The position numbers were made by a program, and so were the translations under genes. Below, piece after piece: positions 1 to 34,053 of a stretch of 34,053 nucleotides of DNA; position 1 is the first letter of the stretch, and each line of letters opens with the position of its first letter. A model generated the notes under the pieces. That model was not told the origin of the DNA, did not search any database, and saw only the letters and a list, made by a program, of their open reading frames with translations. The stretch is from a virus, in IMG/VR virus record IMGVR_UViG_3300017770_000066, positions 1 to 34,053 of that record; one strand, written 5' to 3'.

Positions 1-588
1 AAGGTTCATCCAGGACTTACCGCCACTGTTTGTAACTGAAACTGCTTTAAGCTTCCAAAGACCGGCGAACCGATCACCACCTTTGATGCTGATTTGGCTG
101 TTCCAGTTACGTGATACACGTAGTTTAGACGCAGCAAAATCCATGAGCACTGGATTGCTAAGGTCACCAGTATCTGGGTTTTTAATCATCATCATGTGTG
201 AATGAGTTTGACGAATCTCATAGTCTTGAGGTTTGTCTTGCTCTTTGATTGCCGTTGCTGCGGCTGTTTCGGAGCTGAAGTTACCAAGCAACCCACCACC
301 GGCTTCACGATTACGCCATACGACATACTCGTCTTTGAACTTTACGTTGACTACATAGATTTCGTCTCCGTAAATCTCTCGTGTAAGAGAGTTTAGAAAG
401 GTTCCGTCTTCGGCACCTTCAATAAAGTTCGGGTGGTGTTTGTCCACTTCGTCAGACATTTTCTGGAGAAGCTTGACCCGAGGTATGGTCAGTTGGTTGG
501 CGGTAACTTCTTCGTTACCACGACCAGAGCCTTTCGAAATGTGGGCTGGGACTTTGTCTTCTGCGATAGCTAATGCTGTGTTACTCAT
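1..588 (-). CDS. Conserved phage protein, possible DNA-binding protein (partial)
   Basis: The frame opens with ATG at 588 and runs off the left edge of the window without a stop, giving 196 residues of the N-terminus. AAAGGT lies about 10 bases before the start, a good ribosome site. The protein begins MSNTALAIAEDKVPAHI and has the stretch LTIPRVKLLQKMSDE, a pattern I associate with abundant phage proteins encoded beside replication genes. A single-strand DNA-binding role is only an inference from position next to the helicase, and no OB-fold motif can be confirmed by eye. No membrane segment is visible. It is the last gene seen in the leftward operon and follows the 130-residue gene by 19 bases. 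Confidence 0.7.
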   Translation of the reverse strand, partial: MSNTALAIAEDKVPAHISKGSGRGNEEVTANQLTIPRVKLLQKMSDEVDKHHPNFIEGAEDGTFLNSLTREIYGDEIYVVNVKFKDEYVVWRNREAGGGLLGNFSSETAAATAIKEQDKPQDYEIRQTHSHMMMIKNPDTGDLSNPVLMDFAASKLRVSRNWNSQISIKGGDRFAGLWKLKAVSVTNSGGKSWMNL

Positions 589-607
589 AATATTTAACCT
601 TTCATGA

Positions 608-1000
608 TTAGAGTGAACGGAAGTTGATTCGACGAATCTCACGTGGCTGTAAGCCGGGAACATTCTCACCAAGTTTGAGAAGCTCACGGTATGCAGTTGA
701 TGAAACGCGTCTTTGGATAAGAGAGAAATCCCCTGTGCTTATGATGTGTGCATAGAGGGCATCCCAGTCGTGTACGTCTGGGACTGTTTCTTCCTTGATA
801 GATACAGAAGCAACTTCGTTGGCTGTTTTCTTCAACCCTTCTGTGTCTAGTTTTTTGAGAAGCTCGAGATCGATACCGTTCTCTTGCTCTCTCAAACCTT
901 TGAGCTCGTTGTTGAGCTTTTCCATCTGAGATTTGATGGATTTTTTTCTGTCGATTAATTCATCAATCGTTCTAACGGGTGTGAGTACTGGTTGATTCAT
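608..1000 (-). CDS. Coiled-coil hypothetical protein
   Basis: A 130-residue protein of unknown function. Residues about 12-55 are rich in K, E, L and Q with heptad spacing (IKSQMEKLNNELKGLREQE), so a coiled coil is likely. The C-terminal half is mixed alpha/beta-like and ends RREIRRINFRSL-like in basic residues. The ATG overlaps the stop of the SNF2 helicase gene in an ATGA arrangement, and GAAGGA lies upstream, so the two are probably translationally coupled. The context suggests a helicase partner or replication accessory factor, but this is inferred from position only. Confidence 0.75.
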   Translation of the reverse strand: MNQPVLTPVRTIDELIDRKKSIKSQMEKLNNELKGLREQENGIDLELLKKLDTEGLKKTANEVASVSIKEETVPDVHDWDALYAHIISTGDFSLIQRRVSSTAYRELLKLGENVPGLQPREIRRINFRSL

Positions 1001-2349
1001 GCTGCTTTTTCCTTCGTTGGGTTAAGAACTTTTAGAATATTTAATAGGTTTTCCATGCGACCTAATTTTCCACTGAGCTTCTCGTACACGTCGGTTTCCC
1101 AAGTGTCTTCGGCTGCGATGTGGATTACTTCCGTGCGTTTAGTTTGACCAGCGCGATAGATACGCCGGTTAAACTGTTGGTAGTGTTCAGCGTTGTAAGT
1201 CGGAGAACACCAGATGACGCTGGTAGCGGTCGTCAATGTGAGACCGTGTCCAGCTGATTGAGGATGAGCGAATACAACTTGTAATTGCCCAGCCTGCAGG
1301 CGATCGACAACATCTTTACGTGCTTTTGCAGAGATGCTGCCGTCAATGACACCGTACTTGATGCCACGTTTCTCGGCTTGCTCGATAAGATAGTCACGCT
1401 CGTGAGTCCAGTTAAACGCGACAAGCGTGTGCTTGCGTTGATCAACAAGGTCCATAACGAGGTTGTATCTTTCTTGATGAAAGCCGACCACTTCACCGTC
1501 TTCGTTATAGACGGCACCAGTGCAGAGTTGCAGAAGCTTCTTAGTAAGAGCACCTGCATGGACTGCATTGATTGTAGCTTCACCAGTCCAGAGCACATTG
1601 TCTTCAGCAAGCGCTTTATAGGCTTGCATCATTGTGTCTGATAGCTGGGTTTTAATTGTGTGATAGGACTGTTCGGGCATATCCAAACATTCCTCGAGTT
1701 CATACCGGATGTTGATGTCTTTGATTGCAGCAGCAACCATGAGCTCAGCATCTGGTTTATCTTTCCATTCGTTGGCAAAGCCGTTGAATACAGGCGTACA
1801 TACGTTGGCCCGGAACGTATAGAAACGGTGCCCGAGCCTATGTCCGTCGTCCACGAGTAGTGTTGGATGCCAGATGTCACAGATTGTATTGCTGTTTGGT
1901 GTACCTGACATAGCAATGCGGTAATCAAACAGCTGAGCAATCTTGTGTACAGCTTTGCTTCGTTGGCTATCTTTGTTTTTGAAAGCCGTGAACTCATCAA
2001 TGCATAGTGTGTTGAAGCCATCAAGAACATCGGTGTTCTTGGCTAGCCACTTCACAGCATCGTGATTTGTAATAATGATTTCAGCTTGAGACTTGAATGC
2101 TTTGGCTCGGTTACGAGCAAATGCAACTTCGTATTCAATGCCTGGGGCGAACTTGTCGATATCGTCACCCCAGCTTGCTTGCAAGATTGATAAGGGTGCT
2201 AGTACGAGCATGCGTCCCTTGCTACGAGCTAGGTAGGCATCAATAACACTGCGTGTTTTACCCGTGCCGGGGTCAGATGTGACCAGTACACGAGGGTTGT
2301 CGATGATGAATTTAGAAGTAGTTTTTTGATGTTCAAATGGTTTTAGCAT
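997..2349 (-). CDS. SNF2-family DNA helicase/translocase
   Basis: A superfamily 2 ATPase of about 450 residues, likely acting on duplex DNA during replication or recombination. Numbered from the upstream ATG at 2355, the motifs are Walker A DPGTGKT (28-34), motif Ia VLAPLSIL, motif II DEFT (120-123, a variant of DEAH), motif III SGTP (150-153), and motif VI QQFNRRIYRAGQ (393-404). It lacks accessory chromatin domains, and its size fits phage minimal SNF2 helicases. I prefer the ATG at 2349 because AGGA sits 5 bases before it; the ATG at 2355 abuts that AGGA. A dyad element lies 23 bases upstream. Its stop overlaps the next gene's start. Confidence 0.92.
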   Translation of the reverse strand: MLKPFEHQKTTSKFIIDNPRVLVTSDPGTGKTRSVIDAYLARSKGRMLVLAPLSILQASWGDDIDKFAPGIEYEVAFARNRAKAFKSQAEIIITNHDAVKWLAKNTDVLDGFNTLCIDEFTAFKNKDSQRSKAVHKIAQLFDYRIAMSGTPNSNTICDIWHPTLLVDDGHRLGHRFYTFRANVCTPVFNGFANEWKDKPDAELMVAAAIKDINIRYELEECLDMPEQSYHTIKTQLSDTMMQAYKALAEDNVLWTGEATINAVHAGALTKKLLQLCTGAVYNEDGEVVGFHQERYNLVMDLVDQRKHTLVAFNWTHERDYLIEQAEKRGIKYGVIDGSISAKARKDVVDRLQAGQLQVVFAHPQSAGHGLTLTTATSVIWCSPTYNAEHYQQFNRRIYRAGQTKRTEVIHIAAEDTWETDVYEKLSGKLGRMENLLNILKVLNPTKEKAA

Positions 2350-2371
2350 AGTCATCCTAACTGTTCTGAAT

Positions 2372-2386
2372 ATTAGTACAGCTAAT
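2372..2386. promoter_or_regulatory. Dyad element copy 1 (ATTAG-TACAG-CTAAT)
   Basis: An inverted repeat with 7-bp arms when extended (ATATTAG/CTAATAT), half-sites 10 bp apart. It fills the gap between the stop of the 223-residue gene and the ribosome site of the SNF2 helicase. It is one of six intergenic copies of the same 15-bp pattern, so it is probably an operator or promoter part for the helicase transcription unit. Confidence 0.75.
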
Positions 2387-2387
2387 A

Positions 2388-3059
2388 TTAATGTTCAAGA
2401 AAAATAATTCGGCGGTCTTCTTGTGCCCAGCACAAACCGCATTCCACACATTTATCTACCTGTCCTAGCTGTTCAGGGCAGATAATTTCTTTACCCTTTG
2501 TAGGTACATACTTGCTGTCCGGGTGCACAACACATGCAGAAAACTTGGCACGCCAATTATCGCTGAACCGTACTCGCCATCTCGAGGGCAAAGCATGATT
2601 AAGCCAGCGTATACGTTTACCAATGTCGCTTTTTAGTAAGCGATGTGTGTACCCATACACATTCATCATTGGATATTTGGTGAGCATTTCTGCCCAGAAG
2701 TTCACATACTCGGTACTGAAGAAGTCACCCAGTACGTGTAAACGCACGACAAAACCTTTGGGGTGTTTGCGTGCAAGCTCAGCTACTGATGAGTCAAGAC
2801 AAACATTGAAGTCTTTGCTTTGATGATCGAAGCGGTGAGCAAAGGGCATGTTGTTGCCATAGCAGGTCTTCCATTGATTGCATGTGGTTGGGCATGTAGC
2901 ACGTTCCTCTAATGAGAACTGGTATAGCGGTAAGCCTTTCCACATTTTTACATTTACTTTATGGCCGAGCTTTACGTTTTTTCGTCCCGGCATGAGCATG
3001 CGTTTGTGCGGGAGTTTTACATTCCGCACGTATTTGGTGCGTGTATGTTCGTGGTTCAT
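2388..3059 (-). CDS. Cys-rich phage protein, GP88-like
   Basis: A 223-residue protein with a Cys arrangement suggesting metal or cluster binding: CPTTCNQWKTCY (about residues 56-67), a central RLHVLGDFFS, and a C-terminal CVECGLCW preceded by IICPEQ. The order Cys cluster, charged R-x-H-x-x-GD strand, second Cys cluster recalls the mycobacteriophage gene product 88 family and some radical-SAM-like folds, but the canonical CX3CX2C is not exact. Function is unknown. It has no Shine-Dalgarno site. Its ATG overlaps the stop of a 25-codon hydrophobic ORF (ATGA), so translation may depend on coupling. The family match is from memory and uncertain. Confidence 0.8.
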   Translation of the reverse strand: MNHEHTRTKYVRNVKLPHKRMLMPGRKNVKLGHKVNVKMWKGLPLYQFSLEERATCPTTCNQWKTCYGNNMPFAHRFDHQSKDFNVCLDSSVAELARKHPKGFVVRLHVLGDFFSTEYVNFWAEMLTKYPMMNVYGYTHRLLKSDIGKRIRWLNHALPSRWRVRFSDNWRAKFSACVVHPDSKYVPTKGKEIICPEQLGQVDKCVECGLCWAQEDRRIIFLEH

Positions 3060-3133
3060 GATTTTTTATTGTTTAGCATGTTGTAAGAAATAATTGTTTG
3101 TAAGAAAGCAACAGATAATAGGAAGTAAGGCAT
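3056..3133 (-). CDS. Tiny hydrophobic peptide, 25 residues
   Basis: A 25-codon frame (begins MPYFLLSVAFLQTII) that starts 2 bases after the stop of the 109-residue membrane protein and ends with TGA overlapping the ATG of the Cys-rich gene. It could form one short membrane helix. The ribosome site is weak (GGA about 13 bases upstream). It may be a real micro-protein or only a leader that carries ribosomes to the next gene, which has no site of its own. The evidence is layout and hydrophobicity, so confidence is low. Confidence 0.35.
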   Translation of the reverse strand: MPYFLLSVAFLQTIISYNMLNNKKS

Positions 3134-3135
3134 GA

Positions 3136-3465
3136 TTATTTTGTCCATTCATATTTTGGTTTGATGGTCGCCCAAGTAAAATATACATATGGGATACCGA
3201 AACGTTTGTAGATAGTTTTAAAGCCACCTTTCACAGTGAATTTTTCGTAGGCGACAACTTGTTTAAGTGCGAAGAGGATAATTGACACGAGCAGACCGCC
3301 AAACATCGCGGCAATCATGCCCGAGTAAGTACCAGCAAACATAGTCATTAGTATGCTGGTGATAAGGATGTCGAAAAAAATGTCGTAAGCGACAACTTTA
3401 CGCCATCCAAGTTTGAAAACGAGAAATAACAGGCCGAATGCGGCTATGGTACCAGCGAGAAACAT
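3136..3465 (-). CDS. Small membrane protein, about three helices
   Basis: A 109-residue protein with a strongly hydrophobic N-terminal two-thirds: helices at about residues 3-18, 29-45 and 49-66, then a basic, aromatic soluble tail ending KPKYEWTK. GGAG lies 8 bases before the ATG. The start lies inside the preceding 54-residue gene, giving a 68-base overlap. Function is unknown. Holin, superinfection exclusion, or membrane anchoring of replication are all possible, and nothing in the sequence decides among them. No lysis enzyme is nearby to support holin. Confidence 0.75.
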   Translation of the reverse strand: MFLAGTIAAFGLLFLVFKLGWRKVVAYDIFFDILITSILMTMFAGTYSGMIAAMFGGLLVSIILFALKQVVAYEKFTVKGGFKTIYKRFGIPYVYFTWATIKPKYEWTK

Positions 3466-3562
3466 CGTATTTACTCCATAAATATTTAACCATCATTAGT
3501 ATTTGAATAGCTTCAAGTAAGTAGTAGACAAGCATTGCAAGTCTAGCGATTAGTAGGTTCAT
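3398..3562 (-). CDS. Small membrane protein, 54 residues
   Basis: Starts with MNLLIARLAMLVYYLLEAIQ, one clear membrane helix, followed by a basic aromatic tail (RWYHSRIRPVISRFQTW). GGAG lies 8 bases before the ATG at 3562, which is why I start here and not at an in-frame GTG/ATG further up. It overlaps the 51-residue gene by 20 bases upstream and the 109-residue gene by 68 bases downstream. Function is unknown. The basic tail after one helix would face the cytoplasm if the N-terminus is outside. Confidence 0.6.
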   Translation of the reverse strand: MNLLIARLAMLVYYLLEAIQILMMVKYLWSKYDVSRWYHSRIRPVISRFQTWMA

Positions 3563-3698
3563 GATTTTTTCTCCAAATGAAATATGTGATTGTTGCAACG
3601 GCAATAAGAACGCTGATAGCTTTGGCTGCTATAACTAGAACATTGATTGCTAGTGCGATAAGAAGGAACAGCAGTAGCCCCACGTACACTTTGGTCAT
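3543..3698 (-). CDS. Small membrane protein, 51 residues
   Basis: Begins MTKVYVGLLLFLLIALAI and continues hydrophobic to about residue 42, then ends in the basic tail WRKNHEPTNR. It has room for one long or two short helices. GGAG lies 8 bases upstream of the ATG at 3698, the same spacing as in the next two genes. It is the first of a nest of overlapping membrane-protein genes. Function is unknown. The shared ribosome-site layout and serial overlaps argue that all three are translated. Confidence 0.6.
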   Translation of the reverse strand: MTKVYVGLLLFLLIALAINVLVIAAKAISVLIAVATITYFIWRKNHEPTNR

Positions 3699-3731
3699 GG
3701 TTAATCTCCGTAAAAAATTGAGATATGGGGT

Positions 3732-3789
3732 GCTCCCCTACAGGGGAAAAGGAGGTAAAACCCGTAGGGGAGCTGAGGCGCGCTCAGCT
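3732..3789 (-). terminator. Nested inverted repeats after the nuclease gene
   Basis: Two overlapping inverted repeats. A 10-bp pair, GCTCCCCTAC (3732-3741) and GTAGGGGAGC (3764-3773), encloses 22 bases. A 7-bp hairpin, AGCTGAG (3771-3777) and CTCAGCT (3783-3789), has a GCGCG loop. They share bases 3771-3773, so only one can fully form at a time. They follow the nuclease stop and precede the membrane-protein nest. There is no clean U tract, so this may be an attenuator or RNA-stability element. Confidence 0.5.
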
Positions 3790-4541
3790 TAAACGTCCAC
3801 GCCCCAATGACATTCTGGAATCTCTCCCTTACGGAAAGAGCACCAGCGACAAGCAGATGAACTAGGCTTTGGTTCAAAGTCTGTTTCTGTTGTCATCTTT
3901 ACTCCGCGCTCGTGGTAGCTAGGCATAAACTGCATAGCTTCTGTGCGGGAATAAGATTGAGTAGCAGTTTCAGCTTTATCTAGGTACCAGAGCTCTGTTT
4001 GTACAAACTCTAGTTTCGGATCACGCATGAATGCTGCGATTGCATAAAGTAAGCATTGCTGAGAATGACCAATCTCATTTCCAAAACGCTTACCTGTTTT
4101 GTAGTCGATGACACGCGCGCTGGTGTCGTCTTCTTTTACATAAGCATCGAGTTTGATTCGAGCCCACGTATCGTTACTGAGCCAGCCAGTTGGTGTCCAA
4201 TCAATCGTGAACCCCCACTCACCCTCTAGCTCTACAGAACCGTCAAGATAACCAGCTCGCAGTTCTGCAAATTGTTTTTCGAATTTCATAAGAGAGCTTG
4301 GAAATTCTTCGATACGACCATCTACGTACTGTTCAGCCTCATCGTGGATCTGTGAGCCACGGTCTGCAGCTGGACTGGATGGTTCACGTATCTTTTTTAC
4401 CCGTGATATGTATGTACGGTACGGACATTCTTCGAATACTTTGAGTGCACTGTACGACCAGGCTGATACGGGCCCAAATTCTTTAGGTTTTGATAATGGT
4501 TTCTGAGCATCTGGACGTTCGGACTGTGTGAGTTTGATCAC
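3789..4541 (-). CDS. PD-(D/E)XK exonuclease, Cas4/RecB-like
   Basis: A 250-residue nuclease for end processing or recombination. It shows the RecB-family order: H66 in GSQIHDEAE, D132 in KLDAYV, D146 and K148 in VIDYKTGK, and Q162-x3-Y166. Four cysteines (C39, C231, C234, C244) match the spacing used by Cas4 and AddB to bind a 4Fe-4S cluster, with C39 in the N-terminal ECPYR. The start is GTG at 4541 with AGGAGG 5 bases upstream. A dyad element lies about 27 bases before it. No cas1 or cas2 is nearby, so a replication or recombination role, as in many phages, is more likely than spacer acquisition. Confidence 0.88.
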   Translation of the reverse strand: MIKLTQSERPDAQKPLSKPKEFGPVSAWSYSALKVFEECPYRTYISRVKKIREPSSPAADRGSQIHDEAEQYVDGRIEEFPSSLMKFEKQFAELRAGYLDGSVELEGEWGFTIDWTPTGWLSNDTWARIKLDAYVKEDDTSARVIDYKTGKRFGNEIGHSQQCLLYAIAAFMRDPKLEFVQTELWYLDKAETATQSYSRTEAMQFMPSYHERGVKMTTETDFEPKPSSSACRWCSFRKGEIPECHWGVDV

Positions 4542-4567
4542 GTTATCCTCCTGAATAACTTCAACAT

Positions 4568-4582
4568 ATTAGTTACACTAAT
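4568..4582. promoter_or_regulatory. Dyad element copy 2 (ATTAG-TTACA-CTAAT)
   Basis: Matches ATTAGTNNNRCTAAT exactly, with 6-bp arms ATTAGT/ACTAAT. It lies in the 43-base gap between the primase-helicase stop and the nuclease start, so it is placed to control the nuclease and membrane-protein unit. Confidence 0.75.
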
Positions 4583-4584
4583 AA

Positions 4585-7089
4585 TTATTCGTTAGCAATC
4601 AACACTTTATCCTTGCTATCAAAGTGTTGGTCTATGATTTCATCCAGTTGTTCGTGGTCCGTGGCCCAGTTGACTACGATTCCACGGATACCGTTAGCAT
4701 CGCGATCAGCGCCTGGCATACGTTTGCGTTGTACATTTAAGCCGTTGCGATCTAAACGCTTATGGAACTCACGGTTTGCAATTGCAGGTGTTTGTTCTGT
4801 TTGCGTGTGATAAACGGTACGTAGATGTTCAACTGGAACGATAGACATGCCGTGGGCTTTGGCGTCTGCAATCCAAGCTTTCACAAAACGTTGTGAGCTG
4901 ATGATGCGTGCAGCGTTGAATGTATCGTCGATGCTTACGTCCAATACATCTAAGAAGTAGTTAATGTTTCCGCGTTGCAGAGCTTCGCAGAACTCTTCGA
5001 ATACAGACATTGTTACCGTACGCATTGCATCTTTTGCTTCGTTGTTCATGCAAGTGCGTGCCATGCGTTTGTCTACATCAAATGCTGCTAGGGCCCCGGC
5101 AAATGTATGTAGTTCATTCTCAAGGTCATCAATGCCTGCAATGACCTCTGGCAGTGCTTCTTCAAGTTTTGTTTCTTGCCGCGGGCTGACGTTGTAGCGC
5201 CGATCACCGGGTTCAATCTTTACTGCATCTGGACGGTTAGTCAGGAAGATGAAGTTTGTATATGACGGTAACTCGATTTGATTCGCGCGCATTGCACGGA
5301 TTGTCATTGTCGGTTCGGTGATCTGATTTTTTAGTTTGTCAGCCATACGGAGGCTGCCACCATGTGCATCAGTCATACGAAACTCGTCGACAACCAGGAA
5401 GAGCGCTGAACGCATGTAGAGGTTGAACTGCTCTTCAATATTTTCGAGAGACTTCATTGGTACATGTGCGTGGCCAAAAAGCGGCTTGAGTATTTTGTTT
5501 GCAAACAAACCTTTGCCGGTTCCTGGTATGCCTGTAAATATCCATGCAGTCATTGACTTGCGTCGAGTCTGATAGATGTATGCAAGCCAGTTAATGAAGT
5601 GTTCTGTTTCTGCTGCACCTGAGCCAAGCATGTGATGAATGAGCTTGTATGTTAGTGGGACAACATCCGCGAGCTGAGCTGCAGTACCGTATGTAAGTTC
5701 AGGTGCTTTGCTGCTGTTCAACATGTAATCAGTCTTGCGATACATGTTCACGTAGTAAGGCGTTTGTTCCATCTGAACAGCTGGTGCATCAGTGCATGGG
5801 TCAAATACAACCTGTGCGTCCGGAACAAACTCTGGTTCTTGGCGGCCGTGACTACGCATGAAAGATTGGATGCTTGTTTTTTGCGTCGGTGTCAGTGGGA
5901 AGTTGTCAGTAAACTGATTGTTATTTGGGTCGTAAAGACCGTTGTAGTAGGTGTCGGTGTAGAAGTCGCGTAGTACGACTGGCTTGTGCGACATTCCGCG
6001 TTCTTCTAGTTCAGCTTCATACGTCTCAAAGATCGATTGGTAAAAGTCTCGGTCTGCTTTTTCGATTTCGAATACAGGTTCGTCTTTGAAGTTGTACATA
6101 TATGTAGGGTCTTCGATGTTGAACCAGTAAGCGCCGCTGTCTCCGCCGTTGATGTTGCAACGTACATACGGCAGCGAGGTGGTGTCGATAACATTGATAG
6201 ACATTTTGTCTGGGTTGGTAAGAACGTCCATAACTTCGTTGTTGATTGTTGAGGTAGTGATTTTTGCTTGTCTTGGTTTGAGGCCAACCTTCTTACGTAA
6301 GTCATCTTTGATTTTTACACCATCAGTGAAGACGGCTTCTGGGCTGATGTCGTTTAGCAATGGTGCGAGGTCTACGGTCGGTTGCCCGTTGTCTACGAAC
6401 ACCACTCTGTCGTCATTGCTTTTGAATGGGTTTAGTTTCTCGTCGTCAAAGTCTGGAGCTGCGATAAAGATGAGCTTGCTGTTGTCAGCTACTGACAGGT
6501 CTAGTGAATATTTTAGTGACTGACCTGTTGATGAAAGCTCTATCTGTGATCGGAACAGTTCGACTGTATGGTTGATGTGCTTAAGCCATAGTTTGATTGT
6601 TTTTGGCGGTAGCGGTACTTGAAGCAAAATGTATATGTGCAGTGATACGCGGTCGCCTTTCATGCCCATGCTGCTGCTGGCTTGTGCGATGTACGACACA
6701 TCCTGAAATACAGCAGGCATCTGTGACATCACGAGCTTTGCCAGGCGTTTAACTTCTTTGCTCGTGATCGGAGCTTTGTGTTTGTATCCATCAACGTACA
6801 AACCATCTAGATCCAGGACAATGTATTCACTGTAGGCAAGCTTGTCGCTCTGCCCCCGGCGACTTTCGTTTGTAAGTTGTTTTTTGAGCGGGCCTTTTAG
6901 AAGGCAACGGCCACCGGCCGAGTGCTCTAAGAACAGGGAGGTAAGTTCTTTAAGCCCTGCAGCCGATGGCTCAACGTCACAGTGATACGACGTAACGTCT
7001 TTGACGTTTGGGTATGATTTTGTCTCTGTTGTGGAGACGTGTTTAGTGAGTCGTAATCCATTACTAGACTCAAGGAACACAAATTGCAT
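4585..7089 (-). CDS. Primase-helicase fusion (AEP primase + SF3 helicase)
   Basis: An 834-residue protein that probably both primes and unwinds at the phage fork. The N-terminal part carries an archaeo-eukaryotic primase pattern: VLDLDGL with D93 and D95, then RVSLHIYIL with S149-x-H151, then an acidic strand near SLDLSV/APDF (197-213). The C-terminal part is a superfamily 3 (D5-like) helicase: Walker A GIPGTGKG (520-527), Walker B LFLVVDEF (563-570), sensor NFIFLTN (612-618), arginine finger GDRRYNV (628-634). GGAG precedes the ATG, and a dyad element lies 18 bases further upstream. No separate DnaB-like helicase is in the window, consistent with one protein doing both jobs. Confidence 0.9.
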   Translation of the reverse strand: MQFVFLESSNGLRLTKHVSTTETKSYPNVKDVTSYHCDVEPSAAGLKELTSLFLEHSAGGRCLLKGPLKKQLTNESRRGQSDKLAYSEYIVLDLDGLYVDGYKHKAPITSKEVKRLAKLVMSQMPAVFQDVSYIAQASSSMGMKGDRVSLHIYILLQVPLPPKTIKLWLKHINHTVELFRSQIELSSTGQSLKYSLDLSVADNSKLIFIAAPDFDDEKLNPFKSNDDRVVFVDNGQPTVDLAPLLNDISPEAVFTDGVKIKDDLRKKVGLKPRQAKITTSTINNEVMDVLTNPDKMSINVIDTTSLPYVRCNINGGDSGAYWFNIEDPTYMYNFKDEPVFEIEKADRDFYQSIFETYEAELEERGMSHKPVVLRDFYTDTYYNGLYDPNNNQFTDNFPLTPTQKTSIQSFMRSHGRQEPEFVPDAQVVFDPCTDAPAVQMEQTPYYVNMYRKTDYMLNSSKAPELTYGTAAQLADVVPLTYKLIHHMLGSGAAETEHFINWLAYIYQTRRKSMTAWIFTGIPGTGKGLFANKILKPLFGHAHVPMKSLENIEEQFNLYMRSALFLVVDEFRMTDAHGGSLRMADKLKNQITEPTMTIRAMRANQIELPSYTNFIFLTNRPDAVKIEPGDRRYNVSPRQETKLEEALPEVIAGIDDLENELHTFAGALAAFDVDKRMARTCMNNEAKDAMRTVTMSVFEEFCEALQRGNINYFLDVLDVSIDDTFNAARIISSQRFVKAWIADAKAHGMSIVPVEHLRTVYHTQTEQTPAIANREFHKRLDRNGLNVQRKRMPGADRDANGIRGIVVNWATDHEQLDEIIDQHFDSKDKVLIANE

Positions 7090-7103
7090 TGTTACTCCGT
7101 TCC

Positions 7104-7124
7104 AGTATTAGTCTGGCTAATACT
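7104..7124. promoter_or_regulatory. Dyad element copy 3 (longest arms)
   Basis: AGTATTAG and CTAATACT form perfect 8-bp arms around TCTGG, the best copy in the window. The core 15-mer is 7107-7121. It sits between csrA and the primase-helicase start and upstream of that gene's ribosome site. Confidence 0.78.
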
Positions 7125-7134
7125 ATCTCAAAAT

Positions 7135-7320
7135 TTAAACGATGTTGTACTTACGTCGAAAGACTTCTTCCCTGTCTATATCGATGTCACCGTTTGCTTC
7201 AAATGATAGGCGAGCTGAAGAGCGTTTTGTTTCTGTTAACTTTACAAGGCAGATAACTTCGCCATTTTTATGAATGACAACGTTCTCGTCTTCCTTGCGA
7301 TTGAGTACAAGTCTGCTCAT
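7135..7320 (-). CDS. csrA: CsrA-like translational regulator
   Basis: A 61-residue homolog of CsrA/RsmA, a dimeric RNA-binding protein that represses or activates translation at GGA motifs near ribosome sites. The N-terminal strand SRLVLNRKEDENVVI matches the family LILTRRxGE-VxI strand. The C-terminal IDREEVFRRK matches the conserved VHREEIYxR, with R50 at the place of the key RNA-contacting arginine R44. The length equals bacterial CsrA. It overlaps the polymerase stop by ATGA, with AAGG about 10 bases upstream. It could retune host mRNAs or time phage translation; many phage ribosome sites here contain AGGA or GGAG. The identification is firm; the targets are unknown. Confidence 0.87.
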   Translation of the reverse strand: MSRLVLNRKEDENVVIHKNGEVICLVKLTETKRSSARLSFEANGDIDIDREEVFRRKYNIV

Positions 7321-9143
7321 TTACTGTACGCCTTGTCGAAGCCGCCTTCTGCGGCAAGTGGTAAATCTGGAGCCCAGCTAGGTGGGATGCACATGAGCTC
7401 AATAATCTTATCCATCACTGTCGTAGCATCTGTTTCAGGGGCGATGCAAACTATTTCGTCATGTACGGTCAGTACAACTGCACCTCCTAGATCCTGAAGG
7501 TATGCATGTATGCGTAGTAGCCCGTCAGTAATGACGATGCGAGACAGTGCTTGCACTATATTCTCTGTGATTTTTCCACCCCAAGTAAACTCGGGCTTTC
7601 CGCGGAAGCTGTATTTGTATTGGCTACCAAGAATCTGTAAGTCTTGGTACGCAAGTCGCATTCCATTAGGCAGCCCAATTGCGTTCTCATGTATCGAGAA
7701 CACTCTGTATTGGAAAGGCGGGTTGTATATTTGTTTATCAAGCGTCCACATCAGCATGCTAGTTGCACGTGACCAGAACTCAGGGATACCTGGGTATGTA
7801 GTTCGGTATGTACTAACAACGTCATGCGCTTCTTCTGTTGTGAACTCCATTGGCGGGCCCATAGCTCCAGACTTCAATGTAGCTTGGAACTTGGCCGCGC
7901 CCATACCGTAGCCGAGACCCAAGATAGCAGTCTTACCTACAAACCGTTCTGTAGGATCGTCATTCTTGTTTATAGGTCGTCCATATACTTGGCTGGCAAA
8001 CTGACTGTAGACATCGTCGTTGCGTGCGAATGCTTGTAGAAGGTCTTGTTCGTCTGCAAGCCATGCAAGCATGCGTGCCTCGATGTTGCTGAGGTCAGCT
8101 ACATACACAAGGTTGCCGGCCGGGGCGATCAACGACTTACGTATCTCGCTGCCCCGCGGTAGGTTTTGCATGTTGATTTTTTCTGTACCGCCGAAGCGGC
8201 CAGTGTGTGCTGCATAATATCGAAGCGGTACGCTGAGCGTTCTGTCTTCGTTACATGCATCTAAGAAGCGCTGCGCGCGGGTCTCTGCAATACGTGACTT
8301 AACAACGACTCGTGCATCCCAGATGTGCTGCAGCTCGGGATGTTTGTTGCAGAGCTGCTTGTAGCCTGCATCGTTCTTGCCGAGTGCCGGTATCTGTTCG
8401 CCTGTAGACGGAGATTTTTTGGTTGGTGCGTTGATGTTGTGTTCGTTCTTTAGATATTCGGTAAATTGTTGATTGCTTGATAATACTTTTTTGTCGATTC
8501 CTGATGCTTTGATTAGTTGTTCTGCGTTCGTTATCTGTTGGTCTCGGTACGTGGTCAGTCGTTCACGGTCCACTAGTAGCTTGGGCTCAACAAACATACG
8601 TGTTGTGAGATTGATGAGCTCAAGTTCTTCTTCGGGATAGTCGTGCCACAGTTCTTCGAAAATAGCGTGCGTTAGATCAACGTCCTGTATGCAGTAACCT
8701 GCGATCTGTTCTTCGATGTCTGGTGGTAGATCAACGATACCTTTAGCGTTAATTAGCTCGTCGCCTTTTCGCATACTGGTATCATCTGGAAACACACGTT
8801 GTGCTACGTCAGCTAGTCGTGCTGACTGTCCTGGCCATACGCCACGAGCCATTGCTGCTGTATCGTAGTAGTAGGCAGGAGTTACTCCGTAGTACTGGGT
8901 GAGAATGTATGCGTCGAACATAGCGTTATGCGCGATGATCTTTGTATCTTCCCAAGGTATGGAGTGTATGTAGTCTTCGGCTTCGTCTTCGCCGTACCAG
9001 GTAGCAGTGTTGTCTCCAACATGGCGTATGCCGACGCCCCAGACCTTGAAGTCGGGGTGCCGCACATATTCCATAGTGGTCATCTTGGTAAGACTTAGTT
9101 TTGTGTCGAAGTAAGTTTCGAAATCAATACTTAATAGTGTCAT
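7317..9143 (-). CDS. polA: DNA polymerase I-like, family A, with 3'-5' exonuclease
   Basis: The phage replicative polymerase, 608 residues from the ATG at 9143. The exonuclease is of the DEDDy type: DFE (D7, E9), NAMFD (D77) and YCIQD (Y150, D154). Polymerase motif A is VADLSNIEAR (D350), motif B RFVGKTAILGLGYG (R400, K404, Y412), and motif C TVHDEI (H561, D562). The residue matching E. coli Phe762 is Leu408. An in-frame TTG at 9182 would add 13 residues but has no ribosome site; GGAAG lies about 10 bases before the ATG, so I prefer the ATG. It overlaps the 86-residue gene upstream by 20 bases and csrA downstream by 4. Confidence 0.93.
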   Translation of the reverse strand: MTLLSIDFETYFDTKLSLTKMTTMEYVRHPDFKVWGVGIRHVGDNTATWYGEDEAEDYIHSIPWEDTKIIAHNAMFDAYILTQYYGVTPAYYYDTAAMARGVWPGQSARLADVAQRVFPDDTSMRKGDELINAKGIVDLPPDIEEQIAGYCIQDVDLTHAIFEELWHDYPEEELELINLTTRMFVEPKLLVDRERLTTYRDQQITNAEQLIKASGIDKKVLSSNQQFTEYLKNEHNINAPTKKSPSTGEQIPALGKNDAGYKQLCNKHPELQHIWDARVVVKSRIAETRAQRFLDACNEDRTLSVPLRYYAAHTGRFGGTEKINMQNLPRGSEIRKSLIAPAGNLVYVADLSNIEARMLAWLADEQDLLQAFARNDDVYSQFASQVYGRPINKNDDPTERFVGKTAILGLGYGMGAAKFQATLKSGAMGPPMEFTTEEAHDVVSTYRTTYPGIPEFWSRATSMLMWTLDKQIYNPPFQYRVFSIHENAIGLPNGMRLAYQDLQILGSQYKYSFRGKPEFTWGGKITENIVQALSRIVITDGLLRIHAYLQDLGGAVVLTVHDEIVCIAPETDATTVMDKIIELMCIPPSWAPDLPLAAEGGFDKAYSK

Positions 9144-9384
9144 CTTCAAGATCTTCCAATCTGTTGTCGTATAGTTGCTCAAGACGTAGAACGTGTTCTA
9201 TTTCTCGCGCAGTGCTTACTTGTTGTTCTATTTGCTTAAAGTTTTCTTCAAGTTCTTTGGCAAGATTGGGTTGACGGGATTTGAGCCACACATAGGTGTA
9301 GCTGTATAAGTCATATTGATTGGGGTTTTGCCGCCGCTCTTGTTCTTCCTTGTGAGCGAGGTCCATATATTCTTCAGCTTTCAT
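9124..9384 (-). CDS. Hypothetical charged helical protein
   Basis: An 86-residue acidic protein, unrecognised. It is almost entirely charged helix (EEYMDLAHKEEQERRQ, then ELEENFKQIEQQV), with an aromatic patch YDLYSYTYVW near residues 24-34 and an acidic C-terminus. The ribosome site AGGAGG is among the strongest in the window. It overlaps the polymerase start by 20 bases, so a polymerase clamp-like or accessory role is possible, from position only. Half-sites of the dyad lie upstream. Confidence 0.75.
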   Translation of the reverse strand: MKAEEYMDLAHKEEQERRQNPNQYDLYSYTYVWLKSRQPNLAKELEENFKQIEQQVSTAREIEHVLRLEQLYDNRLEDLEDDTIKY

Positions 9385-9402
9385 TACTTCCTCCTGAAGT
9401 TA

Positions 9403-9432
9403 CTAATATTAGCTGTGAGCAAAGATACTAAT
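9403..9432. promoter_or_regulatory. Degenerate dyad half-sites upstream of the polymerase unit
   Basis: Half-sites CTAAT (9403-9407), ATTAG (9408-9412) and CTAAT (9428-9432). The ATTAG and the second CTAAT are 20 bp apart, two helical turns in place of the usual one. They occupy the gap before the 86-residue gene and the polymerase. This may be a variant operator or a decayed copy. Confidence 0.45.
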
Positions 9433-9625
9433 TATTCTGTACAAGATCAAATTCTAGTTGGTCGTAGTCACCGGGGCTTACTTCGTCCCAGATAGCGCAG
9501 CATTTATCTAGCTGGTAGATAGCACTTTCGATGTGGTATTCGAATACGCTGTTCGTTGGTAGTTGGTCTTTGATGGCTTTACATCCAATTGAAAGCGCGC
9601 GTACTTGATTGATATCTAATGACAT
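9428..9625 (-). CDS. Hypothetical protein, 65 residues
   Basis: An unrecognised small acidic protein beginning MSLDINQVRALSIGCKAI. AAAGGA lies 6 bases before the ATG at 9625, so I start there rather than at an in-frame TTG 5 codons earlier. The pattern KCCAIWDEVSPGDYDQ has paired cysteines, but no second pair to make a zinc site. It lies between the 57-residue gene and the polymerase unit, in the same leftward series. Confidence 0.65.
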   Translation of the reverse strand: MSLDINQVRALSIGCKAIKDQLPTNSVFEYHIESAIYQLDKCCAIWDEVSPGDYDQLEFDLVQNN

Positions 9626-9636
9626 GGTTTTTCCTT

Positions 9637-9810
9637 TCAAAATAGTGGCTCGTATATATCGCCTCGTTCTAGCTTTTCTCTAAGACGGCGATACTCGCTC
9701 CATAGATGTTCTGACGGGGTGCCTTCCCAGTCAGCATTACGTGCTGTGTCATATGCTTTTTCCACAGCGTCTGTTATCGCAATTAAACGATTCTTAACTT
9801 GGCCGGTCAT
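9637..9810 (-). CDS. Hypothetical protein, 57 residues
   Basis: Begins MTGQVKNRLIAITDAVEKAY and ends ERGDIYEPLF. It is predicted mostly helical and charged, with SEHLWSEYRRLREKL as a likely amphipathic helix. GGAG lies 8 bases before the ATG at 9810, and the ATG overlaps the stop of the VWA gene (ATGA). No family is recognised. The coupling suggests it is made with the MoxR/VWA operon. Confidence 0.65.
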   Translation of the reverse strand: MTGQVKNRLIAITDAVEKAYDTARNADWEGTPSEHLWSEYRRLREKLERGDIYEPLF

Positions 9811-10928
9811 GACGTTAACTCCATGTAAATTGTTTCACCCCATGGGGCCTGAAGACTTTTGTCAGTACTAACCCATAACACGGGGTATTGAGGTTCGTCC
9901 CCAAAATCATCTGACCCAAGGTCTGTGAGGTACACACATGCTTCAATGTCGTCGTCGATTTCTTCGATTGCTTTGAAGGCCGGTGAGAATGCTGTGCCAC
10001 CGCGGCCGGTAAACGTTGGTGGTTCTTCCCAGAAGTTTTCTGCTGCGTCCCACTCAAAGGCATCATTGACTTGTGTATCGCAGCCAATACATATGATTTT
10101 GGATGGCTGAGTTTCTTTGGCGACAGCAACGATTTCGGACCAGAACTGATGTAGTTCTGCATCGGAAACTGATCCGCTGGTGTCAACACAGATGGCAATC
10201 GTGCCGCATGATTCGTTGTACATAGATGGTAAGTATTCATCCTCGCTTATGTATGCTCGGTTAGGTTTACGCCATGTGTATTCATCACGGCTTGTGTTGG
10301 TAAAGAAGGGCCAGAGAACCTGACGCCAATCGACTAGTGGTTGAAGCACGTCACCGATAAGGGTCTCGATGTTGCCGGGTAGTTTGCCTTGTGCCTTGGC
10401 TAGTTCAGCTGCTTGGTTGATAGCAACCTGCCAGTCAGACTCAAGCTGAGCGCCTGAAACTGCTTCAAGACTGTTACCACCAGCATCTTGTACGAGACCC
10501 CAGACTGGCATCTCTATTGTTTCGACATCTTCAAGAAGCTTTACATAGACTGCGTCGGTGGTGTCGTTATCAAACTCACCTTCTGTGTCGACAAGTCCGC
10601 CTTCTGGAAGGATGAACCCTGCGCTAAGAAGTTCTCCGTTGATTTTGTAATCACCGGCGACATTCCAAATTGTAGGGTGGCGATCTTGTCGACGTGTCAT
10701 GTGTTGTAAAACACAATGCATAACCTCATGAGCAACAAGACCAACAGTCTCGTGGATTGTTAGTTTGTTGATGAAGTCAGCGTTGTAGAAAAGATGCTTG
10801 CCGTCGGTAGCGGCTGTATCAATCTCTGGTTTTTCTACAACTTTAAGACGCAAAGCCAAGGTGCCGAAGAACGGTTGTTCAATCAGCAACTTGGTTCGTG
10901 CCTTGAGAATTTGATTCTCAGCGGACAT
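9807..10928 (-). CDS. VWA-domain protein with N-terminal metallopeptidase-like domain
   Basis: A 373-residue two-domain protein of the DUF2201 kind. The N-terminal domain has a zinc-peptidase helix HEVMH (67-71) and a following WNVAGD (88-93). The C-terminal von Willebrand A domain has an intact MIDAS: D249-x-S251-x-S253 in DTSGSVS, T312 in RGGTAF, D336 in YLTDLG. Such proteins pair with MoxR AAA+ ATPases to assemble or remodel protein complexes. The partner ATPase is two genes upstream in the same operon. GGAG before the ATG overlaps the preceding gene's stop. The target in this phage is unknown. Confidence 0.88.
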   Translation of the reverse strand: MSAENQILKARTKLLIEQPFFGTLALRLKVVEKPEIDTAATDGKHLFYNADFINKLTIHETVGLVAHEVMHCVLQHMTRRQDRHPTIWNVAGDYKINGELLSAGFILPEGGLVDTEGEFDNDTTDAVYVKLLEDVETIEMPVWGLVQDAGGNSLEAVSGAQLESDWQVAINQAAELAKAQGKLPGNIETLIGDVLQPLVDWRQVLWPFFTNTSRDEYTWRKPNRAYISEDEYLPSMYNESCGTIAICVDTSGSVSDAELHQFWSEIVAVAKETQPSKIICIGCDTQVNDAFEWDAAENFWEEPPTFTGRGGTAFSPAFKAIEEIDDDIEACVYLTDLGSDDFGDEPQYPVLWVSTDKSLQAPWGETIYMELTS

Positions 10929-10929
10929 T

Positions 10930-11631
10930 CTAATCTCCTAGTAAAGAGGAAGTGAGAAGTACTTGGTTGGCTGCGTCAGCGTCAAACTGGGACAAGTCGC
11001 GGACTTTTTCTGCATCGACTTTGCGTGTGACTTTGGTGTGCAGCTTTTGGATAACGTCGTTAGGTAAGAGCGTTTCCGCACCTGGCCAAACTTCGAGTAG
11101 TTGTTTGACTGTGTTGCACTGTTCAAGAACAGAATTGATAGACTTTGCAAAATGATGGAACTTTTCTTGATAGGCAGCAGTATTGTCAATTGCAGTAGCA
11201 AGTGTGCTGTGGAGTTCGTCACGTACTGTGATGTCAAATGAATCAATGCTGACATCATACGAACCGTAGTTGCTGCCGTAAGGCAGTTGTACAGGCGTAT
11301 CTAATTCACAGTAGATGTCTGTGGGATCTCCAGTTTCAGCATATCGAGTATGCTTTGTAATGTTGTGAACACGAATTTCTGTAACGTTGCCTGCCTCTGC
11401 GCGGTTCAATGCGAGAGAGATTTCGCTTTTAGTTGCCATCTCATTTTGAATCGTTGGTGTTGCTAGCATCGTATTGAATGCAGTAACGGCAGGCATAGTT
11501 TGAAGTCCCGCTCGTAAAACAATCATAAGTTCAGGAGATTGATTGGGTTCGGGATTAGTAACTTTGTATTTCTCTTTGGCAGCATCAAGAAGTTGACGGT
11601 GCAGTTGTTGAGATAGTCGTACTGTAGCCAT
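10930..11631 (-). CDS. Hypothetical protein between MoxR and VWA genes
   Basis: A 233-residue protein. The N-terminus VRLSQQLHRQLLDAAKEKY looks like a ribbon-helix or helical start. The middle is beta-rich and aromatic. Near residue 175 is TVKQLLEVWPGAETLLP, a motif I recall from phage proteins of the Nmad5 type (linked to nucleotide modification); that link is weak and from memory. AAAGGA precedes the ATG. It sits tightly between the MoxR ATPase and the VWA gene, so it may be their substrate or adaptor. Confidence 0.8.
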   Translation of the reverse strand: MATVRLSQQLHRQLLDAAKEKYKVTNPEPNQSPELMIVLRAGLQTMPAVTAFNTMLATPTIQNEMATKSEISLALNRAEAGNVTEIRVHNITKHTRYAETGDPTDIYCELDTPVQLPYGSNYGSYDVSIDSFDITVRDELHSTLATAIDNTAAYQEKFHHFAKSINSVLEQCNTVKQLLEVWPGAETLLPNDVIQKLHTKVTRKVDAEKVRDLSQFDADAANQVLLTSSLLGD

Positions 11632-11648
11632 GGTTTGAATCCTTTCAG

Positions 11649-12659
11649 TTAGATAAGTACGTTAGCGTTGTCTTGTGTCCACTTTTGAAATGCAGTGGTT
11701 TGAATCAGGTCACGATCTTTAGCTAGTGAGTCACGAACGATTACAACTTGGTATTCAGCAGGCATGCGCTTGGCATAAGCCATGATGTCTTTGAAGTTGT
11801 TTTCGTCTGCACGTGATGCAAGAGCACCCGACACAGCAAACAAGATTGACGGATCGTCAGGCACGCTTACCGAATGCGGTGAAGCTAGGACTTTGTCGAG
11901 GTCAGGCATCTTGTCTGCAGATTGTTTGAATGCAATGAACTCACCTGCTGGTCCATCACCGATGACTGACGCAACACCGTAGAACTGTTCGTCTGGTGTG
12001 CTGCCCATAAACGGTAGTTTGCGGTCAACCATTTCCCATGCACGCGGTGTAGGGAACGCATTCTCCCTGGAGTCGAGTGAATGTAGTAGCGTGGGACGAT
12101 AGCGTAAGAATGAAATAATAGTAGGGCTAATATTATTACTCAATGCCCAAGCTACCCAGTCATCAATGTTGGCTTCGATTTCATAGTGAGCGAAACGGTT
12201 CTTCACTGGTGTTGGCATTTCATGTACAGCTGCACGATCGATGCTTCGGTTACCCGCTGCAATGATTGCTGTACCAGCTGGCAAGCTGTATGTACCAATC
12301 TTCTTGTCGAGGATTAGCTGGAGCAATGCATTCTGTGTAGCTTTGGGTGCGTTAGGCAACTCGTCAACGAGCAGCACAACGTTACCTGCGTAGCTACTGT
12401 CGGGGTAGTCTTCAGGGACACCGTACTTGGTACGGTATGTACCGTCGTCTTGCTCGACAACTTTGAGGCCGCCACGTACGTCAACTGGGTCAAACAAGTT
12501 GGCCCGAAGTTCGAACAGCTTGGCGTTCAGGTCTTCTGCAATCTGATAAGCAATCTGAGACTTGCCAATACCCGGAGGGCCCCAGACCATAGTTGGTATG
12601 TTAGCGCGCGCATTGGCACGTAGCTCGTTAGCTAGTTGAGAGGGTCGAATAGTTCGCAT
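11649..12659 (-). CDS. MoxR-family AAA+ ATPase
   Basis: A 336-residue AAA+ ATPase. Walker A is GPPGIGKS (27-34), Walker B LLVDE (96-100), sensor 1 N137 in AAGNRS, and the arginine finger region NRF (154-156). The DPVDVRGG insert after Walker A is typical of MoxR and of the related CobS/chelatase branch, so database labels such as CobS are possible but no cobalt pathway is present. It likely acts as a chaperone with the VWA protein. AAAGGAG precedes the ATG by 7 bases. It is first of the trio at 9807-12659. Confidence 0.88.
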   Translation of the reverse strand: MRTIRPSQLANELRANARANIPTMVWGPPGIGKSQIAYQIAEDLNAKLFELRANLFDPVDVRGGLKVVEQDDGTYRTKYGVPEDYPDSSYAGNVVLLVDELPNAPKATQNALLQLILDKKIGTYSLPAGTAIIAAGNRSIDRAAVHEMPTPVKNRFAHYEIEANIDDWVAWALSNNISPTIISFLRYRPTLLHSLDSRENAFPTPRAWEMVDRKLPFMGSTPDEQFYGVASVIGDGPAGEFIAFKQSADKMPDLDKVLASPHSVSVPDDPSILFAVSGALASRADENNFKDIMAYAKRMPAEYQVVIVRDSLAKDRDLIQTTAFQKWTQDNANVLI

Positions 12660-12674
12660 TATAAACTCCTTTGT

Positions 12675-13217
12675 CTATGCGGTTACGTTGGTGATTGTGA
12701 TTGGTAAATAATGTTTGAAGTCTTCGCTTCGTTTGAAGATGGTCCATGATTCTTGTTGAAAATATTTGGCAAGCTTTATCTTGCATCCGTTGTGACGGTG
12801 GCTTGTCATAAGATTGCTGTTGTAAATAGAGTAGATAAGGGTGTTGTTTTTACAGACGTGACCACCAAGCCACATGTTGGTTATGTCTTCGTCTTCTCGT
12901 CTTAATGTTTTGTGAGTTGGTGAAATACGATAATCAAAATCATAGGGTCTATGATATGGAGGCGCTGTCCACTTGGTGTGGTGTGGAACTTGTGCGTCGG
13001 TCCGCCATTCGAAAGGTCGTTCCATGAAACATACAAGTCGTAGATCCGGGCGATCGTCGTTTGTATTACGTTCACCCCAAGTGTAGTACTCAGTGCAGTA
13101 ACCGTTGCCGCCGGGGTACATTTCGTGTTCGGTGGGTGGTGAGAAGAGGATGTCTTCTCGGATGTCATGTTGTTCTTTGAGTGCTACTCCTAGTTCTGTT
13201 GGAAGATAGTTCTTCAT
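12675..13217 (-). CDS. Hypothetical protein, 180 residues
   Basis: Unrecognised. It is rich in aromatic residues and His (for example CTEYYTWGERNT, HHTKWTAPPYHRPYDFDYR) with scattered cysteines and no clear metal pattern. No membrane segment or signal peptide. AAAGGA precedes the ATG by 7 bases. The first 53 bases overlap the end of a possible zinc-ribbon gene in another frame. It lies just upstream of the MoxR gene and may share its transcript. Confidence 0.75.
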   Translation of the reverse strand: MKNYLPTELGVALKEQHDIREDILFSPPTEHEMYPGGNGYCTEYYTWGERNTNDDRPDLRLVCFMERPFEWRTDAQVPHHTKWTAPPYHRPYDFDYRISPTHKTLRREDEDITNMWLGGHVCKNNTLIYSIYNSNLMTSHRHNGCKIKLAKYFQQESWTIFKRSEDFKHYLPITITNVTA

Positions 13218-13329
13218 TTAGATTCCTTTCTACATATTTCTCATGACAAAAGCGGCACGCTCCATCCTGGAGTCGATGTCTTCTTCCGCAAAAGTCACAT
13301 TCACCTATGGGTCTTTGATCTTCATCCAC
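13165..13329 (-). CDS. Possible zinc-ribbon micro-protein, 54 residues
   Basis: Starts with GTG at 13329, with AGGAAAGGA immediately upstream. The sequence begins MDEDQRPIGECDFCGRRHR and carries CDFC and CRFC spaced 13 residues apart, a compact zinc ribbon, followed by a charged Ser/Thr/Arg tail. It overlaps the preceding gene's stop by 8 bases and the start of the 180-residue gene by 53. Two CxxC pairs behind a strong ribosome site make chance unlikely, but the long overlap keeps confidence moderate. Role unknown; RNA or protein binding is typical of such ribbons. Confidence 0.5.
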   Translation of the reverse strand: MDEDQRPIGECDFCGRRHRLQDGACRFCHEKYVERNLNEELSSNRTRSSTQRTT

Positions 13330-13582
13330 GTCCTTTCCTCCCTCTTAGATAATCTAAAGATGGTTGAAAGCTTCTGCAGTGTGAGTTGTGTGGTCTTGGA
13401 AACCAGATATGAAGGTCGTTAGTAGACCCACTGTTTATGAATCGCATGCACACTCGTGCTCTTGGGCATGTGTCGTCGTTACATAAAACTTTGACGGTGC
13501 CCCATAGACGATTGCTTGTATCAGTTATCTGGTTTCCGTGATCACTTGAGAACCTTTGAGCTCTCTGTGTATATGATGTCAT
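13322..13582 (-). CDS. Hypothetical Cys/His-containing protein, 86 residues
   Basis: Unrecognised. It has C-x4-C-x5-C (CNDDTCPRARVC) and a later His/Cys pair (HNSHC), so a metal site is possible. The C-terminus is basic (LRGRKGRG). GGAGG lies about 6 bases before the ATG at 13582. The start overlaps the upstream 75-residue gene by 41 bases. The overlap and cysteine content fit the pattern of compressed small early genes in this segment. Confidence 0.6.
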   Translation of the reverse strand: MTSYTQRAQRFSSDHGNQITDTSNRLWGTVKVLCNDDTCPRARVCMRFINSGSTNDLHIWFPRPHNSHCRSFQPSLDYLRGRKGRG

Positions 13583-13769
13583 CGATATCCTCCGCCTGTT
13601 TAATCAGTTGTTTTGCAATTGATTGGTAGGCTGACGTATACGAAGCCAAGCCCCCTTGCCCTGTTAAAGGAAACATCTCGATGTCAACGTACTGATTGAC
13701 ATCAGACAATACTTCCAACAGAGCAACTGCTTGGGTTCTAGTCAAGCGGAGAGATACAGTTCGAGACAC
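13542..13769 (-). CDS. Hypothetical protein, 75 residues
   Basis: Starts with GTG at 13769, whose first base overlaps the last base of the previous gene's TAG stop; GGCGGA lies about 7 bases upstream. The sequence (SRTVSLRLTRTQAVALLEVL) looks like a beta strand followed by a helix, and the rest is helical with an acidic end. No family recognised. The N-terminal strand-helix recalls ribbon-helix-helix DNA binders, but this is not established. Confidence 0.65.
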   Translation of the reverse strand: MSRTVSLRLTRTQAVALLEVLSDVNQYVDIEMFPLTGQGGLASYTSAYQSIAKQLIKQAEDIDDIIYTESSKVLK

Positions 13770-14047
13770 TACGCAATCCGCCAGACCCGTATAAATTTAC
13801 CCCCATTTTCCACAACAGTTTGTTGCTCGAGCTTAAATGTCTGTGGGAGTTTCTCTATCTTCTTCAGTCTGTGGACGCAGGCGACGGCTCCGTGTGCTTC
13901 GCTTTGTTTAGTGAAGCGCACTGAATCACCTATCTCCATTTGATGCAGCCAAACGTATTTGATTGTGCCAAATTCGCTTGCTGGAGTTCCGCGAGCGCCT
14001 ACTATTTTCTCAGGCTTCGGGATATTTTTTTCAATAGTAACCGTCAT
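13769..14047 (-). CDS. Hypothetical protein, 92 residues
   Basis: Starts MTVTIEKNIPKPEKIVG at the ATG at 14047, chosen because AAAGGA precedes it; the longer in-frame extension to 14158 has no ribosome site and overlaps a small gene. Contains ASEFGTIKYVWLHQMEIGDSV and ends GKFIRVWRIA, a beta-rich pattern. Unrecognised. It looks like a small globular protein with a GDSV turn, in the series of early genes. Confidence 0.72.
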   Translation of the reverse strand: MTVTIEKNIPKPEKIVGARGTPASEFGTIKYVWLHQMEIGDSVRFTKQSEAHGAVACVHRLKKIEKLPQTFKLEQQTVVENGGKFIRVWRIA

Positions 14048-14088
14048 ATTAAATCCTTTCGTATAACGGAAGTTGAAATCTTGTCGGT

Positions 14089-14208
14089 TTACCGATTCTT
14101 GTTGTACATCTGGTTCCACAGCCAGCCGCTTAATTTGCTGGCTCGATGTGAAAACCAAATTACTGGACGGCTATTCCATAGCCAGTGGTTGTATCGTTGC
14201 TTACTCAT
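14089..14208 (-). CDS. Trp-rich micro-protein, 39 residues
   Basis: A frame of 39 codons starting MSKQRYNHWLWNSRPVIW and ending MYNKNR. It has five tryptophans and many basic residues, so it could be a membrane-surface or RNA-binding peptide. Its ATG overlaps the stop of the 92-residue coiled gene (ATGA); there is no independent ribosome site. Probably translated by coupling. Function unknown. Confidence 0.45.
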   Translation of the reverse strand: MSKQRYNHWLWNSRPVIWFSHRASKLSGWLWNQMYNKNR

Positions 14209-14483
14209 AGTGAGCCAAGCTTTTCGTCTAGTGTTGCTATTCTTTGTTCAAGGTATTCCTGTTGTGCACATAGCTCCTCGAAATGTTCTTCAAGTGCGTA
14301 GCCCTTGATCCGTCGTTGACCGTCCTGCATGTAATACGTGCAGCTGTCTTCGATCTGTGCAAGCTGAGAGCAGACATCTTCTAGCTCATCTTCAGCAGCG
14401 GTAATTAGTAAGCCAATGTCAGCTTCTCGCTGAGCAATTGATACGCCTTCAAGGTAGGCGTCGTATGAAGTATCAGAGACCAT
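14205..14483 (-). CDS. Coiled-coil hypothetical protein, 92 residues
   Basis: A strongly acidic, helical protein with heptads over residues about 20-90 (AAEDELEDVCSQLAQIED, then LEEHFEELCAQQEYLEQRI). The ribosome site AAAGGAGG lies 6 bases before the ATG at 14483. The start overlaps the end of the 60-residue gene by 11 bases. No family recognised. Confidence 0.72.
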   Translation of the reverse strand: MVSDTSYDAYLEGVSIAQREADIGLLITAAEDELEDVCSQLAQIEDSCTYYMQDGQRRIKGYALEEHFEELCAQQEYLEQRIATLDEKLGSL

Positions 14484-14655
14484 GTTCGTCCTCCTTTAAA
14501 ATCGGCATGCAAGCTGCGATCTCTGTACCGGAGCCTGCATTTATGTCTTCTGCTAACAGTATACATTCGTCTCGCTCAAGGCGCGTTTGTGCAGAGGTAA
14601 GTTCTAATTTATCTCCGACGCTGATGTAAATTAGCAACACATATACGTAGGTCAT
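14473..14655 (-). CDS. Small protein with N-terminal hydrophobic segment, 60 residues
   Basis: Starts MTYVYVLLIYISVGDKLEL at 14655, where AAAGGG sits 6 bases upstream; an in-frame start 11 codons earlier has no such site. The first 14 residues are hydrophobic, and could be a short anchor or signal, but there is no basic N-region. The rest is acidic with three cysteines. The ATG overlaps the stop of the zinc-ribbon gene (ATGA). Function unknown. Confidence 0.6.
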   Translation of the reverse strand: MTYVYVLLIYISVGDKLELTSAQTRLERDECILLAEDINAGSGTEIAACMPILKEDEHGL

Positions 14656-14819
14656 GCTGTCCCTTTCAGTTCTTTTGCAGTGTCCCAATGCCGAGTGATT
14701 TCTATATCAACGTTGTAAACTGCAGAACAGTTGCGGCATTTGTAGAGTTCGTACTCAACGCCATCGCTGTCTGCCCAGTTAAGTTTGGTATTACAGTGAG
14801 TACATGTTTCTGGTGTCAT
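14652..14819 (-). CDS. Zinc-ribbon protein, 55 residues
   Basis: Contains CTHC (residues 6-9) and CRNC (28-31), a classic four-cysteine zinc ribbon with 18 residues between the pairs, followed by a helical tail. The chosen ATG at 14819 follows the previous gene's stop after one base (TAATATG). A GTG start at 14879 would add 20 residues but overlap the upstream gene by 59 bases. Such ribbons often bind RNA, DNA or transcription factors; the specific role is unknown. Confidence 0.68.
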   Translation of the reverse strand: MTPETCTHCNTKLNWADSDGVEYELYKCRNCSAVYNVDIEITRHWDTAKELKGTA

Positions 14820-14820
14820 A

Positions 14821-15183
14821 TTAATACCAGCACGAGTAAACAACTGTGCTGCCTTCTGTTTGTAGTGCTTGTTTAGCACGCTCGATAAAATCTAAGTCGT
14901 TAGCTTTTTCTTCTTCTGCTGCTTCTTCTTGAAACTGATGACCCCAAAAGAAACCGCCAGGACAATGGTAGTCTTCGTACCCATTGTGCACCTGCTCTTC
15001 TAGTTTGTTGATGTCATCAATATCAAGTTCTAGTTCTTGGCAGTTGAATACTTCGCCGTTGCCTTTGGAATACCACAGTTCCATCATGAACTGCTGCAGG
15101 CGGGAGTGTTTCTGCCACTCAAAGCTGTAGAAGTGTGGATTCCATTTGTTAATTCGAACGTGTGCGTATTGATCAAGTCCCAT
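14821..15183 (-). CDS. MGLDQY-type conserved phage/bacterial protein
   Basis: A 120-residue protein starting MGLDQYAHVRINKW, matching a widespread family that opens MGLD-x-Y, contains WxKHxxLQ (here EWQKHSRLQQFM), then FNCQELEL, a short acidic helix, GGFFWG, and a final VVYSCWY. Such proteins are sometimes mislabelled phosphoglycerate kinase; the real function is unknown. The ATG at 15183 is chosen for AAAGGA upstream; a longer frame to 15246 lacks one. No membrane segment. Confidence 0.8.
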   Translation of the reverse strand: MGLDQYAHVRINKWNPHFYSFEWQKHSRLQQFMMELWYSKGNGEVFNCQELELDIDDINKLEEQVHNGYEDYHCPGGFFWGHQFQEEAAEEEKANDLDFIERAKQALQTEGSTVVYSCWY

Positions 15184-15243
15184 GTCTGTTGTCCTTTCTC
15201 CGTGGTCTACGGTTCGTGGCCAGCCAGCAAGCACACCAGCTAG

Positions 15244-15282
15244 CAAAAAAAAAGCCCCCCCGACGCCCGAAGGCGCCGAGGG
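15244..15282 (-). terminator. Rho-independent terminator with UUCG loop
   Basis: Read on the minus strand, an 11-bp stem (two G-U pairs) closes a UUCG tetraloop at 15268-15271 and is followed by C and nine T residues. It begins 10 bases after the stop of the 272-codon frame. This is the clearest intrinsic terminator of the leftward arm. Confidence 0.88.
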
Positions 15283-15291
15283 AACAGGGAT

Positions 15292-16077
15292 TTAGAACGT
15301 GATTGCAGCTTTGTAGTCAGCCAATGAAGGGACTTTAGCTTTCTCAGTTCGGTGGTTGCGGTCTTGCTTGTCAGCTTTGAGCTGAGCTAGCTTCTTGATA
15401 GCGTACTCGGGGTTTAGTCGGACGTCGTTTTGCTTGTGCCAACCTTGTGCCACACTCTTAACTTCTTCCCAGACCAGATACCAAACACCAGCTTGAACTG
15501 CTACGTCGGTCATGATGTCCCAACACTTATCTGCGGTGAACCCGTTGGGGTCTTTTGGGCCGCCGTTACGTTGTTCATTTTCTGCAACGCTGTGATACAG
15601 ATGTTTGTAGTACGCACGAGCAGCTAATTTTTCTTCCGCAATACGCTTGACCGAATCGATGACAGTATATTCCTCGTACGGGTTGTTACGAACGATATCG
15701 CCATAGTTATCCATGAGGGATTTAATACGGTCTTTCTCTTCTGCTTCTGCCAATTTAACCATGCCAGAGACTTGTGACTCACCGTCATCATGTTGCTTGC
15801 GAAGCTCTGCAAGAAATGTGTGGCTTGGGACAAGATGCTGTTTGCCGTCTTTGAACCCCCTGCCGAAAACATCCGTGCTGGATACTGTGTAATTATTGAA
15901 TACGAACGGCGGATATTCTGGAACGTACTCTTCGCGAGCTGCTGCCCCTTCTGGGTCAGCGTTTGTATCTTCTGTATACATATCATGAGTTGTCTCCACA
16001 GGTGAGGTTAGTTCTTCACGCTCGCCCTCCATCAGAGGGTCGAAGTGATTAGTAGTTGCGAGTGATTTTTTAGACAT
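15292..16077 (-). CDS. Hypothetical protein, 261 residues
   Basis: Starts MSKKSLATTNHFDPLMEGE at 16077 with AAAGGAG 6 bases upstream; an in-frame start at 16110 lies inside the previous gene. The N-terminal 60 residues are acidic and low-complexity, followed by EYPPFVFNNYTV and a long charged helical region (ELRKQHDDGESQ, KRIAEEKLAARAYYKHL). The C-terminus is basic. Unrecognised. It ends at a strong terminator, so it is the last gene of its transcript. An abundant or structural-like early protein is possible. Confidence 0.8.
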   Translation of the reverse strand: MSKKSLATTNHFDPLMEGEREELTSPVETTHDMYTEDTNADPEGAAAREEYVPEYPPFVFNNYTVSSTDVFGRGFKDGKQHLVPSHTFLAELRKQHDDGESQVSGMVKLAEAEEKDRIKSLMDNYGDIVRNNPYEEYTVIDSVKRIAEEKLAARAYYKHLYHSVAENEQRNGGPKDPNGFTADKCWDIMTDVAVQAGVWYLVWEEVKSVAQGWHKQNDVRLNPEYAIKKLAQLKADKQDRNHRTEKAKVPSLADYKAAITF

Positions 16078-16096
16078 AAGAAACTCCTTTTTCTGT

Positions 16097-16243
16097 CTAG
16101 TTGGATGCAAGTTTGTTACGCAAACTTGCTAAGAAAGGAACGTCGTTCCAGAGGGATTCTGGTTCTAGTTCGTCGTCAATAAATTTGATTGGTGGTATGT
16201 CAGCCTCAGCCAACACACTGTTCAACCATTCAATGTCATCCAT
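16097..16243 (-). CDS. Acidic micro-protein, 48 residues
   Basis: Starts MDDIEWLNSVLAEADIPP and ends LRNKLASN. It is very acidic and has an AAAGGAG ribosome site 6 bases before the ATG at 16243. A dyad element lies 16 bases upstream, so it heads a transcription unit. Small acidic early proteins often mimic DNA or bind host enzymes, which is speculation here. A 9-bp hairpin (GCAAGTTTG/CAAACTTGC, 16107-16129) lies inside its last codons. Confidence 0.68.
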   Translation of the reverse strand: MDDIEWLNSVLAEADIPPIKFIDDELEPESLWNDVPFLASLRNKLASN

Positions 16244-16258
16244 GATTTTCTCCTTTTC

Positions 16259-16273
16259 ATTAGTGACACTAAT
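16259..16273. promoter_or_regulatory. Dyad element copy 4 (ATTAG-TGACA-CTAAT)
   Basis: An exact match to ATTAGTNNNRCTAAT in the 67-base gap between the NADAR gene stop and the acidic micro-protein. It is placed to drive or block leftward transcription of the 16243-15292 unit. Confidence 0.75.
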
Positions 16274-16310
16274 ATTGCCAATCGAAGCGCAGCGTAGCGG
16301 AGCGCCGTGT

Positions 16311-16739
16311 TTACGCTGTCGCTATCAACTGGTTAACAATCTCGCGGGCATGGCTCTGAGCCATTTTTAAGATGCGGGGAAATTCTGTTTTCCAGATGCC
16401 TCTATCCTGAATATGGGCAAACTCCACATCATCATTAAAGAGGCAAAGGTCATCACAGAACCAATCGTTCTGTTCAACAGAGGCTAGAATCAACCGCTCC
16501 ATTAAGCGGATATTCCAGTTATTCTCGGTCTTCGTGCCGAGCTTACCTACAATCTTGCGACCGGGTTGCCAGTCTGCGCTGTAAACGGTTTCATCAAACC
16601 TACCAGACTTATATGTCTGATATGCATGCTCAACAGTTACATACTCACTGCCGTACTTATCAGAGAACGGACGGTGAGCTAGGTTAGACAACCAAGCATT
16701 CTCATTTGTGGAATACCACACGTTTATAACTTTATTCAT
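16311..16739 (-). CDS. NADAR-domain protein (YbiA-like)
   Basis: A 142-residue protein that is essentially one NADAR domain. Visible motifs are WYSTNENAWLSNLAHRPF (residues 8-25, the usual F-SN-F loop), VTVEHAYQTYKS (34-45), GRKIVGKLG and a C-terminal DVEFAHIQDRGIW. NADAR proteins cleave N-glycosidic bonds of ADP-ribose-linked or riboflavin-pathway nucleotides, and some remove ADP-ribose from DNA guanines. In a phage this may undo a host DarT-type attack; that is inference. AGGAG lies 10 bases before the ATG. Its neighbour carries a SLOG domain, which also handles nucleotide-derived ligands. Confidence 0.85.
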   Translation of the reverse strand: MNKVINVWYSTNENAWLSNLAHRPFSDKYGSEYVTVEHAYQTYKSGRFDETVYSADWQPGRKIVGKLGTKTENNWNIRLMERLILASVEQNDWFCDDLCLFNDDVEFAHIQDRGIWKTEFPRILKMAQSHAREIVNQLIATA

Positions 16740-16740
16740 A

Positions 16741-16863
16741 TCAATATGCTCCTAGTAGTGCGCTGGTTATGCTGATGCCGCCCCCAAATATATGGAAAGC
16801 GACATCGACTAATACTAAAATTACAAAATCCATAGGTTCAATTTTGGATAGAAAACCTTTCAT
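16741..16863 (-). CDS. Membrane micro-protein, 40 residues
   Basis: Starts MKGFLSKIEPMDFVILVLVD and stays hydrophobic to the end, with one or two membrane segments and a Gly-rich turn FGGGIS. AAAGGG lies 7 bases before the ATG at 16863, and its stop is one base before the NADAR ATG. It lies between the SLOG and NADAR genes in one operon. A membrane partner for either is possible but untested. Confidence 0.6.
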   Translation of the reverse strand: MKGFLSKIEPMDFVILVLVDVAFHIFGGGISITSALLGAY

Positions 16864-16865
16864 GA

Positions 16866-17330
16866 TTAAACCCTTTCAGCTAATTCATACTGTTTGCGGC
16901 GCATAGTTACGCTGTGTTGGCTAGTTGCATCATCAACAATGACATCAGGCTCGAACAGCTCACGCTGTTGATTGCGATATTTGATAACTCGCAATGGCAT
17001 ATCAATGCTCTTGGCAATATCAATCATATGCTTGCTTCCACGGGATTTTTCATCCCAGAAAACAACGCATGCATCTGCATAGGCAGCCATCTGCTGATTG
17101 CGTTTATAGCCAGCCGAGCGGCCATGTTTATTCCACTCGGCATTCATAACCGTCAACTTGTAGCCGCGGTTATGTGCGTAGACGATTGCTGAGCGGTCTG
17201 CGCCACGCGCGCCGCCTGATACAATTTCAATTTCATCTGGCTGCTTATTCTGCAGCAGATTGTCCAAAGTGCGGTCCATAAGGTCTTGCGACCAGAAACC
17301 ACGAGAGCCAGCAACTATTAAACGAAACAT
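16866..17330 (-). CDS. SLOG-fold (YspA/DUF2493-like) nucleotide-binding protein
   Basis: A 154-residue Rossmann-like protein. It begins MFRLIVAGSRGFW, with the GSR turn, then VSGGARGADRSAI (glycine loop), WNKHGRSAGYKRNQQMA and DEKSRGSKHMI, the conserved series of the SLOG/YAcAr family related to DprA and LOG. These bind or process NAD- or nucleotide-derived ligands. GGAGG precedes the ATG at 17330; a longer frame to 17360 has no site there. It pairs with the NADAR gene across a small membrane gene, which suggests a nucleotide or ADP-ribose module. Exact ligand unknown. Confidence 0.85.
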   Translation of the reverse strand: MFRLIVAGSRGFWSQDLMDRTLDNLLQNKQPDEIEIVSGGARGADRSAIVYAHNRGYKLTVMNAEWNKHGRSAGYKRNQQMAAYADACVVFWDEKSRGSKHMIDIAKSIDMPLRVIKYRNQQRELFEPDVIVDDATSQHSVTMRRKQYELAERV

Positions 17331-17340
17331 ATTTACCTCC

Positions 17341-17694
17341 CTATACTTCATGAACATCATTGAACTCGGGGTTCAACATGTGTGCTTTAAGTGAGTAGTA
17401 GTCGGACTCAGTCCAACCTTTTTCATCGCCACCAAGACGCTTCCATTCTTTGCGAACAAATGCGGGTTCATCCAAACTTTCCCAAGGCGGAACGTTTTCA
17501 GGCACAGCGTGGTCAACATACCGTGCCTTCAAATCAAGCTTGTGGATGTAATGAGCAACGTGAAGGAGTGCTGCACCGACCAAATACATAAAGACGGACA
17601 GTGCGATAAAGAACGGGTCCATTCCAGAATGGAACAAAGTCGTAATCGCAACTACCAAAGATGCGATACCTATTGCGTAATAAAAATATTTCAT
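17341..17694 (-). CDS. Membrane protein with soluble C-terminal domain
   Basis: A 117-residue protein with two membrane helices (about residues 5-22 and 28-50), then a soluble acidic domain rich in Trp, Pro and Lys (PPWESLDEPAF, EWKRLGG). AAAGGAG lies 6 bases before the ATG. It heads the leftward NADAR/SLOG operon, just inside the central repeat region. Family not recognised. The layout (two helices plus cytosolic tail) fits a membrane sensor or anchor. Confidence 0.78.
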   Translation of the reverse strand: MKYFYYAIGIASLVVAITTLFHSGMDPFFIALSVFMYLVGAALLHVAHYIHKLDLKARYVDHAVPENVPPWESLDEPAFVRKEWKRLGGDEKGWTESDYYSLKAHMLNPEFNDVHEV

Positions 17695-17739
17695 GATGAG
17701 CTCCTTTCATGAGCGTTAAACACATATCAGTTGCCAAAA

Positions 17740-17763
17740 GCCTAATGGCCGTAGGCCATAGGC
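17740..17763 (-). terminator. Hairpin with T tract, leftward
   Basis: A GCCTATGGCC/GGCCATTAGGC stem (one bulged A) with a TAC loop, followed on the minus strand by TTTTGG. It would stop leftward transcripts coming from the central repeat region before they enter the 117-residue gene. The U tract is short, so efficiency is uncertain. Confidence 0.5.
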
Positions 17764-17769
17764 GTGAAC

Positions 17770-18086
17770 CGTGGTCCGTGGTCCACGATTTGTGTTCCAC
17801 TGTGTTCCACTGTGTTCCAGCTGTGTTCCAGATATGAATCAGGGTTAAGTGTTTGATGTGTATAGATAAAGTGGATGTGTTCCACTGTGTTCCAGTTTTA
17901 GGGGGGGTCTTTTGATGTTGGAAAAACAAAATCAATAAACCGTTTTCTAAAACTAAACCGTGAGTTGGTGGAACACATGGAACACAAGGTCCGTTAACCG
18001 TGGTTTGTTGTTCGTGGTCAAGGGGTTAGGTGTGTTCCAGATTGTGTTCCATGTGTGTTCCATAAACGGTGTATTCGTGGAACACA
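17770..18086. repeat. TGTGTTCCA iteron-like repeat array
   Basis: Twelve exact copies of the 9-mer. Nine face right: 17791, 17801, 17811, 17822, 17876, 17886, 18031, 18043 and 18054. Three face left: 17969, 17978 and 18078. The first four and the 17876/17886 pair have 10-11 base spacing, one helical turn. Interspersed are CGTGGTC 7-mers (tandem at 17770-17783, again at 18013 and 18153). No credible gene crosses it. It lies between the divergent arms and resembles a replication-origin iteron set or a protein-binding array. Confidence 0.8.
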
Positions 18087-18178
18087 GGCCGTCGACCGGG
18101 GACGGAGGACTGTGGACAGAGGACCGTTGAGAACGAACCGAGAACAGTTATTCGTGGTCATTTGACCGTGGTTCAATG

Positions 18179-18208
18179 CCCGCAAGCATGACACCCGCAA
18201 GCACGACA
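18179..18208. repeat. Tandem 15-bp repeat
   Basis: CCCGCAAGCATGACA (18179-18193) is followed directly by CCCGCAAGCACGACA (18194-18208), one mismatch. It lies between the TGTGTTCCA array and the hairpin at 18226. Function unknown; it may be part of the same control region. Confidence 0.75.
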
Positions 18209-18225
18209 CGTCATTAAAGGGACAA

Positions 18226-18253
18226 CGCCCGCAGGTAGAAGAACCTACGGGCG
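18226..18253 (-). terminator. Hairpin after the 62/63-residue membrane gene
   Basis: An 11-bp stem (CGCCCGTAGGT/ACCTGCGGGCG on the minus strand, one G-U pair) with a 6-base loop, 14 bases beyond the stop of the small membrane gene. A short T-rich stretch follows, so it is a likely intrinsic terminator of that gene. Confidence 0.7.
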
Positions 18254-18267
18254 CTAGTCTCTAAGCG

Positions 18268-18459
18268 TTATGCACGTCGCTTGCGCATTGTTGGCAGGTT
18301 AACGCCGAACGCGGTCAGCACCATCGATGCGAGAGCCAGCGGCCAGCAAATAATAATCACGAGCGGCAGGCGGCTGTCGATGGTGCGACCGGGCATCTTC
18401 TTGGGGAAGAAGACAGCAGCTGCGTATACAAAGAATCCATATGCAAGATATTCGACCAT
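18268..18459 (-). CDS. Small membrane protein, 63 residues
   Basis: Starts MVEYLAYGFFVYAAAVFF, one helix, then the basic turn KKMPGRTIDSR and a second helix PLVIIICWPLALASMVL, ending TMRKRRA. This two-helix hairpin with a positive tail recalls holins or other small phage membrane proteins, but no lysis genes are adjacent. AAAGGAG lies 7 bases before the ATG, and a hairpin follows the stop, so it is its own small unit in the central region. Function unknown. Confidence 0.72.
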   Translation of the reverse strand: MVEYLAYGFFVYAAAVFFPKKMPGRTIDSRLPLVIIICWPLALASMVLTAFGVNLPTMRKRRA

Positions 18460-18592
18460 GGTTTTAACTCCTTTAACTAACCATTAATTACATATACCGA
18501 TGCCACGGGGAGCCAAAGCGTAGCGACGCGACCCTTATCTCGATATGGGACCCACACACAGTTTTGTAAACAAGGTTCCATAGAGTAAAACC

Positions 18593-18700
18593 GGGGGACG
18601 GGGGCCACTTGCACGGATGGGGAGGGGGATTTGTGAGCGGTTCGTAAATATATTTTCAAATTTTTTTTCTGGAAAAATTTTCTAGACTGTTTTTCCTTAT
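18593..18700. other. G-run block beside AT-rich block between divergent arms
   Basis: On the plus strand four G runs (18593-18597, 18600-18604, 18619-18622, 18624-18628) could fold as a G-quadruplex with loops of 2, 14 and 1 bases. From about 18640 to 18700 the DNA is very AT-rich, with runs of T and A. The block lies between the leftward small gene and the rightward HNH gene, so it should contain promoters or an unwinding element. I see no consensus sigma70 promoter with confidence. Confidence 0.5.
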
Positions 18701-18719
18701 TCATGTAGCTCTACAAGCT

Positions 18720-19217
18720 ATGCCTGGAAAGACAAAAGTATGTTTGTACTGCGGCGAAGCAAAGCCGCTTTCGGATTTTGGCCCCATTGCCAAAGCCCAA
18801 AACGACACTGATGGAACAGGCAAAGTGAATCGCTGTAACTCATGCGTCACTAACAGACGTATGTATAAGAACTCGCAAGACCCTGTGTACTTTCTAAGAG
18901 ACCTGTATAGCAAACATAAATCGGCCACAGTTAAAAAAGCTAAGCACGAGTGGACCATCACAGTAGAAGATGTGATTGCTTGTTGGGATTTTCAGAAAGG
19001 ACGGTGTGCGCTGAGCGGTGTATACATGACCCACCACCACGATCGCGGCGAACGCAAAGAATTTAACGCTAGTATCGATCGTATCCGTAGCACCGAGGGT
19101 TATACGATTGACAACATCCAACTGGTCTGTGCCCGCGTAAATATAATAAAGAACAATCTGGATGAAGCCTCCCTCTACTGGTGGGTCAAAAATATTTATG
19201 ATTTCTCTTGTGACTAA
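18720..19217 (+). CDS. HNH endonuclease
   Basis: A 165-residue protein. The N-terminal zinc ribbon has CLYCGEAKPLSDF and RCNSC (residues 8-44). The C-terminal nuclease part has KGRCALSG, ASIDRIRSTEGYTIDNIQLVC and VNIIKNN, the layout of phage HNH enzymes that use ID(R/Q) and the following Asn. It may help cut concatemers at packaging, as HNH genes often sit next to terminase, or be a free-standing homing enzyme. No clear ribosome site precedes the ATG. It is the first gene of the rightward arm. Confidence 0.82.
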   Translation: MPGKTKVCLYCGEAKPLSDFGPIAKAQNDTDGTGKVNRCNSCVTNRRMYKNSQDPVYFLRDLYSKHKSATVKKAKHEWTITVEDVIACWDFQKGRCALSGVYMTHHHDRGERKEFNASIDRIRSTEGYTIDNIQLVCARVNIIKNNLDEASLYWWVKNIYDFSCD

Positions 19218-19219
19218 CT

Positions 19220-19234
19220 ATTAGTTAGACTAAT
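19220..19234. promoter_or_regulatory. Dyad element copy 5 (ATTAG-TTAGA-CTAAT)
   Basis: Exact ATTAGTNNNRCTAAT in the 26 bases between the HNH stop and the next ATG. Here it ends 9 bases before the start codon, closer than in any other copy, so a transcript that begins downstream would be almost leaderless. Confidence 0.75.
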
Positions 19235-19243
19235 AATTGTGAT

Positions 19244-19513
19244 ATGACAGTTGCCACCCAAGTTGTTGCCCTGGACGGCCTAGACGATGCAATCATCGGT
19301 ACATGTAACCAGCTGGGCGGCGGCGAGGTTGTAGCGTACGACTACAGGAAGGTAGTCGCGCTGTTTGAATCCATGGACTGGAATGAAGACGAGTTTGAAG
19401 AATGGTGGGAAGTGATGTCTGAAAACATCCCCCCTGACTCTTACCCAGTGTTTGTAAATCTAGATGATTCGGTCCGATATGAAATCGCAGCCCAAAGAAA
19501 CGGATGTCACTGA
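19244..19513 (+). CDS. Acidic hypothetical protein, 89 residues
   Basis: Unrecognised. The N-terminus VATQVVALDGLDDAIIGT is followed by GGGEVVAYDYRKVVAL and an acidic helix (DEFEEWWEVMSE). No ribosome site is visible; only the dyad element lies upstream. The last 50 bases overlap the start of the small terminase frame. Its position before terminase suggests a packaging or regulatory role, without motif support. Confidence 0.7.
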   Translation: MTVATQVVALDGLDDAIIGTCNQLGGGEVVAYDYRKVVALFESMDWNEDEFEEWWEVMSENIPPDSYPVFVNLDDSVRYEIAAQRNGCH

Positions 19514-19985
19514 GCTAGACCCACACGTCGAGTTTCAGTCACACCTAAGATATGCCGGTCTAAACTTAAACGAACTTACGACTCAACAGGAGACGTACGT
19601 ACTCGCGCGCGTAGGTGGCATGAACATCGTAGCGTCCGCGCGTGCCGCCGGTTACTCAGAGCGCTCAGCTTATGACATCGAGAAACGCCCCGCTGTGGCG
19701 AAAGCTATTGATTACTTTCGTGAACAGAATCGTGAGGAAGTACGGTTTGAACTGGCCGACGCGCATTGGATGTATCTAAAAGCATACAACTCCAGCGCCA
19801 ACGCAACAGAGATGAAGAACACCACCGACTCTCTTGTGAAACTGCACGGCCTGTCCAAAGAAGAAACAAAACCACTGGTGAACATACAGATCAACGGATC
19901 TAAGCAGCTCGAACGTATGACCGATGAAGAGCTGCTCGAGATCGCCGGTAAAACGATAGACCACTTAGAACCGAAAGCTGATTAG
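19464..19985 (+). CDS. Probable terminase small subunit
   Basis: A 173-residue protein with the usual small-terminase plan: a helix-turn-helix near residues 40-73 (LTTQQETYVLARV, then ASARAAGYSERSAY), a helical middle, and an acidic C-terminus (EELLEIAGKTIDHLE). It would recognise the packaging site and deliver DNA to the large subunit. The frame opens at 19464, but an ATG at 19479 (MKSQPKETDV) is equally plausible; neither has a good ribosome site and both overlap the previous gene. Large terminase follows after one gene. Confidence 0.68.
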   Translation: MIRSDMKSQPKETDVTELDPHVEFQSHLRYAGLNLNELTTQQETYVLARVGGMNIVASARAAGYSERSAYDIEKRPAVAKAIDYFREQNREEVRFELADAHWMYLKAYNSSANATEMKNTTDSLVKLHGLSKEETKPLVNIQINGSKQLERMTDEELLEIAGKTIDHLEPKAD

Positions 19986-19987
19986 CC

Positions 19988-20701
19988 ATGTCTCGTCTTG
20001 CTCATTTAAAAACTTTAGCTAACCAGGCAAAAATCGGGACAGCCGAAAGAATAGTTGGACCCACGTTCGCCCCCTTGTTAGCCAAGTTTTGGGGGGCTGA
20101 TACAAAAACAATGACAGAAGATACATTTAATCAGGCTGGCAGAGACGCAATAAAGAATGCAGCAGAAGACACAATACTACAGGATAAAGATGCAATTCGT
20201 TACGATCAGTACGGTGCAAAACTAGTAGAGAGTAAGTACCGCGCTAACGAAGCCGGTGTGCAGCTGCCTTATTTAGAAGAAATCGGTAAGATGCTACAGA
20301 CATTTACCCCCGAAAAGGCGGCGGCTTATTCGATTGGGTCAACCAGCGCGTCCAATATTTTTGTTGATGACGACAACAACCTGATACTCAAAGATCGGAT
20401 CGACTACCCAGAGCTGAATAAAACAAAAGGGTTTAAACGAGACGATTCTATCTTCATGAAGATACACAGATTGTTCGAACCCGACGGGGTGTTCGGTGTA
20501 TCAGATCAGAACACAAGAGATGTTCGTTTAAATCTTGGCCCCACAAGCAAAAGCGTAGCTCAGAAACTTCGTGATAGAGGTCAAGTAGATAACATACTAA
20601 AACCAAAGCCCCGGCCACGCCGTATTGGTGATCCACCTCTACCGCGTCCAGATTACAAACCCGCTCCTATGATCAGTGAAAGATTGCTAGGAACTCTATG
20701 A
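19988..20701 (+). CDS. Hypothetical protein between terminase subunits
   Basis: A 237-residue protein. The helical N-terminal part is followed by a beta pattern: YSIGSTSASNIFVDDDNN, LILKDRIDYPE, IHRLFEPDG and DVRLNLG. The same pattern (LG-x-F, DRYDF, R-G, V-x-I-P) is visible in the very large gene at 31865, so the two may share a small domain found in virion-associated phage proteins. The C-terminus is a Pro/Arg-rich tail. The stop overlaps the large terminase ATG (ATGA). Function unknown. Confidence 0.72.
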   Translation: MSRLAHLKTLANQAKIGTAERIVGPTFAPLLAKFWGADTKTMTEDTFNQAGRDAIKNAAEDTILQDKDAIRYDQYGAKLVESKYRANEAGVQLPYLEEIGKMLQTFTPEKAAAYSIGSTSASNIFVDDDNNLILKDRIDYPELNKTKGFKRDDSIFMKIHRLFEPDGVFGVSDQNTRDVRLNLGPTSKSVAQKLRDRGQVDNILKPKPRPRRIGDPPLPRPDYKPAPMISERLLGTL

Positions 20702-22344
20702 CTGAGGTAGTTCAAATTGAGTGCAGACGTTGCCATAAGAATCAGCCGGAGACACTTTACTCTGGAGACGACGGGTACTGTGCGTATTGTGTGGCTGACA
20801 TGCAGGATGCCATGCCTGACCCAGACCAACCTACGCCCCAAGAAGTTGAACAACGGACCACGGCCGAAGAACTAGCGAAACAGGAGCTTGCATCACGGTT
20901 CTTGACTCGTCGTCGGTTGTTGCCGTTTATCGAACGAAACAATCCTGACTACATGGCGGGATGGGTACATAAAGACATATGCCAACGACTCGAGAAGTTT
21001 AGTGAGGCTGTAGTAAATAAAGAGAGCCCGCGGCTCATCCTGCAGATGCCCCCTCGACTTGGGAAGTCGACCATAGCCAGTGTAGGTTTCCCTGCTTGGC
21101 ATATAGGCCGTAACCCACAACATGAGTTTATTAGCTGTTCATACTCTGGAGCGTTGGCTATGACCTTCAGCCGTAAAGTACGGCAGACGCTTCGTGAACC
21201 GTCGTTCAAGACTACATTTAAAACACGCCTGGACCCTGACTCGCAGTCAGCGGAAGCCTGGCTAACGTCTGCTGGTGGTGGCTATGTCGCCGCCGGTGTT
21301 GGTGGTGGTATCACCGGTAAAGGTGCACATGTATTAGTGATTGATGACCCTGTTAAAAACCGCGAGGACGCAGAGTCACAAAATAACCGTGAGAGCACAT
21401 GGGACTGGTACACCTCCACCGCGTATACGCGTCTTGCCCCTGGCGGAGGGATTCTTGTAATCATGACCCGCTGGCACGACGACGATTTGGTCGGCCGCCT
21501 TTTGAAGAATATGTCGGAGGGTGGTGACGAGTGGGAAGTTGTTAAGTACCCCGCTATCGCGGAGGAAGACGAAGAGTTCCGCGAGGCCGGAGAAGCACTT
21601 CACCCAGAGCGATATGACGTAGAAGCACTAGAGCGTATACAACGAGCCGTGGGCCCAAGAGATTGGTCCGCGTTGTATCAGCAGAATCCAGTTGCAGATG
21701 ACGGCGATTACTTTACAAGGGACATGATCCAGTACTACGACAGAGAAGATATCGACCAGGATAGGTTGCGTTATTACTGTGCGTGGGACTTAGCTATAGG
21801 TAAAAGAGATAGAAATGACTACTCAGTTGGTATGGTGGTTGGTATTGACGAGTTCGATAATTTATTCGTTGTCGATGTCATCCGCGGTCGGTTCGACGGT
21901 TTTGAGCTTGTCGAACGGATTTTAGACTGTTATGAATTATGGAGGCCCTCGATTATTGGAATCGAAAAGGGTCACATCGAGATGGCGCTTGGCCCGTTCC
22001 TAGAAAAGCGAACGCGCGAGCGAGGTCTCAATGAGGCTTACTTCAAGGATTTGAAAGTTGGCCGCCGCGATAAAGAAGCTCGTGCTCGAGCTATTCAAGG
22101 TCGTATGCAGCAGGGAATGGTGTTCTTGCCGCGTAACGAAGTTTTTACCGGCCCGTTGGTGGCAGAACTTTTGCGCTTCCCGAACGGTGTCCACGATGAC
22201 CAAGTTGATGCGTTGGCATGGATTGGATTGATGATGACGGAGTTTTCTACATTCCACGAACGTATTGTTGAGCCGCCAAGCTGGAGAGACAGACTCCGCT
22301 ATCTTGGTAAAGAAGTGAAGATCAAATCAGCGATGAGTGCGTGA
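20698..22344 (+). CDS. terL: Terminase large subunit
   Basis: A 548-residue packaging motor with nuclease. It opens with an unusual zinc ribbon (C9, C12, C28, C31). The ATPase part has the Walker A-like PPRLGKS (118-124), Walker B HVLVIDDP, and coupling region near VIMTRWHDDDL. The RNase H-fold nuclease shows WDLAIGKRDRNDYS, IGIEKG and the C-terminal HDDQVDALAW. It resembles large terminases with the TIGR01630-type C-terminal nuclease domain. Coupled to the previous gene by ATGA. Confidence 0.93.
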   Translation: MTEVVQIECRRCHKNQPETLYSGDDGYCAYCVADMQDAMPDPDQPTPQEVEQRTTAEELAKQELASRFLTRRRLLPFIERNNPDYMAGWVHKDICQRLEKFSEAVVNKESPRLILQMPPRLGKSTIASVGFPAWHIGRNPQHEFISCSYSGALAMTFSRKVRQTLREPSFKTTFKTRLDPDSQSAEAWLTSAGGGYVAAGVGGGITGKGAHVLVIDDPVKNREDAESQNNRESTWDWYTSTAYTRLAPGGGILVIMTRWHDDDLVGRLLKNMSEGGDEWEVVKYPAIAEEDEEFREAGEALHPERYDVEALERIQRAVGPRDWSALYQQNPVADDGDYFTRDMIQYYDREDIDQDRLRYYCAWDLAIGKRDRNDYSVGMVVGIDEFDNLFVVDVIRGRFDGFELVERILDCYELWRPSIIGIEKGHIEMALGPFLEKRTRERGLNEAYFKDLKVGRRDKEARARAIQGRMQQGMVFLPRNEVFTGPLVAELLRFPNGVHDDQVDALAWIGLMMTEFSTFHERIVEPPSWRDRLRYLGKEVKIKSAMSA

Positions 22345-22345
22345 C

Positions 22346-24460
22346 ATGACAACACATACTAAGAAGCCCAGATTATCCCCCGGTGAAGAAGACAAGGTAG
22401 CCCACGATCAGTGGGATCGATACACACGAGCCCGTGACCATGGTCACATTGACTACATTGATATGGCCAAGAAGTGTGATGCGTTTTACCAGGGCGAGCA
22501 ATGGGACCATATGGACATTGCCAACCTAGACGCTGAAGGTCGTCCCGCCCTAACAATTAATACGGTTTTACCTACTGTAAATACAGTACTTGGTGAGCAG
22601 TCCAACCGACGAGCAGATATAAAGTTCAAACCCCGTCGCGGTGGGTCGGAAGAAGTTGCACACACGCTTACAAAGTTGTACATGCAGATTGCGGATAACA
22701 ACAAACTAGACTGGATTGAGCAGCAGGTATTTGCTGACGGCCTGATTATGGATGGCCGTGGTTATTTTGACGTACGAATGGACTTCAGCGACCACGTTGA
22801 AGGCGAAGTACGAATCAAATCCCTTGATCCATTGGACGTTGTTATCGACCCTGACGCCAAGGACTACGACCCCAAGACGTGGAATGAGTTCTTCTACACT
22901 CGCTGGATGACGCTCGATGATATCGAGGAGATGTACGGACAAGACCAAGCCGACCGCCTTCGCTTTATTGCGGAGAACGGTAACAGCTTCGGTCGAGACT
23001 CTGTCGAATACAGCGAAACACGTTACGGCGACCTTGATGAGTCTGATGATTATCTTGGCACAGCCATCCCTGGCGAAGATGAATATCGTACTGTCAAATC
23101 CTTACGTGTTATTGAGCGTCAACATCGTAAAATCACTCGCGTCAAATGTTATGTAGACCCGAATACGGGTGACCAGCGCGACGTTCCAGAGTCTTGGTCT
23201 GACCGCAAGATGAAAAAGTTTGCGAAAGATTACGGCCTGAACGTTATTTCAAAGACAAAAAAGAAAGTTCGATGGACGGTTACCTGCGATAAGATCGTAT
23301 TACACGATGATTTTTCACCGTACAACGACTTTACTATTGTCCCGTTCTTTGCTTACTTCCGGCGCGGTCGTCCATTTGGCATGGTGAGGAACCTCCTCTC
23401 ACCACAGGAACAGCTGAATAAAATCGCTAGTCAAGAACTGCATATCGTCAACACCACCGCTAATAGTGGCTGGGTTGTCGAATCTGGGTCCCTAACCAAT
23501 ATGCAGGCCGAAGATTTGGAAGAACACGGGGCAGAGACCGGTCTGGTACTGGAGTATAATCGTGGATCTTCACCTCCCTCCAAGATCCAACCCAACCAGA
23601 TCCCGACCGGTCTCGACCGTATCAGTCAGAAAGCTGCTGCAAATATTAAATCGATTAGCGGTATTAATGATTCGATGCTCGGTACAGACGGAGCTGAGGT
23701 CTCAGGTATAGCAATTCAGGCTAAACAGAATCGTGGCGTGATCATGATTCAAGTTCCGCTCGACAATCTGCGAAAAACCCGTCAGTACCTCGCTGAGAAA
23801 ATCCTAAATCTTGTGCAAACGTTTTACACCGAACAGAGAATTATTAGGATTACTAATGAAGAAGACCCAATGGAGTCTCGTGAAGAGATGATCATTAACC
23901 AAATGACCCCCAGCGGTGACATCGTTAATGATTTAACTATTGGTGAGTACGATGTAGTTATCGGAACCATGCCCGCCAGGGACTCATTTGATGAAGTGCA
24001 GTTCGCAGAAGCGCTAGCGCTACGCCAAGCAGGTGTAGCAGTGCCGGATGATGCAATTGTGCAGTACTCACATCTTGCCAAAAAAGCAGAACTAGCTGCG
24101 AGATTGCGGCAAGACCCATCTGAAGAGCAGATGCAGATCATGCAGATGCAGCAACAGCTCGCAATGCAGGAAGCACAGCTTCAAGTTGCCAAACTCGAGG
24201 CAGAAGTTAGGAAACTTCAGTCCGACGCGGCCGTAAATATTGCAAAAACACAAGATATGACTGATATCCAGCCGCAATTGAAAGTCGCAGAACTACAGCA
24301 AGAGCTGCAAATGGCGCAAGAGAACCTGCAATTGCGGCGTGAACTCGCTGATTTAACAAACACCACCCGACAATCGCAGGCACAAACATCAGCAGCGGCA
24401 AAATTGGCCACCACTGCTATGCATACAGCATCTAAAACTGGCCAAAACACGCAAAACTAG
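22346..24460 (+). CDS. Portal protein, P22-like
   Basis: A 704-residue portal forming the ring through which DNA passes. The N-terminal KKCDAFYQGEQWD, RPALTINTVLPTVNTVLGEQ and the central EQLNKIASQELHIVNTTANSG are typical of P22-type portals. The last 130 residues are a Gln/Glu/Ala coiled coil that could form the inner barrel. I start at the ATG at 22346, one base after the terminase stop; an in-frame GTG 9 bases earlier is an alternative. A dyad-like sequence (23843-23857) lies inside the gene. Confidence 0.9.
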   Translation: MTTHTKKPRLSPGEEDKVAHDQWDRYTRARDHGHIDYIDMAKKCDAFYQGEQWDHMDIANLDAEGRPALTINTVLPTVNTVLGEQSNRRADIKFKPRRGGSEEVAHTLTKLYMQIADNNKLDWIEQQVFADGLIMDGRGYFDVRMDFSDHVEGEVRIKSLDPLDVVIDPDAKDYDPKTWNEFFYTRWMTLDDIEEMYGQDQADRLRFIAENGNSFGRDSVEYSETRYGDLDESDDYLGTAIPGEDEYRTVKSLRVIERQHRKITRVKCYVDPNTGDQRDVPESWSDRKMKKFAKDYGLNVISKTKKKVRWTVTCDKIVLHDDFSPYNDFTIVPFFAYFRRGRPFGMVRNLLSPQEQLNKIASQELHIVNTTANSGWVVESGSLTNMQAEDLEEHGAETGLVLEYNRGSSPPSKIQPNQIPTGLDRISQKAAANIKSISGINDSMLGTDGAEVSGIAIQAKQNRGVIMIQVPLDNLRKTRQYLAEKILNLVQTFYTEQRIIRITNEEDPMESREEMIINQMTPSGDIVNDLTIGEYDVVIGTMPARDSFDEVQFAEALALRQAGVAVPDDAIVQYSHLAKKAELAARLRQDPSEEQMQIMQMQQQLAMQEAQLQVAKLEAEVRKLQSDAAVNIAKTQDMTDIQPQLKVAELQQELQMAQENLQLRRELADLTNTTRQSQAQTSAAAKLATTAMHTASKTGQNTQN

Positions 24461-24469
24461 GAGTGCGTA

Positions 24470-25519
24470 ATGAGTGAAAACATGGAAAACCAGGAAGCGA
24501 CTGAGGAAAAGCCGCTTTCGTTTGAAGTTATGCCGGGCGCAGAACCTCTCGAGGCCCCAGAAAACATAAGTTTGAGCTTTGATGACCCCGAACCGGAGCC
24601 AGAAAAGGCTGAAGAAACCGAAGAAACTGCGGCTAAAGAGGAAGAAACCGAAGAAACGGAGAAAACCGAGGAGACTGTAGCCGAATCGGGAGATGAAGAT
24701 GACGATACCGAGCCTGATGAGGGCGATACTGAAGAAGAGCCGGTAACTGACGAAGAGCCCGAGGAAGAACTGCCGCTCGCAGCTGAAACAACAGAACCAG
24801 AAACAAAAAGTCCTATGGTTCCTAAGTCCCGCCTTGATGAAGTACTAGCAAAGCAGAAAGCGCTACAAAAGCAGGTAGAAGAAATGAGGGCAGCAGCCGA
24901 AAAACCGGTAGAAGCACCGGCAGAATATGATTTCGACCAGGCAGAGTCTCTATACATGGAAGCCGTGCTCGACGGTGAGACTGATAAAGCTAAAAAAATT
25001 CGCTCAGAAATAAGAGAAGCCGAAAAAAACAACTTAGCGTGGGAGTTGGAGCAGAAGATGGGCCAAACAGTCCAGCAATCAGCTCAAGCTACCGCTCTTC
25101 AACAAGCCGCAACCGATATGGAGGCAGCTTACCCAGTATTTGACCAGAACTCTGATCAATTTAATGAAGAATACACAAACGAAGTCGTCGAACTTCGTGA
25201 TGCGTTTATCATTAAAGGTTATGACGCCGTCGACGCTCTTAGCAGAGCAGTTAAGTACGTCGTTAAGGACCGCGACCTCGATACTGCAGGAGAAGCTGAA
25301 CAACCGGCCCTAGCTGCAGCAAGTTCAGAACAGACAGCCAAGAAAAAAGCCTCAGTCGCCAAGAAACTTAAAGCGGCAGAAGCCCAACCACCAGAGCTAG
25401 AGGGTGAAGGTTCGTCTTCTCGCGGTGAGAACGTTGTTGATTTCGGTGGTTTGTCTGAGGATGAGTTTGATGCTCTTCCTGAAGCTACCCTTCGCAGGCT
25501 GAGAGGAGACATCGTCTGA
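24470..25519 (+). CDS. Scaffolding protein
   Basis: A 349-residue protein with a very acidic N-terminal 120 residues (runs of E, D, T and P), a coiled coil near residues 125-150 (LDEVLAKQKALQKQVEEM), a central helical part, and a C-terminal region ending ATLRRLRGDIV. Position between portal and capsid, acidity and helices fit a capsid assembly scaffold. AGGAG lies 5 bases before the ATG. No protease is seen, so it is probably released rather than cut. Confidence 0.82.
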   Translation: MSENMENQEATEEKPLSFEVMPGAEPLEAPENISLSFDDPEPEPEKAEETEETAAKEEETEETEKTEETVAESGDEDDDTEPDEGDTEEEPVTDEEPEEELPLAAETTEPETKSPMVPKSRLDEVLAKQKALQKQVEEMRAAAEKPVEAPAEYDFDQAESLYMEAVLDGETDKAKKIRSEIREAEKNNLAWELEQKMGQTVQQSAQATALQQAATDMEAAYPVFDQNSDQFNEEYTNEVVELRDAFIIKGYDAVDALSRAVKYVVKDRDLDTAGEAEQPALAAASSEQTAKKKASVAKKLKAAEAQPPELEGEGSSSRGENVVDFGGLSEDEFDALPEATLRRLRGDIV

Positions 25520-25541
25520 TTGTTATTGCTTGCGGTGATAT

Positions 25542-25556
25542 ATTAGTTTAACTAAT
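25542..25556. promoter_or_regulatory. Dyad element copy 6 (ATTAG-TTTAA-CTAAT)
   Basis: Arms extend to 7 bp (ATATTAG/CTAATAT). It lies 22 bases after the scaffold stop and about 230 bases before the capsid gene, so it may start or control a long-leader capsid transcript. Confidence 0.75.
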
Positions 25557-25591
25557 ATAATACTACTTTCGCTTACCTGTGCGATATCAGG

Positions 25592-25607
25592 TCGTGATCG
25601 ATCACGA
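25592..25607. repeat. 16-bp perfect palindrome
   Basis: TCGTGATCGATCACGA is fully self-complementary. It lies in the capsid leader between dyad copy 6 and the stem-loop cluster. As DNA it could bind a dimeric protein; as RNA it cannot form a tight hairpin without losing central pairs. Confidence 0.7.
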
Positions 25608-25621
25608 TAAACATCGTATTC

Positions 25622-25752
25622 GCCCGTCGGGGCGTTAAACACGCCGAGCTCGTAACTCGCTAAACGCACGTCACACGTTCCTCACGATACGAGGTACACG
25701 GGCATGTCTGCCCATCAATAAGACGGTCGATGATTGGGATGACCTCAATCAT
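25622..25752 (+). ncRNA. Structured capsid leader, cloverleaf-like
   Basis: By eye, GCCCGT (25622-25627) pairs with ACGGGC (25698-25703) and encloses four small stems: GGCGT/ACGCC (25631-25645), GAG/CTC with a 7-base loop (25646-25658), ACGT/ACGT (25668-25678) and CCTC/GAGG with a 7-base loop (25680-25694). ACGGGC can instead join GGGCA/TGCCC (25700-25713). A further 9-bp stem (25730-25752) precedes the capsid ribosome site. It is not a standard tRNA. Whether this acts as a switch, a processing site or a regulatory leader is unknown. Confidence 0.45.
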
Positions 25753-25783
25753 TTAGTGAAACATATCTTTTATGGAGCTTAAA

Positions 25784-26938
25784 ATGGCTACTACAAACTA
25801 CGGCACGCTTACGGGCGACCAGTTACAGGTATGGTCACGCGACTTCTGGCGTGTGGCCCGCAATATGTCCTTCATCAACCAGTTCGCTGGCGCAGGACAA
25901 AATGCAATGGTGCAGCGCGTAACAGAGCTGACCAAATCAAACAAAGGCACAAAAGCAAATATCACATTGCTTGCAGATATGACTGGCGACGGTATTACCG
26001 GCGACAACACTCTGGAAGGTAATGAAGAAGCACTGCGTGCCTTCGACATCACAATCGAGCTGGACCAACTCCGCTTCGCTAACCGCGTAGCCGGACGTAT
26101 GGCCGACCAGAAAACGGTTGTGAACTTCCGTGAGCAATCACGTGACGCTTTGGCATATGCCATGGCTGACCGTATGGACCAACTTGCGTTCCTCACGCTT
26201 GCTGGTGTTGCTTACACAAACAAAAACAACGGTGCGCTCCGTACAACCTCTTCTTCAGCTGGCCACGAGCTGGTTGATTTGGTGTTTGCTTCTGACGTAT
26301 CTGCTCCTACAAGCGCACGTCACGTGCGTTGGGATGCAACGAATAACCTTGTGACTTCAAGTGTTGCAACGACTCAGGTCGCTGCCACCGATACGATCAC
26401 ATATCGTTGTATTGTTGAGCTCAAAGCCTTTGCCAAAGACAACTACATTCGTGGTATCCGCGGCGCAGGTAACGACGAGATGTTCCATCTCTTCGTAACT
26501 CCACAGCAAATGGCTGACCTGAAACTCGACTCCGACTTCCTGGCTAACGTCAGAAACGCCGGTGTTCGCGGCCCAGGCAACGGTCTGTTTGCTGGATCGT
26601 CCAGCCTGATGGTTGACGGCGTGATGGTTCATGAGTTCCGCCACGTGTTCAACACATCCGGTGCAACAGCTGGTACTTCCAGTAACGCTGGTGCTGCTGG
26701 TTACAAATGGGGTGCAAACGCTGATGTAAACGGCGCACGTGCTCTGTTCTGCGGCGCACAGGCTCTTGCAATGGCCGATATCGGTCTGCCTGAGATCGTC
26801 GAAGACACCTTCGATTACGAAAACCAAGCCGGTATTTCTGTCGGCAAAATCTTTGGTCTTCGTAAGCCGAAGTACAACTCTGATATTTCTGGCTCCGTCC
26901 AGGACTTCGGCGTTATCTGTCTCGATACCGCTCAATAG
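25784..26938 (+). CDS. Major capsid protein, N4 gp56-like (DUF4043)
   Basis: A 384-residue capsid protein. AVQRVTELTKSNKGTK-like opening after MATTNYGTLT, then LLADMTGDGITGDNTLEGNE and LAYAMADRMDQLAFLTLAG are hallmarks of the N4-gp56/DUF4043 family; the end has ALAMADIGLPEIVEDTFDY, the usual C-terminal lock. GGAG lies 7 bases before the ATG at 25784; an in-frame ATG at 25772 overlaps that site and is not used. It follows a long structured leader and is closed by a strong hairpin. Likely the most expressed late gene. Confidence 0.9.
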   Translation: MATTNYGTLTGDQLQVWSRDFWRVARNMSFINQFAGAGQNAMVQRVTELTKSNKGTKANITLLADMTGDGITGDNTLEGNEEALRAFDITIELDQLRFANRVAGRMADQKTVVNFREQSRDALAYAMADRMDQLAFLTLAGVAYTNKNNGALRTTSSSAGHELVDLVFASDVSAPTSARHVRWDATNNLVTSSVATTQVAATDTITYRCIVELKAFAKDNYIRGIRGAGNDEMFHLFVTPQQMADLKLDSDFLANVRNAGVRGPGNGLFAGSSSLMVDGVMVHEFRHVFNTSGATAGTSSNAGAAGYKWGANADVNGARALFCGAQALAMADIGLPEIVEDTFDYENQAGISVGKIFGLRKPKYNSDISGSVQDFGVICLDTAQ

Positions 26939-26946
26939 GTATAAGT

Positions 26947-26966
26947 CCCCCCTCTTCGGAGGGGGG
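26947..26966 (+). terminator. Strong hairpin after capsid gene (UUCG loop)
   Basis: CCCCCCTC/GAGGGGGG, 8 bp, closes a UUCG loop 8 bases after the capsid stop. The following CATCTTCTTC is a poor T tract, so it may be a partial terminator or protect the 3' end of the capsid mRNA. Confidence 0.72.
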
Positions 26967-26992
26967 CATCTTCTTCATAGAAAGGAAATCAA

Positions 26993-27352
26993 ATGAAGGT
27001 CCTATCCGATAAAGAAATAAGAGTTACCACCACCTGGGGTGGTGTATTTGTACTGTTCCCTGGCGAACCCCAAGAGCTGGCAGAAGAAGCTGCAATCTTG
27101 GCGATGTCGATGGGGGCAAAACAAGTTGATGGCACTACCGTCGAACCGAGTATCGAAGAAGAAAGCGAAGAATCTGATGACGTTTCGTTTGACGAGCTAG
27201 TGGACCAGTTAGTTGTTCTTATGGACGAGGGTAACCCAAGTAATTTTAAAAACGACAATACGCCCAAAGCTGCTGTAGTGAATAAGTTAGCGGGTAAAAC
27301 ATTGTCATCAGAGCAACGCGACGCAGCTTGGGAAGAAGCGTTACGTAGATAG
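26993..27352 (+). CDS. Hypothetical small head-region protein
   Basis: A 119-residue acidic protein (EEESEESDDVSFDEL) starting MKVLSDKEIRVTTTWGGV. The beta-rich N-terminus with FVLFPGEPQEL and the acidic helical C-terminus resemble small head-decoration or capsid-adjacent proteins, but no family is recognised. AAAGGA precedes the ATG. It lies between capsid and the adaptor gene. Confidence 0.75.
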   Translation: MKVLSDKEIRVTTTWGGVFVLFPGEPQELAEEAAILAMSMGAKQVDGTTVEPSIEEESEESDDVSFDELVDQLVVLMDEGNPSNFKNDNTPKAAVVNKLAGKTLSSEQRDAAWEEALRR

Positions 27353-27360
27353 AGGTAGCA

Positions 27361-28041
27361 ATGGCTGTAGCGGTTAATGACGTTATAAACAAAGTTCAAG
27401 AGACTCTGCAGGACACTGCCGGTATCCGCTGGAATGAAACAAATGAGCTCATCCAATGGCTGAATGACGCTCAACGTGAAATAGCCCTACTCAAGCCAGA
27501 TGCTACATCCGAAAATACTACCGTAACGCTGGCTACCGGCACTAAGCAGTCAATACCTTCAGACGGAAATCGCCTACTTCGAGTGATGCGTAACATGTCG
27601 GCTGCCTCTCTTGGTAATGGCGGGCGGGCAATACGTCTTGTAGCAAGAGATGTTCTAGACACCCAGACACCTACATGGCATGACCCAGCTGTTACAGGAG
27701 ACGCTGCTCACACAAACGTAGTTAAAAACTATATTTACGACGAGCAAGACCCTAAGAACTACTACGTATTCCCCGGCGTTTCTGGTAGCACCTACATAGA
27801 AATTGTCTACTCCAAGAACCCAGCGACTGTCTCAGCAGGCAACAACCTTAGCGTTGATGACATGTATGCCAACGCCGTCCAAAACTACATCTTATATATG
27901 GCGTTCATGAAAGAGTCCGAGGCCGCTGGTAACGCGCAGAGAGCCTCGTCTCACTACAACCTGTTTACCGCCGCGATTACGGGTAAGGCGCAGATCGACA
28001 CGATCACTACCCCTAATATCGAACGTAGAGGAGACGGCTAA
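27361..28041 (+). CDS. Head-tail adaptor (DUF6682-like)
   Basis: A 226-residue protein whose N-terminus (NDVINKVQETLQDT, then RWNETNELIQWLNDAQREIA) and mid-part (GNRLLRVMRN, DPKNYYVFPGV) match the phage adaptor family DUF6682, which connects the portal to the tail. GAGG precedes the ATG. The stop shares a base with the next ATG (TAATG), so the two are coupled. Confidence 0.82.
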   Translation: MAVAVNDVINKVQETLQDTAGIRWNETNELIQWLNDAQREIALLKPDATSENTTVTLATGTKQSIPSDGNRLLRVMRNMSAASLGNGGRAIRLVARDVLDTQTPTWHDPAVTGDAAHTNVVKNYIYDEQDPKNYYVFPGVSGSTYIEIVYSKNPATVSAGNNLSVDDMYANAVQNYILYMAFMKESEAAGNAQRASSHYNLFTAAITGKAQIDTITTPNIERRGDG

Positions 28042-28724
28042 TGGCTATCAGATACGACACTATTTTGCCTGACATCCTATCGATGGTTCCCGCATGCCCC
28101 GAAGTAATCGCTGAACGCTCAATTCGATCCGCAGTCATAGAGCTATGCGAGAAGTCAGAAGCTTATCAGGTGCAGCTTGACCCTATTACTGTGGTTTCAG
28201 GTATCTATGAGTACGACTTGGAGCCACCCACCGGAACGATCGTGCATCGAATAGTTTGGATGACACATGAAGGTAAACCCCTTGAGCCTGTATCCAGCGG
28301 ATTGTTGGAGCAACGTAAAGAGAACTGGCGTAAAGATACCGGCACTCCCGAGTATTTTATAAAGCAGAACCTTACGACCGTAAATCTTGTACCCGTTCCG
28401 AGCGAAACCATTTCACAAGGTGTGGAAATACGAGTTGCTTTGAAACCGACACAAACTTCAAACGCCTGCGACGACGGTGTTATGACCGACTACAGAGACA
28501 CGATCGTTAATGGTGCCCTGTTTAGGCTGACACGTATGCCCTCTCAGGACTGGACAGATTTTGCAGCAGCCCAAATCTACAACGGGCTGTTTAACGAAGG
28601 ACTGATTTATGCCGAAAGACGCGGCCGTCAGGCGGATAACCCAGTCGTTGCAAAGGTTAGATATGGAGGACTACATGGCGGACGTAAAACTCGTAAGTAC
28701 GCAGGTAGAAAATCCTTTATCTGA
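28041..28724 (+). CDS. Second head-completion/tail protein
   Basis: A 227-residue protein starting MAIRYDTILPDILSMVPACPE. It has a short helical N-terminus, a beta section (GIYEYDLEPPTGTIV), and a C-terminal part with an Arg-rich end (GGRKTRKYAGRKS). The layout after the adaptor suggests a head-completion or tail-tube protein; the family is not certain. Coupled to both neighbours by overlap. Confidence 0.75.
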   Translation: MAIRYDTILPDILSMVPACPEVIAERSIRSAVIELCEKSEAYQVQLDPITVVSGIYEYDLEPPTGTIVHRIVWMTHEGKPLEPVSSGLLEQRKENWRKDTGTPEYFIKQNLTTVNLVPVPSETISQGVEIRVALKPTQTSNACDDGVMTDYRDTIVNGALFRLTRMPSQDWTDFAAAQIYNGLFNEGLIYAERRGRQADNPVVAKVRYGGLHGGRKTRKYAGRKSFI

Positions 28725-29121
28725 TCCGGTTATTGCGGATATTCGTGACGAATGGGACTGGGTCCTGGAAGGATTACAGGATCTCAAAGAACGTATTCCA
28801 TCTCTGACATGGCGGCCAGAGGACGTATATGCAGAGTGTCGTTATGGGAACGCCGTTCTGCATGTTGCAAAAGACGGGTTCGTTATAACAACCGTTATAA
28901 CAGACCCATATACGAAGGAACGCACGCTACATTTTTGGATTGCCTGGGCACGTGATCTCGGCGGCAACTGTGTAATTAAGTATTTGCCGTTTTTCGAAAA
29001 TGTGGCACAACAGTTAGAGTGTAAGTTTCTGGAGACCTGGACCCCTGTAGATGAATTGGAGTCGTACTTTTTACAACAAGGTTGGTCGTTAGATACTAGA
29101 ATTTTTACGAGGTTGGTATGA
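28675..29121 (+). CDS. Hypothetical virion-region protein, perhaps acetyltransferase-like
   Basis: A 148-residue protein from the ATG at 28675, chosen for GGAGG 5 bases upstream; an earlier in-frame ATG at 28609 lacks a site. The middle (ECRYGNAVLHVAKDGFVITT, then TLHFWIAWARDLGGN) and the following helix and strand recall a GNAT fold, but no acetyl-CoA signature is clear. T7-like phages carry a small GNAT-like protein here, so the fold is a guess. It overlaps the previous gene by 50 bases and the next by 4. Confidence 0.7.
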   Translation: MADVKLVSTQVENPLSDPVIADIRDEWDWVLEGLQDLKERIPSLTWRPEDVYAECRYGNAVLHVAKDGFVITTVITDPYTKERTLHFWIAWARDLGGNCVIKYLPFFENVAQQLECKFLETWTPVDELESYFLQQGWSLDTRIFTRLV

Positions 29122-29639
29122 GTAAGGGACCCAAACAACAAGACTACAAACCGAGCGAGTCGGACCAAGTCAACGCGTCGGTAGCAGTAGCCCGCAAGAA
29201 CAGGTTCGACAGTTTATACGGTGACCTGCTTTTGCAAATGAGAGATGAATCCGCTGCAGACGATGTTACAAAAGTAGCTCGTAGCCGCGCTAGTGCCGAT
29301 GTTGCACAAGCAGTCTCAACACCAGATCTGGGTTTGGTTAATGACGTAGATAGAACTGGAACAGTTACGGCGGCTTACGAAGGGCAATTAGGCAGCGCAA
29401 CCGCTAAGGCAAACGAAATTACGAACAAACGTCAGTCTGGTGTGTTGGCAGTAGCAAATAAGCAAGAATCAGATACCACTAGAGGTATGGGTTTGGTCGC
29501 TAGGCTGGATACATCTGAAGCTTTACAAAGAGCTAAGGCTGACACGTTAGTTCAAACAGCTAAAACAAGCGCTCTTGGTCAAATAGGCACCGCCGCTACT
29601 CTATACGGTTTGGATAAAGCCGACATGTTACCAACGTAG
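29118..29639 (+). CDS. Internal virion/ejection-like protein 1
   Basis: A 173-residue Ala-, Thr- and Gln-rich helical protein, low in Cys and Trp, starting MSKGPKQQDYKPSESDQVN. Composition and position between head-completion and large internal proteins suggest an internal or DNA-ejection protein. The ATG overlaps the previous stop (ATGA). No family recognised. Confidence 0.7.
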   Translation: MSKGPKQQDYKPSESDQVNASVAVARKNRFDSLYGDLLLQMRDESAADDVTKVARSRASADVAQAVSTPDLGLVNDVDRTGTVTAAYEGQLGSATAKANEITNKRQSGVLAVANKQESDTTRGMGLVARLDTSEALQRAKADTLVQTAKTSALGQIGTAATLYGLDKADMLPT

Positions 29640-29649
29640 GAGATAAATT

Positions 29650-30237
29650 ATGATATCGAACCTGATGAGCTCCATCTCCGCAAGACAAATTGCAGCAGGC
29701 TATGCTAGTTCACTACCTACAGTATCTGACCCTGACAAAGTTATGGCGCAGATGACGAGACAGGACTATTTACAAGGCCGACAAAATTTTGATCAGTTCG
29801 AACAAGATCTAGTAGATCAAGCCCAAACCGACACAAGCCTTATTGATCAGGCACGTGAAGACTCACGTTTAGCTCAGGATACCGCCGCTGGAATAGCAGA
29901 ACGTAACCGGCAGCGATATGGGACTGAGTTAACAGCAGCGCAACAGCAGCAGCGAAATTTATCGACTCAACGCGGCGCAACATTAAGCTCCATAAATTCT
30001 GTAAACAATGCACGTTTAACCCAGGGGGACCAGAACCGAGCGTTGCTGGGGGACTTAATTAACATAGGCCAAGGCCTACGCCGTTCCTCTATGGAAGGTC
30101 TTGGTACATCCGCTGCCAACGCAACACAGTTAAAAAACGCTTACACACAAGCTAAAGCTTCTAATAAAGCGGCTAACTATCAAGCTGTCGGAAGTCTCGC
30201 GTCCACCGCAATTTTAGCAATGGCGTTTGGGGTCTAG
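29650..30237 (+). CDS. Internal virion/ejection-like protein 2
   Basis: A 195-residue protein that is Gln/Ala-rich and helical (FDQFEQDLVDQAQTD, ELTAAQQQQRNLSTQ), with a hydrophobic C-terminal tail AILAMAFGV that may insert in membranes. AGGAG precedes the ATG. It fits the small ejection proteins that line the DNA path in podoviruses; the role is inferred from position and composition. Confidence 0.72.
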   Translation: MISNLMSSISARQIAAGYASSLPTVSDPDKVMAQMTRQDYLQGRQNFDQFEQDLVDQAQTDTSLIDQAREDSRLAQDTAAGIAERNRQRYGTELTAAQQQQRNLSTQRGATLSSINSVNNARLTQGDQNRALLGDLINIGQGLRRSSMEGLGTSAANATQLKNAYTQAKASNKAANYQAVGSLASTAILAMAFGV

Positions 30238-30246
30238 GAGAAAAAC

Positions 30247-31863
30247 ATGTCTGTACTTACTGGAGTTAATGATGCGCTGAATACGGCAATACGTTTTAGC
30301 ACCATGCGGAGCCAAGCCGACTATAGAGATGCTCTAACTGCTAAGGCTGAAACAGACGTTAAAACGGACGTGGCGAATCAATCTTATAATAATATGCGCG
30401 TCACAAACTTGATAGACGATGTCGGTGAATTGAACAAACCGGCAGTTATGCGTGTCTTGGGGGGCGAAGGAAGCCCGCAGGAAAACCTTGCTGTTGGCTC
30501 TTTGTTTAACAACTTAAGCCCCGAGCAATTAAAAAACACGGAAATTGGTCTTTCTTACGACCCTAAAACAAAAACTGTAAGCGCGCCCACCCTTACGTTA
30601 GATACTGAAACGGGCGCCAAAACTCCAGGCGCTATTACTGAAGACGGTTCTAGTGATCCAAATTCTAAAGTCGTCCAGCTGTCGGTAGAAGATGCTTACG
30701 CCAACTTAGAAGGTCTTTACACTTCTAACGTTTTATCCCGCCAAGACACAATAGATGTAGATGTTTTATCCCGACAAAACACTCTGTTCAGACCAGAAAT
30801 TGCTAGGAGCCAGGCGAATCTCCTAGAGTCCCTAGAACAGTTCCCAGAAGTACAGCGCGGAGTTCTTACCGAGTTGTCACGTTTAGAGCGCGACGAAGAT
30901 AAACTAGAGTTTACTGTGGCGTTTGAACTGGACTATCTGAAGCGAGATCCGCAAGGCGTGCTATTAGGTATTGCTGACAACTATGACGAAACCTCGTTGG
31001 CAAAAACTTACGAGATGGTGCGGGACGAGGGCATCCAAGACCCTCGTCAAGTCTCTAGGTTACCGATTGCCAAACAAATACAGGTATTTGCCGCTAGTGT
31101 TGCTTCGATGCCCGAGGGCGAAGCAAGGAATAAAGCTGCAGCAAGGTATGGAGATTTGATTCAACGCGGGATACTTGGAGATCAAGATATTGCAAACGCA
31201 GGAGACCGTCTGACTAATCAACGTGAACTTAAGAAAACCGTCGTGGAGGGACTTCGAGATTTTGGTAAAAACTCGCAGGCCGTCACTACTGCCATCTTGG
31301 AAAACGCTTCGAGTATCCGAGAAAATCTAAAGTTTAATGTGGCCCAAGACGATAAAGAGGGCATATTTTTCGATGATGATAATATCGAAGCGAAAAAATC
31401 ACTGACGCCCGTAACAGCAGACCCTAAAGTTATTACGGCCATGCAGACGCTTCTAACTGATTTAGAAATAGCGAGAGAAAGCGGTAACCCAGCTCTTCAG
31501 AGAAAAGCACTCACCAACCTTCAAGACGGGGTGGCGAGAACACTTTCCGCGCTTGGTAACCAAGTGACAGACAAAAGCCTTTCTCCTTTACCTAGTTTTA
31601 TAAGCGCTCTTCCAAGCCCAACTTCTATCCAAGGTGTAAAAAACTGGTGGAACAACCGTGAGCCGGGGCAGCTATCTATTGGCCCTATGGGCGGCAGAAT
31701 GCGAATTTCAGAAAATGGCAACGAGTACGGGATTGCCTCGGTAAAGGGTAATTCAGATATTGCTAAAAACCCTGTACCAGCAGCCCTTGTCGCCGCCATA
31801 TTTGGCCCAGAACTCGAACAAGCATTGAGAGCCGAACTCTTGAATTCGGGTGCTACGTTCTAA
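30247..31863 (+). CDS. Internal virion/ejection-like protein 3
   Basis: A 538-residue, mostly helical, acidic protein starting MSVLTGVNDALNTAIRFS. The N-terminal 65 residues are Ala/Asp-rich helix; the centre has charged helices (SLEQFPEVQRGVLTELSR). A region near residues 460-500 is Gly/Pro-rich. No transmembrane segment. AGGAG precedes the ATG. Its size and place fit a mid-sized internal virion protein, by analogy only. Confidence 0.75.
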   Translation: MSVLTGVNDALNTAIRFSTMRSQADYRDALTAKAETDVKTDVANQSYNNMRVTNLIDDVGELNKPAVMRVLGGEGSPQENLAVGSLFNNLSPEQLKNTEIGLSYDPKTKTVSAPTLTLDTETGAKTPGAITEDGSSDPNSKVVQLSVEDAYANLEGLYTSNVLSRQDTIDVDVLSRQNTLFRPEIARSQANLLESLEQFPEVQRGVLTELSRLERDEDKLEFTVAFELDYLKRDPQGVLLGIADNYDETSLAKTYEMVRDEGIQDPRQVSRLPIAKQIQVFAASVASMPEGEARNKAAARYGDLIQRGILGDQDIANAGDRLTNQRELKKTVVEGLRDFGKNSQAVTTAILENASSIRENLKFNVAQDDKEGIFFDDDNIEAKKSLTPVTADPKVITAMQTLLTDLEIARESGNPALQRKALTNLQDGVARTLSALGNQVTDKSLSPLPSFISALPSPTSIQGVKNWWNNREPGQLSIGPMGGRMRISENGNEYGIASVKGNSDIAKNPVPAALVAAIFGPELEQALRAELLNSGATF

Positions 31864-31864
31864 T

Positions 31865-34053
31865 ATGGCGCAAGATACGCAAAATAAGCCCCTGCTGGGC
31901 AACGAAGCACGTATGTTTTTGAAGGGTGTTGGGCGACAGCTTGTACCTGGTCTTGAGACAACACAGTTTACTGAAGATGATTATTCGCAAGACTATTTGG
32001 ATGCTTTGTCTATAGTTGCCGACCACTACTATGGCGCGGATGGCGCAAAAAATAGAGAGGCTTTTCTAGAAAAAAACCTCGCAGACAGAGCTAAAAATTT
32101 TCCTGATGTACCACCCGATGATTTAGAAAAAGAACTCTCAACACGAGAGGCGCGCTATAGAAAAAAGTTCGAAGGGAAAGGCGTTGACTATAATATGGTC
32201 AACACCTTGTTTGGCGAAGGCTCTATTTTTAAGAGCGGCTACAAAATTGATAGCCCTGCAGATGAGATCAAAACCACACTAGGTGAGTTCAGCCTCGAAC
32301 GCGACGGCGACACATGGGTAATAAATGACAGATACGATTTCTCTGACACCTCTTCTCTTGGTCAAGCTATATCAGACTCTAAAGAAGGTGAAGGCCTCAT
32401 GGGTAAGGCTTATCCTTTAGCTAGATGGATAGGCGGGAAAGTTTTACAAGAGAATCCTGATGGTTCGTCCCCAGAAGATTCTCCAGTTGTTACTATTCGA
32501 GTACCGGCTGCCCCCCTTCAAGTTGAAACACCTGTCCCAATGCCCCGGCCTGATTTTAGGTCAGAGCCAGAACCAGAACCAGAACCAGAAGGTACAGTAC
32601 TCGTTGGCAAACCAACGCCGTCTGAAGAGCCTAAACTAGAAGACAAATCAGAACCTATAGAAGATGCGACGCCTGTTGCCGCGCCCGCTGAGGTAGAACA
32701 GCGCGAGCTGCCCCCTATTCCTGAGCCAGAAGGCACAAAGCTTGTTGGCAGGCCAACTTCCGCCGCCGAGGCAGAGCTGCAAGACAAACCAGAACCAGAG
32801 CCAGAAATCCCGGAACCAAAAGCTGCAGAGGTGGAACGTCCTGAGATTGAGCCTGAAAATATTAGCGTAGCTAAACCTAAGCTGTCGTTAAAACCAATGG
32901 GCGAGCTCAGTTTTTCAGAGGAAATTAAAAAAGCAGACATTCCAGCGATGGAAACCGTAGAGGTAGAGATCGATGACACTCCCGTTTTCGCCGCCAAGAT
33001 ACCCGGTGAAGGCACAATCATCTCGAAAGACAAACGCATTGTTAACGAAGTTGTTAAATCACAAGCTGACGATACATCTCTTTCAATTGCTCTAGGGTAT
33101 AGCGATAAGAAACCAGCAGACTCTGATCGTGTGGTGCGTGTTTTTGACGATAAAAAACGTGTCATCAGCGAAGAAGCTACAAACAATGAGGGTACTGCAG
33201 CTGCAAAAATTGCTGCAGAACGTATTAAACCAGAGAACGGCAACGTTGACGTGGTTAGTACGGAACAAGGGCTTATTGAAAGGCGCCAAAGATTTCAGAC
33301 GGGGCAGCCTTCTAATCCATATATTGGTGCTATGAGGGGTGCTGGAAAGCCAGTTACAACCTATCAAGACGCTTTTGGTAGCTTTACACCAAGCCAGATC
33401 AATCCCGCTGCTCCGCGTAACCTAAAAGAAGCCGCTAGCCGCGGTTTTTACTCTGGTACGGAGAGCACTATTGCAATGGGCAATTACTTTCTGGCCATTG
33501 GAAATGCTGTTCTTGGGGACGAAGAAGGGGTTGAAATGCGGATGGAGCGCGCCAGGCACGCCGAAGCACGATCCGCTATTCCATGGTCAAACATGGCAGG
33601 CTTTGAACAGTTTCTCGAGGAGCCTGATTTCGGCAAATTCTTAGAGATGAGCGCTGCTTATGTAGGAGTTATGGCGCCTAGTGCTGTGTCGAGTCTCGCC
33701 GCCGCGCTTGCCGGTGGTTTAGTAGGCGGGTATGCCGGTATGGCAGGTGCCGCTGGCGCTGTTGGGCTAGGTGCCGCTGGTGTTAAAGCAGGTGGCGGGG
33801 AGCTTTTAAAACGTAGTGTCAGAGAAATAATACAGCGCAAGCTTAAAGGCGAAGTTCTTGACGAAGCTGAAGAGGCTGTCTTACAGGCTGGGTATAGGGG
33901 CTTACGTCGGGGCGCGATTGTGGGTGCTTTCGGCAGCGAATTTCCGATGATGTCCGGTGCTGTCGCAGGTCAGTTTGAGAAAGCCGGTAAAGAGTTTGGG
34001 CGTACTGAAGCGCTTATTTCAGCTGGTGTTGGCGTACCTGCTGCCGCTGTAGG
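31865..34053 (+). CDS. Very large internal virion protein (partial, 3' end outside)
   Basis: Opens MAQDTQNKPLLGNEARMFL at 31865, two bases after the previous stop (TAATATG), and stays open to the window end, at least 729 residues. Residues about 140-200 contain LGEFSLERDGDTWVINDRYDF and a later VVTIRVP, a motif seen in several phage virion proteins. A Glu/Pro-rich linker with a repeated EPEG-x-x-LVG-(K/R)-PT unit follows. Further on is an Ala/Gly-rich segment (near 33690-33790) that may be membrane-active. It is likely an ejected internal protein; no enzymatic domain is seen in this part. Confidence 0.8.
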   Translation, partial: MAQDTQNKPLLGNEARMFLKGVGRQLVPGLETTQFTEDDYSQDYLDALSIVADHYYGADGAKNREAFLEKNLADRAKNFPDVPPDDLEKELSTREARYRKKFEGKGVDYNMVNTLFGEGSIFKSGYKIDSPADEIKTTLGEFSLERDGDTWVINDRYDFSDTSSLGQAISDSKEGEGLMGKAYPLARWIGGKVLQENPDGSSPEDSPVVTIRVPAAPLQVETPVPMPRPDFRSEPEPEPEPEGTVLVGKPTPSEEPKLEDKSEPIEDATPVAAPAEVEQRELPPIPEPEGTKLVGRPTSAAEAELQDKPEPEPEIPEPKAAEVERPEIEPENISVAKPKLSLKPMGELSFSEEIKKADIPAMETVEVEIDDTPVFAAKIPGEGTIISKDKRIVNEVVKSQADDTSLSIALGYSDKKPADSDRVVRVFDDKKRVISEEATNNEGTAAAKIAAERIKPENGNVDVVSTEQGLIERRQRFQTGQPSNPYIGAMRGAGKPVTTYQDAFGSFTPSQINPAAPRNLKEAASRGFYSGTESTIAMGNYFLAIGNAVLGDEEGVEMRMERARHAEARSAIPWSNMAGFEQFLEEPDFGKFLEMSAAYVGVMAPSAVSSLAAALAGGLVGGYAGMAGAAGAVGLGAAGVKAGGGELLKRSVREIIQRKLKGEVLDEAEEAVLQAGYRGLRRGAIVGAFGSEFPMMSGAVAGQFEKAGKEFGRTEALISAGVGVPAAAV

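Follow-up and report, generated by a model that had tools for sequence, protein, structure and literature searches.

Organization of the iteron locus

The window analysed here (34,053 nucleotides) is a 34-kb IMG/VR viral contig that is probably a fragment. To the left of a non-coding repeat array lies a leftward replication arm, encoding a helicase, an exonuclease, a primase-helicase, a family A polymerase, a MoxR-like ATPase and a VWA/metallopeptidase protein; to its right lies a rightward arm with the endonuclease VII, terS, terL, portal and capsid genes (Table 1). An earlier note on this DNA had stated that the phage encodes its own primase-helicase and polymerase, and both were found in the leftward arm. 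The MoxR-like ATPase, an Nmad5-like protein and the VWA/metallopeptidase (DUF2201) protein are grouped within this arm (9807-12659, minus strand), and are also present in most of the relatives examined.

The array consists of 12 exact copies of TGTGTTCCA, nine on the plus strand and three on the minus strand, spanning 296 bp (17791-18086). This 9-mer does not occur elsewhere in the window, for which 0.36 copies are expected by chance, and in a shuffle control (n = 100) its maximum count was three, 12 being reached in none of the 100 sequences. The start-to-start spacings (10, 10, 11, 10, 9, 12 and 11 bp) agree with the phasing near one helical turn that had been noticed for several copies. The other features described at the outset were also recovered: CGTGGTC repeats lie in and next to the array (four of the 10 copies found in the window on both strands, at 17770, 17777, 18013 and 18153), the 15-bp tandem repeat is real, and the window ORFs include no plausible gene inside the array. 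The tandem repeat is not conserved in L006, a relative with the same array layout.

The motif was said not to be a DnaA box, and indeed no TTWTNCACA sequence lies near the array, the only two in the window being at 9758 and 13806; the array thus lacks the boxes expected of a DnaA-dependent origin. In two relatives with the repeat TGTGTGCAG (L113, ~563; L120, ~1058), a perfect DnaA box, TTATCCACA, lies beside the array; this box is absent from the window. The GC skew shows a local turn near 17-18 kb, which is confounded by gene direction. The array had also been placed at the point where transcription diverges. It does lie in the region between the arms, but leftward ORFs occur on both sides of it, so that the point of divergence would be at ~18.7 kb, 0.6 kb rightward of the array, if the two small minus-strand ORFs, neither of which matched a Pfam family, are genes.

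Table 1. Features of the array region and of the genes discussed in the text (window coordinates).
Feature	Position	Strand	Remarks
Primase-helicase, 834 aa, DUF5906/NrS-1 PrimPol-like; proposed iteron-binding initiator	4585..7089	-	
Predicted winged helix of the primase-helicase, residues 753-807, with N782, N799 and R802	4669..4833	-	Structure prediction and covariation
Family A DNA polymerase	7317..9182	-	
Leftward gene, left of the array	17341-17694	-	
CGTGGTC, two in tandem	17770..17783	+	More copies at 18013 and 18153
Iteron block A, four direct TGTGTTCCA	17791..17830	+	Starts 17791, 17801, 17811, 17822
IHF-like site between blocks A and B	17846..17858	-	One mismatch to WATCAANNNNTTR; exact matches at the same slot in relatives
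Iteron block B, two direct TGTGTTCCA	17876..17894	+	Starts 17876, 17886
AT-rich core flanked by the opposed pairs B and C; putative melting site	17895..17968	.	AT 0.64 (whole window, 0.53)
Iteron block C, two abutting reversed TGTGTTCCA	17969..17986	-	Starts 17969, 17978
Iteron block D, forward part, three TGTGTTCCA	18031..18062	+	Starts 18031, 18043, 18054
Iteron block D, final copy, reversed	18078..18086	-	
15-bp tandem repeat CCCGCAAGCAYGACA, two copies	18179-18193 and 18194-18208	+	14/15 identical
Small ORFs right of the array, two	18268-18459; 18477-18704	-	
Small terminase; candidate reader if the array were a packaging site	19464..19985	+	
Large terminase; anchor for finding relatives	20698..22344	+	

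Conservation of the array in related phages

No close cultured relative of the phage was found, the best terL and primase matches having 52% and 30% identity, respectively. The label HMO-2011-type is not applied here, since no close isolate exists and the paper found contains no passage on iterons or intergenic repeats.

A search with terL yielded 80 viral contigs, each of which was scanned for any dense 9-mer; in many of them the equivalent location is occupied by an array built from another repeat. Relatives were considered testable when the locus had at least 3 kb of upstream sequence. An array is present at the corresponding position (1.4-3.6 kb upstream of terL) in 24 of these 26 loci, a count that leaves out the ambiguous L008 and L017. 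Under a strict rule the number is 20 of 26; the remaining four (L023, L024, L025 and L028) have arrays mixing TGTGTGTCA and TGTGTGCCA, which look like intermediates. The mixed arrays of L023 and L028 were viewed directly, and those of L024 and L025 were assigned from identical positions. Further arrays were obtained by primase searches and pattern scans, and a DUF2201 query for contigs covering both array and primase gave only four loci.

About 20 repeat sequences occur across these phages, while within one phage the repeat is mostly uniform: TGTGTTCCA, TGTGTACCA, TGTGTGCCA, TGTGTGTCA, TGTGTGTCG, TGTGTGTCC, TGTGTGTAC, TGTGTGACG, TGTGTGCAG, TGTGTAGCA, TGTGTACAC, TGTGAGACA, GGTGTGACA, CTGTGACA, TTCGTGCCA, TTGTGCCA, TTGTAGCAG, CTGTGCAGG, TGTGCACC and TGGTACC. 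The geometry is fixed and comprises an outer set, an abutting pair, an AT-rich core, an opposed abutting pair and a second outer set. Relative iteron starts cluster at ~0, 20, 31 and 43 and at 95 and 104 (all forward), then at 188, 197 and sometimes 206 (reversed), followed by a mixed set extending to ~300. In most relatives the core between the inner pairs is ~75 bp long, and in most its AT content is above that of the surroundings. The arrays also contain the IHF consensus, WATCAANNNNTTR: 35 arrays hold 25 exact matches, whereas local shuffling predicts 0.7. Most of the matches fall near offsets 55-76 and 204-247, which thus form recurrent slots.

Whole-array switch of the repeat sequence

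Three relatives (L250, L006 and L310) share the layout of the window and each carry 12 copies of TGTGTACCA. Compared to the window, position 6 differs in all 12 copies, while the other 96 iteron bases show one, zero and zero differences, respectively; among the 188 bases between the iterons, 23-28 (12-15%) differ. The 12-fold change of position 6 must therefore have built up within a conserved layout.

Long stretches flanking the array on both sides in L310 are 97-99.5% identical to the window (window positions 11142-19873), while the block matching ~15.2-18.5 kb, which holds the array and adjacent genes on its left, has diverged or been replaced. The position of a diverged block between near-identical flanks indicates that the array region recombines as a block, and ~15.2-18.5 kb may represent a recombination hot segment.

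The primase-helicase as candidate reader of the iterons

The primase-helicase is encoded on the same contigs as the array in relatives. It matches DUF5906, and its sequence matches the helicase region of NrS-1 PrimPol in the PDB (E 2.5e-28); at the level of the fold, matches were obtained to NrS-1 PrimPol (E 1.7e-23) and SaPI PriRep (E 3.8e-9). An AlphaFold model predicts a C-terminal winged helix, with helices at residues 753-764 and 772-781 and strands at 787-789 and 801-807, and the domain modelled alone has a pLDDT of 86. Foldseek searches with the isolated domain gave weak matches (best E 0.16), many of them to winged-helix proteins.

Covariation between protein and repeat was examined using the iteron consensus and the primase paired in 30 phages, to which three related ones were added. 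One pairing, the L250 array with the L101 primase (G061), joins two contigs of one sample with a mismatch in their overlap. Phages with A at iteron position 6 all have T, S or P as residue 799; nearly all of the others have N, except that G028 and L141 have S and G063 has H. At residue 802, R accompanies A at position 9 in every phage but G064, and the eight phages with G at this position have S, T or L. Residue 782 is usually N where position 7 is C, and otherwise usually C, F or H.

Since many of the paired phages are related, such raw counts overstate the evidence; in the null model, the base evolved along a tree of the primase body. Against this null, 799/6 and 802/9 each took first place among the variable columns, and 782/7 took second place (per-column p = 0.00005, 0.0001 and 0.002, respectively). 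A joint test gave p = 0.0005 within the winged helix and p = 0.01 across all 50-residue windows of the protein, and the family-wise values for each pair taken singly were 0.18 (799/6), 0.08 (802/9) and 0.48 (782/7). When the analysis was rerun with a tree including the domain and one genome fewer, the primase value was p = 0.245, and those of the other proteins (polymerase, TerS, TerL and others) were 0.9 to 1.0. Whole-protein significance therefore depends on the tree (p = 0.01 versus 0.245). For the helicase and several other proteins, the paired sequences were too few to allow a sound test. Of 11 predictions written beforehand, eight held and three failed.

Residues 782, 799 and 802 thus appear to track iteron positions 7, 6 and 9, with statistics that are good but not conclusive. 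This AEP/SF3 primase-helicase is the best candidate and the likely reader of the iterons, and the exact residue-base code is provisional.

Comparison with known replication systems

Of the homologues, the one studied best is the PrimPol-helicase of Nitratiruptor phage NrS-1 (NrSPol; PDB 6K9C/6K9E/6LRB). NrSPol recognises GTG and TTTGGTTA (PMC8718748). The NrS-1 genome (AB746912) carries 11 copies of AAGTGTAAC at ~17061-17380, directly 3' of the PrimPol gene (14895-17051), and TTTGGTTA occurs once in this 37-kb genome, within the array. As in the window, the NrS-1 array has repeats (GTGTAAC) in both orientations and an AT-rich stretch; its exact iteron is different, and it adjoins the 3' end of the PrimPol gene, whereas the window array is 10.7 kb away. 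The tail domain of the NrS-1 protein has its own Pfam family match and aligns poorly with the window winged helix. Another phage group, whose primase is 24% identical, likewise has its array next to the 3' end of the primase gene.

The origins of PICIs comprise two iteron sets around an AT-rich region; they lie beside pri-rep and use a primase/replication initiator (PMC6092414). The window likewise has iteron sets on either side of an AT-rich core and encodes an AEP/SF3 primase-helicase, and SaPI PriRep1 and the SaPI5 primase-helicase are among the fold matches of the window protein. However, the PICI origin is immediately 3' of the initiator gene, an arrangement found in NrS-1 and in the group with the 24%-identical primase but not in the window, where array and gene lie at 17.8-18.1 and 4.6-7.1 kb. 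Because of this distance we class the window locus as a variant that would work like the PICI type, not as a member of it. It also differs in having four blocks, 10-13 iterons and IHF-like slots, in a lytic-type phage genome.

In PLE satellites of Vibrio cholerae, iterons covary with the DNA-binding domain of RepA, and this switching has been linked to an origin-directed nuclease (PMC8263062). The PLE origin, in contrast, has a RepA_N initiator and three ~30-bp iterons, and its modules are swapped whole, whereas in the window group one base is changed in each of 12 short iterons and the layout is conserved. Stoperators of the mycobacteriophage type are dispersed over the genome, unlike the 12 exact copies at one 296-bp locus.

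Proposed function of the array

The observations themselves comprise the anatomy of the array, its retention and position in relatives, and a change of repeat that affects the whole array. From these sequence comparisons, the twelve repeats are very probably the site at which DNA replication of this uncultured phage starts, and their best reading is an iteron origin of the PriRep/NrS-1 type. A phage replication origin read by the winged helix of the primase-helicase is likely to be the best explanation of the data as a whole. The earlier note had linked an iteron origin to the primase-helicase, and this link gains support from their conserved pairing, the origin-like anatomy and the kinship with NrS-1 PrimPol and PriRep. 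It had named an array unrelated to replication proteins in relatives as a result that would refute an origin; this outcome did not appear, array and primase-helicase being kept together. The 10.7 kb between array and primase gene, unlike the arrangement in PICIs and NrS-1, argues against the origin reading.

According to this origin model, the primase-helicase would use its C-terminal winged helix to bind the iterons in double-stranded form, with specificity set by N782 at the end of the recognition helix (position 7) and by the wing residues N799 (position 6) and R802 (position 9). The outer sets A and D, bent inwards by host IHF, and the opposed inner pairs B and C would place hexamers on the AT-rich core in a head-to-head arrangement. 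The core would then melt, the helicase and primase domains of one protein would begin bidirectional synthesis, and the family A polymerase of the phage would take over.

Roles in packaging and transcription are less likely. The first of these, a pac/cos-like site bound by the small terminase, we consider improbable. The position of the array upstream of terL in relatives, the NrS-1 array adjoining terS, and a 55-kb contig (G015) with array sequence at both ends would fit such a site, but TerS columns show no covariation with the iteron (p = 0.999 for the best window), and a candidate array of Pseudomonas phage KPP25 is ~4 kb from the terminase genes. The AT-rich core, opposed pairs and IHF-like sites are, moreover, origin-like, and the recognition sequence of the NrS-1 primase falls within the NrS-1 array. 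An operator bound by a phage regulator is slightly less probable still: the array does lie between oppositely transcribed early and late arms, and uniform, lineage-specific binding sites would also suit a repressor, as is generally known of phage operators, but promoter-like and terminator-like matches in our scans were at chance level, all 12 copies are at one locus instead of being distributed over promoters, and the primase winged helix tracks the iteron. The initiator may, in a dual use, also regulate transcription. That the repeats are priming sites, read on melted DNA by the primase domain and not by the winged helix, is the least probable alternative, and a variant of the origin model instead of a separate function; most iterons contain GTG and the NrS-1 array contains TTTGGTTA, but priming needs neither a fixed inverted geometry nor a uniform 9-mer, and the best covarying residues are in the winged helix.

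Under the iteron-origin model, what is new is the switching of iteron specificity in an otherwise conserved origin. When reader residues change, all iteron copies would change along with them, giving each lineage a private origin code. It is possible, although we regard it as rather doubtful, that a large uncultured group has kept one origin architecture while all iterons and a three-residue winged-helix reader were repeatedly re-coded together. If so, the origin would serve as a lineage barcode that evolves rapidly under conflict with satellites, with related phages or with nucleases targeting origins. The array and its likely reader offer a natural experiment in which an initiator and a dozen binding sites change specificity jointly, with the residues and bases named, and an origin mark, possibly a compatibility code, for a widespread uncultured phage group. 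The already published recognition motif of NrS-1 PrimPol is now tied to an adjoining iteron array.

Similar arrays in other contigs

No such array was seen in the first 50 kb of HTVC027P or in the first 28 kb of Aeromonas phiA008. Among 11 further contigs carrying similar arrays, PF19263 was found in two only, so such arrays occur also where this family was not found. Similar dense arrays with 11-13 copies (TGTGTAAC, TGTGTGCA) were observed in L355 (3814-4112), L277 (12045-12300), L312, L364, L375 and L376; these contigs have no recognisable window-type primase or DUF5906, and the geometry is different in some. In one contig (G016, 30893-33387; L095, L098-L100), the array is intact and the primase-helicase frame is interrupted by stops, representing either an assembly error or a real loss. 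KPP25, which encodes a 30%-identical primase homologue, carries seven copies of TGTTACGA in an early intergenic region. The same phage has 17 copies of GCTGGGCTG (L401, 10864-11128), sixteen of them in tandem with a 9-bp period.
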